Positions 1 through 64,000 of a DNA stretch of 64,000 nt are shown piece by piece. Position 1 is the first letter of the stretch. Every line of letters begins with the position of its first letter. The translations under genes were made by a program, and so were the position numbers. The notes beneath the pieces are model-generated. The model ran no database searches, was not told the origin of the DNA, and saw only the letters and a program-made list of their open reading frames with translations. Origin of the DNA: an uncultured bacterium (GTDB lineage Bacteria; Bacillota; Clostridia; Oscillospirales; Oscillospiraceae); NCBI GenBank assembly GCA_945873205.1, contig CAMCCC010000003.1:62001-126000 (forward strand), written 5' to 3'.

Positions 1-85
1 AGGGAAGGGCCATGGCCCTTCAAAAAATGATTTTACCATACCAGTCGTCTCAATTCAACAGTTTCCGGGCGGATCGGCCCGGAAA

Positions 86-117
86 CAAAAAACGCGGCCG
101 CCTGGCCGCGTTTTTTG
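86..117. terminator. Bidirectional terminator after the YugP-like gene
   Basis: A GC-rich stem (ACGCGGCC paired with GGCCGCGT around a four-base loop) has six A on its left and six T on its right, so it can end transcription in both directions. It lies directly downstream of the minus-strand protease gene. A second hairpin (62-85) stands next to it. Confidence 0.85.
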
Positions 118-128
118 TTGTTTCTTTT

Positions 129-827
129 TCAATCTCTGCGGTTACCCACGATCAGGATAAAGCGCAGCAGCTGCATCAGCGTCACCGCCAGAGCGGCCAC
201 ATAGGTAAGGGCGGCGGCCCGGAGGACCTTCTTCGTTCCCTCCAGCTCATCGTCCCGCAGCAGCTCCATCCCCTGGATGGAAGCCACAGCCCGGCGGCTG
301 GCGTTGAACTCCGTAGGCAGGGTCACCAGCTGGAACACCGCACAGAGACCATAGAGAGCCACCCCGATATAGGCAAGGTAGGTAAACATGGGAGAGAAGG
401 AGGACAACAGCAGGCCCAGAATGATCAGGGGCATGGACAGCTTGGCGCCCAGGTTGGTCACCGGCACGATGGCCTCCCGGATTTTCACCGGGGCATAATC
501 CTCGCTGTGCTGGATGGCATGGCCCACCTCGTGGCAGGCGACGCCTACCGCGGCGATGGAACGGCCGCCGTAGACTCCGGCGGACAGGCGGATCACATTG
601 GCCTTGGGGTCATAGTGGTCGGTCAGCTCCCCGTCGATCATCTCAATGGGCAGGCTTCTGAGGCCGTTGGCGTCCAGCACCCGGCGGGCAGCCTCTGCCC
701 CGGTGATGCCCCGGGTATTAATGACTCTGCTGTACTTTGCATAGGTATTTTTCACGTTACTGCTGGCCCACATGGAAAGCAGTACTGCCGGCAGCACCAG
801 CACGATATATGTCCAATCGATATACAT
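129..827 (-). CDS. Zinc metallopeptidase, YugP family
   Basis: Membrane-anchored neutral zinc metallopeptidase of the YugP type (about 230 residues, the family's usual length). An N-terminal hydrophobic segment is followed by the HEVGH zinc motif near residue 117, and two or three further hydrophobic segments lie in the C-terminal half. Zinc ligation by the two His is family knowledge; the physiological substrate is not known. Two ATGs are possible. The one at 833 sits only two or three bases from the GGAG ribosome site, while the one at 827 has a normal seven-base gap, so 827 is preferred. The gene stands alone between a promoter at 865-894 and the terminator at 86-117. Confidence 0.88.
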   Translation of the reverse strand: MYIDWTYIVLVLPAVLLSMWASSNVKNTYAKYSRVINTRGITGAEAARRVLDANGLRSLPIEMIDGELTDHYDPKANVIRLSAGVYGGRSIAAVGVACHEVGHAIQHSEDYAPVKIREAIVPVTNLGAKLSMPLIILGLLLSSFSPMFTYLAYIGVALYGLCAVFQLVTLPTEFNASRRAVASIQGMELLRDDELEGTKKVLRAAALTYVAALAVTLMQLLRFILIVGNRRD

Positions 828-864
828 AGACATTCTCCTTTTTGCTTTCTTTCTATATTATAGC

Positions 865-894
865 ATTATAGCAGGGCAGGGGGCAAATATACAA
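865..894 (-). promoter_or_regulatory. Promoter of the YugP-like gene
   Basis: On the minus strand TTGTAT (889-894) is followed after 18 bases by TATAAT (865-870). A second TATAAT lies eight bases downstream (857-862). Confidence 0.55.
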
Positions 895-965
895 CAGGAT
901 TGTGTGAATAAATCCCGCGCCTTATTGTGATCGCCTTCATTTAACAAAGTGAAGAGTGAATAAGT

Positions 966-1002
966 AAAAACCGGCAAGCTCCCTCAGAAGCTTGCCGGTT
1001 TT
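966..1002 (-). terminator. Terminator after tRNA-Glu
   Basis: A 12-bp stem (AACCGGCAAGCT with its complement, 969-1000) is followed on the minus strand by a run of T. It ends the Met-Glu tRNA unit. Confidence 0.8.
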
Positions 1003-1077
1003 TGGTGACCCGTACGGGACTCGAACCCATGTTACCGCCGTGAAAGGGCGGTGTCTTAACCACTTGACCAACGGGCC
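1003..1077 (-). tRNA. tRNA-Glu (anticodon TTC)
   Basis: Full cloverleaf read on the minus strand. The acceptor GGCCCGT pairs with ACGGGTC, the anticodon loop is CTTTCAC with TTC, the T-loop contains GGTTCGAGTCC, and the 3' CCA is encoded. Length is 75 nt. Confidence 0.95.
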
Positions 1078-1078
1078 A

Positions 1079-1108
1079 TAAAAAGGCGCAGTCAAAAGGC
1101 TGCGCCTT
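1079..1108 (-). terminator. Terminator-like hairpin between tRNA-Met and tRNA-Glu
   Basis: AAGGCGCAG (1083-1091) pairs with CTGCGCCTT (1100-1108), and on the minus strand the stem runs into TTTTT. It separates the two tRNAs, so tRNA-Glu either depends on readthrough or the hairpin serves as a processing signal. Confidence 0.6.
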
Positions 1109-1112
1109 GAAT

Positions 1113-1189
1113 TGGTAGCGGCACCTGGATTCGAACCGGGGACACTGCGGGTATGAACCGCATGCTCTAGCCAACTGAGCTATGCCGCC
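1113..1189 (-). tRNA. tRNA-Met (anticodon CAT)
   Basis: Full cloverleaf on the minus strand. The acceptor GGCGGCA pairs with TGCCGCT (terminal wobble), the anticodon stem TGCGG/CCGCA holds the loop TTCATAC with CAT, and CCA is encoded. The paired first acceptor position argues for elongator rather than initiator tRNA. A tRNA-Ile with modified CAT cannot be excluded by eye. Confidence 0.9.
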
Positions 1190-1216
1190 ATGTCTGTTCC
1201 CTGAACAGCAATAGGA

Positions 1217-1245
1217 ATTTTATCAGAAGCCGCCCCACTTGTCAA
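1217..1245 (-). promoter_or_regulatory. Promoter of the Met/Glu tRNA unit
   Basis: Minus strand: TTGACA (1240-1245), 17-base spacer, TAAAAT (1217-1222), about 30 bases before tRNA-Met. This is a near-consensus housekeeping promoter. Confidence 0.8.
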
Positions 1246-1300
1246 CTGTTTTTTCAAAAAGTCGAGAAAAAAATATTTTCGAAAAAATTGCAAGTTCCTC

Positions 1301-1329
1301 TTGCAAAGTTCGGCATCCTGTGTTATCCT
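1301..1329 (+). promoter_or_regulatory. Promoter of tRNA-Val
   Basis: TTGCAA (1301-1306), 17 bases, TATCCT (1324-1329), with the tRNA starting 12 bases after the -10 box. Confidence 0.6.
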
Positions 1330-1340
1330 ATAAAGGCTTT

Positions 1341-1417
1341 GGAGGGTTAGCTCAGCTGGTTAGAGCGTCCGCCTCACACGCGGAAGGTCGACGGTTCGAG
1401 TCCGCCACTCTCCACCA
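1341..1417 (+). tRNA. tRNA-Val (anticodon CAC)
   Basis: Full cloverleaf: acceptor GGAGGGT with ACTCTCC, anticodon stem TCCGC/GCGGA around CTCACAC, T-arm GGTTCGAGTCC, encoded CCA. It reads GUG codons. Confidence 0.95.
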
Positions 1418-1418
1418 A

Positions 1419-1455
1419 AAATCGGTAAGCTTCGTCAGAAGCTTACCGATTTTTA
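1419..1455 (+). terminator. Terminator of tRNA-Val
   Basis: Long stem (AATCGGTAAGCTTC with its complement) closed by a four-base loop and followed by TTTTT. Confidence 0.85.
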
Positions 1456-1553
1456 CTTCTTCACTATTCATTATTCACTCTTACTTCTTGAATCCCTCCC
1501 GCCGCAGGCTTACTATGGCCTGGGGCTTTTTTCTTTCTCTCCCCTTCTCCCGC

Positions 1554-1582
1554 TTGCAATCGGGGGGCGCTGACGCTATAAT
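1554..1582 (+). promoter_or_regulatory. Promoter of the SDR-GGT-patatin unit
   Basis: TTGCAA (1554-1559), 17 bases, perfect TATAAT (1577-1582), 45 bases before the SDR start codon. Confidence 0.75.
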
Positions 1583-1627
1583 GGTTTCATCACAAATCCC
1601 TATAAAAAGAAAGACAGGAGTGTTAGT

Positions 1628-2434
1628 ATGAACAGATTAAAAGATAAGGTTGCCATCATCACCGGCTCTACCAGCGGCATCGGCGCGGCCATGGCCCGGC
1701 TTTTCGGCAAAGAAGGGGCCACGGTGGTTATCTGCGGCCGCCGGGAAAAGCGGGGCAACGCCCTGGCCCAGGAGATCAGGAAAAACGGCGGCAAGGCCAT
1801 GTATCATTTTCTTGACCTGACCCAGCCGGAGACCATCACCGCCCTCTTTGCCGACACCAAGGAAAAGCTGGGCAAGATCGACATTCTGGTGAACAACGCC
1901 GCCGCCATCGGCCTGCCTGACGGCACGGTAGAGGAAGTGACCCCGGAGATGTGGGACGCCATCTTCCAGAGCGACCTGCGGGGCGCCTTCATCGCCACCC
2001 GGGAGGTGCTGCCCTACCTGAAGGAAAACGGCGGCGGCTCCATCGTCAACATCGGCTCCATGGCCTCCACCGGCGGGGACCTGGGCGCCACCGCCTACAG
2101 CGCCGCCAAGGCCGGCGTGGATATGCTGACCAAGTCTGTGGCCCTGCAGTACGGCAAGCAGGGCATCCGCTGCAACTGCATTCGTCCGGGTCTGATTGTC
2201 ACCACCCAGAACGAGCCCTTCCTGCCCCAGTTCACCAAGGAGGTCTTTCTGGACAACGTGGCCGGTACCCGCTATGGCCGGCCGGAGGACATTGCCAACA
2301 TGGCCCTGTTCCTGGCCTCCGATGAGAGCGCCTATGTCACCGGCCAGATCTTTGATGTGGACGGCGGCATCAGCTGCCATGTGGCCACGGTGGCTCAGTT
2401 CCGCCGGGGCGAGTCCCACACCTGGGATCACTGA
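1628..2434 (+). CDS. Short-chain dehydrogenase/reductase
   Basis: Classical SDR of 268 residues, a cytosolic NAD(P)-dependent oxidoreductase. It has the cofactor motif TGSTSGIG near residue 13, NNAA near residue 89, a serine in the stretch NIGSMAST, and the catalytic YSAAK. A C-terminal extension of about 12 residues follows the usual DGG ending. The basic residue after the second strand (CGRREKR) suggests NADP preference, which is inference. AGGAG at 1616-1620 fixes the ATG. It is the first gene of a three-gene same-strand run with a GGT-like amidohydrolase and a patatin. The substrate cannot be read from sequence. Confidence 0.92.
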   Translation: MNRLKDKVAIITGSTSGIGAAMARLFGKEGATVVICGRREKRGNALAQEIRKNGGKAMYHFLDLTQPETITALFADTKEKLGKIDILVNNAAAIGLPDGTVEEVTPEMWDAIFQSDLRGAFIATREVLPYLKENGGGSIVNIGSMASTGGDLGATAYSAAKAGVDMLTKSVALQYGKQGIRCNCIRPGLIVTTQNEPFLPQFTKEVFLDNVAGTRYGRPEDIANMALFLASDESAYVTGQIFDVDGGISCHVATVAQFRRGESHTWDH

Positions 2435-2445
2435 TTTTGTAACCC

Positions 2446-4068
2446 ATGCTGGATTTCGACTGCGGCAGATACGCCTATGCCTCCCGCCGGAACGTGGTCT
2501 TTGCCCGCAAGGGCATGGCCTGTTCCTGCGTGCCCCTGGCCTCCCAGGTGGGCATTGACACCATGAAGCGGGGCGGCAACGCCATGGACGCCGCCATCGC
2601 CATGGCGGTGACCCTGCCTTTGGCGGAGCCCACCTGCAACGGCCTGGGCAGTGACTGCTTCGCCCTGATCTGGAGCGCGAAGGACAAGAAGCTCTATGGG
2701 CTCAACGGCTCCGGCGTGGCCCCTATGGCCTTGTCGGCCCAGCGGGTGCGGGAGCTGGGTTATGAGCAGATGCCGGTAAACGGCTGGCTGCCCACCATGG
2801 TGCCCGGCGCCCCCGCCGCCTGGGCGGCGCTGCGCCGCCGCTTCGGCCGCCTGTCCATGGCAGAATTGATGGCCCCGGCCATCCAATACGCCAGGGAGGG
2901 CTTCCCGGTGCCCCTGAACGTGCACAGGCTGTGGGTGGGCGAAGCGGAGCGCTTCAAGGCTGCGGCAGAAAAGGAGCCGGCGGTGTTCGCCCCCTGGCTG
3001 GCTTATTTCACCAAGGACGGCGAAGCCTACGGCCCCGGGGAGTTGTTCCGCCTGCCGGACTATGCCGACACCCTGGAGCGTCTGGCCGCCACGGACTGCG
3101 AAAGCTATTATCGGGGCGAGCTGATGAAAAAGATTGTGGCCTTCTCCCGGCAGACCGGCGGCTACTTCACCGAGGAAGATTTTATCAACTATGCGCCCTT
3201 GTGGGTGGAGCCTATCACCATCAACTACAAGGGCTATGACGTGTTCGAGATGCCCCCCAACGGCCACGGCATCACCGCCCTGATGGCCCTGAACATCCTC
3301 AAGGGCATGGAACTGGGAGAGCGGGACAGCGCCGACACCTACCACAAGATGATCGAAGCCATGAAGCTGGCCTTCATCGACGCCAAGACCTATGTGGCCG
3401 ACCCCCGGTACATGCGTACCCAGGTCAGCGATCTGCTGTCCGACCGCTACGCCGCCCGCCGCCGGGCGCTGATCGGCCAGACCGCCCTCTACCCCACCGC
3501 CGGGGATCCGGCCTGCGGGGACACGGTGTATTTCTGCACCGCCGACGAGGAGGGCAACATGGTCTCCTTCATCCAGAGCAATTACATGGAGTTCGGCTCC
3601 GGGGTGGTGATCCCGGGGACGGCCATCAGTTTGCAGAACCGGGGAGCCAACTTTTCCCTGGACGAAAACAGCGACAACTGCCTGCAGGGGGGCAAGCGCT
3701 CTTACCACACCATCATCCCCGGCTTTCTGGCCAAAGCCGGCCAGCCCATCGGTCCCTTCGGCGTGATGGGCGGCTTCATGCAGCCCCAGGGCCATGTGCA
3801 GGTGGTGGTGAACACCGTGGACTACGGCATGAACCCCCAGGACTGCCTGGACGCACCCCGCTTCCAGTGGCAGGGCGGAAAGAAGATTCAGCTGGAGCAG
3901 GAGGTGCCCGCCGCTGTGGCGGAGGAGCTGCGCCGCCGGGGCCATGAGGTGGAGGTGGTCAGTGACCGCATCGCCATGGGCCGGGGCCAGATCATCTGGC
4001 GCAGAAGTGACGGCACCCTGGTAGGCGGCACGGAGCCCCGCTCCGATGGTGCCATCGCAGTCTGGTAA
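2446..4068 (+). CDS. Gamma-glutamyltransferase family protein
   Basis: Ntn-hydrolase of the gamma-glutamyltranspeptidase family (540 residues). The family matures by self-cleavage before a threonine that becomes the nucleophile. Here the candidate is Thr360 in the stretch GDTVYF, followed by DEEGNMVSFIQSNY as in the family. The N-terminal stretch RGGNAMDAAIAMAV is also typical. No signal peptide is visible, so the protein is probably cytosolic, unlike periplasmic or secreted GGTs. The activity could be glutathione or gamma-glutamyl amide hydrolysis, or acylase-like. The start lies 11 bases after the SDR stop and has no clear ribosome site, so translation may be coupled to the SDR. Confidence 0.88.
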   Translation: MLDFDCGRYAYASRRNVVFARKGMACSCVPLASQVGIDTMKRGGNAMDAAIAMAVTLPLAEPTCNGLGSDCFALIWSAKDKKLYGLNGSGVAPMALSAQRVRELGYEQMPVNGWLPTMVPGAPAAWAALRRRFGRLSMAELMAPAIQYAREGFPVPLNVHRLWVGEAERFKAAAEKEPAVFAPWLAYFTKDGEAYGPGELFRLPDYADTLERLAATDCESYYRGELMKKIVAFSRQTGGYFTEEDFINYAPLWVEPITINYKGYDVFEMPPNGHGITALMALNILKGMELGERDSADTYHKMIEAMKLAFIDAKTYVADPRYMRTQVSDLLSDRYAARRRALIGQTALYPTAGDPACGDTVYFCTADEEGNMVSFIQSNYMEFGSGVVIPGTAISLQNRGANFSLDENSDNCLQGGKRSYHTIIPGFLAKAGQPIGPFGVMGGFMQPQGHVQVVVNTVDYGMNPQDCLDAPRFQWQGGKKIQLEQEVPAAVAEELRRRGHEVEVVSDRIAMGRGQIIWRRSDGTLVGGTEPRSDGAIAVW

Positions 4069-4086
4069 TTATAGCAAGGAGGCAGT

Positions 4087-5166
4087 ATGCAGCTCAAACT
4101 GGACAACAGCAAGGTTTATGCCATTGCCCTGGAGGGCGGCGGCGCCAAAGGCTCCTATGAAGTGGGAGTCTGGCAGGCCCTGGAGGAGGCGGGCATCCGC
4201 TATAACGCCGTGTCCGGCACCTCGGTGGGGGCACTGAACGGCGCCATGATGGCCATGCGGGATCTGCCCCGGGCCGTCGCCTGCTGGGAGGATATCCGCC
4301 TGTCCCAGATCATGGCCCTGGACGCGGAGACGGAGCAGGACCTGAGCCGCCTGATGAACGGGCAGCTGGAGCTGGAGGATTTGCAGGAGCTGATCCCCCA
4401 GGCGGTGGACATCATCAGGGACCGGGGGCTGGATGTGGCCCCGCTGCGCGCCTGGGTGCGGGAGATCGCCGATGTAAAGGCCATCAAGAACTCGGATGTG
4501 GAACTGTTTGTCTCCACCGTGGATCTGACGGACCGGCGGGCCCTGGAGATCAAGGTCAACGACCTGCCGGAGGACCAGGTCTGTGATATGCTGCTGGCCA
4601 GCGCCTATCACCCCAGCTTCCGGCTGGAAAAGCTGGGCGGCAAGCTCTATGCCGACGGCGGCTTTGTGGACACCATCCCCATCCACGCCCTGGTGGAAAA
4701 CGGGTATAAGGACATCATCGCCGTGCGCATCCCCGGCCATGGCATTGAAAAGCGCTTCCGCCTGCCGGAGGATGTGTCCATCACCTACATTGAGCCGACC
4801 CTGGATCTGGGCTTTGTGCTGAACTTTGACGCCCGCCAGGCCCGGCGCAACCTGCGCATCGGGTATCTGGACGCCCAGCGGGTGCTCTACGGCCTTTACG
4901 GCCGGGAATACTACATTGACCGCAGCATCAGCGACCGGGAGGCCCTCTCCCTGCTGCTGGACATTCTGCCGCCATCGCCGGAAAAGAGCCTGCGCTATCA
5001 CTGTGAGAGGCGGCTGCCCCGCATCGCCCGCCGGCTGGATGTGGCCGAGGGGGACTATTATGAGCTGCTGATCGCCTGCCTGGAGCGGGCCGCCCGGGAA
5101 CAGGGCATCGACCCCATGGCCGTCTATCCCGACCGCCAGCTGCTGTCCCTGACCGGGCTGGGATAA
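4087..5166 (+). CDS. Patatin-like phospholipase family protein
   Basis: Patatin-fold lipid acyl hydrolase of 359 residues. The oxyanion loop GGGAKG lies at 17-22, the nucleophile elbow GTSVG at 44-48 (Ser46), and the DGG motif supplies Asp190, completing the Ser-Asp dyad. The family hydrolyses phospholipid or other acyl esters; the substrate here is open. No signal peptide or membrane segment is seen. A C-terminal tail of about 100 residues beyond the patatin domain is unassigned. AAGGAGG precedes the ATG at the normal distance, and the gene follows the GGT-like gene by 18 bases, so it is the third member of that run. Confidence 0.9.
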   Translation: MQLKLDNSKVYAIALEGGGAKGSYEVGVWQALEEAGIRYNAVSGTSVGALNGAMMAMRDLPRAVACWEDIRLSQIMALDAETEQDLSRLMNGQLELEDLQELIPQAVDIIRDRGLDVAPLRAWVREIADVKAIKNSDVELFVSTVDLTDRRALEIKVNDLPEDQVCDMLLASAYHPSFRLEKLGGKLYADGGFVDTIPIHALVENGYKDIIAVRIPGHGIEKRFRLPEDVSITYIEPTLDLGFVLNFDARQARRNLRIGYLDAQRVLYGLYGREYYIDRSISDREALSLLLDILPPSPEKSLRYHCERRLPRIARRLDVAEGDYYELLIACLERAAREQGIDPMAVYPDRQLLSLTGLG

Positions 5167-5180
5167 ATCGACAACAGGCA

Positions 5181-5215
5181 AAAGCCGCTGCAAAACTGTG
5201 TTTTGCAGCGGCTTT
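5181..5215. terminator. Hairpin between convergent patatin and murC
   Basis: Perfect 16-bp stem (5181-5196 with 5200-5215) with a three-base loop lies between the two convergent stop codons. The T tracts are weak on both sides, so it may act as a shared terminator or mRNA end. Confidence 0.65.
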
Positions 5216-5231
5216 CGCTATCCTTATGGAC

Positions 5232-6599
5232 TTATTCCACAATATTCTCGCCGATTTTATACACGTCGCCGGCGCCCACGGTGAGGATGATGTCGCCGGG
5301 CTGGGCCTTGCGCTTCAGCGCTTCCTCCAGCTCCGGGAAGGTGGGGTAGAATTCCGCACCCTCCACCCGCTCCGCCAGAGCGGCGGAGGAGATGCCGATG
5401 GTGTTCTTCTCCCGGGCGGCAAAAATCTCCGCCAGCAGCAGCACATCCGGCCGCTTCAACTGGGTGACAAAGTCCTCAAACAAGGCGGCGGTACGGGTAT
5501 AGGTATGGGGCTGGAACACCAGGATGCAGCGCTTATAGTTCAGGCCCTCCACCGTGTCCAGCAGCGCCTTCAGCTCGCCGGGATGGTGGGCATAATCGTC
5601 ATACACATCGGCGCCGTTGAATTTGCCCTTGAACTCGAAGCGGCGGCCGGCGCCGTTGAAGCCTGCCAGACCGTACTTCACCGCGTTGGGCCGCACGCCC
5701 AGGCAGATGGCGGCGGCGGTGGCGGCCAGGGCGTTCTTCACGTTGTGCAGCCCGGGCACATGGAGGGTCACATCGGTGAAATGCTTGCCCTTGAACATAA
5801 TGTCAAAGTGGGAGTTGGCGCCCAGAAACTCAATGTTCTCCGCATAGACATCCGCCTCCTTGCTCAGGCCGAAGGTCATGATCTTACGGGGAATGTCCCG
5901 GATGGTGGCCATGGTGCTGGCATCGTCCAGGTTGGCAACCACATAGCCGTCCTCCGGGGTGCGCAGGGCAAACTCCCGGAAGGAGTGCTGCACATCCTGC
6001 AGGTCCTTGAAAAAGTCCAGATGGTCGGCCTCCACGTTCAGAATCACCGCCACGGTGGGGTGAAGGGACAGGAAGGAATTGTAATACTCACAGGCCTCCA
6101 TGATGATGGTGTTGCCGTGGCCCACCCGGTGCCCGGCGTTCAGCAGGGGCAGGGTGCCGCCGATCATGACGGTGGGGTCCTTATCCGCGGCCATCATGAT
6201 GTGGGTGCACATGGAGGTGGTGGTGGTTTTTCCGTGGGTGCCGGAAATACACAGGGCGTTGCTGTAGTCCTTGGAGATGGCGCCCCAGGCCTGGGTCCGC
6301 TCAAACACCGGGATGCCCAGCGCATGGGCACGGATAATCTCCGGGTTATCGTCATGGACGGCGGCCGTGCGCACCACGAATTCAATTTCCTCGGTAATAT
6401 TTTCTGCCTTGTGGCCGATGGACACAGGGATGCCCTTCTCCGTCAGGCCCATGACGTTCTTGTTCCGGTTCATATCCGAGCCGCTGATTGCAATGCCCAT
6501 GCCCCAAAGCACATCCGCCAGGGAGGACATGGAAACGCCGCCGATACCGATCAGGTGGCCTCTTCTGCCCGGTGAAAGAAAATTATCAAATTCAGTCAT
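5232..6599 (-). CDS. murC: UDP-N-acetylmuramate--L-alanine ligase
   Basis: Mur ligase that adds L-alanine to UDP-MurNAc using ATP, a cytosolic step of peptidoglycan precursor synthesis. The 455 residues match the family length. The N-terminal UDP-binding Rossmann stretch HLIGIGGVSMS, the ATP loop GTHGKTTTTS at 120-129, the central NVEADHLD and the C-terminal YDDYAHHPGE are all present, and the latter two separate MurC from MurD/E/F. It is a single gene, convergent with the patatin gene and divergent from cca, with no other mur gene in view. Confidence 0.96.
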   Translation of the reverse strand: MTEFDNFLSPGRRGHLIGIGGVSMSSLADVLWGMGIAISGSDMNRNKNVMGLTEKGIPVSIGHKAENITEEIEFVVRTAAVHDDNPEIIRAHALGIPVFERTQAWGAISKDYSNALCISGTHGKTTTTSMCTHIMMAADKDPTVMIGGTLPLLNAGHRVGHGNTIIMEACEYYNSFLSLHPTVAVILNVEADHLDFFKDLQDVQHSFREFALRTPEDGYVVANLDDASTMATIRDIPRKIMTFGLSKEADVYAENIEFLGANSHFDIMFKGKHFTDVTLHVPGLHNVKNALAATAAAICLGVRPNAVKYGLAGFNGAGRRFEFKGKFNGADVYDDYAHHPGELKALLDTVEGLNYKRCILVFQPHTYTRTAALFEDFVTQLKRPDVLLLAEIFAAREKNTIGISSAALAERVEGAEFYPTFPELEEALKRKAQPGDIILTVGAGDVYKIGENIVE

Positions 6600-6644
6600 A
6601 TGTTACTCCGTTGCCCTGTTATTGCGTCCTTGCTGGAAACGCTG

Positions 6645-6673
6645 TTAATACAATGTCTATTGAAGTTTGTGAA
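6645..6673 (-). promoter_or_regulatory. Candidate promoter of murC
   Basis: Minus strand: TTCACA (6668-6673), 17 bases, TATTAA (6645-6650), about 45 bases before the start codon. The match is moderate. Confidence 0.4.
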
Positions 6674-6705
6674 CAAAAATGCTAAAATCTCTACAGATAC
6701 GGAGT

Positions 6706-6717
6706 GTATTATAATAC
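6706..6717. promoter_or_regulatory. Perfect palindrome between murC and cca
   Basis: GTATTATAATAC is a perfect 12-base inverted repeat that contains a TATAAT (6710-6715) usable as the cca -10 box. No good -35 box lies 17 bases upstream. It could be a small operator or chance in AT-rich DNA. Confidence 0.35.
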
Positions 6718-6798
6718 GGAAGCGGCTGCATTGCAAGTAAATAATCCTGCGCCGCCGCGCATATCCTTGTATGAAGCTTTCTTTGGTGAGGTGTGTTT

Positions 6799-7995
6799 AT
6801 GGAAAATATCTCGCCCCCGAAATATGTGCGCCAGGTTCTGCGCAGTCTCCAGGCCCGGGGTCACGTTGCCTATCTGGTGGGCGGCTGCGTCCGGGATATG
6901 GCGCTGGGCGTCCGGCCCCACGATTGGGATATCTGCACCAGCGCCCTGCCGGAGCAGGTGATGGAGGTCTTTCCCGGCGCCCTGCCCACCGGGCTGAAGC
7001 ATGGCACGGTTACCGTCCGCATCAACTCCCGCTCCGTGGAGGTCACCACCTTCCGCTCGGAGGAAAACTATGTGGACCACCGCCACCCGGAGACGGTGCG
7101 CTTCGTGGGGGAGCTGACCACCGACCTGAGCCGCCGGGACTTCACCATCAACGCCATGGCCCTGTCCCCGGACGGGCTGCTCATGGACCCCTTCGGCGGG
7201 CTTACGGATCTGGAGCACCGCTGCATCCGCTGCGTGGGCAGCCCGGAGCTGCGCTTTGAGGAGGACGCCCTGCGGATGTTCCGGGCGCTGCGCTTCTCGG
7301 CCCGGCTGGACTTCAGTATTGAGGAGGCCACCCTGGCCGCCATTGAGAAGAAAGCCCATCTGGCCTCCGCCCTGGCGGCGGAGCGCATCCGGGATGAGGT
7401 GGAAAAAACCCTGCTGACCCCCAGGCCGGAGACAGTGGGGCTGATGCAGCGCCTGGGCCTGCTGGATGGTTTTTTGTGCGCCCGGGCGGAAGACACCCTG
7501 CCGGAACTGAAGCTGCTGACGAAGCTGCCCCGGAAGTCCCTGGACCGCTGGATGGCTTTCTGCGTTATTCTCCGCCGCCGGGGGCTGATCTCCTCGGTGG
7601 AGGACTTTTTGACCGCCCTGCGGTTGGACAGTCGAACCATCCGCTGCTGCAGCGACGGAGCGGCACTGCTGGAAGGCCGCAAGCCCCACAACGCCCCGGA
7701 ATGGAAGCGGCTTTTGCAGCGCTGGGGCGTGGATACCGTAAGCTGTGCCGCCCGCTGCCGGGACGCGCTGGACGGCGGCAGCAGCAGCCGGGAGCTGAAG
7801 GCGGTTCTGAAAAGCGGGGAGTGCTTTTCCATGAAGCATCTGGCTGTCAGCGGGGACGATCTGACCGCCCTGGGCCTCAAGGGCCGGGAGCTGGGCGAGA
7901 TGCTGAACTTCCTTTTGGATTATGTGATCGAATACCCGGATAACAACCGGCGGGAGCTGCTGCTGTCCCTGGCCGGGAACACGGAGGAATTGTGA
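6799..7995 (+). CDS. cca: CCA tRNA nucleotidyltransferase
   Basis: Class II nucleotidyltransferase, 398 residues, that repairs or adds the 3' CCA of tRNAs using CTP and ATP. The head domain shows GGCVRD at 28-33 and the metal-binding DWD at 42-44. Further motifs are the RRDFTINAMA stretch and the RFSARL motif of the neck. No HD phosphohydrolase domain is evident, in line with a Gram-positive enzyme. GTG at 6793 is in frame, but GGTGAGG sits seven bases before the ATG at 6799, so 6799 is chosen. The stop overlaps the next gene by one base, making a run with the uracil-DNA glycosylase. All tRNA genes here encode CCA, so repair is the likely role. Confidence 0.94.
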   Translation: MENISPPKYVRQVLRSLQARGHVAYLVGGCVRDMALGVRPHDWDICTSALPEQVMEVFPGALPTGLKHGTVTVRINSRSVEVTTFRSEENYVDHRHPETVRFVGELTTDLSRRDFTINAMALSPDGLLMDPFGGLTDLEHRCIRCVGSPELRFEEDALRMFRALRFSARLDFSIEEATLAAIEKKAHLASALAAERIRDEVEKTLLTPRPETVGLMQRLGLLDGFLCARAEDTLPELKLLTKLPRKSLDRWMAFCVILRRRGLISSVEDFLTALRLDSRTIRCCSDGAALLEGRKPHNAPEWKRLLQRWGVDTVSCAARCRDALDGGSSSRELKAVLKSGECFSMKHLAVSGDDLTALGLKGRELGEMLNFLLDYVIEYPDNNRRELLLSLAGNTEEL

Positions 7996-8561
7996 TGGAT
8001 ACTTGGGAAAGCCTGAAGCGTGACTGCGCCGGCTGCCGGGGCTGCTCTCTGGCGGAGACCCGGCACAACCTGGTTTTCGGCGTGGGCAATGCGCAGGCGG
8101 AGGTCATGCTGATCGGGGAAGGCCCCGGGGAGCAGGAGGACCTGCAGGGCATCCCCTTTGTGGGTCCGGCGGGAAAACTGCTGGACGATATGCTGGAAAT
8201 GATTGACCTGGACCGGCAAAAGGTGTATATTGCCAACATCGTCAAGTGCCGCCCGCCCCGGAACCGGGACCCGCTGAATGTGGAGCAGGAGGCCTGCCGC
8301 CCCTGGCTGGACCGGCAGATCGCCCTGGTAAACCCCAAAATTATCGTGTGCCTGGGCCGCATCGCCGCCATGGCCCTGATCCGGGAGGACTTCCGCATCA
8401 CCCGGGAGCATGGCCAGTGGTTTGACCGGGACGGCCGCCGCCTTATGGCCACCTATCACCCCTCGGCCCTGCTGCGGGATGTGGACAAGCGGCCGGAGGC
8501 CTTTATGGATCTGCGTGCACTGAGAAAGGAAATCAAGGCTGTTTGCAGCCGAACCTATTGA
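7995..8561 (+). CDS. Family 4 uracil-DNA glycosylase
   Basis: Fe-S uracil-DNA glycosylase that removes uracil (deaminated cytosine) from DNA in the cytosol. With the start at 7995 the four cluster ligands are Cys14, Cys17, Cys85 and Cys101, the family's standard spacing. The GEGPGEQ motif lies at 41-47 and the substrate stretch TYHPSALLR near the end. GTG at 7992 is also possible, but GGAGG at 7984-7988 points to the ATG. The start overlaps the cca stop and the DUF2156 gene begins two bases after the stop, so translational coupling along the run is likely. Confidence 0.93.
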   Translation: MDTWESLKRDCAGCRGCSLAETRHNLVFGVGNAQAEVMLIGEGPGEQEDLQGIPFVGPAGKLLDDMLEMIDLDRQKVYIANIVKCRPPRNRDPLNVEQEACRPWLDRQIALVNPKIIVCLGRIAAMALIREDFRITREHGQWFDRDGRRLMATYHPSALLRDVDKRPEAFMDLRALRKEIKAVCSRTY

Positions 8562-8562
8562 T

Positions 8563-9465
8563 ATGTTGGAATTCAAGAACCTTACGCTGGAGGACAAGGC
8601 CTGGGTGGACCGGCTGGTAATGCAGGAGAACAGCCCCAGCGCCGGCTTTAACTTTGGCAATATTTATCTTTGGAACGAGAACCATGAGCAGCTGGTGGCC
8701 CGCGCCGATGGCCGGATGGTCACCCAGCTGCGCCGTGACGGTCAGACCGCCTTTGTTTTCCCCATTGGCCAGGGGCCGCTGGCCCCGGCGGTGGAGGCCA
8801 TCCGGGAATTCGCCGCCGCCCAGGACATTCCCCTGGTGCTGCGGGGCCTGACGGAGAAGCATGTGGCCCAGCTGGAGGAGGCCTGCCCCGGCGGCTTTGC
8901 CTATACCGAGAATGAGAATTGCGCCGATTATGTGTATCTGGCGGAAAAGCTGGCCACTTACAGTGGCAAAGCTCTCCACGGCAAGAAGAATCACTGCAAC
9001 CGCTTTGAGGCGGAAAACGATTGGGACTTTGTGCCCCTGTGCCGGGAGCTGATCCCCGGCTGTCTGGATATGCTGGACAATTGGATGGAGGACAACACCC
9101 AGCGGCTGGAGCCCAGCATCGCCCGGGAGTATGACGCCATTCTGAGAGCCTTCGCCGCCTATGAAAAGCTGGGCTTCGAGGGCGGCGTGCTGCGGATTCA
9201 GGGGAAGATCGCGGGCTTCAGTTTGGGCGAATTCACCAGCCCCGACTGCTTTGACGTCCACTTTGAGAAGGCCGACGGCAGCATCAACGGGGCTTACCCC
9301 ATGGTCTGCCGGGAGCTGACCCGCCAGCTGATGGCGGCTCACCCCCAGCTGAAATACATGAACCGGGAGGAGGACATGGGGCTGGAAGCGCTTCGCCGCT
9401 CCAAGCAGTCCTACAAGCCGGAATTCATGGTGAGAAAGTTTACCGCCAGGTGGAAGTATGACTGA
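8563..9465 (+). CDS. DUF2156 domain protein
   Basis: Protein of 300 residues resembling the DUF2156 family, a GNAT-like fold related to the C-terminal domain of phosphatidylglycerol lysyltransferases. Typical stretches are the start (EFKNLTLEDK), KLATYSGKALHGKKNHCNRF in the middle, and YMNREEDMGLEALRRSKQSY near the end. It lacks the membrane domain of MprF, so aminoacyl transfer to lipid is only a possibility. No ribosome site is visible; the start is two bases after the glycosylase stop. Its end overlaps the downstream GNAT gene by eight bases, a common pairing for this family in Clostridia as far as I recall. Confidence 0.85.
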   Translation: MLEFKNLTLEDKAWVDRLVMQENSPSAGFNFGNIYLWNENHEQLVARADGRMVTQLRRDGQTAFVFPIGQGPLAPAVEAIREFAAAQDIPLVLRGLTEKHVAQLEEACPGGFAYTENENCADYVYLAEKLATYSGKALHGKKNHCNRFEAENDWDFVPLCRELIPGCLDMLDNWMEDNTQRLEPSIAREYDAILRAFAAYEKLGFEGGVLRIQGKIAGFSLGEFTSPDCFDVHFEKADGSINGAYPMVCRELTRQLMAAHPQLKYMNREEDMGLEALRRSKQSYKPEFMVRKFTARWKYD

Positions 9466-10273
9466 GTATATCATCCGCGAATATTGCCCGGGAGACCGGG
9501 CAGCCCTCACCGCTTTGTGGCGGCAGGTTTTTGGCGACCCGGAAGCCGTGGTCGCCGCCTTTTTTGACGCTCTGCCCCGGATGGGCATTGGCGCCGTGGC
9601 GGAGGCGGAAGGCCGCCCCGTGGGTGCGGCCTATATGCTGGACGCCCTGGCTCTGGTAGACGCCGGTGGGCAGGCGCGGCGCTGCGGCTATCTCTACGCC
9701 GTGGCCGTTGACCCGGAGCACCGGCATCAGGGCCTGGGTGCGGCACTCAGCCAGAAGGCGGCGGCTTTGTCCCAGGCCCGGGGGACGGAGTTCATCTGCA
9801 CCCTGCCGGCGGAGCCTTCTCTCTACGCCTGGTATGAGGAAATTCTGGGGCTTGGCTGCGCCCTGCATCGGAAGCAGCATGCTGTCACCGCAAGGCCGGG
9901 CTGGCCGGCGGAGCGGCTTTGCCCGGGGGACTATCTGGCCCGGCGGGAGGCCCTGCTGGCCGGGGTGCCCCATCTGCGTCCGGAAGCGGCGGTCATGGAC
10001 TTTGCCGGGCAGTTTTACGCCCTCTTTGGCGGTGGCCTGTACGCCTGCGGCGGCGGACTCTGCGCCGTCTATGCGGATGATGGCCGGGCCCTGATCCGGG
10101 AGCTGATCGCCCCGGCGGGCGTGGCAGCGGCGGATGTGGCCGCCGCCCTCTGCGCCGCTCTGGGCTGCCGGGAGGGACAGTTCATTCTCCCCGCCCCCGA
10201 TGGGGAGCCTTATCTCTCTGCCCCCGCCGGCGTTCTTCCGCCGGACTGCGTCTGGAACCTGAGCTTCGATTGA
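9458..10273 (+). CDS. GNAT family N-acetyltransferase
   Basis: Acetyl-CoA-dependent N-acyltransferase of 271 residues. The N-terminal GNAT domain (about 1-150) has the strand YAVAVDPEHRHQGLG, whose RHQGLG loop binds the CoA pyrophosphate. A further 120 residues of alpha/beta sequence ending in LPPDCVWNLSFD form a C-terminal extension, reminiscent of Eis-like proteins with a sterol-carrier-like tail. The acceptor substrate is unknown. The start overlaps the DUF2156 gene by eight bases, so the two are co-translated. It is the last gene of the cca run. Confidence 0.87.
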   Translation: MTEYIIREYCPGDRAALTALWRQVFGDPEAVVAAFFDALPRMGIGAVAEAEGRPVGAAYMLDALALVDAGGQARRCGYLYAVAVDPEHRHQGLGAALSQKAAALSQARGTEFICTLPAEPSLYAWYEEILGLGCALHRKQHAVTARPGWPAERLCPGDYLARREALLAGVPHLRPEAAVMDFAGQFYALFGGGLYACGGGLCAVYADDGRALIRELIAPAGVAAADVAAALCAALGCREGQFILPAPDGEPYLSAPAGVLPPDCVWNLSFD

Positions 10274-10385
10274 TTTTACATTTCTGAAACAACTTGCCGG
10301 TTTATTATGAAACATCTTTCGGCTATTATAATAACTGTAAGTAACAGTTTTTCATCTTTTTCATTTTGTCCTCAACCATACAACG

Positions 10386-10414
10386 AAACGGAGCGGCCAG
10401 GCCGCTCCGTTTTG
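10386..10414. terminator. Terminator after the cca run
   Basis: Compact stem ACGGAGCGGCC/GGCCGCTCCGT (388-398 with 400-410 of this kilobase), followed by TTTTG on the plus strand. Confidence 0.7.
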
Positions 10415-10435
10415 TTATTCCTTTTATTTTATTGA

Positions 10436-10468
10436 CAAAAACCGCTGTGGTTTCCCACAGCGGTTTTA
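10436..10468. terminator. Terminator after the ABM gene
   Basis: AAACCGCTGTGG pairs with CCACAGCGGTTT around a short loop. Flanking A and T runs allow use on both strands; it lies ten bases after the minus-strand ABM gene. Between 10274 and 10477 I see only these two hairpins and no gene. Confidence 0.75.
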
Positions 10469-10477
10469 TGATTCGAT

Positions 10478-10774
10478 TCAGCCCAGCTCCTCGGCGGTGT
10501 ACATCTTCACGTCGCTGGTGACGCCGTAGGCCTTGTTCAGCTTGCTCAGGGCGGCGAAGTGGGCGCTGCGCAGGTGACCCGGCATATACTTGCGGCTCTC
10601 CCAACGCTCCACAATCAGCATTTTTCCCGGCTCCACCGCGGAGCAGACCAGTTCATAGCTGATGTTGCCGGTCTCCTGGTTGCTCTTTTCCACCACGCCG
10701 GTGGCGCGCACCTTCTCCAGATACTCCTCCTGCTTCTCGGGAGCGATCCTGTTTTCACAATATACGATGACCAT
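10478..10774 (-). CDS. Antibiotic biosynthesis monooxygenase-domain protein
   Basis: Small ABM-fold protein of 98 residues, a dimeric ferredoxin-like fold used by quinol monooxygenases and heme or small-aromatic enzymes. The pattern of an N-terminal strand (VIVYCENRIAP), the central GNISYELV and the stretch MLIVERWES fits the family. An oxygenase role is doubtful in an anaerobe, so it may act in stress handling or quinone chemistry (inference). It lies 20 bases after rsmE on the same strand and is probably co-transcribed. Confidence 0.8.
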   Translation of the reverse strand: MVIVYCENRIAPEKQEEYLEKVRATGVVEKSNQETGNISYELVCSAVEPGKMLIVERWESRKYMPGHLRSAHFAALSKLNKAYGVTSDVKMYTAEELG

Positions 10775-10794
10775 CTTCTCTTTCTCCTTCCCTT

Positions 10795-11526
10795 TTAAGA
10801 CAGATTTCCGGTTGCGTACATGGCGGCGGTCAAAGCCACCACCGGCGCCGTCTCACAGCGGAGGATCCGCTCCCCCATGGAGCAGATGTGCAGGCCGCAG
10901 ACCCTGGCCAGGTCCGCCTCAAAGGGCTGGAAGCCCCCCTCCGGCCCGGTGATGATAGCGGCGGTCTTCATATCCCGGTTGGCGCTCAGCACCGCGTCCA
11001 GCGCCTCCCGCTCCCCGGTCTCATACATAAACAGGCCCAGGTCCTTCTTTACCGCGATATCCAGCACGGCGGTAAAGTCCCCGGCCCAGCCCACCTGGGG
11101 GATGATGCCCCGGCCGGACTGCTTGGCCGCTTCCTCGGCGATGCGCTGCCACCGCTCCAGCTTTTTCTCCGGCTTATCCGGCTTGGCCACGCAGCGGCTG
11201 GACTGGAAAAACAAAATCTCGTAAGCCCCAGCCTCCACGGATTTCTGGATGATGTAATCGGTCTTGTCCCCCTTGGGCAGGCCGCAGAGCACCGTGACCT
11301 TCACCGTAGGCTCCGCCGGGCAGCGGACCACTTCCACCACCTCAGCCTCCACCTGCTCCTTATCGGCCTTTACCAGGCGGCACTTATAGTCCGTCCCCTG
11401 GCCGTCGCAGATGATCATATCCTCCCCCGGACGCAGGCGCAGCACATGCACATGCTCCGCGTCCCGGCCGGTCATAATGGCCATGCCGCCCTTGATATTG
11501 GTGCCGGCCATGAAAAATCTAGGCAT
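10795..11526 (-). CDS. rsmE: 16S rRNA (uracil-1498-N3)-methyltransferase
   Basis: SPOUT-class methyltransferase (243 residues) that methylates N3 of U1498 in 16S rRNA with S-adenosylmethionine. Family marks are the N-terminal PUA-like part with HVLRLRPGED, the stretch LPKGDKTDYIIQKSVEAGA, and the SAM knot near ITGPEGGF with ILRCETAPVVAL at the C-terminus. It is followed by the ABM gene after 20 bases. The G-rich ribosome site overlaps the AT-rich leader between it and the small plus-strand gene at 11643. Confidence 0.95.
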   Translation of the reverse strand: MPRFFMAGTNIKGGMAIMTGRDAEHVHVLRLRPGEDMIICDGQGTDYKCRLVKADKEQVEAEVVEVVRCPAEPTVKVTVLCGLPKGDKTDYIIQKSVEAGAYEILFFQSSRCVAKPDKPEKKLERWQRIAEEAAKQSGRGIIPQVGWAGDFTAVLDIAVKKDLGLFMYETGEREALDAVLSANRDMKTAAIITGPEGGFQPFEADLARVCGLHICSMGERILRCETAPVVALTAAMYATGNLS

Positions 11527-11582
11527 AATACCACCCCGATTTCAGATTTCTTTATGCTAATTATTACATAATCCCAAACTTT

Positions 11583-11611
11583 TTGCAATAGGGCGCATAG
11601 AATGTTTTATA
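11583..11611 (+). promoter_or_regulatory. Candidate promoter of the 50-residue gene
   Basis: TTGCAA (11583-11588), 17 bases, TTTATA (11606-11611), placed about 30 bases before the small gene. Confidence 0.4.
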
Positions 11612-11642
11612 AACCGCGCCGAAAACGAGGTGAACCAGCCCC

Positions 11643-11795
11643 ATGACCGACAAGGAGATTCAGCAGCGGCTGCGCAATTTCGACGCCGTCTGGCAGCGGG
11701 TACAGAGCAGCAAGCCCTGCGCCGGCGGCGCACAGCTGATGCCCCGCAAGGAGCCCAAAAGCCGGGCCGTCCGCTTTGACCCAAGACATAGATAA
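11643..11795 (+). CDS. Small hypothetical protein, 50 residues
   Basis: Short open frame beginning MTDKEIQQRLRNFDAVWQRV and ending in a basic tail (RFDPRHR). Support comes from a good ribosome site (GAGGTGA, 11627-11633, nine bases before ATG), a candidate promoter, a strong terminator right after the stop, and lack of any better gene in the interval. The N-terminal half should form an amphipathic helix and the C-terminal half is basic and probably disordered. I recall similar short proteins in related Clostridia but cannot name a family or function. Confidence 0.6.
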   Translation: MTDKEIQQRLRNFDAVWQRVQSSKPCAGGAQLMPRKEPKSRAVRFDPRHR

Positions 11796-11834
11796 TAAAA
11801 GGGCGCAAAGGCAAAACCTTTGCGCCTTTTTTCT
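11796..11834. terminator. Bidirectional terminator between the small gene and proS
   Basis: Stem GGCGCAAAGG/CCTTTGCGCC with flanking A4 and T6 runs serves both the plus-strand small gene and minus-strand proS. Confidence 0.85.
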
Positions 11835-11848
11835 TTTGTCTTAAAAAC

Positions 11849-13285
11849 TCAGTAGGCCACGCCCCAGTAGATCATGGTCTTGGCCGGCTTGCCGCAGCAG
11901 GCGCAGACGTCGTCCAGGTGCTCCTGCTTAAAGGGGATGCAGCGGGAGGACATGCCCGCCTTCTCCTTCATATCCAGCTCGCACTGGAGATCGCCGCACC
12001 ACATGGTCTTGATGAAGCCGCCGTTTTTCTCCTGCAGCTCCTTGGCCTCCTCCAGGGAGTGGGCCACATAGGTGTGCTCGTCCAGGTTCCGCTTGGCCTT
12101 CTCGTAGAGGCCCTGCTGCACTGCGTCCAGCAGTTCGGGCAGGCGCTGGGCGATCTCCTCCAACTTGACGGAGATCTTCTCCCCATTGTCCCGGCGAACA
12201 GCCATGCAGACGCCGTTCTCGATATCCTTGGGCCCCAGCTCCACCCGGAGGGGAACGCCCTTCATCTCATACTGGGCGCACTTCCAGCCCATGCTGTTGT
12301 CGCTGAGGTCGATCTTGGCCCGGATACCGGCGGCCTGAATGGCCTCAAACAGGGCCTGGGCCTTCTCGGTGACGCCGGGCTTATGCTGGGCCACCGGCAC
12401 CACAACCACCTGGATGGGAGCGATGCGGGGAGGCAGTACCAGACCGTTGTTGTCGCCATGGGTCATGATGATGCCGCCGATGATGCGGGTGGACATGCCC
12501 CAGGAGGTCTGCATGGGGTACTTCTGCTGGTTGTCCTTATCGGTAAAGGTGATGCCGAACTGACGGGCAAAGCCGTCGCCGAAGAAGTGGCTGGTGCCGG
12601 ACTGGAGGGCCTTCTTGTCATGCATCATGCACTCGATGGTGTAGGTGTTCTCCGCGCCGGCGAACTTCTCCTTATCGGTCTTGTTGCCCCGGATGACCGG
12701 CATGGCCAGGTAGTTCTCGCACACGTCGGCATAGACCTCCAGCTGGTGGAGGGTCTCCGCCCGGGCCTCCTCCTCGGTGGCGTGGAGGGTGTGGCCCTCC
12801 TGCCAGAGGAACTCACGGCCCCGCAGGAAGGGGCGGGTGGTCTTTTCCCAGCGCAGCACGCTGCACCACTGGTTATAGAGCATGGGCAGGTCGCGCCAGG
12901 AGTGAACGATGTGGCTCCAGTGGTCGCAGAACAGGGTCTCAGAGGTGGGGCGGATGCAAAGCCGCTCCGGCAGCTCCTCGCTGCCGCCTACCGTGACCCA
13001 GGCGCACTCAGGGGCGAAGCCCTCCACATGGTCCTTTTCCTTCTGCAGAAGACTTTCCGGGATCAGCATGGGCATGGACACGTTCTCATGTCCGTCCCGC
13101 TTGAACATCCCGTCCAGGATCTTCTGGATATTTTCCCAAATCGCATAGCCATAAGGGCGCATGATGAAGCAGCCCTTGATGCCGGAGTAATCCACCAGCT
13201 CCGCCTTGGTGCACACATCGGTGAACCACTGGGCGAAGTCCACCTCCATGTCGGTGATCTGCTCCACTTTCTTTTCTTTTGCCAT
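11849..13285 (-). CDS. proS: Proline--tRNA ligase, archaeal/eukaryote-like type
   Basis: Class II synthetase of 478 residues that charges tRNA-Pro. It is the short form without the editing insertion of the bacterial type, as shown by the sequence from [10 protein letters not shown] through RPTSETLF and the motif-2 stretch [15 protein letters not shown], plus a C-terminal part with CACCGKPA and a terminal Tyr typical of the archaeal/eukaryote-like form. An upstream in-frame ATG at 13342 exists, but AGAGAGGAAAT lies just before the ATG at 13285, which fits the family N-terminus. Monocistronic, with its own promoter and terminator. Confidence 0.95.
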
Positions 13286-13348
13286 TGTATTTCCTCTCTT
13301 TCGCCAGAGCCCTTGCTCCGTCGTATTCGCGGCAGGCCGCAATATAAT

Positions 13349-13377
13349 ATTCTAACTTCCCTGCCGCCCCTTGTCAA
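13349..13377 (-). promoter_or_regulatory. Promoter of proS
   Basis: Minus strand: perfect TTGACA (13372-13377), 17 bases, TAGAAT (13349-13354). No T-box or other leader structure is visible in the roughly 60 bases before the gene. Confidence 0.75.
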
Positions 13378-13492
13378 TAGGGGGCTGTCCTTCTTTTCCC
13401 CGCCGCAGAGCAGGTCCGCCCCACAAAGGGCGGCAAAAGAGCGCATAAATATTAATTTCTGCTGCCCCGCGACAAATTTCACTGGATTTTTC

Positions 13493-13521
13493 TTGACCTC
13501 AGGCCCCACAGCGGCTATAAT
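13493..13521 (+). promoter_or_regulatory. Promoter of the DUF1700-like membrane pair
   Basis: TTGACC (13493-13498), 17 bases, TATAAT (13516-13521). It faces right, divergent from proS. Confidence 0.8.
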
Positions 13522-13576
13522 GTCTACGATTAAGCTGAGAGGCGGCCGGTGTTTGCTTCCTCCCGGCTTACACCCA

Positions 13577-14659
13577 ATGGAGGTGAAAGCGATTAACAAG
13601 CAGAAATTCCTTGCTGAGCTGGGCCGCCTGCTGACCTTTATGTATGAGGAGGACAGGCAGACCGCCCTGGCCATGTACAGCAAGATGTTTGACGACGCGG
13701 CGGAGGAACAGCTGCTGCTGCAGTTTCTGGTTTCCCCCACCCGCCAGGCCGTGGTTCTGGCCCGGGCCTATGACGCCAAGGAGCGCAAGCTGCAGGTACA
13801 TACCCAGTCCCGGGATGATGACGCCGGCTATGCCGATGTGCCGGAGGGGGAGCTGCCCCCCTTCATCCTGGCCATAAGCGATCTGCAGCAGGAGGCCATC
13901 GCCCAGGGCATTTTTGAGGCGGTGGAGGTTCTGCCTGAGGTGGACGAGAACCAGTTCTCCCTGTTTGACGAATTCCCGCAGGACGCCCCGGTGGAGCAGG
14001 AAGCGGTTTGGACCGAGGTTCCCGATGCGCCCGATGTGCCCCAGAATGGCATTGATGTTCAGGAGCCGGACATTGCCGACGGCGAGGACGCCCCGGTCAG
14101 CGATTCCGTCAGTGAGTTTGCCGATGCGGTGGACGCCTTCCTGGCTGACTTCGCCATTGCCGATGGGGAACTGGTGTCCAAGAGCGCCGAAGCCCCTGCT
14201 CCGGCGGAGGAGCCTGTCCCGCCCCCGACGGAGACGGAGGAAGCGGAAGAGCCTGTCCCGGCAGTCCCCGCCCCGGTGACGGAGCAGGAGCCTGCGGAAG
14301 AACAGGCCCCCGCCACTCAGCGGAAAGCCAAGGTTTTCCTGCTGATTCTGTACATTCTCTGCGCCATCCCCCTGGGCATTCTCGGCATTGCCGCGCTGCT
14401 GGTTCCCACGCTGCTGAGCCTGGCACTGGCCATCGGCTTTGTGTCCGCCGGTGTGCTGGTGCTGACGGCGGCCTTCGGCGGCTTCGCCATCTTTGCTGAC
14501 CTGATGGTGATCCTTGGCCTTGCCATCGTTTTGCTGGCTTTGGGCCTGCTGTTTACCTGGCTGTTTATCTGGTTTATCGGCGGGGCCATCGTGGGGCTGA
14601 TCCGCGGCCTGTGCCATCTCGGCGGCAAGTGGTGCTATAAGGAGGTGTCTGTCCAGTGA
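13577..14659 (+). CDS. DUF1700-like membrane protein with acidic linker
   Basis: Three-part protein of about 355-360 residues. The N-terminal part (KQKFLAELGRLL onward) resembles the HAAS/DUF1700 helical domain found in Gram-positive membrane regulators. Residues about 110-250 are acidic and rich in Pro, Glu and Ala and probably disordered. The C-terminal 110 residues hold three or four membrane helices. ATG at 13577 has no ribosome site upstream. Instead GGAGGTGA lies inside it, five bases before an in-frame ATT at 13592 that would give a start like other HAAS proteins, so AUU (or GTG 13583) initiation is possible. It overlaps the next small gene by four bases. Confidence 0.7.
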   Translation: MEVKAINKQKFLAELGRLLTFMYEEDRQTALAMYSKMFDDAAEEQLLLQFLVSPTRQAVVLARAYDAKERKLQVHTQSRDDDAGYADVPEGELPPFILAISDLQQEAIAQGIFEAVEVLPEVDENQFSLFDEFPQDAPVEQEAVWTEVPDAPDVPQNGIDVQEPDIADGEDAPVSDSVSEFADAVDAFLADFAIADGELVSKSAEAPAPAEEPVPPPTETEEAEEPVPAVPAPVTEQEPAEEQAPATQRKAKVFLLILYILCAIPLGILGIAALLVPTLLSLALAIGFVSAGVLVLTAAFGGFAIFADLMVILGLAIVLLALGLLFTWLFIWFIGGAIVGLIRGLCHLGGKWCYKEVSVQ

Positions 14660-14856
14660 AAAGCGGTTGGAAAATCATTCTCATCGTGGTGGTCATCGCC
14701 ATCCTGCTGGGCGCCATCTGCATCGGTGTGGGCGCCATGACCGGGGCGGACTTTGCCCGCATCTGGGCCACGCTGGACAATCGGTACCACGTGGGTATGT
14801 ACTACCAGTACTTCATCGAGGTCCGGAACACCCTGGTCACAGTGTTGGCCGCATAA
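14656..14856 (+). CDS. Small single-span membrane protein
   Basis: 66 residues starting at GTG (GTGA overlap with the upstream stop; GGAGG at 14641-14645). One clear N-terminal membrane helix (IILIVVVIAILLGAICIGVG) is followed by about 40 polar residues ending near a second weakly hydrophobic stretch (TLVTVLAA). The length and layout suggest the leading segment of a DUF4097-type protein or a stand-alone partner of the upstream HAAS-like protein. No function is assigned. Confidence 0.65.
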   Translation: MKSGWKIILIVVVIAILLGAICIGVGAMTGADFARIWATLDNRYHVGMYYQYFIEVRNTLVTVLAA

Positions 14857-14863
14857 GGCAACA

Positions 14864-14898
14864 AAAAATCGGAACTGCTTGATGCAGTTCCGATTTTT
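14864..14898. terminator. Bidirectional terminator between membrane pair and trpZ-like gene
   Basis: Fifteen-bp stem (AAAAATCGGAACTGC with its complement) closed by TTGAT, flanked by A and T runs. Confidence 0.85.
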
Positions 14899-15672
14899 TT
14901 AGTTCCCGCACTCGATGGAGATCTGGTTGAAAACCTCCAGGATATCGTCAATGGAGGTGGCGGCCTTTTCCGCCCCGGCCTTATCCAGAACCACCTGGCC
15001 CTGGTTCATCATGATCAGCCGGTCGCCGTATTCCACGGCGTAGCGCAGGTTGTGAGTCACCATCATAGCCGTCAGCTTCTTCTCCCGCACCACCTTATCC
15101 GTCAGTTCCATGATGATCTCCGCCGTCTTGGGGTCCAGGGCGGCGGTATGTTCGTCCAGGATCAAAAACTTCAAAGGCGTCATGGTGGCCATCAGCAGGG
15201 CCACGGCCTGCCGCTGCCCGCCGGATAGGGCGCCCATCTTCACGTCCAGCTTATCCTCCAGGCCCAGGCCCAGGCTCTGCAGCTGCTGGCGGTAGAAGTC
15301 CCGCCGCTGCCGGTTGACGCCCCGGCTCAGGCCAAAGGTCTTGCCCTTGTTGTCCGCCAGAGAGAGATTCTCCAGCATGGTGAGGCCGGGGCAGGTGCCC
15401 GCCGCCGGGTTCTGGTACACCCGGCCCATGGCGGCATAGCGCTGGTACTCCTTCAGCTTGTTGATGTTCTTCCCGTCCATCAGCACTTCCCCGGCCTCCA
15501 CCGGGATAGAGCCGCAGATGATGTTCAGCAGGGAGGTCTTGCCGCTGCCGTTGCTGCCCACGATGGACACGAACTGCCCCTCCTCCACGGAGAGGGAAAA
15601 GTCCCGGAACAGGGTCTGTTCGGTGACGGTGCCGGGGTTATAGACCTTGGTGATATTGCGCAGCTCAAGCAT
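14899..15672 (-). CDS. trpZ: ABC transporter ATP-binding protein, probable tryptophan importer
   Basis: ATPase subunit (257 residues) of an importer encoded with the permease and binding protein upstream. Walker A is GSNGSGKT near 40-47, Q-loop YQNPAAGT, signature LSGGQRQ, Walker B LKFLILDEH, then a D-loop ALDP. The class is the YtmN/TrpZ-like group paired with ABC_sub_bind proteins. The name follows from the T-box with a UGG specifier in front of the operon and is therefore contextual. Its start overlaps the permease stop by eight bases. Confidence 0.85.
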   Translation of the reverse strand: MLELRNITKVYNPGTVTEQTLFRDFSLSVEEGQFVSIVGSNGSGKTSLLNIICGSIPVEAGEVLMDGKNINKLKEYQRYAAMGRVYQNPAAGTCPGLTMLENLSLADNKGKTFGLSRGVNRQRRDFYRQQLQSLGLGLEDKLDVKMGALSGGQRQAVALLMATMTPLKFLILDEHTAALDPKTAEIIMELTDKVVREKKLTAMMVTHNLRYAVEYGDRLIMMNQGQVVLDKAGAEKAATSIDDILEVFNQISIECGN

Positions 15673-16603
15673 GGATGATCTCCTCCCCTTTCCGTCCGGA
15701 CAGCACCAGCACCAGCAGGAACAGCAATGCGGTGATCAGCTTCATCATATTGGCCGGCAGGCCCATGCTCAGGGCCAGCTGGATGCACAGCTTGTAGAGG
15801 ATACTGCCCAGAATCACAGCGGTGGTGCCGGCGGGAGAGGCCAGCCAGCCCAGGCCCCTATGCTTCCGCAGCCCCCGGGCAAGGGGGGAGGCGCTGTAAT
15901 AGTTCATGAGAGAAATGCCGATGATCACCGCCGCCAGGCCATAGACCAGCTGGCCGGTGCCCATGGTGGCGGAGAAGCTTCTCTGCTCATGACAGACCAC
16001 GCAGCCGCCCAGAGCCACCAGTGCGTTGGCGATCACCAGGCCCAGGATTTTCACCCGGCCTTTGTCTTTGGCCAGGGAGGTGACCAGGCCGGCGTTATCG
16101 CCCACGGCCCGCAGCAGCAGGCCGGACTTGGTCCGCAGGTACAGGTCCAGCACCAGCTTCACCACCAGGATCAGCACCAGGGACACCACCAGCTTGCGGG
16201 TCATGTTGTTGGCATCCCCCATCAGGGCCATCACCGGGGCAGAGGTGAAGATGGTGTCCGTCCCCCGGTCCACCGTCAGGTTGGAGCCGGCGATCTGGAG
16301 GTTAATGGAGAAAAGGGCGGTCATGGTGATGATGCCCGCCAGCAGATTGCGCACCTTCAGCCGCACATGGATAAACCCGGTGAACAGGCCCGCCAGGCCC
16401 CCCACCAGCATGGCGATGGGCAGGGTCAGCCAGGGGTCCACCCCCTTGGTCAGCAGCACGGCGGTGACGGCGGCCCCCAGGGGGAAGGTGCCGTCCACCC
16501 CCAGGTCGGGAAAGTCCAGAATGGAATAGGTAATGTAGACGCCGAAGGAAATCAGCGCATAGACCAGCCCCTGGGTCAGGGTGCCGATCAGCAGGTCAGT
16601 CAT
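15665..16603 (-). CDS. trpY: ABC transporter permease, probable tryptophan importer
   Basis: Integral membrane permease of 312 residues with eight to ten hydrophobic segments and the family start (LIGTLTQGLVYALISFGVYITYS), like permeases of branched-chain amino acid type importers. An in-frame ATG 39 bases upstream exists, but AGGAGG lies eight bases before the ATG at 16603. It lies between the binding-protein gene and the ATPase gene on the same strand. Substrate assignment to tryptophan comes from the upstream T-box. Confidence 0.85.
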   Translation of the reverse strand: MTDLLIGTLTQGLVYALISFGVYITYSILDFPDLGVDGTFPLGAAVTAVLLTKGVDPWLTLPIAMLVGGLAGLFTGFIHVRLKVRNLLAGIITMTALFSINLQIAGSNLTVDRGTDTIFTSAPVMALMGDANNMTRKLVVSLVLILVVKLVLDLYLRTKSGLLLRAVGDNAGLVTSLAKDKGRVKILGLVIANALVALGGCVVCHEQRSFSATMGTGQLVYGLAAVIIGISLMNYYSASPLARGLRKHRGLGWLASPAGTTAVILGSILYKLCIQLALSMGLPANMMKLITALLFLLVLVLSGRKGEEIIHA

Positions 16604-16705
16604 GGCAAGAGCCTCCTGTAAAAATATGGAATACGCAAACATACTCTCCGCCGTAAAAACGGCGGAGAGATTTTATGCTTTGTAGGTGGGACTTTTCCTC
16701 TGCGC

Positions 16706-17710
16706 TCAGCCTTCGCTGGCCTCGATGGCCTTCTGGGCGACGGCATCGGGGAGGGTGATGTTCATGGCTTCCAGGGCGGCGCTGTTGACGTAGATGCCGT
16801 ACTCCGCGATGGTCTCATAGGGCAGCTCCTGGCAAGTGGCCTGGCCGGTGAGCACCTTGGCGGCCATCAGGCCGGTCTGGATGCCCAGCTGCACATAGTC
16901 AATGCCGGCGGAGGCCACGCAGCCCAGCTTCACCTGCTCAATCTCGGAGCCGTAGACCGGGATGCCAGCCTCGTCGGTCTTTTCCAGGATGGCAGCCAGC
17001 ACGCCCACCACGTTGTTGTCGGTCAGGTTGGAGAAGCAGTCCACCTTGTGGGAAATCAGGGTATCGGCGGCCTGGGTAACTTCGGCCTGGCTGGTGACGC
17101 CCACGGTGTCAATTTCAAAGCCGTAGTCCGGGGCCTTGGCCTTGTATTCCTCGATGGCGGAGACGGAGTTGGGCTCGCTGGTGGTGTAGATGATGCCGAT
17201 GGTCTTGGCTTCCGGCTGGAGCTGGCGGATCAGGTCCAGCTGGGCCTCTACCGGCAGCTTATCGGAGGTGCCGGTGATATTGCCGGAATCCAGCTTGGCC
17301 TGGACAGGGTCGGTAATGGCAGTGAACACCACGGGAATGTCCTTATCCTCGGCGGCGGCATAGCAGGCCACGGCGGAGGGAGTGGCGATGGCCACCATCA
17401 GGTCCACGTTTTCAGCAGAGAACTGCTGGCCGATCTGGGCGGCGATATTGTCGTCAAAGCCGGCGTTCTGATAGTCCACCTTCAGGTTCATGCCCTCCTC
17501 AATGCCGGCCTGGGCCAGGCCCTGGAGAAAGCCCTCCCGGCAGTTATCCAGGGAGGCATGCTCGCCGTACTGGGAGATGCCGATGGAATAGGTTTTTTCA
17601 CTCTCCTCCGCGGCGGCGGGCGTCTCAGCCGTCTTGCCGGAGCAGGCGGCCAGGGAAAGGGAAAGGGTCAGCGCCATCAGGGCGGAAGTAATTTTCTGGA
17701 ACTTTTTCAT
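16706..17710 (-). CDS. trpX: ABC transporter substrate-binding lipoprotein, probable tryptophan
   Basis: Extracytoplasmic binding lipoprotein of 334 residues. The signal peptide ends in a lipobox with Cys23 (SLAAC), followed by a low-complexity Ala/Glu linker and an ABC_sub_bind fold (periplasmic-binding-like; stretches TYSIGISQYGEH, VDLMVAIATPSA, PVVFTAITDPVQAKL). Family members bind amino acids such as tryptophan or tyrosine. First gene of the operon, with GGAG eight bases before ATG, about 140 bases after the T-box terminator. Confidence 0.87.
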   Translation of the reverse strand: MKKFQKITSALMALTLSLSLAACSGKTAETPAAAEESEKTYSIGISQYGEHASLDNCREGFLQGLAQAGIEEGMNLKVDYQNAGFDDNIAAQIGQQFSAENVDLMVAIATPSAVACYAAAEDKDIPVVFTAITDPVQAKLDSGNITGTSDKLPVEAQLDLIRQLQPEAKTIGIIYTTSEPNSVSAIEEYKAKAPDYGFEIDTVGVTSQAEVTQAADTLISHKVDCFSNLTDNNVVGVLAAILEKTDEAGIPVYGSEIEQVKLGCVASAGIDYVQLGIQTGLMAAKVLTGQATCQELPYETIAEYGIYVNSAALEAMNITLPDAVAQKAIEASEG

Positions 17711-17847
17711 TGTAATATCTCCATTCTATGATAAATAAGTTAGATTTTTAAGTTGATGATCGGTTTCTTGGTGACTTTTATTGCAAGCCTCGCCATCGTT
17801 TTGTTAAAAGCATCATTTTCATTCCCTCGCTCGTCAGCGGATATTTT

Positions 17848-18110
17848 ATAAAAAAATAAAAGCCCTGTCCCATTTGGGACAAGACTTGCATCCTGCGGTA
17901 CCACCCAAGTTGGCGCATTGCGCCCGCTTGCTTCGCGTACTCCATACGCGCCGCCCTGATAACGGGTGCGGTCCCCGTCAGCCACTACTAAGCCCCCGGC
18001 CTTTCGCTCTGCCCTCGCAAGTCCATTCGCCGGAGACCGCTCTGCCGTGATCCCACCATCCACAGCTCTCTGAAAGGCTGCATCACCGGTTACTACTCTT
18101 GCTCATCGGT
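17848..18110 (-). promoter_or_regulatory. T-box leader with tryptophan specifier (UGG)
   Basis: Read on the minus strand. The stem I base pairs GCAAG (about 18099-18103) with CTTGC (18018-18022). Its specifier loop has AGUAG on the 5' side and GAAUGGA on the 3' side, so the codon at complement 18023-18025 is UGG (Trp). The conserved T-box GGGTGGTACCGCA lies near 17894-17906. It precedes a terminator stem GTCTTGTCCC/GGGACAGGGC (17861-17884) and a T tract. Uncharged tRNA-Trp should stabilise the antiterminator and switch on trpXYZ when tryptophan is scarce; that is family knowledge. Confidence 0.93.
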
Positions 18111-18128
18111 TTTTTCCTGTTGCTCCGT

Positions 18129-18157
18129 ATTATACGCAGGGAACGCGGATTTGTCAA
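18129..18157 (-). promoter_or_regulatory. Promoter of the T-box/trpXYZ unit
   Basis: Minus strand: perfect TTGACA (18152-18157), 17 bases, perfect TATAAT (18129-18134), just upstream of the leader. Confidence 0.9.
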
Positions 18158-18200
18158 CCATAATTTTCTGTTTCTCATTATCGCTTTAAATCGCCGCATC

Positions 18201-19271
18201 TCACAGCCGCTTCCACAGGCGGATCACGCCCTTGTCATTGAGCTGCTGCAAAGTCACCAGCAATATAGGAAAGCTGAGCATCCCCCACACGCCCCATACC
18301 CGCCAGCCCACATACACCGCCAGCAGGGAGGCCAGGGGGTTCAGGCCGATCTGGTCCCCCAGCAGCTTGGCCTGGGTGCAGCTGCGCACCAGGTTCACCA
18401 GCACCCAGCAGATCAGCAGGCCAAGGCCCCTCCCGGTGTCGCCCAGCAGCAGGCAATAGGCGGCCCAGGGCACCAGCACGATGCCGGTACCAAAGACCGG
18501 CAGGGCGTCGATCAGGGCCGTCACCGCCGCCACCGTAGCCGGGCTTTTCACCTCCAGCAGCCAGAAAGCCAGCAGCAGCTGGAAAAAGGTCATCAGCATC
18601 AGGATCGCCTGAGCACGGAAGAAGCCGCCGAAGCTGCCCTTGATGCCCTGGCCCAGCCCCTCCAGGCGGCTGCGGAAGTCCTCCGGCAGCTGGGCCAGGA
18701 TAAAGGCCGTGGTCTGGGGGTAGGAGGCGGAGATGAAATAGGTGCCGATGCCGGCGGTGACCAGAAACAGCAGGATGTCCGGGCTGGCCTGGGCCATGGC
18801 GGTCAGGGCGTCCAGGGCCCACTGGCTCAGAAACACCGGCAGGCCGTAGAGCGCCTCCCCCAGGGCCTCCAGCGCCGCCAGCATATACTGGGCCACCCCC
18901 TCCGGGGCGGCGCTGATATACACCATCACCCGCTCCTGCAGCCGCTCCAGCCCCTGGCCCACACTGGCCATAACCATGGGCGCCTGCTTTGCAAAGCCGG
19001 TGATAGCGGTGATGCCCCGCCAGCTGAGCCGCGCTGCCCCCCAGCCGATGAGCGCCAGCACCGTGATGGTCAGCAGCCCCGCCGCCGGCGCCCGGCGCCA
19101 GCCGTGGCGCAGCAGAAAGCGCAGCGGGATCTCCAGCAGGGCCGCCACGGCATAGGCCAGGAGGAAGGGCGCGGCCCAGGGCAGCAAAAACCGGGCCGTG
19201 AGCCAGATAAGTCCCACTGCCCCCAGGCCCCAGGCCAGCGCCGTCAGGATTTTTATCAAACGCTGATGCAT
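18201..19271 (-). CDS. AI-2E family transporter (YtvI-like)
   Basis: Polytopic membrane protein of about 356 residues with seven to eight hydrophobic segments. The central stretch with FFRAQAILM and the C-terminal VFGTGIVLVPWA and GLLICWVLVNLVR fit the AI-2E/YtvI family. Family roles range from sporulation membrane protein (YtvI) to solute export or ion antiport; none can be chosen here. The start is uncertain: GGAGG touches the ATG at 19271, an earlier ATG lies at 19301, and a TTG lies 12 bases downstream. No terminator is seen between its stop and the T-box promoter. Confidence 0.82.
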   Translation of the reverse strand: MHQRLIKILTALAWGLGAVGLIWLTARFLLPWAAPFLLAYAVAALLEIPLRFLLRHGWRRAPAAGLLTITVLALIGWGAARLSWRGITAITGFAKQAPMVMASVGQGLERLQERVMVYISAAPEGVAQYMLAALEALGEALYGLPVFLSQWALDALTAMAQASPDILLFLVTAGIGTYFISASYPQTTAFILAQLPEDFRSRLEGLGQGIKGSFGGFFRAQAILMLMTFFQLLLAFWLLEVKSPATVAAVTALIDALPVFGTGIVLVPWAAYCLLLGDTGRGLGLLICWVLVNLVRSCTQAKLLGDQIGLNPLASLLAVYVGWRVWGVWGMLSFPILLVTLQQLNDKGVIRLWKRL

Positions 19272-19301
19272 TCCTCCACCCGCCTTTCCCGCTGCATACA
19301 C

Positions 19302-19660
19302 AGTAGGTTTTTGCCATTTTCATGCAAAAATATTCCTCCGCACCCCCGGCAGCAGGGGCGTATATAATGGGGTAGGCAAAGCGGCTTCGCTTCTTTGCCC
19401 GAGACCGTCAAAAGCGATGCTTCGTGTGCCGAAAATAGAGCAGCGGGGGTGCGCGAGGGGGCAAGACCCGCCTCGCACTCCAATAACCCGCCGAAGAAAA
19501 TCCTTTCAAATCAAGGATTTTCGGGCGAAGCAGCATTTTGATAAAATCAAAATGCTCGGCGGTTGAAGCGGTCAAAAAAGTCCCTCGGGGACTTTTTTGA
19601 CAAGCTGAGGCAAAGCAGCTTCGCTTCTTTGCCCTTGCCGCACTTGCGGCGCTGGAGGAA
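19302..19660. repeat. Hairpin-rich intergenic block with a direct repeat
   Basis: A 366-base gap before the aspartate kinase. It holds two near-identical copies of a self-complementary unit, GCAAAGCGGCTTCGCTTCTT and GCAAAGCAGCTTCGCTTCTT (19376-19398 and 19610-19632). Between them lie three short perfect hairpins: AAAATCCTT/AAGGATTTT (19497-19521), CATTTTGAT/ATCAAAATG (19533-19553) and CAAAAAAGTCC/GGACTTTTTTG (19574-19602). The layout resembles REP-like mobile repeats more than a gene. The last hairpin could act as a terminator or attenuator. Confidence 0.55.
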
Positions 19661-19667
19661 TGAACCC

Positions 19668-20636
19668 ATGCTGATTGTGGAAAAATTTGGCGGCAGCTCC
19701 CTCGCCGATATTGAAAGACTGCGCCGGGCCGCCGAAATTTGCCGGAGCGCCCGGTGCCGGGAGCATGATGTAATCGTTGTGGTCTCCGCCATGGGGGACA
19801 CCACCGACCACCTTGTAGATATGGCCCAGGAGATCAGCCCCCGCCCCTCAAAGCGGGAGCTGGACGCGCTGATGACCACCGGGGAGCAGCAGTCCGCAGC
19901 CCTGATGGCCATCATGCTGGAAAGCCTGGGGGTCAAGGCCCAATCCCTCTCCGGCTGGCAGGCGGGGATCCTCACCGGCTCCCGGCACGGCGGCAGCGAC
20001 ATCCGTTTGATCGCCCCCGGCAGGATTCAGGAGGCCCTGAGCCGGGGCCGTGTGCCGGTGGTCACGGGCTTTCAGGGCTTCACCGCCCAGGGAGATGTCA
20101 GCACCCTGGGCCGGGGCGGCTCCGACACCACGGCCGTGGCCCTGGCCGCCGCTTTGGAGGCCGACCGCTGCGAGATCTATACCGACGTGGACGGCATATA
20201 TACTGCCGATCCCCGGCTGATTCCCAGCGCCAGGAAGCTCCCCCGCATCGACCTGCGGGATATGCTGGCCCTGGCCAGGGCCGGCTCCCAGGTGCTGCAC
20301 AGCAAGTCCGTGGAGCTGGCCCTGGCAAACAACATAGACATTCACCTGCTCTCCTCCTTTGAGAGTGCCCCCGCCTCCCTGGTCTGCCGCCTGAAGGAGA
20401 CGGAGCGGCCCGCCTTCGCCGGCGTCACCCGCTGCAAGGGGGAGGGCAGCCTGAGCCTGGCCGGCAAAGGGGCCGACGCCGGAGCTCTGTCCCGGATGGT
20501 CATCCTGCTGTCGGAGGCGGGCATCCCCGTCTGCTCCGGCCAGCTGGATGAGGGCCGGGCCAGCGTAAAGGTGGCGCCCCAGCAGCTGGATGAGGCAATG
20601 ACCCTCATCCATGACGAAATGGTGCTGAAACAGTAG
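19668..20636 (+). CDS. Aspartate kinase (short form)
   Basis: Phosphorylates L-aspartate as the first step towards lysine, threonine and methionine. KFGGSS at residues 6-11, the TTGEQ stretch, and TLGRGGSDTTAVALA with YTDVDGIYTADPR define the kinase domain (about 1-235). The whole protein is 322 residues, shorter than the usual 400 or more, leaving room for little more than one ACT domain, so feedback control may differ. A longer reading frame begins at 19563, but that part is the hairpin repeat; GGAGG at 19654-19658 supports 19668. It could be a dedicated paralogue such as a DAP or sporulation aspartokinase. Confidence 0.87.
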   Translation: MLIVEKFGGSSLADIERLRRAAEICRSARCREHDVIVVVSAMGDTTDHLVDMAQEISPRPSKRELDALMTTGEQQSAALMAIMLESLGVKAQSLSGWQAGILTGSRHGGSDIRLIAPGRIQEALSRGRVPVVTGFQGFTAQGDVSTLGRGGSDTTAVALAAALEADRCEIYTDVDGIYTADPRLIPSARKLPRIDLRDMLALARAGSQVLHSKSVELALANNIDIHLLSSFESAPASLVCRLKETERPAFAGVTRCKGEGSLSLAGKGADAGALSRMVILLSEAGIPVCSGQLDEGRASVKVAPQQLDEAMTLIHDEMVLKQ

Positions 20637-20641
20637 ACAGC

Positions 20642-20673
20642 AAAAAAGGAAAGGCCGTCGCCTTTCCTTTTTT
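20642..20673. terminator. Bidirectional terminator, aspartate kinase and PurN-like gene
   Basis: AAAAAAGGAAAGGC pairs with GCCTTTCCTTTTTT, with A and T runs on both sides of the stem. Confidence 0.85.
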
Positions 20674-20683
20674 CAAACTGCAC

Positions 20684-21306
20684 TTATTCTTCTTTTTCTT
20701 CGATAACCACCCGGTTGCCCCGGACGGAGAGCCGCCCCTCACAGTACAGGGCCACGGACTGGGGCAGAATTTTCCACTGGCCTTCTTCCAGCACCCGCCT
20801 GCGCAGGGTATCCGGGTCGTCGTTGGGCAGGACCTCAATGGCCCGCTGCATGATGACGCCCCCCACCCGGCCGTCCGGGTCGGCAAAGTAGGCGGTGGCG
20901 CCGGTCATCTTCACGCCCCGCTCCAGCACAGCCAGCTGAATATCCCCTTCCACATCCTCGAAGGCGGGGTACATGGCCGGGAAGGTGCCGATGATGCGGT
21001 TTTTGAACTGGTAGGGGATCACCCCCAGGGGCAGCTCATAACCCGCCAGAATCACCAGTTCGATATCCATGTCCTTTAACTTGTTGGCCACCGCCATGCT
21101 GTGGCTGGTGATGTTGGGAAACAGCTCCGGGTCCACCACATAGGCCGGCACCCCCGCGCTGAGGGAGCGCTTCATGGCATAGGCGTCCCGCCGGGAGGAG
21201 ATCACCGCAACCAGTTCAAAATCCGGTATTTCCTGAAAATACATGGAGTCCAGGATGGCTTGAAGCTCCGCCCCATCCCCGGACACCAATGCTGCCGCTC
21301 TGACCA
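20684..21306 (-). CDS. PurN-like formyltransferase-fold protein lacking catalytic residues
   Basis: 207 residues with the glycinamide ribonucleotide transformylase fold: AAALVSGDGAELQAIL at the start, VAVISSRRDAYA, VILAGYELPLG and a C-terminal VALYCEGRLSVRGN like that of PurN. In active PurN the Asn-x-His of the NIHPS motif and a later Asp are catalytic. Here the motif reads GTFPA (Gly107, Phe109), and the Asp region reads PDGRVGGVI. Transformylation by the usual mechanism is therefore unlikely. The GTG at 21319 lacks a ribosome site, whereas TGGAGAA precedes the ATG at 21306. No other purine gene is nearby. Confidence 0.8.
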
Positions 21307-21439
21307 TATCTTTCTCCACTCTTGTCTAATCGCAAAAATCAAGGTATAATAGACGAAATTACTTCGTTCTCAGTTGACATATTATCCAGTGTATTATACT
21401 GTATCTGCTGCGAATGGTCAAGAAGTTGGAGGCATAGTT

Positions 21440-22564
21440 ATGACAGAAATTTATGTAATCCGCCATGTCCAGGCGGAGGGCAACCTGTACCGTATGTGTC
21501 AGGGCCACTGGGACGGCGGCGTCACCCCCATGGGGGTTTTGCAGCGGGACGCGCTGGCGGAGCGTTTTAAGAACATACATGTGGACGCGGTCTATTCCAG
21601 CGACCTGTACCGGGCTCGCTTCACCGCTTCCGCCATCACCAGATACCATGATCTGCCCATCACCCCGGACAGCCGCTTCCGGGAAATCTGCCTGGGTCCC
21701 TGGGAGGCCCGGTACTTCGGCAACCTGCGCCGGGAGGATGGGGAGAATTTCCGCCAGTTCATCTTTGAGCAGCCCTCTTTTTCCCTCCCCGGGGCGGAGA
21801 CCTATGCCCAGGTGACGGAGCGGGCCTACCCCGCCTTGTGTGAGATCGCCCAAAAGCACGACGGGCAGACCATCGTCCTCACCACCCACGGCGTCACCAT
21901 CCGCTGCCTGCTGTGCAAAATCGGCGGCATCGATCTGCGGGATAATGAGCATCTGCCCATTTTTATGAACACCGGGGTGGCCCGCCTGTTCTACGATCAG
22001 GGCCGCTTCACCATTGACTACGCCAATGATTACAGCCACCTGTCCCCGACGCTGCAGCATGGCATGAAGGGCCCTGACCTGCGCCACGAATTCATCGACC
22101 CGGCGGTGGAGGCGGATTACTACCAGCACTGCTACGAAAGCGCCTGGCTGGCCGCCCATGGGGACCTGAGCCGCTTCCAGGCCGGGACCTATCTGGCCAG
22201 CGCCATGGAGCATCACGCCGCCGACCCCCAGGCCGTGCAGCGGCTGTATTACGAGGATGAACCGGCGGGCCTGCTGGATCTGGACACCCGGCGGGGCAGC
22301 CACGCCGGCTACGGCTGGATCAGTCTTTTGTATCTGGAGCCGGAATTCCGGGGCCGGGGCTGCGGCATCCAGCTTTTGTCCCGGGCCATGCTGAAATATG
22401 AGCAGCTGGGCCGCCGGGCCCTGCGCCTGCATGTGGCGGAGGGGAACCAGGCCGCCGTGAAGTTCTACCAACGCTGGGGTTTTCAGGAACTGAGCAGCGA
22501 GCCGGGCAGCAGCGGCCGCCTGCTGCTGATGGAGAAGAAGCTGGGAGGCCACGAATATGTATGA
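21440..22564 (+). CDS. Histidine phosphatase-GNAT fusion protein
   Basis: A two-domain protein of 374 residues. Residues 1-205 form a histidine phosphatase (phosphoglycerate mutase-like) domain with the phosphohistidine motif at Arg8-His9, the acidic stretch REICLGPWEARYFG and the second catalytic His in LTTHGVTIRCLL. The usual RHG motif reads RHV here. Residues about 230-370 form a GNAT acyltransferase with the CoA loop FRGRGCGIQLL. Fusion suggests sequential or regulatory action on one small molecule, but the substrate is unknown. TTGGAGG precedes the ATG. The stop overlaps the next gene by eight bases. Confidence 0.87.
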   Translation: MTEIYVIRHVQAEGNLYRMCQGHWDGGVTPMGVLQRDALAERFKNIHVDAVYSSDLYRARFTASAITRYHDLPITPDSRFREICLGPWEARYFGNLRREDGENFRQFIFEQPSFSLPGAETYAQVTERAYPALCEIAQKHDGQTIVLTTHGVTIRCLLCKIGGIDLRDNEHLPIFMNTGVARLFYDQGRFTIDYANDYSHLSPTLQHGMKGPDLRHEFIDPAVEADYYQHCYESAWLAAHGDLSRFQAGTYLASAMEHHAADPQAVQRLYYEDEPAGLLDLDTRRGSHAGYGWISLLYLEPEFRGRGCGIQLLSRAMLKYEQLGRRALRLHVAEGNQAAVKFYQRWGFQELSSEPGSSGRLLLMEKKLGGHEYV

Positions 22565-23651
22565 CGACCCCGCCCGCATCCAATGGCTGGATTTGAAGCC
22601 GGGGCGGCGGATTCTGGTGATTTCCGACATTCACGGCAATCTGGATTACTTCACCGGCCTGCTTTCCCAGGCGGTGTTCACCCCGGCGGACGAGCTGATC
22701 ATCGACGGGGACTTTCTGGAGAAAGGCTCCCAGTGTCTGGAGACCCTGCGCTTCATCATGGCCCTCTCCCAGCGGGGCAATGTCCACGCCCTGCGGGGCA
22801 ACTGCGACGGCTGGCACACCATCTTTGACCACGGGGAGGAGGGGGACGCCCACCTGCTGCGCTACCTCCAGTGGCGGCAGAGCGGCCTGCTGTGGGAGAT
22901 GTTCCGTTCCCTGGGGCTGGACCCCATGACCATGGACAGCATCACCCCCCACAAGGCGGCGCTCCACGCCTTTGACGGGGAGTTTGCCTTTCTCTCCGCT
23001 CTGCCGGATGCCATCGACACGGAGAACTTCACCTTTGTCCACGCCGGGCGGCAGCCGGACAAGCCCCTGGAGCAGCACACCCGGGGGGAGCTGGACCGGA
23101 TCGACCGCTTTCTGGACAAGGGCTACGCCTTTGATAAATGGGTCATCGTGGGCCACTACCCTGTGATGCTCTATGGGGAGGACAAGGTCTGCGCCAACCC
23201 CATCATTGAGTGGCAGCGGAAGATCGTCTCCATTGACGGGGCCTGCGTATTGAAGGATGACGGCCAGCTGAACGCCCTGATCATTCCCTCAAAAGACAGT
23301 GAGGACTTCTCCTTCACCGCCTATGACCCCTTCCCGGAGCGGCGGGTGCTGACCGATCAGGCGGAGAGCCAGCGTTCCTACTACATCCGCTGGGGTGACA
23401 GCCAGGTGCAGGTGCTGGACCGGGGCCAGGAGTTTTCCCACTGCCGCCATGTACGCACCGGCTATGAAATGGATATCCTGACCAAGTACCTCTTCACCGG
23501 GGAGGAGATCACCAACTGCAACGACTGCACCGATTATGTGCTGCCGCTGAAAGCCGGGGATACCGTCCGGGTAGTGGAGGAGACAAGCCGGGGCTATTTT
23601 GTGAAGCACAATGGCACGTCCGGCTGGTATTATGGAGAATTGGAAGCATGA
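22557..23651 (+). CDS. Metallophosphoesterase with C-terminal SH3-like segment
   Basis: Calcineurin-like phosphoesterase of 364 residues. The dinuclear metal motifs are DIHGN (start of domain, near residue 24), DGDFLEKG, LRGNCD, and the two His motifs FVHAG and VGHYP. This resembles PrpE/ApaH-type protein phosphatases or dinucleoside polyphosphatases. The last 60 or so residues (LKAGDTVRVVEE to GTSGWYYGELEA) look like a bacterial SH3 domain. Its start overlaps the phosphatase-GNAT gene and its stop overlaps ygiQ by four bases, so the four-gene run is probably one operon. Confidence 0.87.
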   Translation: MYDDPARIQWLDLKPGRRILVISDIHGNLDYFTGLLSQAVFTPADELIIDGDFLEKGSQCLETLRFIMALSQRGNVHALRGNCDGWHTIFDHGEEGDAHLLRYLQWRQSGLLWEMFRSLGLDPMTMDSITPHKAALHAFDGEFAFLSALPDAIDTENFTFVHAGRQPDKPLEQHTRGELDRIDRFLDKGYAFDKWVIVGHYPVMLYGEDKVCANPIIEWQRKIVSIDGACVLKDDGQLNALIIPSKDSEDFSFTAYDPFPERRVLTDQAESQRSYYIRWGDSQVQVLDRGQEFSHCRHVRTGYEMDILTKYLFTGEEITNCNDCTDYVLPLKAGDTVRVVEETSRGYFVKHNGTSGWYYGELEA

Positions 23652-25615
23652 ACGAATACGATGTGACAGACTTTCTGCCGGTATCCAAGGCAGATATGGA
23701 GAGCCGTGGCTGGTGGTGGTATGACTTTCTGATCGTCACCGGCGACGCCTATGTGGATCACCCCAGCTTCGGCCCCACGGTGATTGCCCGGGTGCTGGAG
23801 GCGGAGGGCTTCCGGGTGGCCATCCTGGCCCAGCCGGACTGGCATGACGCCGAGGCCTTCCGGGCCATGGGCCGCCCCCGGCTGGGGGTGATGATCGGTT
23901 CCGGCAATCTGGACTCCATGGTGGCCCACTATACCGCCGCCAAGAAGCGCCGCAGCGAGGACTTCTATTCCCCCGGCAAGAAGATGGGCCTGCGGCCTGA
24001 CCGGGCGGTGATCGTCTATGCCAACCGGGCCAGGGAGGCCTTCCCCGACCTGCCCATTGTCATCGGCGGGCTGGAGGCTTCCCTCCGCCGCTTCGCCCAC
24101 TATGACTATTGGGACGACAAGGTGCGCCGCAGCGCCCTGGTGGACGCCGGGGCGGACATCCTGGTCTACGGCATGGGGGAAACCGCCTGCATGGAGATCG
24201 CCCGGCGGCTGAAAAAGAAGCAGCCCATCTCCTCCATGACAGACATAAGGGGCACCGCCGTCATGGTCAGTGACCCTTCCCTCTGCGCCTATGACAGCGT
24301 CACCGTCCCCTCCTTTGAGGACGTCAGCTCCAGCATGAGCGACTATGCCGACGCCACCCGGGTGGAGTATGCCGAGCATGACCCGGTCCGGGGCAAGGCC
24401 ATCCTGCAAAAGCATGATAAGCGCTGGCTGCTGGTGAATCCCCCGGCCATGCCCCTGTCCACCAAAGAGCTGGACCGGGTGGCGGAGCTGCCCTACACCC
24501 GGCAGTACCACCCCATGTATGAGGCCATGGGCGGCGTGCCCGGGCTGGAGGAAGTGAAGTTCTCCGTCATTCACAACCGGGGCTGCTTCGGCGGCTGCAA
24601 CTTCTGCGCCCTGGCCTTCCATCAGGGCCGCATGGTCACCTCCCGCAGCCACGAAAGCGTCATCCGGGAGGTGACGGCCCTGACCAAACTGCCGGATTTC
24701 AAGGGCTATATCAACGACGTGGGCGGCCCCTCCGCCAACTTCCGCCATCCCTCCTGTCAGAAGCAGCTGAAATACGGCATGTGCGCCGATAAGCGCTGTC
24801 TGGCTCCCACTCCCTGCAAGAACCTCGACGCCGACCACAGCGATTATCTCTCCCTGCTGCGAAAGCTCCGGGCCATCCCGGGGGTAAAAAAGGTCTTTGT
24901 CCGCAGCGGCATCCGCTATGACTACATGCTGGAGGACAAGAACCAGGAATTCTTCTCGGAGCTGGTAAAATACCACATCTCCGGCCAGCTGAAGGTGGCA
25001 CCGGAGCACTGCATCGACTCGGTGCTGGACTACATGGGCAAGCCCCACATCGGGGTGTACGAGCAGTTCATGGACCGCTACCGCCGCCTCAACGACCGCT
25101 ATTCCAAGGAGCAGTATGTGGTACCCTACCTGATGAGCTCCCATCCGGGCAGCACCCTGCAGGACGCGGTGGCTCTGGCTCAGTACCTGAACCGTCTGGG
25201 CCGCCAGCCGGAGCAGGTGCAGGACTTCTACCCCACCCCCGGCACCATCTCCACCTGTATGTACTACACCGGCATTGACCCCACCACCATGCAGCGGGTC
25301 TATGTGGCCAAAACGCCCCACGAAAAGGCCATGCAGCGGGCCCTGCTGCAATGGAAGCGGCCCGATAAACGGAAGCTGGTGATCGAGGCGCTGAAGGAGG
25401 CCGGCCGGGAGGATCTGATCGGCTATGGCCCGGAGTGCCTGGTGCGGCCGGACTACAGCCCCAAAAAGCCCGCCGGGAAGGGCAAGCCCCAGACCGGCAG
25501 CAAGCCCAAAGCTCAGGCTGCCCCGCCGGAGGAAAAGAAGCCGGTGAGCAAAAAGGGCTGGGCCAAGGCCAAGCCAAAGAAAAATGCCCGGCCGGGCGGG
25601 AAGAAGCACAAATGA
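23648..25615 (+). CDS. YgiQ family radical SAM protein
   Basis: Radical S-adenosylmethionine protein of 655 residues, the normal length for YgiQ. The [4Fe-4S] ligands are Cys313, Cys317 and Cys320 (GCFGGCNFC). An N-terminal cobalamin-like or YgiQ-specific part precedes them (LPVSKADMESRGWWWYDF at the start), and the basic tail after about 600 is rich in Lys, Ala and Pro. The reaction is not known for the family. Start and stop both overlap neighbouring genes by four bases. Confidence 0.93.
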   Translation: MNEYDVTDFLPVSKADMESRGWWWYDFLIVTGDAYVDHPSFGPTVIARVLEAEGFRVAILAQPDWHDAEAFRAMGRPRLGVMIGSGNLDSMVAHYTAAKKRRSEDFYSPGKKMGLRPDRAVIVYANRAREAFPDLPIVIGGLEASLRRFAHYDYWDDKVRRSALVDAGADILVYGMGETACMEIARRLKKKQPISSMTDIRGTAVMVSDPSLCAYDSVTVPSFEDVSSSMSDYADATRVEYAEHDPVRGKAILQKHDKRWLLVNPPAMPLSTKELDRVAELPYTRQYHPMYEAMGGVPGLEEVKFSVIHNRGCFGGCNFCALAFHQGRMVTSRSHESVIREVTALTKLPDFKGYINDVGGPSANFRHPSCQKQLKYGMCADKRCLAPTPCKNLDADHSDYLSLLRKLRAIPGVKKVFVRSGIRYDYMLEDKNQEFFSELVKYHISGQLKVAPEHCIDSVLDYMGKPHIGVYEQFMDRYRRLNDRYSKEQYVVPYLMSSHPGSTLQDAVALAQYLNRLGRQPEQVQDFYPTPGTISTCMYYTGIDPTTMQRVYVAKTPHEKAMQRALLQWKRPDKRKLVIEALKEAGREDLIGYGPECLVRPDYSPKKPAGKGKPQTGSKPKAQAAPPEEKKPVSKKGWAKAKPKKNARPGGKKHK

Positions 25616-25890
25616 GCGCCGCCCGCTTTTATCTGCTCTGGCTCTGTGTCATGAGCGTCATCACATTTTTTGTCATGGGCAGCGATAAACGCCGGGCAAA
25701 ACAGGGCGCAAGGCGGGTGCCGGAGGCCCGGCTGTTCCTGCTGGCCCTGCTGGGCGGCGGCGTGGGCGGCCTTCTGGGGATGTACGTCTTTCGTCACAAG
25801 ACCCGGCACCTGCAATTTGCCCTCGGCTTTCCCCTGATCGCCGCGGTCCAGGTTCTGGCGGCTTTGTACCTGTTGCGGATTGTTGGATAA
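25612..25890 (+). CDS. DUF1294 family small membrane protein
   Basis: 92 residues with three hydrophobic segments. The stretch VMGSDKRRAKQGARRVPEARLF followed by LLGGGVGGLLGMYVFRHKT is the DUF1294 signature. Function is unknown. The ATG overlaps the ygiQ stop (ATGA), so translation is coupled. It ends the four-gene run and is followed by a strong terminator. Confidence 0.9.
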   Translation: MSAARFYLLWLCVMSVITFFVMGSDKRRAKQGARRVPEARLFLLALLGGGVGGLLGMYVFRHKTRHLQFALGFPLIAAVQVLAALYLLRIVG

Positions 25891-25929
25891 AGATAAAACA
25901 GAGGCTCCGATGAGCCTCTGTTTTATCTT
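25890..25929. terminator. Terminator between DUF1294 and DUF378 genes
   Basis: Perfect 18-bp stem (25890-25907 with 25912-25929) with a four-base loop; its own ends carry the A/T tracts. It overlaps the DUF1294 stop codon and serves both convergent genes. Confidence 0.85.
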
Positions 25930-25933
25930 GTGT

Positions 25934-26146
25934 TTATACGTTGTCGTCGGTGATTGCGTCGCTTCGGAAAAGCAGGGAAATGCACCACAGGGATGCCAGT
26001 CCCACCAGAGTATAGATCACACGGCTGACTGTTGCGGTCTGACCGCCGAAGATCCACGCTACAATATCGAAGCGAAACAGTCCCACGCTGCCCCAGTTAA
26101 TGCCGCCAATGATGGCCAGCACCAGGGCGATCCGATCCATGATCAT
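25934..26146 (-). CDS. DUF378 family small membrane protein
   Basis: 70 residues with two membrane helices. The sequence ALVLAIIGGINWGSVGLF and the later VYTLVG-like stretch (VIYTLVGLASLW) are the DUF378 pattern. Function is unknown. AGAGGAG lies eight bases before the ATG at 26146; the longer frame from 26164 overlaps that ribosome site and is not favoured. Confidence 0.88.
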   Translation of the reverse strand: MIMDRIALVLAIIGGINWGSVGLFRFDIVAWIFGGQTATVSRVIYTLVGLASLWCISLLFRSDAITDDNV

Positions 26147-26164
26147 GAACCTTACTCCTCTCAA

Positions 26165-26474
26165 ATGGTTTCCCTGCTATTGTAACCCCAAATGAGAAAA
26201 TTATGCATTCGACAAAACTAGTGCCCGGTCCCCGTTCTTCGCTCTTTACAAATTTGAAGAAAAGGATTATCCTACAATCACAGCTTATCCAATTGGTCTT
26301 TCAATCGAAAGATCACGGCTCATATCTTTATCCCACAACCCTGTTTGGCGGACTGATTTTCAGTCCGCCGCTTTTTTTCTATGCGTTTGCATAACGAAAA
26401 AGTGTACTGTAGATTTTTCCCGAAACATGGTTTATAATTCTGATAGGAAATCATTGAGAGGCAGGAGTATAGCC
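26165..26474. other. Intergenic region with terminator-like hairpin and a weak promoter
   Basis: No gene is seen in this 310-base, relatively AT-rich stretch. It holds a clean hairpin with T tract (26347-26378) and a TATAAT at 26433-26438 without a good -35 box, which could drive the flavoprotein gene. The hairpin has no obvious upstream gene on the plus strand. Confidence 0.6.
26347..26378 (+). terminator. Orphan terminator
   Basis: GGCGGACTGA pairs with TCAGTCCGCC around TTT, followed by seven T. No annotated plus-strand gene precedes it, so a short RNA or leader may end here. Confidence 0.65.
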
Positions 26475-27815
26475 ATGAAGATCTGCGTCATTAACGGCTC
26501 CCCCCGGGGCAAGAACAGCGTCACCTTGCAGACCGTTTTATATCTGGAAAAGCGCTTTCCCCAGCATGAATTTGATTTTCTCAACGCAGGCGCCGGCATC
26601 CAGAGCTTTGAGCGGGATATGAGCGGTGCGGTGGAGGCCATCCGCTCGGCGGAATTGCTGCTGTTCTCCTACCCGGTTTATACCTTCCTGGCCCCCTCCC
26701 AGCTGCACCGCTTCCTGGAGCTGATGAAGCGCAGCGGCGCGGACTTTAAAGATATTTATGCCACCCAGCTGACCACCTCCAAGCACTTCTTCGACGTCAC
26801 CGCCCACCGCTGTCTGGAGGAAAACTGCCGGGACATGGGTATGCGCGTCATCCACGGCCTTTCTGCCGATATGGAAGACCTGCTGACGGAGCAGGGCCGC
26901 CGGGAGGCGGAGGATTTTCTCCGCTACGCGGTCTACTGTGTGGAAAACGGAGTGTATGAGCCGGCGCCTGCCGCCATGCCTGCGCCTGCCCGCCCCGCCT
27001 ATGTTCAGACGCTCAGTCCCGGTGTAAAGCCGGAGGACTTTGACACCGTCATCGTGGGCGACCTGCAGGAAGAGGATGCCAGTCTGCGGGCCATGATCAA
27101 GGATTTCCGCGCCCTCTATCCCTACCGGACCCGCTTTGTGAACCTGGCGGACTTCCCCTTCCAGGGCGGCTGCCTGGGCTGCTTTGGCTGCGCCGCCGAT
27201 GGCCGCTGCATTCAGAAGGACGGCTTTGACGCCTTCCTGCGGGAGAACATCCAGAACGCCGATGCCATCATCTACGCCTTCACCCTCCGAGACCACAGCA
27301 TGGGCAGCCGCTTCAAGATGTACGATGACCGGCAGTTCTGCAACGGCCACCGCACCGTCACCGAGGGCAAGCCTTTTGCCTATATCGTCAACGGCGATTA
27401 CGAGGCGGAGGAGAACCTGAAAACCGTCATCGAGGCCCGGGCCCAGGTGGGCCACAATTTCCTGGCCGGCGTGGGCTATGACCTGCCCAGCATGGAAGCT
27501 GCCGCCAAGCGCCTGGCCTACGCGCTGGAGAACCGCTATGTGCCGCCCCGGAACTTCTACGGCGTAGGCGGCATGAAGATTTTCCGGGATCTGATCTGGC
27601 TCATGCGGGGCATCATGAAGGCCGACCATGACTACTACAAGGCCCATGGGCTTTACGATTTCCCCCAGAAGCACCGGGGCCGGATGCTGGCCATGAGCCT
27701 GCTGGGCGCCCTGATGCGCAGCGGCGCCGCCGGGGACAAGGTGCGCGCCAAATTCAACCAGGGCATGATGGCCCCCTACAAAAAGCTGCTGGAGCGCACC
27801 CGCAGCAGCAAATGA
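26475..27815 (+). CDS. Tandem flavodoxin-fold NAD(P)H oxidoreductase
   Basis: 446 residues holding two NADPH-dependent FMN reductase-like domains. The first begins MKICVINGSPRGKNSVT, the FMN-phosphate loop. The second begins near residue 195 (FDTVIVGDLQEEDASL) and has a Cys-rich loop GGCLGCFGCAADGRC like that of iron-sulfur flavoproteins. The second domain lacks a clear N-terminal phosphate loop, so only one may bind FMN. An upstream in-frame ATG at 26427 exists, but AGGAG eight bases before the ATG at 26475 decides the start. Role: cytosolic electron transfer or quinone/disulfide reduction, inferred. Confidence 0.83.
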   Translation: MKICVINGSPRGKNSVTLQTVLYLEKRFPQHEFDFLNAGAGIQSFERDMSGAVEAIRSAELLLFSYPVYTFLAPSQLHRFLELMKRSGADFKDIYATQLTTSKHFFDVTAHRCLEENCRDMGMRVIHGLSADMEDLLTEQGRREAEDFLRYAVYCVENGVYEPAPAAMPAPARPAYVQTLSPGVKPEDFDTVIVGDLQEEDASLRAMIKDFRALYPYRTRFVNLADFPFQGGCLGCFGCAADGRCIQKDGFDAFLRENIQNADAIIYAFTLRDHSMGSRFKMYDDRQFCNGHRTVTEGKPFAYIVNGDYEAEENLKTVIEARAQVGHNFLAGVGYDLPSMEAAAKRLAYALENRYVPPRNFYGVGGMKIFRDLIWLMRGIMKADHDYYKAHGLYDFPQKHRGRMLAMSLLGALMRSGAAGDKVRAKFNQGMMAPYKKLLERTRSSK

Positions 27816-27876
27816 GGGAACAAAAACCGCCGGTGTCCGTCCCTGATACTATCAGAAAAAACAGCGAGGAACTGCC

Positions 27877-28743
27877 ATGAGCGTTTTTGCCCTTAAAATT
27901 CTGGCCCTGACCGCCATGATCATTGACCATACGGGCTACTTTCTCCGGGCCAACAGCCTGATTGCCTATGATCCCTATAACCTGATGCGCGCCATCGGCC
28001 GCATTGCCTTCCCCATCTACTGCTTTCTGCTGGTCAACGGCTTTGACAAGAGCTCCAACCGGCGGCGCTATCTCTCCCGGCTGCTGCTTTTTGCCGCCCT
28101 GTCCCAGATCCCCTATACCCTGCTCTTTGATTACGGTAGCAGCTTTTCCCTGGCCCAGCCGGTTCTCAGCCTGGGTCTGGCCGAAAACGGCATTATTTGC
28201 ATCGCCGTGGCCCTCTGCGCGCTGGTGGCCTATGCCCTCCTGCCGGGGATGGACAGAGGCTTTGTCTGTCTGGCCCTGTTTTTCCTCTGCGGCACGCTGC
28301 GCTTATCCCTGTTCGGGGTGGAGCTGCTGGGGGCGGAGCTGAACGTGTTCTACACCCTCTCCTTCGGCCTTGCCGCCATGATGGTCCTGGAGGGGCTGGT
28401 CTATGCCGATGTGCCCCTGCAAAAGCTCCTGCCCGCCGCGCTGATCCTTGTGGTTTCCATCCTGCTCTTCCAGCCGGCGGCGGACTATGCCTGGCAGGGT
28501 CTGGCCCTGATCGCCGCCCTCTGGCTCTGCCGCCGCAGCCGCCCGGCCCAGGCGGCGGTTATGGCCCTCTGGTGCTGGTGGATGTATTGGCCCGGGACAC
28601 CTGTTCGCTTTTACTTCTCCCTGCTGTCCCTGCTGCCGGTGCTGCTGTACAACGGGAAAAAAGGCCCCGGCCTCAAGCTGGGCTTTTACGCCGCCTACCC
28701 GCTCCATTTGCTGGTCCTGGGGCTGTGCAATCTCTTGCTATAA
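27877..28743 (+). CDS. TraX family membrane protein
   Basis: Polytopic protein of 288 residues with about eight hydrophobic segments. The stretches LKILALTAMIIDHTG at the start, IGRIAFPIYCFLLVNGF and RRRYLSRLLLFAALSQIPY match the TraX family, which includes the F-plasmid pilin acetylase and chromosomal relatives with acyltransferase-like folds. No conjugation genes are near, so this is a chromosomal homologue of unknown role, perhaps surface acylation. A moderate ribosome site (GCGAGGA) precedes the ATG. Confidence 0.9.
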   Translation: MSVFALKILALTAMIIDHTGYFLRANSLIAYDPYNLMRAIGRIAFPIYCFLLVNGFDKSSNRRRYLSRLLLFAALSQIPYTLLFDYGSSFSLAQPVLSLGLAENGIICIAVALCALVAYALLPGMDRGFVCLALFFLCGTLRLSLFGVELLGAELNVFYTLSFGLAAMMVLEGLVYADVPLQKLLPAALILVVSILLFQPAADYAWQGLALIAALWLCRRSRPAQAAVMALWCWWMYWPGTPVRFYFSLLSLLPVLLYNGKKGPGLKLGFYAAYPLHLLVLGLCNLLL

Positions 28744-28769
28744 TTTTCGCAGAAATTTCATAAAAGCTG

Positions 28770-28799
28770 TTGACATTGGCCGTATAAATGTGGTATTAT
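28770..28799 (+). promoter_or_regulatory. Promoter of the five-tRNA operon
   Basis: Perfect TTGACA (28770-28775), 18 bases, TATTAT (28794-28799), 26 bases before tRNA-Gly. Confidence 0.75.
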
Positions 28800-28825
28800 C
28801 TCATGGCTGAATAGGGAACGGCCTT

Positions 28826-28899
28826 GCGGGTGTAGTTCAATGGTAGAACACCAGCCTTCCAAGCTGGATACGTGGGTTCGATTCCCATCACCCGCTCCA
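28826..28899 (+). tRNA. tRNA-Gly (anticodon TCC)
   Basis: Acceptor GCGGGTG with CACCCGC, anticodon stem CCAGC/GCTGG around CTTCCAA, T-arm GGGTTCGATTCC, encoded CCA. 74 nt. Confidence 0.95.
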
Positions 28900-28929
28900 C
28901 CTCTGTGGCTGCGGGTGCGGAAGTCATAC

Positions 28930-29006
28930 GCGCCAATAGCTCAGCAGGATAGAGCAACTGCCTTCTAAGCAGTAGGTCGGGGGTTCGAATCCCTCTTGGC
29001 GTGCCA
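28930..29006 (+). tRNA. tRNA-Arg (anticodon TCT)
   Basis: Acceptor GCGCCAA with TTGGCGT (terminal wobble), anticodon stem ACTGC/GCAGT around CTTCTAA, encoded CCA. 77 nt. Confidence 0.94.
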
Positions 29007-29018
29007 AAATTTAATTAT

Positions 29019-29095
29019 GGTGGGATTAGCTCAGTTGGCAGAGCACCGGATTGTGGTTCCGGGTGTCGTGGGTTCGAGCCCCATATCCCACCCCA
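29019..29095 (+). tRNA. tRNA-His (anticodon GTG)
   Basis: Acceptor GTGGGAT with ATCCCAC, an extra 5' G at 29019 facing C73 as typical for tRNA-His, anticodon loop TTGTGGT, encoded CCA. Confidence 0.94.
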
Positions 29096-29138
29096 CATAA
29101 ACAACAAGAGGCCGGCTCGCCGGTCTCAGTTTATAAAA

Positions 29139-29212
29139 TGGGATGTAGTGTAATGGTAACACACCGGACTTTGACTCCGATATAGTGGGTTCGAGTCCCG
29201 CCATCCCAGCCA
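29139..29212 (+). tRNA. tRNA-Gln (anticodon TTG)
   Basis: Acceptor TGGGATG with CATCCCA, anticodon stem CCGGA/TCCGA around CTTTGAC, encoded CCA. 74 nt. Confidence 0.93.
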
Positions 29213-29254
29213 CGTCGCTTCCCTTCTTCCGATTCCGGAGAAGCTGATATATCC

Positions 29255-29330
29255 GCCCCAGTAGCTCAGTAGGCAGAGCACCTGCCTTTTAAGCAGGGTG
29301 TCCGGGGTTCGAATCCCCGCTGGAGCACCA
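29255..29330 (+). tRNA. tRNA-Lys (anticodon TTT)
   Basis: Anticodon stem CCTGC/GCAGG around CTTTTAA, T-arm GGGTTCGAATCC, encoded CCA. The acceptor GCCCCAG faces CTGGAGC and so carries one C-A mismatch at the third pair. Confidence 0.93.
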
Positions 29331-29332
29331 AA

Positions 29333-29372
29333 AAAGTTCCGAAAATCATTGGTTTTCGGAACTTTCTTTTTT
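29333..29372 (+). terminator. Terminator of the tRNA operon
   Basis: AAAGTTCCGAAAA pairs with TTTTCGGAACTTT around a seven-base loop, followed by CTTTTTT. Confidence 0.85.
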
Positions 29373-29706
29373 ATTTTCTTCAAAATAGTTCTGTTTTTAA
29401 TTTTCCCAAATCCCCCCCGACCCAAAAGTGGAAAGCTGTGGAAACGCCAGGAAAATGCCAAACCAGCAAACCACTCCACGCCCCGTTCCTCTCCACCGGC
29501 AAAACAATCTCCCTCGCGCTCAAACCGAACCCCTTGGCCCTCCTTTGACCTCGGCCCACGGTATTCCCTCGCCCGCTCCCCTATTCTTTGTTTTCTGCGA
29601 CGCATTTGTTGAGGGGCCCACCCGGTTCTTTATAGCAATAAAGTTCACCCCGCAAAAATTGTGGGGTGAGCTTTATCGTGAAGCAGAACTTTTCAACTTC
29701 CGTTGT
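29373..29706. other. Intergenic region, no gene seen
   Basis: About 330 bases without a convincing frame. A C-rich, purine-poor stretch (29410-29600) is followed by a hairpin (AAAGTTCACCCC with GGGGTGAGCTTT, about 29640-29674) that may end the minus-strand DUF4179 gene. I found no tRNA-end repeat that would mark an attachment site. Confidence 0.5.
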
Positions 29707-30750
29707 TCATTTGCGTTGGAACACAAGGTCGCCGATCAATTGTTTGTCCCAATCATAGTAGTGCATGGTCAATGTGTCCCTGGCCTGGCCTTCGCCCATT
29801 GTAAGCCGGGCATATTCGGTACCGTCCTCGGCGGTGAAGCCCAGGGCGCCCTGACCTCGGAAGTCAATCTCCTCGCCGTTAAAGAACATGACATTGTAAT
29901 ATGCTTTCATGTCCGTAATCTCGATGGGATATTGAATGCTCAGGCCCAGGGGTGTTTCCGTAAGCACCGCCTCGCCCGCATGTATGCCCGGTATGGCGTC
30001 CGGATCAATGGGGGTGTAGACCCCCAGGGTTTTGGCGCTTCCCGCCTGCAGGCTAAGCGGCAGCTCAACCCGCTCCGGCTCCTCAGTCCCGGCCACATGG
30101 GCGATGACCGCACAAGTTGTTTCAATGGAATTAAATTGCCTGCTTTTTTCCGCGCTGTACATGATCAGCAGCTCATGATCCGAAACATTTTCAAAGTGAA
30201 CGGAGGCAGAATCAACGCCGGCTTTTTCATCGTTGATGCCGAGGTTCATCAGCAACAGCTCCTTGTCTTTCTTCGCAGCGTATTCTGACAGGGTGCCATC
30301 ATAGTCGAACCCACAGTTTGAGGCGGGAAGATCCCCGTCAGCATCCGTAGCCACCGGAATGTACCGGTCATTGCAGGTCACGCTGGCTGTAAGAATCAGT
30401 TTTGAATCATCACAATAGGTTTCGACAATCCGGCAAGTCCAGTCCTCTGTCTGGGCAACCTCGTCCCGGCTTTCAATCTTCTCCGCGGCCTCTGCCGGGA
30501 AGGCACGATGCTCGTAATTGGTCTTGGGCCACAGATCCCCGATTCCGCCGAAGGCCACAGCATAGGCGCTGATTCCAAAGGCCAGCAGCATTGCAGCGAC
30601 GGCTGCAATCATCAGTACCTTTCTTACCCTGACATGGGCGACGGCTTGTTTTCTTCCGGCCTTCATGTATCCAAGGGCATAGCTCGTCTTTTCCACTTTG
30701 CCCGGATCAATCTCTCCGATGGCTTTGATCAGTCGTTCAGAATTGTACAT
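29707..30750 (-). CDS. DUF4179-like membrane protein, probable anti-sigma factor
   Basis: 347 residues. An N-terminal cytosolic part of about 45 residues (MYNSERLIKAIGEIDPGKVE) precedes one membrane helix (VLMIAAVAAMLLAFGISAYAVA) and a large extracellular domain with repeated beta-like stretches. This layout and its position right behind an ECF sigma gene fit DUF4179/RsgI-type anti-sigma factors that hold the sigma factor until an outside signal. Its start overlaps the sigma gene's end by 22 bases, so the two are coupled. The signal sensed is unknown. Confidence 0.78.
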   Translation of the reverse strand: MYNSERLIKAIGEIDPGKVEKTSYALGYMKAGRKQAVAHVRVRKVLMIAAVAAMLLAFGISAYAVAFGGIGDLWPKTNYEHRAFPAEAAEKIESRDEVAQTEDWTCRIVETYCDDSKLILTASVTCNDRYIPVATDADGDLPASNCGFDYDGTLSEYAAKKDKELLLMNLGINDEKAGVDSASVHFENVSDHELLIMYSAEKSRQFNSIETTCAVIAHVAGTEEPERVELPLSLQAGSAKTLGVYTPIDPDAIPGIHAGEAVLTETPLGLSIQYPIEITDMKAYYNVMFFNGEEIDFRGQGALGFTAEDGTEYARLTMGEGQARDTLTMHYYDWDKQLIGDLVFQRK

Positions 30751-31301
30751 AAGCCCTCCTGCAAAAGATAGTTTTTCAGCTTTTCTCTGGTATGTTTCAG
30801 TGTTGCATTGATCTTGCTTCGGCTGCAGCCCTGCTTCCGGGCAATTTCCCGTTCGCTGGCCAGAAACCAGTATCTGCCGATGAAGGCAAGCTGCTCCTCG
30901 TCAGGAAGCCGATCGACGAAGCGGTTGATCGCTTCTGAAAGTTCCTTCTCCTCCAGCTCTTTTTCAATACAATAGCCAGAGGGTACGCAGTCATCCAACT
31001 CCTCCAGGGCCAGTTCCGCTTCCCCACCGCCGCGCTTCTTCGCGGTTCTGTAGACAATCTTCTGCAGCGCAAAATTGCGAGTGATTTTGGCGAGATAAGG
31101 ATTGAGACGGCTGGGCCGGTTGTTGGGCATGGAGTTCCATGCGGCAAGCCATGTGTCATTGACGCACTCCTCCGAATCCTGGCTGTCTCCGAGAATGTTG
31201 TATGCCACAATGCGGCAATACTGGCCGTACTTTTTGGCAGTCTCGGAAATGGCCCGTTCCGAACGCTGCCAGTATAGTTCAACGATTTCTCTGTCGTTCA
31301 T
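30729..31301 (-). CDS. ECF-type RNA polymerase sigma factor
   Basis: 190-residue sigma-70 family protein. Region 2 shows YNILGDSQDSEECVNDTWLAAWNSMP, and region 4 shows a helix-turn-helix around SEREIARKQGCSRSKINATLKHTREKL. The lengths fit the short ECF class, with an acidic linker (about 95-120). It is the first gene of a two-gene minus-strand unit with its likely anti-sigma partner. The -35/-10 of its own promoter was not recognised, as expected if it is autoregulated by its own sigma specificity (inference). Confidence 0.9.
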   Translation of the reverse strand: MNDREIVELYWQRSERAISETAKKYGQYCRIVAYNILGDSQDSEECVNDTWLAAWNSMPNNRPSRLNPYLAKITRNFALQKIVYRTAKKRGGGEAELALEELDDCVPSGYCIEKELEEKELSEAINRFVDRLPDEEQLAFIGRYWFLASEREIARKQGCSRSKINATLKHTREKLKNYLLQEGLCTILND

Positions 31302-31401
31302 GCATCTTCTCCTTTCTGTTGAAGGCCTTCACTTATATAAATCAAAATGATTCGGAGATTGCCATAATTTTTCATTCATTATAGCACAAAATAGCACAAA
31401 A

Positions 31402-31433
31402 AAGCCGCAGATGAATCCAGCGTCTGCGGCCTT
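31402..31433 (-). terminator. Hairpin with minus-strand T tract, without an obvious gene
   Basis: GCCGCAGA (31404-31411) pairs with TCTGCGGC (31423-31430); on the minus strand TTTTTT follows. No minus-strand gene ends here, so it may insulate the sigma operon from leftward transcription or be a leftover. Confidence 0.5.
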
Positions 31434-31493
31434 CATTATCACATCACCAGCTATTTTACTGCGAAAAAACTGTTGTTTATGCCAAACTGTTTA

Positions 31494-31522
31494 TTGACAA
31501 GGAACAGTTGTACGTGTATATT
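31494..31522 (+). promoter_or_regulatory. Promoter of the dsdA operon
   Basis: Perfect TTGACA (31494-31499), 17 bases, TATATT (31517-31522), 50 bases before dsdA. Confidence 0.8.
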
Positions 31523-31532
31523 GTACATATAC
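31516..31532. promoter_or_regulatory. Palindromic operator over the dsdA -10 box
   Basis: GTATATTGTACATATAC has six-base arms (GTATAT/ATATAC) and covers the -10 box. A looser TTGTA/TACAA symmetry widens it to 31508-31534. A repressor bound here would block the promoter. The XRE-cupin regulator at the operon's end is the natural candidate, by inference. Confidence 0.6.
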
Positions 31533-31572
31533 AAACAAAGTTTAAAAATACTGAACGCAAAGGAGGCTGGAT

Positions 31573-32892
31573 ATGAGAGATACCGCAGCTGTTGTTTCCG
31601 CTGTTTCGCAGGCGAAAGAAATGGTTTGGATTAACCCCAAGTATCTCATGTTTGAGCTTACAGATGCCCTGTGCCAGTTGGTCGTTTCGGATGAAGACAT
31701 AGATGATGCGGAAAAGAGACTGCAGCGATTTGCTCCGTTTATTCAGAAGAAGTTTCCCGAAACAGCTCCCACACATGGAATCATTGAATCAGAGCTTGTT
31801 GCCATCCCAATGATGCAGTCTGCCCTGGAAAAAGAGTACGGCGTTTCCATTCCAGGCAAGCTGCTGATGAAAATGGACAGCCATCTCCCGATTGCCGGCT
31901 CCGTAAAGGCCCGCGGCGGTATTTACGAAGTTCTCACGCATACTGAGAATCTGGCGCTGGCTAATGGGATGATCTCCAGAGATGAGTCCTATGAGAAGTT
32001 CGCTGATGATGAGCTGCAAAATTTCTTTCACGATTACACCATGCAGGTTGGTTCCACCGGCAATCTGGGAATTTCTGTCGGCATTATGAGCGCTGCCTTC
32101 GGATTTAATACCATCGTCCATATGTCAAAGGATGCGAAAGCGTGGAAAAAAAGCTTGCTGAGGTCCCACGGCGTTAAGGTTATTGAATACGATGACGACT
32201 ACGCGAAGGCTGTGGCAGAAGGGCGGCGCCAATCTGAGCTTAACCCGATGAGCTATTTTGTGGACGATGAAAAATCGGTGGACCTGTTTCTGGGATATGC
32301 AACCGCAGCAAAGAGACTGCAGAAGCAGTTGGACGAGAAAAACATCGTTGTGGATGAAGAACATCCTCTGCTCGTATATATCCCTGCGGGCATTGGGGGA
32401 GCCCCGGGGGGAATATCCTACGGGCTGAAAAGAGTCTACAAGGATAATGTTCATTGCTTCTTCTGCGAACCCACGCAATGGCCATCCGTATTGCTTGGAA
32501 TGGCTACCGGGAAAATGGAAAAGGCCAACATAAAGGACTATGGACTGACAGGCTCGACCCATGCGGACGGCTTGGCTTGTCCCAGTCCATCCAGCTTTGT
32601 CACCAGGATCATGATGAACTTATTGTCCGGAGATTTCACAGTGGAGGACGCGAAGCTCTATGATTTTCTTCGGCTTCTCTACAGGGCGGAAGGAAAAGAA
32701 ATTGAGCCCTCCAGCTGTGCAGCCTTCGTCGGTCCGCTCAGGCTTTTGGAGTTGGAAGATAGCAGAGAGTACTTATCCAGTCATGGCCTGACCCGGGAGA
32801 TACTCGATCACAGCACGCAAATCGTATGGGCAACCGGTGGAAGCATGGTTCCCGAAGAAGTCAAAAAACAGTATAGAAATACTTATCTGTGA
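31573..32892 (+). CDS. dsdA: D-serine ammonia-lyase
   Basis: PLP-dependent D-serine dehydratase of 439 residues, turning D-serine into pyruvate and ammonia in the cytosol. The Schiff-base lysine is Lys112 in the stretch HLPIAGSVKARGG. The PLP phosphate stretch GSTGNLGISVG and the C-terminal GLACPSPS/FVGP stretches are those of DsdA. Length matches the E. coli enzyme (about 440). AAAGGAGG lies before the ATG. It heads a five-gene same-strand group with two membrane proteins, an M81 peptidase and a regulator. Base composition is visibly more AT-rich than upstream housekeeping genes. Confidence 0.95.
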   Translation: MRDTAAVVSAVSQAKEMVWINPKYLMFELTDALCQLVVSDEDIDDAEKRLQRFAPFIQKKFPETAPTHGIIESELVAIPMMQSALEKEYGVSIPGKLLMKMDSHLPIAGSVKARGGIYEVLTHTENLALANGMISRDESYEKFADDELQNFFHDYTMQVGSTGNLGISVGIMSAAFGFNTIVHMSKDAKAWKKSLLRSHGVKVIEYDDDYAKAVAEGRRQSELNPMSYFVDDEKSVDLFLGYATAAKRLQKQLDEKNIVVDEEHPLLVYIPAGIGGAPGGISYGLKRVYKDNVHCFFCEPTQWPSVLLGMATGKMEKANIKDYGLTGSTHADGLACPSPSSFVTRIMMNLLSGDFTVEDAKLYDFLRLLYRAEGKEIEPSSCAAFVGPLRLLELEDSREYLSSHGLTREILDHSTQIVWATGGSMVPEEVKKQYRNTYL

Positions 32893-32970
32893 AAACGGGA
32901 AGGAGGTTAACAGAAAAGACAAGTATTTCAAAAAACGGAAATCAAATTTAAAAATGGGAGGAAGATTTTT

Positions 32971-33675
32971 ATGACAGGAAACGATCTCGCAAATAGCCCG
33001 ATATTATACATCTTGATTGCAATCGGACTTCTCTACATTATTGCATTTGCAATATTCAGCTTTATCAAGACAAAGAAGAAGTGCATTGAACTCGGTGTTT
33101 CTGAAAAGACCATTTCTGATGTTGTTAAAGCAACAGCAACAGCCTCAGTAGTGCCCAGTCTTGCAATTCTGCTCGGCTTCCTTACTCTGGCGGTTTCTCT
33201 CGGTCCTGTATGGCCTTGGTGGCGTCTATCCGTTATCGGCTCTCTTTCATATGAGATCATGGCAGCAGACTACACTGCCAAAGGCATCGGTGTTCCCCTG
33301 GCAGATATTCTGTCCTCTACCCCGGATGTCTTTGCCGCGGTTATGATCGTCATGACCTTTGGTGTTATTTTTGCGCCTTTGTTTGCAGCTGTCGTAGGTG
33401 AGAAATATTCCACCGGCGTTATGAAAGCAAAGAGCGGAACCAGTGATTGGGGCAGTATTCTTTCCACTACATTCTACATTGCCCTGTTTGCCGTTTATGT
33501 CCCCGTCCTGCTGTTCACGGATCTGCCCACTGCCCTTACGATGGCAACCAGCTTGTTCTTGACTGTGGTACTTGGCATTGCCGGAAAGAAGGTTCCCTGG
33601 CTTAACAACTTCACAATGGCAATAGTACTTATCTTGAGTATGGCATCCAGTATCCTTTGGGTACGACTGTTTTAA
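32971..33675 (+). CDS. DUF5058-like integral membrane protein
   Basis: 234 residues with six or so hydrophobic segments and no signal peptide. The opening NSPILYILIAIGLLYIIAFA and the loop KTKKKCIELGVSEKTISDVVK fit my recollection of DUF5058. Placement between D-serine ammonia-lyase and a second membrane protein suggests that the two form a transporter for the compound processed by the operon. That is context only. GGGAGGAAG precedes the ATG. The next gene starts 18 bases after its stop. Confidence 0.72.
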   Translation: MTGNDLANSPILYILIAIGLLYIIAFAIFSFIKTKKKCIELGVSEKTISDVVKATATASVVPSLAILLGFLTLAVSLGPVWPWWRLSVIGSLSYEIMAADYTAKGIGVPLADILSSTPDVFAAVMIVMTFGVIFAPLFAAVVGEKYSTGVMKAKSGTSDWGSILSTTFYIALFAVYVPVLLFTDLPTALTMATSLFLTVVLGIAGKKVPWLNNFTMAIVLILSMASSILWVRLF

Positions 33676-33693
33676 CGAGGGAGGTAACTTGTA

Positions 33694-34470
33694 ATGCGTA
33701 AAGAAAAATCCAAGGAAGCATCGACCGTTAAAGTTGATCCGTTTACCAAGTGGGCCCACAAAACAGGCCGCCGGTTCATGCTCAGCTTCCTTCTCTATAC
33801 CTTCTGCATTCCCCTTATAATCTGCGCTATCTACGATTGTTGGCCGTCCATTAAAATGCTGGTTCCCGGTCTTATTGCCATCTGTGCAATTATGCTTCCC
33901 ACCAGCATTGCTGAGGTTGCGAGCTATGTTCCTATTCTGGGTTCCTCCACATATCTTACCTGGGCAACCGGCAACCTGATGAACCTCAAAATTCCCTGCG
34001 CCATTGAAGCCCAAAAAATAGCAAAGGTGGAAGCAAACACAACTGTAGGCGACTGCATTTCTCTTATTTCTACCTGTATTGCTTCTGTAACCACGATTAT
34101 TATTCTGGCAATTGGTATGCTTCTTCTTGTACCTCTGAAGGGAATTCTGCAAAATGAAGTTATCGCGACGGCCAGCAACTATATCCTCCCCGCATTGTTT
34201 GGATGTATGTCTCTTGGTATTATTGGCCGCGGCAGTGCCCCTACTTACATCAAGAACAGGCTGCTTATTGCTCTTGTCCCCGCGGCGCTGGTTTCCATCC
34301 TGGCAATCGTTGGGATTGCAAGCTCGGGCCTTGCCGGATATCTGCTGCTTGTCATGATCCCCATTTCTATCCTGGCTGCCCGCATCCTGTGGAAGAAGGG
34401 CATTGTCAAGGTAGCGCCGAACCCCGGGTACCATGCGCCGGAGGAAACCCCCGTCCAAGTGGAAGAGTGA
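33694..34470 (+). CDS. Integral membrane protein, partner of the DUF5058-like protein
   Basis: 258 residues with a charged, Lys-rich cytosolic N-terminus (about 25 residues) and about six hydrophobic segments. A conserved-looking central loop reads VPILGSSTYLTWATGNLMNLKIPCAIEAQKIA. I do not recognise a named family with confidence. Its size, tight spacing (18 bases after DUF5058, 6 bases before the peptidase) and shared composition suggest the second half of a two-component carrier. GAGGGAGG lies before the ATG. Confidence 0.6.
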   Translation: MRKEKSKEASTVKVDPFTKWAHKTGRRFMLSFLLYTFCIPLIICAIYDCWPSIKMLVPGLIAICAIMLPTSIAEVASYVPILGSSTYLTWATGNLMNLKIPCAIEAQKIAKVEANTTVGDCISLISTCIASVTTIIILAIGMLLLVPLKGILQNEVIATASNYILPALFGCMSLGIIGRGSAPTYIKNRLLIALVPAALVSILAIVGIASSGLAGYLLLVMIPISILAARILWKKGIVKVAPNPGYHAPEETPVQVEE

Positions 34471-34476
34471 AGAAAA

Positions 34477-35949
34477 ATGAAAATATTTATCTCTCAGTTT
34501 GGGCATGAAACGAATACCTTTGCTGCCGACAGAACGGTTGAAGATCGATTTCACCAGTATCAGTGGCGTTTTGGGCAGGAAATCCTTGACGCCAGCAGAG
34601 GTGGAAATGATTATCTGAGCGGTATGCTGGCAGTTGCAGATGAGATGGGTGCAGAGATTGTCCCTGGCTTTGCAACCTTTAATGTGGGCGGGCTAATTAC
34701 GGATGAGGCATACTCTACCATCAAGAGAAACATTGTAGAGAGCCTGTCAAACGTCGTTGCCGATATCGACGGGATTTGCCTTTCGCTGCATGGGGCTGCT
34801 GTTTCCGAGAGCATCGACGATCTGGAACTGGATCTGCTGAAAGCGATAAGAGAAATAACCGGTCCAGATATGCCGATTATGGCCACCTTTGATCTGCATG
34901 GCAACATTTCTGCGGATATGGTTTCGCTGCTGACTGGTGTCTATAACGTCAAAGAATATCCCCATATTGATTGCGCTCAGGCCGGAAAAACAGCAATGTC
35001 TGTGCTGATTCGGACAATTCGCGGAGAAATCAGTCCCTGCGTGGCCTACAGGCGTATCCCCATGCTGGTTCCCTGCGCCACGGCCTCAACATTTCAGGAA
35101 CCTGCAAAGGGAATCAAGGAGTACCTGAAGGCGTATACGGAGGAGCATAAGCTCCTGGGCGTTTCATTTTTTCACGGTTTCCCATATGCCGATCTGCCAA
35201 TCGCCGGGGCTTCTGTCATCGTGAATGCTGAGGCCAGCCAGGATCAAGCAGAAAAAGCAGCCGATGAGCTTGCTGCTTACATTTGGGACAAAAGACATGC
35301 GTTCGATGCTGATTATCTGAGCGTTTCAGAGGCAATGGATCAGGCGCTTGCTATCGAAGGCAAACCGGTAGTAATCAATGAAACATCGGATAATCCGGGC
35401 GGCGGTACCCCTGCCGATGGCACACATTTGCTCCGTGAAATGCTTAAGCGGGACATCCCCGGCTCCTGCTTTGGGTTTATCTATGACCCGGAATTTGTCG
35501 AGCTGGCAGAGAAAACTGGCGTAGGTGGCAGAGTATCTGGCCTTCTTGGCGGAAAGACAGACAAGATCCATGGTGATCCTATTGAAGTCAAAGACGCCTA
35601 TGTTAAGCTGATTACAGACGGAACTTATTTCACTGCAAATGCGGTTCAGGGTTACGGAGTAAAGTTCAGCATAGGAAAGACTGCCCGTATTGTAATTGGA
35701 AATGTGGACATTATTGTAGGCTCTATGCGGTTCCAGACGATGGATGACAGAATTTTTCTCCTCAATGGAATTAACATTGCCGACTACAAGATCGTTGCGC
35801 TCAAGTCCTCACAGCATTTCAGAGCTTTCTTTGAAAAGGTATCCGCTGGCATTGTCACAGCTGATCCCCCCGGTATTCATACGGCAAACTTCTCCCAGCT
35901 TAACTATCGGAAACTGAAACACCCAATATACCCATTGGATAAAAGCTAA
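34477..35949 (+). CDS. M81 family metallopeptidase (MlrC-like)
   Basis: 490 residues of the M81/MlrC family. MlrC of sphingomonads hydrolyses linearised microcystin peptides, and most family members have unknown substrates. The N-terminus FISQFGHETNTF with His10 and Glu11 and the later FDLHGNIS and EYPHIDCAQAG stretches are the expected metal-binding regions; SDNPGGGTPADGTHLLREM is also characteristic. No signal peptide, so it acts in the cytosol after uptake. With dsdA in the same operon, a D-amino-acid-containing peptide or amide is a plausible substrate (inference). Confidence 0.87.
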   Translation: MKIFISQFGHETNTFAADRTVEDRFHQYQWRFGQEILDASRGGNDYLSGMLAVADEMGAEIVPGFATFNVGGLITDEAYSTIKRNIVESLSNVVADIDGICLSLHGAAVSESIDDLELDLLKAIREITGPDMPIMATFDLHGNISADMVSLLTGVYNVKEYPHIDCAQAGKTAMSVLIRTIRGEISPCVAYRRIPMLVPCATASTFQEPAKGIKEYLKAYTEEHKLLGVSFFHGFPYADLPIAGASVIVNAEASQDQAEKAADELAAYIWDKRHAFDADYLSVSEAMDQALAIEGKPVVINETSDNPGGGTPADGTHLLREMLKRDIPGSCFGFIYDPEFVELAEKTGVGGRVSGLLGGKTDKIHGDPIEVKDAYVKLITDGTYFTANAVQGYGVKFSIGKTARIVIGNVDIIVGSMRFQTMDDRIFLLNGINIADYKIVALKSSQHFRAFFEKVSAGIVTADPPGIHTANFSQLNYRKLKHPIYPLDKS

Positions 35950-35955
35950 CAGGAT

Positions 35956-35996
35956 AAAGTGGAGCGGCATTCCTTGTTTTTGCAGCTCCACTTTTC
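35956..35996 (+). terminator. Terminator after the M81 gene
   Basis: AAAGTGGAGC pairs with GCTCCACTTT across a 19-base loop and runs into TTTTC. It separates the M81 gene from the regulator, so the regulator probably has its own promoter or relies on readthrough. Confidence 0.6.
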
Positions 35997-36071
35997 TGTT
36001 GTATTTTCCCCTTCTTTTATGTTATTATGGGGCAAAGGCATCAGTCCCCGCAAAAAATGGAGGTTAATTTA

Positions 36072-36623
36072 GTGTCAGATATAAATATAGGCGAAAAAGT
36101 CAGAAATATACGGATGAGCAAGAGCATTGGGTTAAGAGAGCTGGCAAAGGAAGTGAACTTATCTCCGTCTCTGCTCAGTCAGATAGAAACTGAAAATGTG
36201 AATCCCTCGATCAACACATTAAAGACCATAGCGAAAGCATTACATGTGCCCCTATATATTTTCTTTCAGGAAGATACCTTTACAGATGAACTGATTGTTC
36301 GGAAGGGCAACAACAAAACGCTTGGAAGGCCAGGGGAAGAAGTAGAGTATCTATTGCTTACGCCAAACCGGCGCGGTCAGATCGAATTCTGCATTATGAA
36401 AATACCACCCGAAAAATCCTCCGGGGATACAGCTTACGGTCATGACGGAGAGGAGACCGCATATGTGCTGAGCGGGGCGGTAGAAGTGTATCTGAATGAA
36501 AGCCAGTTTATGCTTGAGCAAGGAGACGCTATTTTAATCCCACCCTTGACTCCCCATAGATGGGTTAACCCGAATCAACATCCTGCCGAGGTTATATTCG
36601 CAGTTACACCTCCCAGTTTCTAA
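36072..36623 (+). CDS. XRE family regulator with C-terminal cupin domain
   Basis: 183 residues: a Cro/C1-type helix-turn-helix (about 8-60, with LRELAKEVNLSPSLLSQIET) joined to a small cupin (about 110-180, with HDGEETAYVLSGAVEVYLNE and LIPPLTPHRW). This PuuR-like layout is typical of local repressors whose cupin binds a small ligand. The frame is open further upstream, but GGAGG at 36059-36063 lies eight bases before GTG 36072, which gives the usual N-terminus. Likely controls the dsdA operon through the palindrome at 31516. Confidence 0.88.
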   Translation: MSDINIGEKVRNIRMSKSIGLRELAKEVNLSPSLLSQIETENVNPSINTLKTIAKALHVPLYIFFQEDTFTDELIVRKGNNKTLGRPGEEVEYLLLTPNRRGQIEFCIMKIPPEKSSGDTAYGHDGEETAYVLSGAVEVYLNESQFMLEQGDAILIPPLTPHRWVNPNQHPAEVIFAVTPPSF

Positions 36624-36669
36624 ATAAGTACGCTGGGCTGAATCTCCTTTGCCGGATTCACCAGACGGT

Positions 36670-36713
36670 GAGAAAGGTCCCCGGCTAACTGCCTGGACTT
36701 TTCTCATTTTTTT
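36670..36713 (+). terminator. Terminator after the XRE-cupin gene
   Basis: GAGAAAGGTCC pairs with GGACTTTTCTC (one wobble), followed by ATTTTTTT. Confidence 0.85.
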
Positions 36714-36959
36714 GACTGATTTATCCTTCAAGCTGTCAGGGCAAGATGATCTGTCCGGCCATCTGCGATTTATTGTTAGCATCATTTATTCAAGAAAGTT
36801 CACAGTAGCAGCATGTTTTCGACAATCATAATTCTCGGCCTTTTCATGCAAAATGTTCTTGGTGCAATGCTATCCCGCCAGTAACATCTAATTCTTGGCG
36901 TAAAGAAAGACGGCTACAGGCAAACCATTGTCTGTAGCCGTCTTATTTTATTTCATTGC
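36714..36959. other. Intergenic region with a second hairpin
   Basis: No gene is seen. A strong hairpin GACGGCTACAG/CTGTAGCCGTC (36909-36943) with ATTTTATTT on the right ends the stretch and lies next to the integrase remnant. The rest is AT-rich and unassigned. Confidence 0.5.
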
Positions 36960-37169
36960 TCACTCCACCGTCAGCACAGTCCCCATAGTCCTGGCGGCTT
37001 CCTTCTGCGTGGCGGTGGTGACGTGGGCGCAGGTGTCCAGAGGGAAGCCGGGGTCGGCGTGGCCCGGCATGCCGGAGACGATCTTGATGTCCACGCCGTT
37101 TTGCGGCGCCAGCGTTGCGAAGGTATGGCGCCGATCACGGAAAAGGGCCAGGTATCTCGGCAGGGCCTT
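36960..37169 (-). pseudogene. Tyrosine recombinase (integrase) C-terminal remnant
   Basis: Minus-strand translation gives FRDRRHTFATLAPQNGVD followed by VSGMPGHADPGFPLDT, CAHVTTATQKEAARTMG and a stop at 36960-36962. This is the C-terminal end of a phage or conjugative-element integrase, with the RHTFAT box and the LGHAD-like stretch. There is no start codon or N-terminal domain: only about 65 codons remain, and the catalytic Tyr of HVT/YAHVTTAA-type ends is replaced by Cys (TCAHV). It is abutted by the araC gene. A relic of an integrated element. Confidence 0.75.
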
Positions 37170-37943
37170 TTAAAGCATGTTCCCAAATTTTTGGATGTAT
37201 TCCGTTGGGGAGCAGCCGGTATGTTCTTTGAAGGTGCGGTCAAAATGATACACATTGGTAAAGCCGCATTCCCGCGCAATCTCCGATATGGATAAATAAG
37301 ACTTGCCTATGAGAAGTTCCTTTGCTTTTGCCATCCGCGCATTGAGAATATATTTCTTGGGGGAAATGGAATATTGCTCTTTGAACATGCGATGAAAATA
37401 CCCCACGCTTATATGCGCCTGCGATGCGATTTTTTCCACGGTAAGCTCGGGATTGGCGTAATTCTTCTCCATGTATGAGACGGCAGGAAGCAGCAGCGGA
37501 TTGTTGGCTTTTGACGCGAGCATCAAATGGCTCAGCATATCGTAAAACAGACTCATCGCCCGCGCATTGCAGAAAGGGCGGTCATAGAGAGAAAGATTTC
37601 GGATCTGTTCGTAGGTCTGAAGATAATACTCCGGCGTTGACAACTCAAAGACAGCAAACTCCTGGTTGTTGAGAGGCTGCTCACAGTAAAAATTGATGAG
37701 AGGAAAGTCCCCCTTGCAGATGCCTTCCAGAGAATAGTCTCTCCCCATGGGCAGTAAAACGGCATGATCGTAATCCGACAAATAAGTTTCATCCTGATAA
37801 TAGTAATGAATCCTGCCGCCTTTTGTCGCGCAGAAGGTCAGGCCGTATCCATAGCGGTCTGTCATTTGTATTTTTCTTCCCTGCGCAATGGGGATGGTTA
37901 ATATGTTAAAAAGCTTCGTGACCACGACATTGTCCAGTTCCAC
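37170..37943 (-). CDS. AraC family transcriptional regulator
   Basis: 257 residues. The C-terminal 100 residues hold two helix-turn-helix motifs (TVEKIASQAHISVGYFHRMFKEQY and LSISEIARECGFTNVYHFDRTFKEH). The N-terminal half has a cupin-like ligand-sensing pattern. It starts at GTG behind AAAGGAGAAAATCACT. It is divergent from the SDR-TRAP gene group across a 381-base AT-rich gap, so it is the likely activator of that group in response to its substrate (inference). Confidence 0.9.
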   Translation of the reverse strand: MELDNVVVTKLFNILTIPIAQGRKIQMTDRYGYGLTFCATKGGRIHYYYQDETYLSDYDHAVLLPMGRDYSLEGICKGDFPLINFYCEQPLNNQEFAVFELSTPEYYLQTYEQIRNLSLYDRPFCNARAMSLFYDMLSHLMLASKANNPLLLPAVSYMEKNYANPELTVEKIASQAHISVGYFHRMFKEQYSISPKKYILNARMAKAKELLIGKSYLSISEIARECGFTNVYHFDRTFKEHTGCSPTEYIQKFGNML

Positions 37944-38324
37944 AGTGATTTTCTCCTTTGCACAAAAATAGAGTCAAAAATTGTGCAGTATCAACATGGC
38001 CTCTGTTTTTTATGTCAGAAAACATCAAATATAGTTAGCTAATGGCATTTACTTGTATTCTCTGGGCGATTACAATTGTTAACGTCAATATAAATAATTT
38101 CCCCTTGAAAGTCAAGGGCTTTTCAAAGCTATTTTATTGAGATTGCTCAATTTTTTCTCCGGCGCATTGTGGATTTCTTCTGTTTTTATGGTTCATGTCA
38201 GACCGTTGTACAGCAGAAAAAATAACAGCGGCAGCAGGACTATGTTTGTTTTTTCATCATAGTCAAGGTTATATTTTGCAAAAATGGATTTGTGTTTTTG
38301 GACAATCAAAGGAAGTGGTTTCGC
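37944..38324. other. Divergent regulatory region between araC and the SDR operon
   Basis: 381 AT-rich bases without a gene. It must carry both promoters. A weak TATATT (38270 region) faces right. A hairpin CCCTTGAAAGTCAAGGG lies at about 38103-38119. No confident AraC binding repeats were found by eye. Confidence 0.5.
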
Positions 38325-39086
38325 ATGAGTTTCAAAGGAAAGACAGCGATCATAACCGGCGCATCCTCCGGCATGGGGTTTCTTTGCAGCCAGTGTCTGG
38401 CAGAGCAGGGTGCAAATGTTGTCATGCTGGCAACGGATCCCAAAAAGCTTCAGGCAAAGGTAGGGGAGCTTACAGCCAAAGGGTACCATGCACTTGGAAT
38501 CCCTACTGACGTGCGGGATTACGCCCAGGTATCCGCCGCATGCAGGAAGGCTGTTGACGCGTTTTCGAGCCTTGATATTGTTGTCAACTTTGCCGGCGGC
38601 GCTGCAACACGCATTTTTGGAACAGAAGATGTTCCCTTCTTCGATATCCCCATCAAGGTGTTTGATTGGGGGCTGGATGTAAACCTGAAAGGCCAGTTCT
38701 ATATGGGGCATGCCGCAATGAAATATATGGCAGCACAGGGCAGTGGCGTGATCATCAACATTGGCTCCATTACCGGAGCGGAAGCCACAGCCGGGGACGT
38801 TTCCTATGCAACGGCGAAAAGCGGCGTTATGAACGGCCTTACAAAGTCATTGGCCCTTGTTGGCGCGCCTTACGGTGTACGCTGCTGCTGTGTGTCTCCC
38901 GGCCCTGTACTGACGCGCCCCGGCATGGCAGATATGAAAACCCTTTTGGGGCGGGCCGCCGATCCCCAGGAGGTAGTCGATTTGGTTTTGTTCCTTGCCT
39001 CTGAGAAAGCATCATTTATCACCGGGGAGGATATCCTGATCGACGGTGGGCGCCTGATTATGAAAAACAAAGGAAATAAAGGATAA
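38325..39086 (+). CDS. Short-chain dehydrogenase/reductase
   Basis: 253-residue classical SDR: cofactor loop TGASSGMG near 11-18, NFAGG near 91 (in place of the usual NNAG), Ser in NIGSITGAEATAGD, and the catalytic YATAK. It ends with DILIDGGRL. Substrate unknown. In context it is the first of five or six plus-strand genes (dehydroquinase-like, Fe-S flavoenzyme, TRAP importer, second SDR), pointing to a polyhydroxylated ring acid or similar alcohol. GGAAG precedes the chosen ATG; a frame extension to 38292 lacks a site. Confidence 0.9.
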   Translation: MSFKGKTAIITGASSGMGFLCSQCLAEQGANVVMLATDPKKLQAKVGELTAKGYHALGIPTDVRDYAQVSAACRKAVDAFSSLDIVVNFAGGAATRIFGTEDVPFFDIPIKVFDWGLDVNLKGQFYMGHAAMKYMAAQGSGVIINIGSITGAEATAGDVSYATAKSGVMNGLTKSLALVGAPYGVRCCCVSPGPVLTRPGMADMKTLLGRAADPQEVVDLVLFLASEKASFITGEDILIDGGRLIMKNKGNKG

Positions 39087-39106
39087 AAGAATAAGGAGAA
39101 TAAAGT

Positions 39107-39919
39107 ATGGAGGCGAAGAAACCCAGTTTTCTCAACCACGACCATGCACTGCTGACCTCAATGGTACAGCTAAAGGATCCTGAGAGTTGTATCACGCTGA
39201 TTCGCAACTCCGCCGCCAGCGGTGCCGAGGCTTACGGAATACAGATGTGTGAGATTGAGCGGCAGTACAGAAACGAAGCGGATCTCAGGAAAATCTTCAG
39301 CCGCTGCGGGAAGAAGCCCATCTATATCACCAACTACCGGCTGCGGGAAAGCCTTGGCATGGGTGATGATGAACTGGCGGAAGAACTTCTTCTGGGTGTC
39401 AGGGCAGGCGCGTCGCTGGTGGATGTGCCTACAGATATGTACGATCCCGCGCCGCTGCAGATGTCTTTCAAGCCGGAAGCCGTGGAAAAGCAGAAAGCCT
39501 TGATTGACCGCATCCACGAGGCTGGCGGAGAGGTCATGATGTCGACGCATACCACCAACACGCTGGCAGCTTCCGGTTCCTTCACCTTCATGCCGCCGGA
39601 GAAAGTGGTGGAAATCGGTTTGCTCCAGGAGGAGCGGGGCGCGGATATTGCAAAAATCGTCACCCGGGCAGACACGGAAGAAGAGCTTCTTGACAACTTC
39701 AAGGCCATGACTATGCTCAAGAAGGAACTTAATATCCCGTTTCTGTTTTTGTCCAACGGCCGCCACAACAAGCTTCAGCGGATTATCGGACCCTATTTTG
39801 GAAACTGCATGATTCTGTGCATGTATCAGTACGAAAACCACACTTCCCGGGAACAGCCGCTGCTGCGCTCCGCAAAGCAGGTTATGGACAACATCGACTG
39901 GGATCCCTACAGGGAATAA
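39107..39919 (+). CDS. Type I 3-dehydroquinate dehydratase-like protein
   Basis: 270 residues resembling class I 3-dehydroquinases (AroD), which dehydrate 3-dehydroquinate to 3-dehydroshikimate through a Schiff base. The lysine candidate is in DIAKIVTRADTEEELLDNF, which matches the AroD stretch well. A His in MMSTHTTNT occupies the catalytic His position. The N-terminal acidic/Arg region (TNYRLRESLG) is only partly conserved and one residue shorter than in AroD. It could be a true dehydratase or a relative acting on a similar ring acid. The neighbours (two SDRs, Fe-S reductase, TRAP importer) favour catabolism over aromatic amino acid synthesis. Confidence 0.72.
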   Translation: MEAKKPSFLNHDHALLTSMVQLKDPESCITLIRNSAASGAEAYGIQMCEIERQYRNEADLRKIFSRCGKKPIYITNYRLRESLGMGDDELAEELLLGVRAGASLVDVPTDMYDPAPLQMSFKPEAVEKQKALIDRIHEAGGEVMMSTHTTNTLAASGSFTFMPPEKVVEIGLLQEERGADIAKIVTRADTEEELLDNFKAMTMLKKELNIPFLFLSNGRHNKLQRIIGPYFGNCMILCMYQYENHTSREQPLLRSAKQVMDNIDWDPYRE

Positions 39920-39945
39920 AGCATAGTACACAGGGAGGTCAGCAC

Positions 39946-41916
39946 ATGTCTTACGCAAATTTGATGAGCCCCATTACGATAAAAAACATGACCATCAGGA
40001 ACCGCGTGATGATGACCCCTATGGGCACAAATCTTGCGAACCCGGATGGAAGCATTTCAGAGGAACACAAAAACTACTATGAGCTCCGGGCCAAAGGCGG
40101 CACCGGCCTGATTGTGGTGGAAAACGTCTGTGTGGCGTTTCCCCTTGGCTCCAACGGCACAAGCCAGCTTCGGCTGGATCACGACAGCTTCATACCCCAT
40201 ATGTATGAGCTGACCGAGCGGGTACACGCCCGCGGCTGCAAAATCGCCATTCAGGTAAACCACGCAGGAGGCGCTGCAAATCCCGCCAGAATCGGCTGCC
40301 AGTGCGTCTCCGCCTCGGATATTCCCTGCAAAACCGGCGGCTTCAAGCCCAGAGCCATGAGCACGGAAGAGGTTTACGAGCTGATCAGGAAGTACGCGGA
40401 GGCTTGCAAACGGGCACAGATGGCAGGCTTTGACGCCGTTGAGATACACGCAGGCCACAGCTATCTGGTAAATCAGTTCCTTTCCCCCACCACCAACAAC
40501 AGAACAGATGAATTTGGCGGCAGCATGGAAAACCGCGCCCGCTTCCTGAAGCTGATTCTTAAAGAAACCAGAGCCATGGTCGGCCCCAATTATCCGATTA
40601 TGATCCGCATCTCTGCCGACGAGTTTGTCCCCGGCGGGCTGACACTTGCGGACACCCTGGAATGGCTGCCGCTGGTGGACGAATATGTTGACCTTTACAA
40701 TGTCTCCGCCGGCTTGAATGACTCGATGGAGAAAATGATCGATAAGGCATATCTCCCCGACGGCTGGAAGAGATACCTGGCAAAGGCCGTAAAAGAGAAG
40801 CTTCACAAGCCCGTCATCACTTCCGGCAACATCCGCGACCCGAAGGAAGCGGAAGCGATCATTGCCAGCGGCTGTGCGGACATGGTCGCCATTGGCAGAG
40901 GGCTGATCGCCGACCCGGAATGGTGCAACAAGGTAAAAGAGGGACGGGAAGACGAGATCCGAACCTGCATCTCCTGCTGTATCGGCTGCGTTGGAAACAG
41001 AATGGTCTTTAACCGCCCCATCCGCTGCACAGTCAACCCGGCAGTGACGACCGGCGACGCATACAAGAAGAGACGGGTCAACAAGGCTTGCAGGGTAGTA
41101 GTCATCGGCGCCGGTACGGCCGGTCTGGAAGCGGCCTGCACAGCAGCGGAACTGGGCTGTGACGTGGTACTGATGGAGCAGAGCGATCACCTGGGCGGCA
41201 GAGCCTCTTATATTTGCAATCTGCCGGAAAAATTCCGGATGAAGGATCTTGTCACATACATGGAAGCCCGGGTGAAACATCTGCCCAATCTGGACGTCAT
41301 GCTCAACACCGAGGCTACCAAAGAAAAGGTAGCGGCGCTGAGACCTGACCTGATTGTGTGCGCCACCGGCTCCAAGATTGTCACCCCCAATATTCCCGGT
41401 TTGCTGGACAACCTGGCGAAAGGCAATATTCTAACCGCGGACGGTGTGATTGAACACGTGCTGGACGGCAGCTTCTCCCTGGACATGGCCGGCAAAAAAG
41501 CCGTGATTATCGGCGGCGGCGCCACCGGGCTTGACTTGGTGGAGTGCTTTGCCAACAAGGGCGCAAGCGTCACCGTTGTGGAGATGATGCCGGTGATCGG
41601 CAATGGGATGGACCTTGTCTCCAAAGTCAGCATCACCAATCTCATGCGGGATAAGAATGTGTGTCAAATGCCCAATACCAAGCTGCTGGAGGTACGGGAG
41701 CACAGCTTTGTCACCGACGCCGGGGAGCTTCCCTTTGATTACGGCTGCGTGTGTCTGGGTTTGAAGTCCTATAACCCGCTCTTTGATGAAATGAGCACCA
41801 TTGCACATACCGTATCCGTGGGTGATGCCCAGAGAGCACCCAGGCAGATCATCGACGGCGTAAGGGAAGGCCGGGAAATCCTCAACACTTTGGAAAGCAT
41901 GGGATTTTTGGATTGA
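39946..41916 (+). CDS. NADH:flavin oxidoreductase with Fe-S cluster (2-enoate reductase family)
   Basis: 656 residues with three parts. An FMN TIM barrel comes first (about 1-340; MSPITIKNMTIRNRVMMTPMG, later HAGHSYLVNQFLSP and NNRTDEFGGSMENRARF). A [4Fe-4S] motif follows (CISCCIGC and a Cys twelve residues on). Last is an FAD/NAD(H) domain with two Rossmann loops (VVVIGAGTAGLEAA and AVIIGGGATGLDLVE). This is the layout of 2,4-dienoyl-CoA reductase, 2-enoate reductase, and the BaiCD/BaiH enzymes. It reduces an activated C=C bond. GGGAGG lies seven bases before the ATG. Substrate unknown; the upstream dehydratase would make such a double bond. Confidence 0.9.
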   Translation: MSYANLMSPITIKNMTIRNRVMMTPMGTNLANPDGSISEEHKNYYELRAKGGTGLIVVENVCVAFPLGSNGTSQLRLDHDSFIPHMYELTERVHARGCKIAIQVNHAGGAANPARIGCQCVSASDIPCKTGGFKPRAMSTEEVYELIRKYAEACKRAQMAGFDAVEIHAGHSYLVNQFLSPTTNNRTDEFGGSMENRARFLKLILKETRAMVGPNYPIMIRISADEFVPGGLTLADTLEWLPLVDEYVDLYNVSAGLNDSMEKMIDKAYLPDGWKRYLAKAVKEKLHKPVITSGNIRDPKEAEAIIASGCADMVAIGRGLIADPEWCNKVKEGREDEIRTCISCCIGCVGNRMVFNRPIRCTVNPAVTTGDAYKKRRVNKACRVVVIGAGTAGLEAACTAAELGCDVVLMEQSDHLGGRASYICNLPEKFRMKDLVTYMEARVKHLPNLDVMLNTEATKEKVAALRPDLIVCATGSKIVTPNIPGLLDNLAKGNILTADGVIEHVLDGSFSLDMAGKKAVIIGGGATGLDLVECFANKGASVTVVEMMPVIGNGMDLVSKVSITNLMRDKNVCQMPNTKLLEVREHSFVTDAGELPFDYGCVCLGLKSYNPLFDEMSTIAHTVSVGDAQRAPRQIIDGVREGREILNTLESMGFLD

Positions 41917-41984
41917 CAGCCCCTTTCAATAAGCGCATTTTGGGCACTGCCCACAAAAATATTGCAAAAAAGGAGAAAAACAAC

Positions 41985-43031
41985 ATGAAGAAATTACTCG
42001 CCCTTGTTCTGGCGCTCACCATGGTGTTCGCACTGTGTGCCTGCGGTCAGAAGGCGGCCCCCGCCGCAAATGAACCCCCTGCCGAGAAGCCGGCAGAAGC
42101 AGCCCCCGCGGAGGAAACCACAAGCTACGAGCCTATGGCCTTCAAGTATTCCTGCGCAGAAGGCGTTAACAGCGTGGTTGTGGCAAATGTTACCGCCGCA
42201 CTGGAAAAAGTCACCGAATACACCGGCGGCGCCTACACCTTTGAGATCTTCCCCGACAACCAGCTTGGCTCCATCACCGACGTTCAGGAATCTGTTTTTG
42301 CGGGCGCACCCATCATTGAGTCCGTCGGCTTCGACCAGCTTGGCGACATCGTTCCCGCCTTTGCTCCCGCTTCCTTCCCCTACATGTACAAGGACATTTA
42401 CGAGGTCTATGACCTGGCAGAGTCCGAGTGGATGAGCGATCTGCAGAACGAATTTGCCGCCGCCGGCATCCACACCATTGCGCTGGGCGCCAACGGCTAC
42501 CGCCACTTCATCAGCACCAAGCCCATCAATGACGCCGCTTCCGTCAAGGGTATGATCATCCGCATGGGTCCCTCCAGCGCAGCCCAGGGCTTCATCAAGG
42601 TCATGGGCGGTACTCCCACCACCTCCACCTGGGGCGACAACTACTCCCTGCTCCAGACCGGCACCTTCGACGCCTGCGAGGCCAACCTTGAAGCACTGTG
42701 GAACGGCAGCTTCTACGAGGTCTGCGACTACCTGAGCCTGACCGGCCACTTCGTCACCCCCTGCGCGCTGATCATCAATAACGACATCTGGAACTCCATT
42801 CCCGCCGATGTGCAGGAGGTCCTTGCGCAGGCCCTGTCTGAAGGGCTCCGCGGCGCCACTGATGCCGCCATGGAAAATGAGGCCGGCTACATCGAGAAGT
42901 TCAAGGAAGCCGGTGTTGAGGTCATTGAACCCGACAAGGACAGCTTCGCTGCCTGCGTCCCCGCCCTGTTTGAAGAACTGAACGTGGATACCGCAATCTA
43001 TGACGAGATCCGCGCCGCCATCGAGAAGTAA
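41985..43031 (+). CDS. dctP: TRAP transporter substrate-binding lipoprotein (DctP family)
   Basis: 348 residues. Signal peptide ends in a lipobox at Cys20 (ALCAC). The mature protein has the DctP fold: FKYSCAEGVNSVVVAN near the start, PTTSTWGDNYSLLQTGTFDACEANLEALW in the core, and a C-terminal IEKFKEAGVEVIEPDKD. A conserved Arg usually binds the substrate carboxylate in this family; IIRMGPSSAA holds a candidate. The ligand is probably an organic acid of the pathway encoded upstream. AAAGGAG lies before ATG. A hairpin separates it from the permease genes. Confidence 0.9.
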   Translation: MKKLLALVLALTMVFALCACGQKAAPAANEPPAEKPAEAAPAEETTSYEPMAFKYSCAEGVNSVVVANVTAALEKVTEYTGGAYTFEIFPDNQLGSITDVQESVFAGAPIIESVGFDQLGDIVPAFAPASFPYMYKDIYEVYDLAESEWMSDLQNEFAAAGIHTIALGANGYRHFISTKPINDAASVKGMIIRMGPSSAAQGFIKVMGGTPTTSTWGDNYSLLQTGTFDACEANLEALWNGSFYEVCDYLSLTGHFVTPCALIINNDIWNSIPADVQEVLAQALSEGLRGATDAAMENEAGYIEKFKEAGVEVIEPDKDSFAACVPALFEELNVDTAIYDEIRAAIEK

Positions 43032-43045
43032 CAACACATGCTCTG

Positions 43046-43076
43046 CTGAAAGCACCCGCTTTGCGGGTGCTTTCAG
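43046..43076 (+). other. Hairpin between TRAP binding protein and permeases
   Basis: Perfect 14-bp stem (CTGAAAGCACCCGC with its complement, three-base loop) without a T tract. Such stems can stabilise the upstream mRNA and lower permease expression relative to the binding protein. Confidence 0.7.
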
Positions 43077-43108
43077 GGAAATTCTGAGAGAACGCAAAGG
43101 AGCAGAAC

Positions 43109-43603
43109 ATGAAAAACAAAAAAGTCAGGTGGGTTCTGGAGAATTTTCCGATTATCGTTGCGGGAATAGCCCTCTTTTTCGCTATTTCCTTCACCACTGT
43201 CAATGCACTGAGCCGCTATCTGTTCTCCCGAACTTTTGTCTGGACAGATGAACTGGTTGCAATGGGTTTTGCTTACACTGTATTTTTCGGCAGTGCGGCT
43301 GCCTGTAAATATGGTATGCATTATGGACTGGAGCTGCTTTCCAATGCCTTACCGGATCGGGGAAAGAAGGTTCTGGAGCTTCTGATTTCCCTGCTGTCTC
43401 TGGTTCTGATTTGCTGTCTGGCCTATCTGGCTTGGGTTTTGACCATGAATGTGGGCGCAAAGATTATGACCGCTACCCGCATTTCTTACCGCTGGTTTGA
43501 CTTGGGGATGGCTTTGGGCCTTTCCCTGATGGTCATCTATGCCGCAGAAAATGTATACCACCGGGCCCGGGCCCTTTTCCAAAAGGAGGAAGCTCATGAC
43601 TAG
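43109..43603 (+). CDS. dctQ: TRAP transporter small permease (DctQ family)
   Basis: 164-residue membrane protein with four hydrophobic segments, the DctQ size. The stretches NALSRYLFSRTFVWTDELVAMGF and later YGMHYGLELL fit the family. It bridges the binding protein and the large permease. The stop overlaps dctM by eight bases, so translation is coupled. Confidence 0.88.
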   Translation: MKNKKVRWVLENFPIIVAGIALFFAISFTTVNALSRYLFSRTFVWTDELVAMGFAYTVFFGSAAACKYGMHYGLELLSNALPDRGKKVLELLISLLSLVLICCLAYLAWVLTMNVGAKIMTATRISYRWFDLGMALGLSLMVIYAAENVYHRARALFQKEEAHD

Positions 43604-44894
43604 TACCGCAATCATAACCATCGGCTTGGTTTTGGTCCTTGCCATCCTGGGTGTGCCCATGTGGCTGGCAATTGTGGGCGGAACGCTGCCCTTCTTCCTG
43701 TTTCTGGAACCGGGCTTACCCTCGCAATTGGTAGCACAGCGGATGATTGCCATGACGGAGAACTCCTCTTATCTGGCAATTCCCTTTTTCATTACAGCCG
43801 GCTGCATCATGAATTATTCCGGAATCTCCAAGCGTCTGATGGATTTGGCCGATGGCCTGGTAGGGCACCTGGCCGGTGGCCTGGGCCATGTGAATGTAGT
43901 CCTCTCTGTACTGATGGGCGGCATTTCCGGCTCTGCCGCGGCGGACGCTGCCATGGAGAGTAAAATCCTTGTTCCGGAGATGGAGCGGCACGGTTATGAC
44001 AAGGAGTTCAGCGCCGCTGTCACGCTGGCGTCTTCGCTGATTACGCCCATCATTCCGCCCGGGATGGGCCTGATTATCTTTGCCTTCACCACCCAGATCT
44101 CCGTTGGCCGTATGCTCTGCGCCGGATACATCCCCGGCTTTCTGTGCATGGTGCTGATGATGGCCTATGTGGGCTGGTACTCCAAACGGCACGGCTACAA
44201 AGGCAGCCGGGAGAAAATGGCTTCCCCAAAAGAGCTGGGCAAGCTGGCGCTGGATGGAATCTGGGCCATTCTCATGCCCTTTGGCCTGATCCTTGCCCTG
44301 CGGGTCGGCGCCCTGACAGCCACCGAGGCTGGCGCCATCTGCGCGGTATATGCCGCTGTTGTGGGAATCTTTATCTATAAGGAAATCAAGTGGAAGCATG
44401 TGTGGCCCATTGTAAAGGAATCGGTTCTGGGCACCGCCACAATCATGTCTCTGGTCTGTGCCTGCAATGCATTGGGATATTTCATGACCTATCTGCGCAT
44501 TCCTCACGCCATCTCCACCATGATTATCAACGCCAATCTCAGCAAGTACAGCTTCCTGATTCTGGTCAATGTCATTCTCCTCATCACCGGCATGTTCATG
44601 GAGGGCAGCGCGCCTGTGCTGATCCTTTCCCCGCTGCTGATGCCGGTTGCCCGTTCTCTGGGCATCGATCCCATCCATTTCGGCCTTGTCTTTATCTTCA
44701 ATATCGGTATTGGCAATATGACCCCGCCCTTCGGCGCTGTTCTTTACCAGGTGGCAGGCCTTCAGAACATTCCGATCGGACGGCTTTCCAAAGCCTCCCT
44801 GCCATTTATCGGCATCATGCTGATCGTTTTGCTGCTGGTAACCTTTATCCCGCAGTTGTCGCTGTTTATCCCCAATCTGGTTTACGGAGCCTAG
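43596..44894 (+). CDS. dctM: TRAP transporter large permease (DctM family)
   Basis: 432 residues with about eleven membrane segments. Family stretches: VPMWLAIVGGTLPFF, GGLGHVNVVLSVLMGGISGSAAADAAM (the conserved GxSGSAxAD loop), LITPIIPPGMGLIIF, and GMFMEGSAPVLILSPLLMPVAR near the end. It forms the sodium-driven channel part of the TRAP importer. AAAGGAGGA precedes the ATG. The next gene (SDR) follows after 20 bases. Confidence 0.93.
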   Translation: MTSTAIITIGLVLVLAILGVPMWLAIVGGTLPFFLFLEPGLPSQLVAQRMIAMTENSSYLAIPFFITAGCIMNYSGISKRLMDLADGLVGHLAGGLGHVNVVLSVLMGGISGSAAADAAMESKILVPEMERHGYDKEFSAAVTLASSLITPIIPPGMGLIIFAFTTQISVGRMLCAGYIPGFLCMVLMMAYVGWYSKRHGYKGSREKMASPKELGKLALDGIWAILMPFGLILALRVGALTATEAGAICAVYAAVVGIFIYKEIKWKHVWPIVKESVLGTATIMSLVCACNALGYFMTYLRIPHAISTMIINANLSKYSFLILVNVILLITGMFMEGSAPVLILSPLLMPVARSLGIDPIHFGLVFIFNIGIGNMTPPFGAVLYQVAGLQNIPIGRLSKASLPFIGIMLIVLLLVTFIPQLSLFIPNLVYGA

Positions 44895-44914
44895 TATCAA
44901 AGGAGGAATTCCCA

Positions 44915-45625
44915 ATGAATTTTACTGGAAAGGTTGCCCTTGTAACCGGTGCGACAAAGGGAATCGGAAAAGCCGTAACGGATATTTTCATCCGCCAGGG
45001 CGGAACTGTGATTGCCGTCGGCCGCAATGGCTCCGCATTGGAAGCGTTAAAGGAAGAATACGGTGAAAAGCTGCTCTCTTACCAGTGCGATGTGGCCGAC
45101 GAGCAGGCGGTCAGAAACCTGGTCAAAGCAGCCATAGACAAGACGGGCCGCATTGATATTCTGATTAACAACGCGGGAATCTATATGGAAGACAAAGCAC
45201 CCTTTGTCCAGCAGAACAGCTCCATATGGAAAAAGAAAATCGATATTAACATTCTTGGAACGCTCTATATGACCCACGCGGTCCTCCCCCACATGATCGC
45301 GCAGCGCGGCGGACGGATTGTCAATGTGGCTTCTGTCGCGGGCATCTACGGGATTCGCGATATGGTTGATTATTCGCTCACCAAAGGGGCCATTCTCTCT
45401 TTTACAACCAGCCTTGCCAGAGAAGTCGGTGAATATAATATCACCGTCAACGCTGTCTCGCCCGGCAATATCAACACCTACAATGATCTGCCGGAACTAT
45501 CCTACATGAACCGGTCCGGCACCCCGGAGGAATGCGCGAATGTGATTGCCTTTCTCGCCAGTGATGAAGCCAGCTTTGTCTCCGGCTCGAATTATGTTGT
45601 CGATGGCAGCAGAAAGAAGATTTGA
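44915..45625 (+). CDS. Short-chain dehydrogenase/reductase (FabG-like)
   Basis: 236-residue SDR: TGATKGIG near 11-18, NNAG near 85, Ser in NVASVAGIYG and YSLTK catalytic pair, ending VSGSNYVVDGSRKKI. Shorter than most by the loss of part of the substrate loop. As second SDR of the cluster it may catalyse a further alcohol/ketone step after the flavoenzyme. AAAGGAGGAA lies before the ATG. A terminator at 45769 ends the group. Confidence 0.9.
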   Translation: MNFTGKVALVTGATKGIGKAVTDIFIRQGGTVIAVGRNGSALEALKEEYGEKLLSYQCDVADEQAVRNLVKAAIDKTGRIDILINNAGIYMEDKAPFVQQNSSIWKKKIDINILGTLYMTHAVLPHMIAQRGGRIVNVASVAGIYGIRDMVDYSLTKGAILSFTTSLAREVGEYNITVNAVSPGNINTYNDLPELSYMNRSGTPEECANVIAFLASDEASFVSGSNYVVDGSRKKI

Positions 45626-45979
45626 AACATCTGCTCTGTGCTCCATCCTTATGAAGACTTTCCCCTTTTATTCGTTGACTTTCGACCCCTTTCAAGGCTG
45701 ACACAGTGTCGCTCAGCAGGTTCTGGATACCGGGAAAACTCTTTGACCCGAACCCTGACCCAACTGCAAGAAAGTGGCGAAAACCTTTGGTTTCCGCCAC
45801 TTTCTTTTTTATAATGAAAGCCCCCTTCCGTTCATTGCTACAGAAGGGGGTGTAAACTTATATCCGATTTTTCTTGTTCTGTTCAGGCGTCGGCTTATAC
45901 GGCTAAATGAACAGGAATCCGCTTCAGCACATAGGAAATGCTGCTCTATCGCGCTGTCAGGCAATGGTGATTCTGTCTG
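45626..45979. other. Intergenic region with terminator
   Basis: 354 bases without a convincing gene. It holds the terminator at 45769-45811 and a C/G-rich inverted repeat (CCCCCTT/AAGGGGG, about 45821-45850). Confidence 0.5.
45769..45811 (+). terminator. Terminator of the SDR-TRAP cluster
   Basis: GAAAGTGGCG-AAACC pairs with GGTTT-CGCCACTTTC around TTT, followed by TTTTTT. Confidence 0.8.
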
Positions 45980-46663
45980 TTACATGATGCCAAAAGTCGC
46001 AAAAGCTTCCACCGTGGGCATACCGGCCCGAATTGCATTCGCTACGGCATTTTCTCCTGAAACCTTTTCATAGGCTTTCTGGATAATCTCTTTTTCCTGC
46101 CTTTGCGGGATCACCAAGACACCATCAACATCCCCGAAAACAATATCTCCCGGGTTCACCAGCACATCTCCAACCATAATGGGCACACGATAGGCAGTCA
46201 CCTTCCCGCGGACCCCCTGGTCCTGGGCATATGTCCCGATGCTGAAAACCGGCATGTTCGTTTTTAACAGGCCGCGGGTATCCCGTATGAAGCCGTTCAC
46301 AGCAAACCCCGCAGCCTTTAAATAGGCTGCCCGGGTTGCCATCAGCTCCCCTGCCACGGCGTACGAATCGGACGATCCGGAGCAGATATATACCTCGTTC
46401 TCCTGCAAGCCGTCCAGAGCTTCAAACATGACCCCAAAGGGCTGATCCAGTCGGGGATCCCCTTCCGGCACACAGTCAATGTCCGATTCCTGTACCGTCA
46501 TTGCCCGGCCTACCAGGACCATGTCATCCCGAAGAGGTTTTATTCTGGCGGGCAAAAACTGATGCTGCAGGCCCAGTCCGTCCATAATATCGCCTACGAC
46601 AGCAGTGTATAAATCCCGCCGGATAAGCGCAAAAAGCTCACTGTCATTCCTATAGGAAACCAT
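45980..46663 (-). CDS. RraA family protein (HMG-type aldolase or decarboxylase)
   Basis: 227 residues of the RraA/HMG aldolase family. Metal and substrate residues sit in GDIMDGLGLQHQF at the start and NGFIRDTRGL in the middle, with GDVDGVLVIPQR after it; the Arg-Asp pair is characteristic. Members either cleave 4-hydroxy-4-methyl-2-oxoglutarate-type acids, decarboxylate oxaloacetate, or act as RNase E inhibitors. Its place 11 bases after a KDG kinase gene favours a 2-oxo acid carbon-carbon lyase. It is the last gene of a three-gene minus-strand unit. Confidence 0.85.
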   Translation of the reverse strand: MVSYRNDSELFALIRRDLYTAVVGDIMDGLGLQHQFLPARIKPLRDDMVLVGRAMTVQESDIDCVPEGDPRLDQPFGVMFEALDGLQENEVYICSGSSDSYAVAGELMATRAAYLKAAGFAVNGFIRDTRGLLKTNMPVFSIGTYAQDQGVRGKVTAYRVPIMVGDVLVNPGDIVFGDVDGVLVIPQRQEKEIIQKAYEKVSGENAVANAIRAGMPTVEAFATFGIM

Positions 46664-46674
46664 CTCGCACCTCT

Positions 46675-47697
46675 TCAGCGCTGCACTCTGCCGGAGGCGT
46701 TGCCGCTTGCCAGAGACTCCACCTCCGCCACGCTGACCAGATTGAAATCATGCTCAATGGTGTGCTTCAGGCAGGAGGCTGCCACAGCGAAGTTGATGGC
46801 ATCCTGGTTGTTCTTGCCCACCAGCTGGGAATAAATCAGGCCGCCGCCAAAGCTGTCGCCGCCGCCAACACGATCCACAATGTGGATGCGGTAGCTGGGG
46901 GAGAACACAGCCTCGCCGTTTTCATACAGCATGGCCGCCCAGTCGTTGTCGTTGGCGGAAATGCTGCCCCGCAGGGTGATGGCCACCTTCTTGAAGCCGA
47001 AGCGGTCGCACAGCTGCTTTGCCACGGAGATATATCCCTGGTGATCCAGCTTTCCGGCGTTGATGTCGGTATTCTCCGCCGCGATGCCGAACACGTCCTT
47101 GGCGTCCTCCTCGTTGGCAATGCACACATCCACATAGGGCATCAACTGGCTCATGACCGCATTGGCCTGGGCACTGCTCCACAGCTTCTTGCGGAAGTTC
47201 AGGTCGCAGGAAACGGTGACGCCCTTGGCCTTGGCAGCCTTGCAGGCGGCCAGGCAGATCTCCGGCAGCTTGCCGCCCAGGGCCGGGGTGATGCCGGTCC
47301 AGTGGAACCAGTCCGCCCCATCAAAGATGGCATCCCAGTCAAAGTCCTCCGGCTGGGCCAGGGCAATGGCAGAAGCCTTCCTGTCATAAATGACCTTGGA
47401 AGCTCGCTGGGAGGCACCCTTCTCGCAGTAGTACACGCCCAGGCGGTCGCCGCCGCGCACCATGTACTTCGTATCCACACCAAAGCGGCGCAGCGCATTC
47501 ACGGCGCACTGGCCGATCTCATGGGCCGGGACCTTTGTGACAAAGGCGGCGTCCACGCCGTAGTTTGCCAGGGAGACGGCCACGTTGCACTCACCGCCGG
47601 CATAGCTGACTTCAAACTTCTCCGCCTGGATAAAGCGCTGATAGCCCTCCGGGTTCAGGCGCATCATAATCTCACCAAAAGTAATTACTCTTGCCAT
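46675..47697 (-). CDS. kdgK: PfkB family sugar kinase, probable 2-dehydro-3-deoxygluconokinase
   Basis: 340 residues of the ribokinase/PfkB fold. N-terminal ITFGEIMMRLNPEGYQRF, central GGECNVAVSLANYGVDAAFVTKVP and C-terminal VDRVGGGDSFGGGLIYS, which contains the catalytic Asp of the GxGD motif. The KdgK assignment rests on similarity and on the KDPG aldolase gene immediately upstream. It phosphorylates 2-keto-3-deoxygluconate to KDPG, feeding the Entner-Doudoroff aldolase. GGAGAA lies before the ATG. Confidence 0.88.
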   Translation of the reverse strand: MARVITFGEIMMRLNPEGYQRFIQAEKFEVSYAGGECNVAVSLANYGVDAAFVTKVPAHEIGQCAVNALRRFGVDTKYMVRGGDRLGVYYCEKGASQRASKVIYDRKASAIALAQPEDFDWDAIFDGADWFHWTGITPALGGKLPEICLAACKAAKAKGVTVSCDLNFRKKLWSSAQANAVMSQLMPYVDVCIANEEDAKDVFGIAAENTDINAGKLDHQGYISVAKQLCDRFGFKKVAITLRGSISANDNDWAAMLYENGEAVFSPSYRIHIVDRVGGGDSFGGGLIYSQLVGKNNQDAINFAVAASCLKHTIEHDFNLVSVAEVESLASGNASGRVQR

Positions 47698-47720
47698 TTA
47701 TGTTTCTCCTTTCCCCGCAC

Positions 47721-48377
47721 TCACTCTGCGTTTCTGACGGCTTCCACCAGCGCCTTTGCGGCGGCGGTCAGCTTCTCGAACTCCCCGGCCTCGATCCATT
47801 CCTTCTTGGCCAGGTTGCCGCCCACGCCCAGACCCACAGCGCCGGCCTTCAGAAACTGGGCTGCGTTCTCCTCGTTTACGCCGCCCACGGCCATCATCCT
47901 GATGTGGCTCAAAGGCGCCTTGACAGCCTTCAGATAACCGGCGCCCAGATTGCCCACCGGGAACAGCTTCACAAAGTCCGCCCCCGCATTGTGGGCAGTC
48001 TTGATCTTGCTGGGCGTCATAGCCCCGGGCATGGACACCAGACCCAGCTCCCGGGTCTTTTTGATAACATCCACATCCGTATCCGGAGAGATGATGAAGG
48101 CGCCGCCGGCCCTTGCGGTCATCTCCACCAGCTCCGGGCTGGTGACGGTGCCGGCGCCGACAAACATTCTGCCCTCGTATTCCTTCGCCAGGGCCCCAAT
48201 GGCGTCGGCAGTGGCCTGCCATGTTTCGGGCGCCTTCTGGTTGTAGGTGATCTCCATCAGCCGGATGCCGCCGGCATACAATGCCTGGGCCACTGCCCTG
48301 CACTGCTCCGGCTCCGCTCCCCGTACGATGGCAACGATCTTTTCCTTGAGGATCAATTCAATAACTTTTTCTCTCAT
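47721..48377 (-). CDS. eda: KHG/KDPG aldolase
   Basis: Class I aldolase of about 218 residues that splits 2-keto-3-deoxy-6-phosphogluconate to pyruvate and glyceraldehyde 3-phosphate (or 4-hydroxy-2-oxoglutarate to pyruvate and glyoxylate). The Schiff-base lysine lies in NAGADFVKLFPVGNLG, and FVGAGTVTSPELVE and MAVGGVNEENA are family stretches. An in-frame ATG at 48407 is possible; GGAAAAGG before 48377 and the usual N-terminus favour 48377. It is first of the eda-kdgK-rraA unit. Confidence 0.92.
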   Translation of the reverse strand: MREKVIELILKEKIVAIVRGAEPEQCRAVAQALYAGGIRLMEITYNQKAPETWQATADAIGALAKEYEGRMFVGAGTVTSPELVEMTARAGGAFIISPDTDVDVIKKTRELGLVSMPGAMTPSKIKTAHNAGADFVKLFPVGNLGAGYLKAVKAPLSHIRMMAVGGVNEENAAQFLKAGAVGLGVGGNLAKKEWIEAGEFEKLTAAAKALVEAVRNAE

Positions 48378-48444
48378 TTTCTGTACCTTTTCCAGATGTG
48401 TCGGCACATGAATACAGTACAGATTCGGAGCATATGAGTTTCCC

Positions 48445-48555
48445 TTATTTCAGTTGGATTCGAACTTCATCCTGATGAAGGATCAAGTGCTTCGTCAGCT
48501 GTTCAACCGCCAGCTGCTCGTCCCTGGCTTTGATGGCATCCAGTATCCACTGGTG
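48445..48555 (-). pseudogene. GntR-type (FCD domain) regulator, C-terminal remnant
   Basis: Minus-strand frame: HQWILDAIKARDEQLAVEQL then TKHLILHQDEVRIQLK and a stop at 48445-48447. This is the last helix pair of a FadR/FCD-type regulator's ligand domain (as in HxxILDAIxxRD). A stop codon lies directly upstream in frame, and no helix-turn-helix part is found. FCD regulators commonly control uronate and KDG genes, so this was probably the local repressor of eda-kdgK-rraA. Confidence 0.65.
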
Positions 48556-48758
48556 TCATTGAATGGAGTTCCAACTTTAATTTCCTGCATTTGTAGAAAA
48601 GCTCTAAATAATTTTGCATCCAGAGCCGGCAAGGAACATCTCGGAACTGCAGCGCGCTATGCGCAGTCCCCTTTTATGGGCTTCCTCTCTATTGGCATTG
48701 TGGAACAGAGCATCAGCGGGGACTGCAGTTGGCGCCGGATGTGTACCAGCGGATGCTG

Positions 48759-48807
48759 AAAAAAAGAGAGCGTGGCGTTCCTTTGAACGCTCCGCTCTCT
48801 TTTTTAC
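48759..48807 (-). terminator. Two-arm hairpin in the gap
   Basis: Two stems in series (AAAAAGAGAGCG/CGCTCTCTTTTT and GCGTTC/GAACGC) form a long imperfect hairpin with A and T tails. It lies between the GntR remnant and the kinase gene, which ends at 48928, and can terminate minus-strand transcripts of the kinase unit. Confidence 0.6.
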
Positions 48808-48927
48808 TGCTTTATGTCTTGTTGTATAGAACCATTTCAAAACGACAAAATTGCTGCATTCGTTACAAAAGATGGGCATCTGATGCCTTGCTTCCTTGCA
48901 AGGCTGTAATTTATGGACCTTATTTTT

Positions 48928-50445
48928 CTATCTGATATAGAGAGGCCTGATACTTTCATAAAGCTTTTTATACTTTAAGAAAAGCTCGTCATAGACATCC
49001 GTATGATCTTTGTTTGGATATAGTGTTTCACTGTCTGTAGCCAAGGTCTTACCAAAGTCTTTGGGAATGCATGGAAGACCGACCGCATCAGCTGCGATTA
49101 TGATGTCACCCAGCGTTTCCGTTTCGCTGTTTTTCAGGCGCTGTATCGGCCGTCCCAGCACGTCTGCAAAGATCTGGCACCACACCCGGCTGTTGGCAGC
49201 TCCCCCGCCCAAAGGGATAGGCTGATCGCCCGAAATGTTGGCAGTGACGATGCTGGCGCAGTCTCTTATTGACAGCGCGACGCCTTCCATAACAGCTCTT
49301 GCGAAAGAACCGAAGGAAGCATCCAGCCCGATGTTGAAAAACACACCTCTGGCATTGCTGTCCCATATGGGGCTCTTTTCTCCAGACAAATAAGGGAGAT
49401 AGATCATCCCGTTTGCCCCGGCAGGGACAGACGCGGCCGCCAAATTGATCCCTTCGTAAATATTGCCGTCTACCGGCGCACCCTTTGCGAATACAGCCTG
49501 GCCGAAGGTATCCTTGAACCAGCGGAGTGAAATACCGGCATTGTTTGTGGTCTGAATGATCAGATAGTTATCGTTGATCGTATGGGCGTTAATAAGGCGG
49601 TCATCAAAATTGGGACTTGTGGAAACATAGCAGAGCCGGCCGCTGCTGCCGATTGTAATGGCCAGATCTCCCGCATATAGAGCGCCGGCGCCCAGCGTAG
49701 CCGATACTGTGTCCACTGAGCCTGCCGTGACAGGCGTCCCCAAAGCAAGGCCAGTTTGTTCTGCTGCCGCCCGGGTCACGGTCCCAACAATTTCATTCGC
49801 ACGATACACCTTTGGCAGGAGCCAAGCCGGCACTTCCGCCCGGGAGAGAATCTCCTGCTCAAGATCCCCGGTATAGATGTTACCAACACAGGCCAGATCA
49901 ACCCTGGATGTATTGATGGAAAATTCTCCTGTCAGTCGTTTCACAATGAAGCCGCTGGGAGAGAGAAACTTGCAGCCCGGCTTAATCAGTTGGGGATAAT
50001 TGTCCATAATCCATCGGATGGAACTGAGTGCGCAGGACCCCATTGCCAGCTTGTTGGCGGAGAGCTCACGGATTCTGGCAGCCCCAAGTTTCTCTTCAAG
50101 CCATGCCACCTGTGCCCCTGACCTCCGGTCGTGCAGGCCGATGGCATTGTGGAAAACCTGCCCGTTTTCATCGGTAAGGCAAATGGCGTTGGTACAGGAA
50201 AGGCCAATGGCGGCGATCCTGGAACTGTCCACCCCGCCGCTTGAGAAACATTTGCGCAGATTGGTGCAGACACAGTCCCACCATCGGTTGGGGTCCTGCT
50301 CCGTCCAGCCGGCAAACTTGTGTATCATGGGATAGTCCTGATACGCCGTTGCCATAATGTTGCCGTTCAGATCGTATACAGTGCACTTCGTCCCGGTCGT
50401 TCCTATGTCGATTCCCAGAAGAAGATCTTTGTTTCCAGTATACAT
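48928..50445 (-). CDS. FGGY family carbohydrate kinase
   Basis: 505 residues of the FGGY kinase family (xylulo-, glycerol-, erythritol-, glucono- and related kinases). The ATP phosphate loop LLGIDIGTTGTKC is near the start, TEQDPNRWW is family-typical, and the C-terminal GGGAANSRVWCQIFADVLGRP closes the ATP pocket. It phosphorylates a sugar or polyol; identity cannot be told from the sequence. A TTG at 50460 extends the frame, but GGGAGAG before the ATG at 50445 fits better. It follows the DeoR gene on the same strand, then the aldolase gene. Confidence 0.88.
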   Translation of the reverse strand: MYTGNKDLLLGIDIGTTGTKCTVYDLNGNIMATAYQDYPMIHKFAGWTEQDPNRWWDCVCTNLRKCFSSGGVDSSRIAAIGLSCTNAICLTDENGQVFHNAIGLHDRRSGAQVAWLEEKLGAARIRELSANKLAMGSCALSSIRWIMDNYPQLIKPGCKFLSPSGFIVKRLTGEFSINTSRVDLACVGNIYTGDLEQEILSRAEVPAWLLPKVYRANEIVGTVTRAAAEQTGLALGTPVTAGSVDTVSATLGAGALYAGDLAITIGSSGRLCYVSTSPNFDDRLINAHTINDNYLIIQTTNNAGISLRWFKDTFGQAVFAKGAPVDGNIYEGINLAAASVPAGANGMIYLPYLSGEKSPIWDSNARGVFFNIGLDASFGSFARAVMEGVALSIRDCASIVTANISGDQPIPLGGGAANSRVWCQIFADVLGRPIQRLKNSETETLGDIIIAADAVGLPCIPKDFGKTLATDSETLYPNKDHTDVYDELFLKYKKLYESIRPLYIR

Positions 50446-50484
50446 GCCATGCTCTCCCAACGCATTTGATGTAAAAATTCCCGT

Positions 50485-51267
50485 TCAGTCAAAAGACCGC
50501 AAATCGTCAACCTTCCCGGTGAGGAAGCTCTCCCAGTCGATTCCCGCGTCGGAAGGAAACATGTCCGTGATCAGCAGATCGCAATCGTTCAGTTCAAAGC
50601 CTTTGATAAAGCCCTTTTTTCCGAATTTGGTGTGGTCGGCAACCATAACGCACTTCTCGGAGGCGGCTTTTGCCTTTGTGCGCACCTCCATCGCCTGTAA
50701 ATTCAAGAACATAAAGCCCCCTGCGGTATCTATGCCGGCCGGAGAAAAGAAGGCCTTCTGGAAGTGGAAGGAATCCAGAACGCTGCCAATATCGCCGATC
50801 ACCGTGTGGGTACCGCGCCGGACAAATCCGCCCAGAACAATGGTGGAAATATTAAACTTGTTTTCTAACTCGATGGCAATGCGCAGGTCGTTGGTAACAA
50901 TGGAAAGGGGAATATCGGGCAGGCTCTTGGCCAGTTCCAGCATGGTTGTGCCGGTGTCGAGAAACAGGGTGTCGTTCTCCTCCACAAACTTGGCCGCATA
51001 TGTGCCCAGCTGCCGCTTGATGTCAGCATTCTGGCCCTGGCGGTAATGGTATATAATCTCATGCTGCTTCTCCTGCTCAAGGGTCTTGGCTTTCCAGATC
51101 ACAACCCCCTGACTCTGTGTCAGCAGGCCCCGGCTCTCCATTTCTTTGATGTCCCGCCGGATGGTGGATATAGAGCAGTTGAGCATGCTGGGAATGTCTG
51201 CAATAGCAACAAAATCTCTGCCCTTTACAATGTTTTCAATTTCTTTTTGCCTTGTCAGTTTAATCAT
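50485..51267 (-). CDS. DeoR family transcriptional regulator
   Basis: 260 residues. The N-terminal DeoR helix-turn-helix (about 1-60; RQKEIENIVK, VAIADIPSMLNCSISTIRRDIKEM) is followed by the DeoRC sugar-phosphate-binding fold (about 75-255; LFLDTGTTMLELAKSLP, VVTND-like SIVTNDLRIA). DeoR repressors usually respond to a sugar phosphate of the pathway. It lies between the aldolase and the FGGY kinase genes, so it probably controls them and perhaps the divergent RpiB-TRAP genes. The MIKLTRQKEIE start at 51267 fits the family N-terminus; upstream frame is non-family. Confidence 0.88.
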   Translation of the reverse strand: MIKLTRQKEIENIVKGRDFVAIADIPSMLNCSISTIRRDIKEMESRGLLTQSQGVVIWKAKTLEQEKQHEIIYHYRQGQNADIKRQLGTYAAKFVEENDTLFLDTGTTMLELAKSLPDIPLSIVTNDLRIAIELENKFNISTIVLGGFVRRGTHTVIGDIGSVLDSFHFQKAFFSPAGIDTAGGFMFLNLQAMEVRTKAKAASEKCVMVADHTKFGKKGFIKGFELNDCDLLITDMFPSDAGIDWESFLTGKVDDLRSFD

Positions 51268-51298
51268 AGCTTCTCTCTTCTCGTCTCGGCAATTCTTA

Positions 51299-51925
51299 TC
51301 AGTGATAGTTTGCGTGGAGTTCTTCGATCTGCGCATCGGTCAGGCAGGTCCCCATTCCGTTGAGGATAAAATGAATTTTGGCGTTCTCTTCGATCTCTTC
51401 TGCCAAATTCAGAGCCTCATCCAATGACCGGCCCACAGCTACCAAACCATGGTTTCGCATGAGCACAGAGTCCCGCTCTGCAATGCTGGAAGAAACAGCC
51501 ATTGCCAGTTCCTCAGACCCGGGACAGAAGTAAGGGATGACCGGCAGCTTGCCGACACGGATGCCGTAGCCCGGGGTATAGGCCGGAACAATACTGCTTT
51601 CCTGGGCGAACCTCATACAGGACAGTGCCACCGAGTAGACCGAGTGGACATGGACAACCGCCTTTATGTCCGACCTGGCTGCATAACATCTCAGATGGAG
51701 CATTGTCTCCTTGGAGGGACGAATGGGCCCGGAAAAACGTTCCTGATGATCCACAAAAACAATATTGTCTTCTGCGGCCGATTCCAGGGATACGCCGGAT
51801 GCCGTTATCAGAATTCCTCCATCGACCATAATGCTGACATTGCCGCCGGAACCGCTCACCATACCCTTGCTGTGAATGGAATGGCAAATTTTAATCAGAC
51901 CTTTTTTCTGCTCGCTAAGTGTCAT
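51299..51925 (-). CDS. Class II aldolase/adducin family protein
   Basis: 208 residues of the fuculose-1-phosphate aldolase/ribulose-5-phosphate 4-epimerase fold. Zinc ligands are probably the two His in VVHVHSVYS and the His in RNHGLVAVG, with the Gly-rich GSGGNVSIM phosphate loop near the start. It cleaves or epimerises a ketose phosphate; a cleavage yielding glycolaldehyde- or dihydroxyacetone-phosphate-type products fits with the FGGY kinase. GGATGG lies before the ATG at 51925; the 51940 ATG has no site. First gene of the minus-strand unit. Confidence 0.86.
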   Translation of the reverse strand: MTLSEQKKGLIKICHSIHSKGMVSGSGGNVSIMVDGGILITASGVSLESAAEDNIVFVDHQERFSGPIRPSKETMLHLRCYAARSDIKAVVHVHSVYSVALSCMRFAQESSIVPAYTPGYGIRVGKLPVIPYFCPGSEELAMAVSSSIAERDSVLMRNHGLVAVGRSLDEALNLAEEIEENAKIHFILNGMGTCLTDAQIEELHANYH

Positions 51926-52209
51926 ATGATCACCATCCAATATGATATGAATATGTATATGTGAGTCAAAATCTGTAAAAAAGTTTCAAACCTATATAAC
52001 ATCATTAGGGGGAGAAAGTCAAGAATATTTTACCGGATTTCCCTCATTTTTTCAAATGATGCGAACAAATGTTGAAAATAGACAATTTCATGTACCCTGA
52101 TTCAGATAAAATGGCAATTGAAAATAGTGAAATAAAATGATAGATTGTGAAAAAAGAGAGCTGAGAACTGCTTCTTTTTGAAACGCAAAGATAACCGGGA
52201 GGGGAACAT
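51926..52209. promoter_or_regulatory. Divergent promoter region, aldolase and RpiB units
   Basis: About 284 AT-rich bases, no gene. On the minus strand TTGACT (52017-52022), 18 bases, TATATA (51993-51998); a second candidate is TTGACT (51964-51969), 16 bases, TATCAT (51942-51947). The rightward promoter was not fixed. A DeoR operator could lie here. Confidence 0.5.
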
Positions 52210-53169
52210 ATGAAAATGAAAACCATCGCCCTCACGTCGCACCAAAAAGGCAGTCGCCTTGCGGATGATGTCTGTTGCTTTTTGGAAAGCCTTGGCCTTG
52301 CCGTCGTGAAACCGGAATACCAGGATCAGTGCGGCGCTTTTGCCGCGCAGGCTGCGGCGCTGGTTTCTGCCAGCAGTGTTGACGGCGCCATCGCCATCGG
52401 CTCCACTGGCCTGGAAGGCTCCATTCTGGGCAACAAGTATGCGCACGTTCGTGCCGCTCTTGTGTCTACGCCCACGACCGCCATGTATACCCGTGAACAC
52501 AATGATTCCAATCTTCTCTGTCTGGGGGAGGATATTACCGGGCGGCAGAAACTGCTGGATATTGTGGAACGCTGGGTAAAATCCGATTTTATCGGCGGCC
52601 GTCATGCAATCTCCTTAGGTATGATAGAGGAAGGCGAGCTTCATCAGTTTGCCCAAGGCTCCGACGCCGTGCTTTTGAAGACAAGAAGACCCATCAAGCA
52701 CGTTTACATCGGCAATGATCATGCCGGTTACGAAGCGAAACTGCAGATTCTCAAAATACTGGAGGCTCACGGGATAAGCTACACCGACCTGGGGACAGAT
52801 TCCACCGATATTGTCCGGTATCCATACTATGCCGCCCGGGTGGATCAGGCGGTGCTGGCAGGCAAGGCGGATGCCGGTATTGCCATCTGCGGGACAGGGA
52901 TCGGCATCTCCATTGCAGCCAACAAGTTCAAGGGTATCCGTGCCGCCCTCTGTAACGATAAGACCACCGCCCGCTATGCCAGGGACAGCTTTGACGCCAA
53001 CGTGCTGTGCCTCGGCGGGAAGATCGTGGGACCCTTTGAGGTGGAAGAAATCGTGAATGAGTGGCTGGCTGAACCCTGCGGTGAGCCTTCCCCGTTTCTG
53101 GATTTGCTCTCTGCAATAGAGGGGGAAAATATGACCACCACCGATTGGCGCCCTGCCAACAATGTGTAA
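52210..53169 (+). CDS. Fused double RpiB/LacAB isomerase with inactive first half
   Basis: 319 residues, about twice the length of RpiB. The C-terminal half (about 163-290) has the RpiB/LacAB stretch IGNDHAGYEAK (Asp170, His171), catalytic Cys227 in AICGTGIGIS, and GIRAALCND. The N-terminal half (about 1-140) aligns along its whole length (GAIAIGSTGLEGSILGN, VRAALVSTP, NLLCLGEDITG) but replaces the Asp-His by His-Gln and the Cys by Gly64. So one active and one dead copy are fused, a built-in version of the LacA/LacB heteromer. It isomerises a ketose/aldose phosphate and shares the region with a kinase and aldolase. AGGGGAAC precedes the ATG. Confidence 0.85.
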   Translation: MKMKTIALTSHQKGSRLADDVCCFLESLGLAVVKPEYQDQCGAFAAQAAALVSASSVDGAIAIGSTGLEGSILGNKYAHVRAALVSTPTTAMYTREHNDSNLLCLGEDITGRQKLLDIVERWVKSDFIGGRHAISLGMIEEGELHQFAQGSDAVLLKTRRPIKHVYIGNDHAGYEAKLQILKILEAHGISYTDLGTDSTDIVRYPYYAARVDQAVLAGKADAGIAICGTGIGISIAANKFKGIRAALCNDKTTARYARDSFDANVLCLGGKIVGPFEVEEIVNEWLAEPCGEPSPFLDLLSAIEGENMTTTDWRPANNV

Positions 53170-53216
53170 TTTACCCGGTCGGGGAACCGGGAAAATATAA
53201 AAAGGAGATAAACAAA

Positions 53217-54266
53217 ATGAGAAAACTCGTAGCAATCCTTCTGACGCTTGTTCTTGCTCTGGGTATGCTGGCAGGCTGCGGCAGCAGTTCCTCCGCACCG
53301 GCAGCAGAGAAAAGCGAGCAGCCTGCCGCACAGACCGAAGCTGCCCCTGCGAACGACGAAGTGTATGAGATGGTCATCGCCCTTCATACCAATGAAGGCA
53401 CCGTGGAGTCCAACGCCGTTTACCGTTTTAAAGACGCCGTTGAAGAAAAGAGCAACGGCCGTCTGAAAGTTTCCGTATTCACCGGCGCAACACTGGGTTC
53501 TGAGGAAGAAAACCTGGAGCAGATTGGCACCAACGAGATCCAGGGCAGCATCTTCGGCGATGTTATGACCTCTCAGTTGGCCGCTGATTTGGACCCCACC
53601 GTTACTCCCTTCCTCTTCTCTAATGTTGAAGACGTTCTTGCTGTTTGGGCCGGCGAAGTCGGTGAAAAGATCAACGAAGCCTGCATTGAGAACGGCAACC
53701 TCCGTGTTCTGGGCGTAGGCCGCCGCGGTGCACGCTACCTGCTGGCCAATGATCCTATCACCACGCCGGAAGAATGCAAGGGTCTGAAGCTGCGTCTGCC
53801 CTCCATTGCCAACTGGGTCACCATTTGGGAAGAAGTCGGCGCCCTGCCCACCCCCATTGCTTTCAGTGAAGTTTATACCTCCCTGCAGACCGGCGTTGTT
53901 GACGCCTTCGAGAGCACCGCTGAACTAACCTACACCGGTTCCTACTACGAAGTGGTGAAGTACGCCATCGACACCCACCACCTGTATGGTCTGTTCCACC
54001 TGGCCGTCTGCGAGAGCTGGCTGCAGAGCCTGCCCGCCGACCTGCAGGAGCTGATCATTGCCGAGGGCGCAGAGTGCTGCGCATGGGGCGACGAGCAGAC
54101 CGCCCTTTACGAGTCTCAGATGGTCCAGGCCCTGATTGACAACGGCATGGAAGTCATCACCCCCGACGCCGAGGCCTTTAAGGCCGCCGCAATGCCCGCC
54201 ATTGAGAAGATCGTCGCCCAGTGGCAGGATGGCATTTGGGAGTCCATTGAGCAGTATGTTGCCTGA
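53217..54266 (+). CDS. dctP: TRAP transporter substrate-binding lipoprotein (DctP family)
   Basis: 349 residues with lipobox Cys21 (LAGC), an Ala/Glu linker, and the DctP fold starting at YEMVIALHTNEGTVE. FKDAVEEKSNGRLKVSVFTGATLGSEEENL is family-typical. The binding-site stretch LRLPSIANWVTIW and TSLQTGVVDAFEST follow. It differs clearly in sequence from the first DctP of the window, so the two importers should take different acids. AAAGGAG lies before ATG. A hairpin separates it from the permease genes. Confidence 0.9.
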   Translation: MRKLVAILLTLVLALGMLAGCGSSSSAPAAEKSEQPAAQTEAAPANDEVYEMVIALHTNEGTVESNAVYRFKDAVEEKSNGRLKVSVFTGATLGSEEENLEQIGTNEIQGSIFGDVMTSQLAADLDPTVTPFLFSNVEDVLAVWAGEVGEKINEACIENGNLRVLGVGRRGARYLLANDPITTPEECKGLKLRLPSIANWVTIWEEVGALPTPIAFSEVYTSLQTGVVDAFESTAELTYTGSYYEVVKYAIDTHHLYGLFHLAVCESWLQSLPADLQELIIAEGAECCAWGDEQTALYESQMVQALIDNGMEVITPDAEAFKAAAMPAIEKIVAQWQDGIWESIEQYVA

Positions 54267-54292
54267 GTGGAAAAACCAGATTGATCAAGGAA

Positions 54293-54320
54293 TCTCCGGT
54301 GCGAGAAATCGCACCGGAGA
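54293..54320 (+). other. Hairpin between second TRAP binding protein and permeases
   Basis: Perfect 12-bp stem TCTCCGGTGCGA/TCGCACCGGAGA with a GAAA tetraloop and no T tract. Likely an mRNA-stability or attenuation element. Confidence 0.7.
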
Positions 54321-54378
54321 CCATGAGCGTTTGCCCCTTTGAAGGCCTGACAGAGTCCCTCTTTGGATAGGAGATTGC

Positions 54379-54876
54379 ATGAAAAAGTATCTTTTTAAAT
54401 TGAATAACGCAATTACGGTATTCATGTTTATCGTCTTGGTGGCCGTTGTCTTCTGGCAGGTCATCTGCCGTTTCGTTCTGGAAATCCCCAGCGCCTGGTC
54501 CGAGGAGCTGGCACGGCTTCTGGTTGTCTGGATTACCTATCTGGGCATTGCCGAGGTCGAGGCGAAGCGGGACGGCATTCGCACGCTTTTCATCATTCAG
54601 AAATTACCCATCCCCATTTATAAAGCCCTGTTGTTCCTTTCCAGCCTTACGGCCATCATTCTGCATGTTTGCCTTTTTATAGGTGCAATCAAGCAAATTC
54701 AAACCAACTCTGCCTATTATCTTTCCTCTCTGCCTTTCCTGAGCAGGACAGTCTTCTATTATCCTATTCTTGTGGGCAGCCCCCTGGCGATATGGATGAT
54801 TGCTGAGGAAATTGTGGATAATTTAAAACAGCCCTATCCCCTTTTTGAAGAAGTACCCGGAGGTGAAGACCAGTGA
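54379..54876 (+). CDS. dctQ: TRAP transporter small permease (DctQ family)
   Basis: 165 residues with four hydrophobic segments and the typical opening NNAITVFMFIVLVAVVFWQVICRF. Family stretch PSAWSEELARLLVVWITYLG is clear. The stop overlaps the dctM start by four bases. Confidence 0.88.
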   Translation: MKKYLFKLNNAITVFMFIVLVAVVFWQVICRFVLEIPSAWSEELARLLVVWITYLGIAEVEAKRDGIRTLFIIQKLPIPIYKALLFLSSLTAIILHVCLFIGAIKQIQTNSAYYLSSLPFLSRTVFYYPILVGSPLAIWMIAEEIVDNLKQPYPLFEEVPGGEDQ

Positions 54877-56162
54877 AGCTGTTTTTGTTCCTTGGCGTAA
54901 TGATCGCCCTTTTTATCCTGGGCTTTTCTGTCCCGTATGCTATAGGCTTTACCTCCCTGATTATCCTGGTTGTGGAACGGGGCTTTGCCGGGATTCCCTT
55001 TGACATTATTACCCAAAAGATGGTCAGCGGCGCCAACAGCTTTACCCTCCTTGCGGTGCCCTTCTTCCTGTTTGCCGGCAAGCTGATGAACACCGGCGGC
55101 ATCACAAAGAAGATTTTTAACTTTGCCAATGAAGTGGTGGGCCGCCTTCCCGGTGGCTTGGGCGTTGCAAATGTCCTGACCAGCGTGATCTTTGCCGGCA
55201 TGAGCGGCAGCGCCGTAGCCGACTGCGCCGGTCTGGGCACCATTGAGATCCGGGCAATGGAGGACAAAGGCTTTGACACTCCTTTTTCCGCCGGCGTGAC
55301 CGCCGCCTCCTCCACGATTGGCCCTGTGATTCCTCCCTCTGTCCCACTGATTATGTTCGGTGTGATGGGGAATGTGTCCATTGCATCACTACTGATTGCC
55401 GGCGCAATTCCCGGCGTTCTGATGGGTGTTGCCATGGCCGTTCTGGTTATCATCATATCAATCAAACGTGGCTATCCCCGCAATGACGATTTTTCCCTCC
55501 GCCGTCTGTGGAAAACCTTCAAAGAGGCTTTCTTGCCCATTCTAACGCCTGTGATTCTGATTGGCGGTATTATGACTGGCGTATTTACCCCCACCGAGGC
55601 GGCTGTCGTTGCGTCAATATATTCCCTTGTTCTTTGTGTCCTCGTATACAGACAGCTCACGTTAAAGGAATTTATTCAGATCTGTAAAGACACCATCAGG
55701 GAATCCACTACCATTCTTTTCATTGTCGGGGCCTCAACGCTGTATGGCTATCTGCTTACCAGAAGCCAACTCCCCACAATCCTGATGAACGCCATGTTCC
55801 AGCTTACCACCAACAAGTATGTCATTCTTCTGCTGATCAACCTCTTCCTGCTGCTGATCGGCTGCTTCATTGAGTGCAATGCTGCCATCATGATTTTGGC
55901 CCCCATGCTTGTCCCCATGTGCACCGCCGTTGGGATTGACGGCGTTCAGCTTGGTGTCATCATGGTCCTGAACCTTATGATCGGCCTGCTCACACCGCCT
56001 GTTGGCATGTGCCTGTTCACCACAGCAAGAGTTGCCAATATTCGCCTGGAAACCATGATCAAGGAATGCGTTCCTTTCTACATTCCCCTCGGTATTGTCC
56101 TTCTGATGGTGACTTATATCCCTGCGCTTACCACCTGGCTGCCGAAGATCCTCCTTGGATAA
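54873..56162 (+). CDS. dctM: TRAP transporter large permease (DctM family)
   Basis: 429 residues with about eleven membrane segments. Family loop NVLTSVIFAGMSGSAVADCAG, the stretch IGPVIPPSVPLIMFG and the later IGCFIECNAAIMILAPMLVPM are present. Together with the upstream dctPQ it forms a second complete TRAP importer. The operon is followed by a long perfect hairpin that abuts an AEC carrier gene. Confidence 0.93.
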   Translation: MKLFLFLGVMIALFILGFSVPYAIGFTSLIILVVERGFAGIPFDIITQKMVSGANSFTLLAVPFFLFAGKLMNTGGITKKIFNFANEVVGRLPGGLGVANVLTSVIFAGMSGSAVADCAGLGTIEIRAMEDKGFDTPFSAGVTAASSTIGPVIPPSVPLIMFGVMGNVSIASLLIAGAIPGVLMGVAMAVLVIIISIKRGYPRNDDFSLRRLWKTFKEAFLPILTPVILIGGIMTGVFTPTEAAVVASIYSLVLCVLVYRQLTLKEFIQICKDTIRESTTILFIVGASTLYGYLLTRSQLPTILMNAMFQLTTNKYVILLLINLFLLLIGCFIECNAAIMILAPMLVPMCTAVGIDGVQLGVIMVLNLMIGLLTPPVGMCLFTTARVANIRLETMIKECVPFYIPLGIVLLMVTYIPALTTWLPKILLG

Positions 56163-56169
56163 AAGAAAA

Positions 56170-56211
56170 GAGAAAGCAGATTTAATTTAAAACAATTAAA
56201 TCTGCTTTCTC
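56170..56211 (+). other. Perfect 18-bp hairpin before the AEC carrier
   Basis: GAGAAAGCAGATTTAATT pairs exactly with its complement (56194-56211) around six bases. No T tract follows; instead the next gene's start and ribosome site begin at once. It may end the TRAP mRNA or gate translation of the carrier. Confidence 0.7.
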
Positions 56212-56224
56212 TATGAGGTTTGTT

Positions 56225-57124
56225 ATGCTTTTGAAAACGGTTTCCTTCACCCTGATCCTGCTGCTAGGCGCATTTTTCAGGAAACAGGGCTATCTGTCCG
56301 CCCCAGCCAGGGATGCGCTTACTGCGATTGTAATGCAAATTACCCTTCCTGCGGCGATTTTGACAGGCTTTTCTGTGGAGACTTTTGATCCCAGCTATCT
56401 CTGGATCATTTTTGCTGGTTTTATGTTGAACCTGCTCATGATCGGCATTGGCTACACAATCAGTCGCGGTCAGCCTGTACGAGACCGGATCACATCCTGC
56501 CTGGCCATGACGGGCTACAGCATCGGCAGTTTTGCCCTTCCTTTCACTCAGGAATTCCTCTCCGGGAATCTCCTTACCGTCGTCTGTCTATTTGACCTTG
56601 GCAACGCCTTCATGACCTTGGGCGGAACCAAGCTCCTTGTCTCCAGGTTGTTTGGCGGAGATTGCGGCAAAGGCGTATCCGGCTTTCTCCGCAAGCTGTT
56701 GTCGTCTCCATCTCTGATCATTGAGATTGTTATGGTGTTTTCGCTGCTGTTCGGGTACCGTGTTCCGGCAGCAGTTTTAACAGCGGCAAAGCCCCTGGCC
56801 AACGCCAACTTCTTTCTGTCCGTTCTCCTTGTGGGAAGTATGCTTCGTTTTGACATCACCTGGGCCCAGCTTAAACAGATAAGCCGTTATCAGGTCATTC
56901 GCTGCCTGTTCGTTCTCGCCTTTGCGCTGCTGTTCTACGCTGTTCTCCCCTATGACCGCGAGATTGTCCTGGCAGTCATTCTGGCCAGCTGCTCCCCCAT
57001 CTCCATCATGTCCACCATTTATGCGGAGCAGTGCGGTGGGGATTCCGGCTTGTCGGGCCTGACCGGCTCCATCAACGTGTTTCTCAGCATCGTAATGATG
57101 TTTGCTGTTCTTGCGCTTTTTTGA
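56225..57124 (+). CDS. AEC family transporter (auxin efflux carrier family)
   Basis: 299 residues with about eight to ten hydrophobic segments. The pattern GAFFRKQGYLSAPARDALTAIVMQITLPAAIL is that of AEC carriers, many of which move malonate, malate or other acids. Two in-frame ATGs exist (56213 and 56225). GAGG at 56215-56218 lies six bases before the second, so 56225 is chosen. The gene lies just past the TRAP permease and may belong to the same module. Confidence 0.85.
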   Translation: MLLKTVSFTLILLLGAFFRKQGYLSAPARDALTAIVMQITLPAAILTGFSVETFDPSYLWIIFAGFMLNLLMIGIGYTISRGQPVRDRITSCLAMTGYSIGSFALPFTQEFLSGNLLTVVCLFDLGNAFMTLGGTKLLVSRLFGGDCGKGVSGFLRKLLSSPSLIIEIVMVFSLLFGYRVPAAVLTAAKPLANANFFLSVLLVGSMLRFDITWAQLKQISRYQVIRCLFVLAFALLFYAVLPYDREIVLAVILASCSPISIMSTIYAEQCGGDSGLSGLTGSINVFLSIVMMFAVLALF

Positions 57125-57171
57125 ACATTTTCCTCTCTGATTGCGGGACTCGTAAAAAATCAGGCATAAAC

Positions 57172-57206
57172 AGAAATCCCTTCAGGGCTTACCTGAAGGG
57201 ATTTCT
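57172..57206. terminator. Terminator between AEC and DUF169 genes
   Basis: AGAAATCCCTTCAGG pairs with CCTGAAGGGATTTCT around GCTTA; it separates convergent genes. Confidence 0.7.
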
Positions 57207-57237
57207 ATTGATGCCCTTTTGGGGCTTGTTCTGCAAT

Positions 57238-57993
57238 TTAAAATGCCGATTTGTAAAGGCAGGTGGGATTATAGGGATACAGAATGCCATTCTCCGTAAC
57301 CGTATCCACGCCCTTCAGGGCCCTAAGCAACTGCTCGGTGGTCATGGTAACACGAACCTCACCAAAGGCAAGGGCGCCAGTCGCGCGGTCACCGCGGCAG
57401 CCCAAAGACAGGCCAATCTTATTCTCCTTGATCGTGCGCATCCAGGTATCGGAGCAGTTGGACTCACCGCTGAACGGGAACTCCAGTTTCTGCCAGTCAG
57501 TCTCAACATAGCCAGCCAACAGATGGAAGGCAGCCTGGGTGGGCAACTGAAGAGCAATGACATCCGGCTCCTCAATATCGCAGTTGCAGAGGCTGGAGAC
57601 AACAATTCCCAGATAAGGCTTCTCAGGCATATACTCCAAATTGGAGGCAATGTGCTTGATCGCATCCTGCTGATCATGATGCCAGGGGGTGGGCTGCTTA
57701 TAAAGAATAGCGCCGTCTTTGTACTCCTGGGTAGGCTCCATGCAGCCGTTGTTGATGGCACAGTAATAGCCGGAGAAATGATCCGGCGTCAGGCCGAAGG
57801 TTCCCTGGAAATGGGAGGCCATGCCAATCAGTTTGCAGGCAGAGGCTTTGGTCTGACAGAACTGAATATTGGGGATCGCGTCAAATTCTTCCTGGGTCTT
57901 GATGAACTTCATGGCCACAGGATGCTGTGTGGGGCGAAGGGTCAGAAAAATGCGGTCACTAAGGGCCTTCCACTCTTCTTTTGTCAGTTTCAT
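57238..57993 (-). CDS. DUF169 domain protein
   Basis: 251 residues matching my recollection of DUF169: the N-terminal RPTQHPVAMKFIKTQEEFDAIP, several Cys in short motifs (FCQTKASACKL, YYCAINNGC, SSLCNC), and the C-terminal TMTTEQLLRALKG. The Cys pattern suggests a metal or Fe-S site, inferred only. No enzyme activity is known for the family to me. It is the last gene of the SDR-SnoaL-DUF169 minus-strand unit under the likely TetR control. Confidence 0.8.
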   Translation of the reverse strand: MKLTKEEWKALSDRIFLTLRPTQHPVAMKFIKTQEEFDAIPNIQFCQTKASACKLIGMASHFQGTFGLTPDHFSGYYCAINNGCMEPTQEYKDGAILYKQPTPWHHDQQDAIKHIASNLEYMPEKPYLGIVVSSLCNCDIEEPDVIALQLPTQAAFHLLAGYVETDWQKLEFPFSGESNCSDTWMRTIKENKIGLSLGCRGDRATGALAFGEVRVTMTTEQLLRALKGVDTVTENGILYPYNPTCLYKSAF

Positions 57994-58048
57994 GATAACA
58001 GTCTCCTTTAAAAAATAACTAAATCATAAAGTCTGAAGGACTTCCTCA

Positions 58049-58540
58049 TCACATCAGAAAGACTTTGTAGGCATTGGCGCAGTCTCCAAGGCGTTTTTTG
58101 ATATTGCCTTCCCCCCGGAGATATGTCAGTGACATCTCGCAGGCGTACCAACGCCCATCTATTTTAATGTACTTATTGTCGTAGTGGGCACGGCCGGTAA
58201 ATTCTCCGCCGTTTACGGCATCATAGAGATCGTCCTCCAAAGCCCAGTGACCAATTGCGGAATCTTCACCTATAATCTCCACCCAGTGATGGTGGCCGTG
58301 ATGGCTGGAAGTTACATTTTCAGTGAACTTGGCCTTCATGGTGTCCAGCATCCCATCACCACCGACGTATTTCCCGCCGGTGGTGTTGTTGATGAAGACA
58401 AAATCGTCGGTGAAGCAGGCACGCAGTCCGGGCCAGTCTTTCTTGTCCAGACAATCCCAGTAGTCGGCTTGCAGGCGTTCAATTGCGCGTATATCCTCCT
58501 GAATCTGGATCCTTCTTTCCAATTCTTCTAAAGACGGCAC
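58049..58540 (-). CDS. SnoaL-like (BaiE-type) dehydratase or isomerase
   Basis: 163 residues, nuclear transport factor 2 fold as in SnoaL, steroid delta-isomerase, and bile acid 7-alpha-dehydratase BaiE. Near the start the stretch DYWDCLDKKDW parallels BaiE's catalytic Tyr and Asp (Tyr27, Asp32). The His-rich SSHHGHHHW and the stretch IGHWALEDDLYD stand where BaiE has its catalytic His and Asp, and DNKYIKIDGRWY is a family tail. It likely removes water from, or shifts a bond in, a ring substrate. It lies between an SDR and DUF169, 23 bases after the SDR stop. The BaiE comparison is from memory. Confidence 0.8.
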   Translation of the reverse strand: MPSLEELERRIQIQEDIRAIERLQADYWDCLDKKDWPGLRACFTDDFVFINNTTGGKYVGGDGMLDTMKAKFTENVTSSHHGHHHWVEIIGEDSAIGHWALEDDLYDAVNGGEFTGRAHYDNKYIKIDGRWYACEMSLTYLRGEGNIKKRLGDCANAYKVFLM

Positions 58541-58563
58541 AACTGCTCACCTTCTTCCATTTT

Positions 58564-59319
58564 TTACTTCTTGCCCCAACCGCCGACGCAGAACACATTC
58601 TCGCCGGTGATGTAGGATGCATCGTCAGAAGCCAGGAAGCAAGCAACATTGGCTTGCTCAGCAGGGTCGGCCATTCTGGGGATCATGAGCTTGGGTGCGG
58701 TATAGCCCGGGAAACGATTGCGTGCAATGTCACCGACCATATTGGTGTCAGTGCAGCCAGGGCAGAAGCAGTTGCAGCGGATGCCATACTGCGCCAGCTC
58801 CACGGCAGCGCCCTGCGTCATGGAAGCAATAGCGCCTTTACTGGCCGCATAGGGCGTGGTGTTGGGCCCGGTGCAACGGATGTTGATGGAGGCAGTGTTC
58901 ACAATAGCGCCGGGAGTGCCATGGGCGATGAAGGCCCGGGCAGCAGCCTGGGTTGTATTGAAAACACCAAAATAGTTATTATGGATGATTTGTGCGTGTT
59001 CTTCCTCGGTGAAATCGATAAAGTCCTTGAACAGGTTGATGCCCGCGTTGCCGAACATCACATCCAAACCGTTGAATTTGTCGTAAGCAGCCTGAACCAA
59101 GCTGTCCACATCTGCCCGGACGGCAACATCGCAGACCTGGCAGTAGCAGTTCTCTGCACCAAGCTCAGCCGTAATTTCTGCGAACTTATCATCATGGCGT
59201 GCACCAATCACAATTTTACCGCCATCACGGACAAACTGTCTGGCAATCGCCAGGCCAATGCCGGAAGTGCCGCCGGTAACAACAGCGACCTTTCCCGCAA
59301 ATCTCCCAGGATGATCCAT
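58564..59319 (-). CDS. Short-chain dehydrogenase/reductase
   Basis: 251 residues: TGGTSGIG near 15-22, an Asp-containing stretch after the second strand replaced by IGARHDDKF, GNAGIN, Ser in NTASINIRCTGPN, catalytic YAASK, and ASYITGENVFCVGGWGKK at the end. It heads the three-gene minus-strand unit. AGGAAAGG lies nine bases before the ATG at 59319; the in-frame TTG at 59328 is less likely. With a SnoaL-like dehydratase downstream it probably oxidises a hydroxyl next to the dehydration site (inference). Confidence 0.9.
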   Translation of the reverse strand: MDHPGRFAGKVAVVTGGTSGIGLAIARQFVRDGGKIVIGARHDDKFAEITAELGAENCYCQVCDVAVRADVDSLVQAAYDKFNGLDVMFGNAGINLFKDFIDFTEEEHAQIIHNNYFGVFNTTQAAARAFIAHGTPGAIVNTASINIRCTGPNTTPYAASKGAIASMTQGAAVELAQYGIRCNCFCPGCTDTNMVGDIARNRFPGYTAPKLMIPRMADPAEQANVACFLASDDASYITGENVFCVGGWGKK

Positions 59320-59413
59320 AATTATCAACCTTTCCTTTCTTCAGTAGCTGACTAAACGGAGTGATCTGCTGATTTTTGAAAGCATGTTGGGGCATGCTTT
59401 CTGCTGCGTATAT

Positions 59414-59425
59414 AGAGTACACTCT
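59414..59425. promoter_or_regulatory. Operator-like inverted repeat 1, SDR unit
   Basis: AGAGTACACTCT, arms AGAGT/ACTCT around AC, lies just downstream of the -10 candidate TATAGT (rightmost, minus strand) for the SDR unit. It recurs at 59600-59611 and 60343-60354. Confidence 0.65.
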
Positions 59426-59599
59426 ACGCAAGATACTATACCACCCTTTCTAAAAAAGCAAGAGGGTAATCCCGCGTAATTCTGTATAATTTTTCTTGTC
59501 AATTTTTGGTCAATTATGACAAAAACGCAGTTTAAGGCCTTTTTCCCAAAAAATCTTCTTTACATTTTGTGAAAAGAATGTTAAATTTCGTACAGAATT

Positions 59600-59611
59600 G
59601 GAGTGTGCTCT
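59600..59611. promoter_or_regulatory. Operator-like inverted repeat 2, tetR gene
   Basis: GGAGTGTGCTCT; its complement AGAGCACACTCC differs from site 1 by two bases. It lies next to the TATACT -10 candidate (59611-59616) of the tetR gene. Confidence 0.65.
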
Positions 59612-59691
59612 ATACTGACGTGATCCGTTTCAGCGTAACGCCGGTGCAGCGCAGGGAGCTTTTTTACTCAATCAAAAGAGGTATTGGTACA

Positions 59692-60297
59692 ATGGAGCTG
59701 AATACACCAAAGCAGGTACAGACGCAGGAGACAAAGCAGCGCATTTATAAGGCCGCCTGCGATATTATGAAGAAGAAGGGCTTCTCCTACATGACCGTCA
59801 GCAATATCTGCAAGGTGGCCAATGTTTCCAACGGTACTTTCTTTTACCACTTCAAGACAAAGGAGGAGCTGTTCACACACTTCAATTACGAACAGTTTGC
59901 CGAATTTCGCAATAAAAATAAGTTTGATCAGTCTGTGAAGGATTTGCCCTTTGACCGGCAGATCATCACCTTTTACGACTATTGGGCCGACTACATGGAG
60001 CAAGTCGGCATAGAATTCTTTTCCAGCTACTACAACACCAAGAACTATTCTCTGGATGTACGCATCTGGAATAGCCGCCAGCCGGTGTTTATATGGAACT
60101 ATCCCGGCGAAGTCCTGAGCCGGGCAAAAAAGGAAGGTCTGCTGAAGGACGATGTAGCGGTGGATCACAGCGCAGAGGTTTTCGCCACCATCATGAAGGG
60201 GATTGCCTTTGACTGGTGCTTGAGCAAAGGCGCCTTTGATATGCATGAACGCATCGAAGAGATTCTGGGGCCTTATCTGGCCAGCATCAGCAAATAA
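59692..60297 (+). CDS. TetR family transcriptional regulator
   Basis: 201 residues. The N-terminal helix-turn-helix (about 15-60; KQRIYKAACDIMKKKGFSYMTV, then NVSNGTFFYHFKTKEELF) is the TetR signature; the C-terminal helical domain should bind the inducer. The frame extends further upstream to 59569 without a ribosome site, while AAAAGAGG precedes ATG 59692. It lies between the divergent SDR unit and the GntP-type permease gene, and three copies of an operator-like motif mark their promoters, so it probably represses all three. Confidence 0.9.
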   Translation: MELNTPKQVQTQETKQRIYKAACDIMKKKGFSYMTVSNICKVANVSNGTFFYHFKTKEELFTHFNYEQFAEFRNKNKFDQSVKDLPFDRQIITFYDYWADYMEQVGIEFFSSYYNTKNYSLDVRIWNSRQPVFIWNYPGEVLSRAKKEGLLKDDVAVDHSAEVFATIMKGIAFDWCLSKGAFDMHERIEEILGPYLASISK

Positions 60298-60342
60298 TTT
60301 TTATTGATATCATTTTGTTGAATTCCTGCATAGCAGGCAAAT

Positions 60343-60354
60343 TGAGTACACTCT
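60343..60354. promoter_or_regulatory. Operator-like inverted repeat 3, GntP-type permease
   Basis: TGAGTACACTCT matches site 1 at 11 of 12 bases and lies about 115 bases before the permease start, in the 170-base gap after tetR. Confidence 0.62.
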
Positions 60355-60468
60355 CCAGGCACATCAACCGCAAGAACGCATTTTGGGGAATGCAGACGGA
60401 AGGTGTGTCAGCTCTCTGCTGTGCGGTTTTCATAATAGTTTTTCAAAATAATATTTGGAGAGGTACAT

Positions 60469-61770
60469 ATGGATATTTTAATTCTGATCATTGCCGTCAT
60501 CGCAATTGGCGTGCTGTGCTTCCTGAATGTCCCCACTCTGGTAGGCGGCATTCTTACATCTCTGGTCCTGATGTTCATCTATCGCATGGACATTTACGAC
60601 GGCCTGCTGAACATCTACATGGGCGGCCTGGTCGGCTTTGCCAAATCCTGGCTGATTCTGTTCACGCTGGGCGCTCTGTTCGGAAAGCTGCTTGAGACCA
60701 CCGGCGGTGCTGACAGCCTCGCCAGAAAGATCCTTAAGTGGGTCGGCCCCAAGAACATCTCTCTGGGCGTCTGTCTGTTCACCGCGATCCTTGCTGCTGC
60801 CGGCGTTTCCAGCTTCATTACCATCTTCATCGTTTACCCCATTGCTCTTAAGCTGTGCCGCAAAGCAAATGTGAACCGTGCTGTCGTTATTGCCGGTTTC
60901 TCCCTGGGCCTGAATCTGGGCCTGGCTCTGCCTTGGGTCCCTGTTACCAATAACGTCCTCTGCGCCAGCTACTTCGGCACCGATGTCAGCGCCGGCGGTC
61001 TGTTGGCTCTGTTCTGCAACATCGTGTTCCTGGCAGTCGGTATCTTCTACATGAAGTGGTATGAGAATCGCCTGGCCGCCAGGGGTCTGGGCTATGCCCC
61101 TGCCTATGGCACCGGCTCTGTGGAGGACGAGAAGGAACTGGATGAAGACGCCGCTGGTCCTCACTGGCTCCTGTCCGTTATCCCCATGCTGATCCCCATT
61201 CTGGTCCTGAACATCTTCAAGGTCAAGGTTGAGGCTGCCCTGCTCTGCGGCGTTCTGGCTGTTATTGTCTGCCAGTTCAAGTATCTGCCCCGCAAGTGGG
61301 ATGTCAACCGCAAGGTTATGTCCGACTCTATCAACATGAGCATGACCACCATTATCAATGCTGCCGCTATCGTGGGCTTTGGCGCCGTCGTTCAGAACTG
61401 CCCCGGATACGCCACCGCTGTTGAGAACATTCTTTCCTACCAGGGCAGCCCCCTGATGATCACCTTCGTTGCTACCAACCTAATTGCCGGTATCGCTGGT
61501 TCTTCCTCTGCCGGTCTGGTTCTGGCTGCTCCTGTTCTCCAGCAGGCCGCCGCTCTCACCAATGCCGCTGCTTTCCACCGCACAACCGTCTTTGCCTCCC
61601 TTGGCCTGGATTCCCTGCCCAACGCCGGCTTCCTGCAGACAGAGTGCACCATCGCCGGTGTGAAGTTCAAGGATGTTTACTTCCCTGTTATCTTCGCTCT
61701 GACCGTTGCTCTGACGCTGGGCCGATGCCTGCTCTACATGGGTCTGTGCGCAATGTTCGGCATTGCCTGA
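60469..61770 (+). CDS. GntP-type permease
   Basis: 433 residues with about twelve membrane segments resembling the GntP gluconate/organic acid permease family: ILFTLGALFGKLLETTGGADSLA near the start, IAGIAGSSSAGLVLAAPVLQ, and FASLGLDSLPNAGFLQTE near the end. It imports a hydroxy acid or similar anion. Its shared operator motif with the SDR-SnoaL unit suggests that it brings in their substrate. GGAGAGG lies before the ATG. Confidence 0.82.
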   Translation: MDILILIIAVIAIGVLCFLNVPTLVGGILTSLVLMFIYRMDIYDGLLNIYMGGLVGFAKSWLILFTLGALFGKLLETTGGADSLARKILKWVGPKNISLGVCLFTAILAAAGVSSFITIFIVYPIALKLCRKANVNRAVVIAGFSLGLNLGLALPWVPVTNNVLCASYFGTDVSAGGLLALFCNIVFLAVGIFYMKWYENRLAARGLGYAPAYGTGSVEDEKELDEDAAGPHWLLSVIPMLIPILVLNIFKVKVEAALLCGVLAVIVCQFKYLPRKWDVNRKVMSDSINMSMTTIINAAAIVGFGAVVQNCPGYATAVENILSYQGSPLMITFVATNLIAGIAGSSSAGLVLAAPVLQQAAALTNAAAFHRTTVFASLGLDSLPNAGFLQTECTIAGVKFKDVYFPVIFALTVALTLGRCLLYMGLCAMFGIA

Positions 61771-61808
61771 ACCAGTTCCCAGGTATAAACAGAACCCTTA
61801 TTCCCCTT

Positions 61809-61843
61809 CGGGCTGCCGGAAATTCCGGCAGCCCGATTTTTTT
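61809..61843 (+). terminator. Terminator of the GntP-type gene
   Basis: CGGGCTGCCGG pairs with CCGGCAGCCCG around five bases, followed by a run of T. Confidence 0.9.
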
Positions 61844-61854
61844 AATTCAATAAT

Positions 61855-61897
61855 AAATCAGCAGAAACTGCATTGAGCAGTTCCTGCTGATTTTGTT
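61855..61897 (-). terminator. Terminator after the DMT transporter gene
   Basis: AAATCAGCAG-AACTGC pairs with GCAGTT-CTGCTGATTT (one bulge); on the minus strand it runs into TTATT. Convergent with the preceding terminator. Confidence 0.7.
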
Positions 61898-61944
61898 TGA
61901 TCAATGCTTTGGGAATCTTTGGTGAAGGGCAATGCCTTCTGATT

Positions 61945-62892
61945 TCAGGATTGGACCGCCGCAGCGGGCTGTCTTTTGGATTGAATATACAGATAGAGGC
62001 CACAGAGGACAATCACTCCGCCCAGCAGCTGATTCCAGGAAGGAAGCTCCCGCAGCAGCAGAAACGCCAGCAGAGCGGCAAGCACCGGTGAAGTAAGACG
62101 GGCCATGGAGATCACCGTGGGGCTGAGATATTTCAAAGCCCAATTAAAAACACTATGCCCCATCAAGCTGCAGAGCACAGCCATGCAGAAAGCGGTCAGC
62201 AGGTTAATGGGCTCATATCCAACCCAGGAATACCCCGCAAGCGGAACCAACAGATCCAGAAACAGGGCTGACACACCGTAAACCAGGAAAGTATAAACCG
62301 TGGTGGAGCAGTTTTTGCGCACCTTTGCGCCAACCAGAGAATAGGCTGCCAGAGTGACGGCGGCTCCCAGGCCGCAGAGATTGCCAAACATCCTGCTTTC
62401 GCCATTGTGCCCAGACCAGGCTACCAGCAGTCCTCCGGCAATGGCAATCCCTATCCCGAGGATGCCCTGCTCTCTGAACTGCTCTTTTCCGGTGAAAAAC
62501 ATAAAAGCGGCTGTAAACAGAACCTCTGTATTTCCCAGCACATGGGTAGCAACAATGGATGTGTTCTGCACGGCCAGAAAATAGGTGAGAAAATGTATGC
62601 CGAGAAAGCATCCGGAAAGCGCGCACCAGGCAAGGGTTTTCTTTTCCAGGTGCAGCAGTTCCTCCCGAAACTTCAGCAACACTGCCGGTAGCAGCAGAAA
62701 GGTCACGATTGTTTTCCGATATGCCGCCAAAACAAGGGCAGGAGCTGTTGAAAAGCGGACAAAAATAGAAGCGGAGGCGCCGAACAGCACTCCTATGAGT
62801 ACGATCACCAAAACCGGAAAGGGAGAGAGTATTCTCTCCCTCCCCCTTTTTTGGCTTCGCTGCTCTTTCCGTTCAGATTGCGTTGCCTGCAT
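61945..62892 (-). CDS. DMT/EamA family transporter
   Basis: About 315 residues with ten membrane helices and two EamA repeats (each beginning near FPVLVIVLIGVLFG and MFGNLCGLGAAVTLAAY). These carriers mostly export amino acids or metabolites. GGAAGG lies five bases before the ATG at 62892, inside the end of the Fe-S flavoenzyme gene, and the two overlap by 20 bases, so they are co-translated. The in-frame ATG at 62940 has no site. Confidence 0.88.
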   Translation of the reverse strand: MQATQSERKEQRSQKRGRERILSPFPVLVIVLIGVLFGASASIFVRFSTAPALVLAAYRKTIVTFLLLPAVLLKFREELLHLEKKTLAWCALSGCFLGIHFLTYFLAVQNTSIVATHVLGNTEVLFTAAFMFFTGKEQFREQGILGIGIAIAGGLLVAWSGHNGESRMFGNLCGLGAAVTLAAYSLVGAKVRKNCSTTVYTFLVYGVSALFLDLLVPLAGYSWVGYEPINLLTAFCMAVLCSLMGHSVFNWALKYLSPTVISMARLTSPVLAALLAFLLLRELPSWNQLLGGVIVLCGLYLYIQSKRQPAAAVQS

Positions 62893-64000
62893 TGAAGCCT
62901 TCCCGGATGTTCTTGTATCCGTTCTTGGTGGTGCTGGCATCGCCTACAACCACCACCTTGCACCCGCAATCCGCCAGTTCCTTTTCCAGAGGATTGTTGC
63001 TGCGTACACCCATGGCATTCACAACCATGTCCACATGCTTGAATTCCACAGGCTCACCATACTCCTCGGCATAGACAACGCCGTCACCGACTCTGGTGAG
63101 CTTGGTATGGGTGTGCACGTCTATCCCGTAGTGACGGATGTGCTCCAGCAGACATGCTCTGGGCTGGGACACAGCATCGGTGATAATATCGGGGGCCATC
63201 TCAATCATGGTGACTTTGCAGCCCTGGACGCCAAGGAACACCGCGGTTTCGGCGCCGGTCATGCCGCCGCCCACAACCACAACATTCTTGCCGTAGTCAG
63301 TGCGGCCACGCAGAACCTCAATAGCCGTTTTGACAAAGTCGCGATTGTCCAGGCCGGGGATGGGCAGGAACATGGGATTGCTGCCGGTGGCCAGAATCAC
63401 AGCATCGGGCTTCTCCTCCAGCACAATCTCTCTGGTAAGCGGCGTGTTCATGCGCAGGTCTATGTTGTACTTCTTAATGATGTTGCGGTAGTTGAGAATC
63501 AGAGAGGCGTATTCGCTCTTTCCGGGAGGTGTCATGGCCGCCAGCCACTGGCCGCCCAGTTCATCGCTGGCCTCAAAGATGGTGACCTTGTGGCCTCTCT
63601 CAGCCGCTCCGTAAGCGGCGGCCAGTCCGGAAACGCCGGCGCCGGCAATAAACACCTTCTTGGGCTGTGCAACGGGAGAAAGGTCATACACGGTTTCCCG
63701 GCAGGTGTGAGGATTCGCGATGCAGTTGACCTTATTGCCAACAGCGGTTTCACCGGTGCAGCCCTGGTTGCAGCCGATACAGTGAATAATTTCATCCAGT
63801 TTTCCGGCTTTTGCCTTGTTGGGAAGCTCCGGGTCTGCCAGAGAGGCGCGGGCCATGACGATAAAGTCGGCTTTGCCATCCAAAAGCATGGTTTCGGACA
63901 TGTATATGTCATTGTAGCGGCCGACGGCAAGCACGGGAATCTTTACAGCGGCCTTGATGGCAGCGGCATTATCGGCATAGTGCATCACAGGAACAAAGCC
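62873..64000 (-). CDS. NADH:flavin oxidoreductase with Fe-S cluster, right part cut by window edge
   Basis: Partial gene, 5' end beyond the window: the frame is open to base 64000. It holds the last part of the FMN barrel (VPVLAVGRYNDIYMSETML, VMARASLADPELPNKA), the [4Fe-4S] ligands HCIGCNQGC and a Cys eleven residues later, and the FAD/NAD domain (VFIAGAGVSGLAAA, VVVVGGGMTGAETAV). The layout is that of 2-enoate reductase, BaiCD/BaiH and dienoyl-CoA reductases. Its end overlaps the DMT transporter gene. It could serve with the nearby SDR-SnoaL unit. Confidence 0.9.
   Translation of the reverse strand, partial: GFVPVMHYADNAAAIKAAVKIPVLAVGRYNDIYMSETMLLDGKADFIVMARASLADPELPNKAKAGKLDEIIHCIGCNQGCTGETAVGNKVNCIANPHTCRETVYDLSPVAQPKKVFIAGAGVSGLAAAYGAAERGHKVTIFEASDELGGQWLAAMTPPGKSEYASLILNYRNIIKKYNIDLRMNTPLTREIVLEEKPDAVILATGSNPMFLPIPGLDNRDFVKTAIEVLRGRTDYGKNVVVVGGGMTGAETAVFLGVQGCKVTMIEMAPDIITDAVSQPRACLLEHIRHYGIDVHTHTKLTRVGDGVVYAEEYGEPVEFKHVDMVVNAMGVRSNNPLEKELADCGCKVVVVGDASTTKNGYKNIREGFNAGNAI

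Follow-up and report, generated by a model that had tools for sequence, protein, structure and literature searches.

A seven-gene operon found in the window, as we call the whole 64,000-nucleotide stretch of DNA that was analysed, appears to import a hydroxylated cyclohexane or cyclohexene carboxylic acid and to remove one of its ring hydroxyls reductively, a reading to which we give a probability of roughly 55%. The genes lie on the plus strand within 7.3 kb and encode, in order, a first SDR (SDR1), a dehydroquinase (DHQase)-like lyase, an Fe-S flavoenzyme, the TRAP components DctP, DctQ and DctM, and a second SDR (SDR2). The features of the region are as follows.

37170..37943, minus strand: AraC-family regulator, divergent, GTG start (Pfam HTH_18, 80.5 bits; HTH_AraC, 79.4 bits)
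37944..38324, no strand: intergenic region between the AraC gene and the operon, 381 bp, read directly
38325..39086, plus strand: SDR1, NAD(P)-dependent dehydrogenase, ATG start, 253 amino acids (Pfam adh_short_C2, 158 bits)
39107..39919, plus strand: DHQase-like lyase, 270 amino acids (Pfam DHquinase_I, 44.3 bits, cut-off 22.2)
39946..41916, plus strand: FMN/FAD/4Fe-4S enoate reductase of the OYE / 2,4-dienoyl-CoA reductase type, 656 amino acids (Oxidored_FMN, 260 bits; Pyr_redox_2, 107 bits)
41985..43031, start approximate, plus strand: DctP, TRAP solute-binding protein (Pfam, 185 bits)
43109..43603, plus strand: DctQ, TRAP small permease (Pfam, 89 bits)
43596..44894, start approximate, plus strand: DctM, TRAP large permease (Pfam, 372 bits)
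44915..45625, plus strand: SDR2, 236 amino acids (Pfam adh_short, 193 bits)

Open reading frames and Pfam matches recovered, at the same coordinates and on the plus strand, all of the genes named in the original prediction; the AraC gene, divergent from the operon, lies beyond the interval that it covered. The gaps between the seven genes are 20, 26, 68, 77, -8 and 20 bp in gene order, the TRAP transporter set is complete, and each operon gene as well as the AraC gene exceeds a Pfam gathering cut-off. A scan of the intergenic region for an operator found none that was convincing, only short imperfect repeats and promoter-like consensus matches. Both SDRs carry the TGxxxGxG, NxAG and S...YxxxK motifs (TGASSGMG, NFAG and S..YATAK in SDR1; TGATKGIG, NNAG and S..YSLTK in SDR2), and of the best 25 family models listed for each SDR none scored above its cut-off, which left the SDR families without a hint of the substrate. 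The best PDB match of the TRAP importer is 4o8m (E 4.9e-33), an entry listed without a ligand name.

In the proposed pathway, the TRAP transporter would take up the hydroxylated ring acid and SDR1 would oxidise a ring alcohol to a ketone with a gain of NADH. K183 of the lyase would form a Schiff base with this ketone while H148 helps to eliminate the beta-hydroxyl, and R225 and Q250 would hold the carboxylate of the substrate. The Fe-S flavoenzyme would then saturate the resulting enone and SDR2 would reduce the ketone, with the AraC protein sensing the acid or an intermediate. We infer these reactions, their order, their direction and the substrate from the observed genes, predicted fold, residues and neighbourhoods; the reductive direction in particular is suggested by the ene reductase in the operon and by the anaerobic, Clostridia-type relatives. 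Since each turn would use up reducing power, the pathway could serve as an electron sink.

The original prediction took the lyase for a type I dehydroquinase. This holds at the family level of Pfam, whereas the NCBIfam aroD model TIGR01093 gives 31.9 bits against a cut-off of 139.3. The predicted model of the protein has the DHQase TIM-barrel fold (pLDDT 94.4), and its closest solved structures in the PDB are type I DHQases. Although it is about 15% identical to AroD of E. coli and of Salmonella, K183, H148, R225 and Q250 correspond to Lys170, His143, Arg213 and Gln236 of AroD, and R78 and T246 to Arg82 and Ser232; another comparison placed N244 at Ser232. H148, K183 and R225 are invariant in all 83 members of the lyase family that were compared, and Q250 is present in 76 of them. 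In contrast, G44 stands at the position of AroD Glu46 and Q46 at that of Arg48, and no Glu occupies the place of Glu86; all three residues are kept in 6/6 AroDs of the alignment, namely E. coli AroD and the five of nine candidate AroD loci that passed a motif filter. In AroD, Glu46, Arg48 and Glu86 provide the ring-hydroxyl pocket and the partner of the catalytic His, and Arg213 and Gln236 the carboxylate site. The active-site comparison that had been proposed thus upheld the Lys, His, Arg213, Gln236 and Arg82 equivalents and failed at the other three positions, and because these are missing, 3-dehydroquinate, the substrate first suggested, is doubtful. With the AroD hydroxyl pocket lost, the substrate is probably a differently substituted ring keto acid, or one bound in another mode; a compound of this kind with fewer hydroxyls, or with hydroxyls at other ring positions, would fit the residues, and a carboxylate fits both the TRAP system and the retained Arg and Gln. 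The protein represents a distinct, putative Schiff-base lyase family within the DHQase fold. As the biosynthetic dehydroquinase of the cell it was rejected, a type II enzyme (188 bits) being encoded elsewhere in the genome.

Many other uncultured bacteria carry a member of the lyase family, and for about half of them the record mentions an animal gut. Searching 300 genomes of the same family gave five matches including the window's, two of which (G055 and G203) are true AroDs by their PF01487 scores, and SDR1 relatives at E ≤ 1e-40 were found in three of the 300, the same three that carry the DHQase-like lyase. In the phylum, 9 of 398 genomes gave a match; apart from the window's, two of them scored above 230 bits. 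A further 95 relatives were found among 84,980 species represented by one genome each. Eighty of these 95, two paralogues and the window make up the 83 loci compared here. Record titles of the 80 relatives, from a collection of uncontrolled make-up, name a herbivorous mammal in 39 cases, chicken in one and no host in 40.

One indication of the nature of the substrate comes from the flavoenzyme. It carries HAGHSY at residue 168 (HxxHxY), a CX2CX3CX12C cluster at 341 and an FAD/NAD domain. Its best NCBIfam match is BaiCD (NF041087), an identity that was rejected at 450.7 bits against a cut-off of 825. Among the 300 genomes of the family and the 398 of the phylum, its nearest relatives occur in G066, G278, G046, G661 and G369 (51-56% identity), and the next ones in the family search have 40% or less; these searches score few candidates per genome (three or four for this enzyme) and may miss weaker second copies. 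A FastTree phylogeny of 16 sequences places the window protein and its five relatives in one clade (support 1.0), within which the window protein is the sister lineage of the five relatives taken together (0.98).

In G066, G661 and G369 the flavoenzyme gene is accompanied by genes for AroD (44-59% identity to the E. coli enzyme), for a dehydrogenase of the YdiB type (44-48% to E. coli YdiB) and for a YdiM-like permease (32-47%), and a TRAP transporter is present in two of the three clusters. The G661 and G369 proteins exceed the curated AroD and shikimate dehydrogenase cut-offs, and the dehydrogenase of G066 falls below the latter (374 vs 431). In G046 and G278 the flavoenzyme gene is apart from ydiB and aroD, which stand together on another contig. 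Of 280 family genomes, 17 have a true AroD. Three of these are G046, G066 and G278; in the remaining 14 no flavoenzyme match reached 50% identity, and some of the 14 share genera with flavoenzyme carriers. These 14 genomes, and the separate position of the gene in G046 and G278, count against the link from flavoenzyme to quinate. A clade that sits in YdiB/AroD clusters, or shares genomes with them, nevertheless supports the original proposal that the substrate is a hydroaromatic acid of the quinate/shikimate kind, and argues that the enone resembles 3-dehydroshikimate; it is probably this compound or a close relative.

The narrower version originally proposed, in which SDR1 makes 3-dehydroquinate from quinate, the lyase converts it to 3-dehydroshikimate and the flavoenzyme and SDR2 reduce the product, overlaps with our reading and seems to us unlikely in this exact form. 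It is in line with the link between the flavoenzyme clade and YdiB/AroD genomes, with the retained Lys, His, Arg213, Gln236 and Arg82 equivalents and with a carboxylate importer in the operon, but it conflicts with the lost Glu46, Arg48 and Glu86 equivalents and the low aroD score. Moreover, genomes of the flavoenzyme clade have both YdiB and AroD, while the window genome (91% complete) encodes no PF01487 protein besides the lyase, so no true AroD, and no close YdiB relative, its one AroE-like match (58 bits) lying on another contig.

The neighbourhoods of the lyase genes were surveyed by tblastn within 5 kb at the 83 loci, 46 of which have full flanks; because every locus was selected for its lyase gene and the loci have common descent, the following counts are not independent. 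An SDR1-type gene was found at 53 loci, a PIG3 relative at 47, an SDR2-type gene at 22, a Gfo/Idh gene at 16, an epimerase-like gene at 15, a zinc alcohol dehydrogenase at 13, DctM at two and the OYE-type flavoenzyme at one, that of the window. A related AraC gene is near the lyase at 39 loci, or at 50 by clustering within 4 kb. At least one of five oxidoreductase types is present at 43 of the 46 full-flank loci and none at three; an ene reductase, either PIG3 or OYE, was found within 5 kb at 31 and neither at 15. Two pairs of loci, L070/L071 and L053/L054, have identical gene order. The PIG3 assignment is based on TIGR02824, whose cut-off of 296.8 bits was exceeded at both loci scored against it (357.8 and 325.3 bits).

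Locus L027, where AraC, lyase, DctP, DctQ, DctM, SDR and PIG3 genes form one run, closely resembles the window operon but has PIG3 in place of the OYE-type enzyme. Its DctM is 50% identical to that of the window, its SDR has just 30% identity to SDR2, and no SDR1 relative was found near its lyase. We read PIG3 as filling the enone-reductase slot at the lyase loci; that an enzyme of OYE type can stand there instead of one of PIG3 type speaks for an enone as the product of the lyase. The predicted sequence of oxidation, dehydration, enone reduction and ketone reduction finds support in the oxidoreductase genes beside the lyase and in the 31 of 46 full-flank loci with an enone reductase; the predicted lyase substrate, 3-dehydroquinate, is not supported as stated. 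The two operon types, PIG3-type lyase loci and OYE-YdiB/AroD clusters, would by their gene content share this reaction order, and the window operon looks like a hybrid of them, with SDR1 and lyase from one and OYE from the other. As the OYE-type gene accompanies the lyase at the window alone, the link between lyase and quinate runs through one locus, and the pathway is reconstructed from small gene trees and loci related by descent.

The same neighbourhoods could also reflect a sugar or cyclitol route, of which the window operon would be a sugar-acid variant: here the alcohol to be oxidised would belong to a sugar acid, a glycoside or inositol, after which a beta-oxygen would be eliminated and the enone reduced. 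Gfo/Idh, zinc alcohol dehydrogenase and epimerase-like genes, as well as glycoside hydrolases (GH2, GH4, GH35 and GH10) near some lyase relatives, suit such substrates and weigh against our reading, as do the distant TRAP system of the YdiB/AroD clusters (32-33% identity between DctM proteins), the loci in which no ene reductase, or none of the five oxidoreductase types, was found, and the missing SDR1 relative and divergent SDR of L027. Next to the operon, at 46-56 kb of the window, lies a set of sugar-acid genes that includes a separate TRAP transporter, an arrangement that also suits the sugar-acid variant. However, no single glycan is implied, because across the 97 non-core neighbours scanned (of 208 eligible) each of the 25 most frequent Pfam families, out of 131, occurred in three at most, and the flavoenzyme clade points to hydroaromatic acids and the lyase keeps the Arg213 and Gln236 equivalents; we consider this route unlikely. 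It is very improbable that the lyase, as a DHQase that has decayed or been put to another use, has no lyase activity and belongs to an operon of unrelated redox chemistry, since a dead enzyme would hardly keep H148, K183 and R225 invariant, even though three AroD active-site positions differ and the DHQase domain of Candida albicans Aro1 provides a precedent for substitutions that inactivate the fold (PMC9074039).

Removal of a ring hydroxyl from a hydroaromatic acid, our preferred reading, would touch on a long-known conversion. Leaves are rich in quinate and shikimate, and gut bacteria that reduce these acids thereby feed the formation of hippurate in the host. Among the open-licence PMC matches listed, we recognised no genes for a reductive quinate/shikimate route in gut bacteria, and the two operon types provide concrete candidate enzymes for it, with the DHQase-like lyase as a marker gene for the reductive ring-acid step. 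We speculate, with considerable reserve, that SDR, DHQase-like lyase and ene reductase (PIG3 or OYE) make up an undescribed mix-and-match module with which gut bacteria strip ring hydroxyls stepwise from hydroaromatic plant acids. Such a module would account for part of what bacteria contribute to the classical conversion of quinate and shikimate to cyclohexane carboxylate (in the host, hippurate), and the lyase would represent a new family of Schiff-base dehydratases that act on rings already without hydroxyls that AroD needs.

Compared with known systems, the lyase shares with type I AroD the TIM-barrel fold, the Schiff-base Lys, the His and the Arg213, Gln236 and Arg82 equivalents. The flavoenzyme shares with Fe-S flavin enoate reductases of the BaiCD and FadH type the FMN barrel, the Fe-S motif and the FAD/NAD domain. 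PIG3, an NAD(P)H quinone oxidoreductase (TIGR02824) with zinc-type alcohol dehydrogenase domains, belongs to another protein family and is absent beside the window lyase, where the OYE-type enzyme stands. Like the E. coli YdiM/N-YdiB-AroD system and its Clostridia-side relatives L124, L129 and L130, all three with an OYE of the window's clade and two with a TRAP transporter, the window combines one dehydrogenase with one DHQase-fold dehydratase. It differs from the YdiB/AroD clusters in having an SDR for YdiB, the DHQase-like lyase for AroD, AraC for LysR and a distant TRAP system, and in that none of the seven genes encodes a YdiM-like permease. Lactobacilli reduce quinate and shikimate to dihydroxycyclohexane carboxylate, and their route resembles the proposed scheme in its overall logic of oxidation, dehydration and reduction.

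The GC content of the window falls from 0.609 upstream of a tRNA array (28.8-29.3 kb) to 0.517 downstream of it (region 28826-64000). Because of this drop past the array, and since an 18-kb stretch of another contig has a value of 0.612, the operon may be set in an acquired island (window 28826-64000). The genes on the two sides of the operon include a group with an MlrC-type metallopeptidase gene upstream and an adjoining sugar-acid gene set, which also holds a second, complete TRAP system:

32971-33675, gene for a DUF5058 protein
33694-34470, open reading frame with no Pfam match, membrane-embedded by appearance
34477-35949, gene for an MlrC-type M81 metallopeptidase, preceded by the two genes above
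45980-56162, sugar-acid gene set: RraA-like protein, PfkB-type kinase, KDPG aldolase, FGGY kinase, DeoR, class II aldolase and RpiB/LacAB

The dehydroquinase-like lyase of the operon carries a nine-residue insertion (residues 150-158, window 39554-39580) directly past the catalytic H148. The insertion is missing in 81-82 of the 83 family members and falls in a low-confidence part of the predicted structure model. This insertion could alter the shape of the active site.

Beside the lyase, 11 of the 83 loci (L033, L039, L044, L048, L050, L051, L062, L068, L070, L071 and L090) encode a hydrolase with the metallo-beta-lactamase fold (cluster 10) that may be lactonase-like, and four of the 83 have a second type. 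Locus variants with such hydrolases may involve the opening of a lactone or ester.

In genome G661, the YdiB/AroD/OYE cluster is adjoined by relatives of E. coli FadK (43%), YdiO, YdiQ and YdiR (locus L129, 2-6036), a hint that the chemistry may extend past the reduction of quinate to CoA esters, or that the operon may be carnitine-like. Such neighbours are common to this cluster and to the E. coli ydiB-aroD region, which the FadK, YdiO, YdiQ and YdiR genes likewise adjoin (NC_000913, 1775587-1784677).
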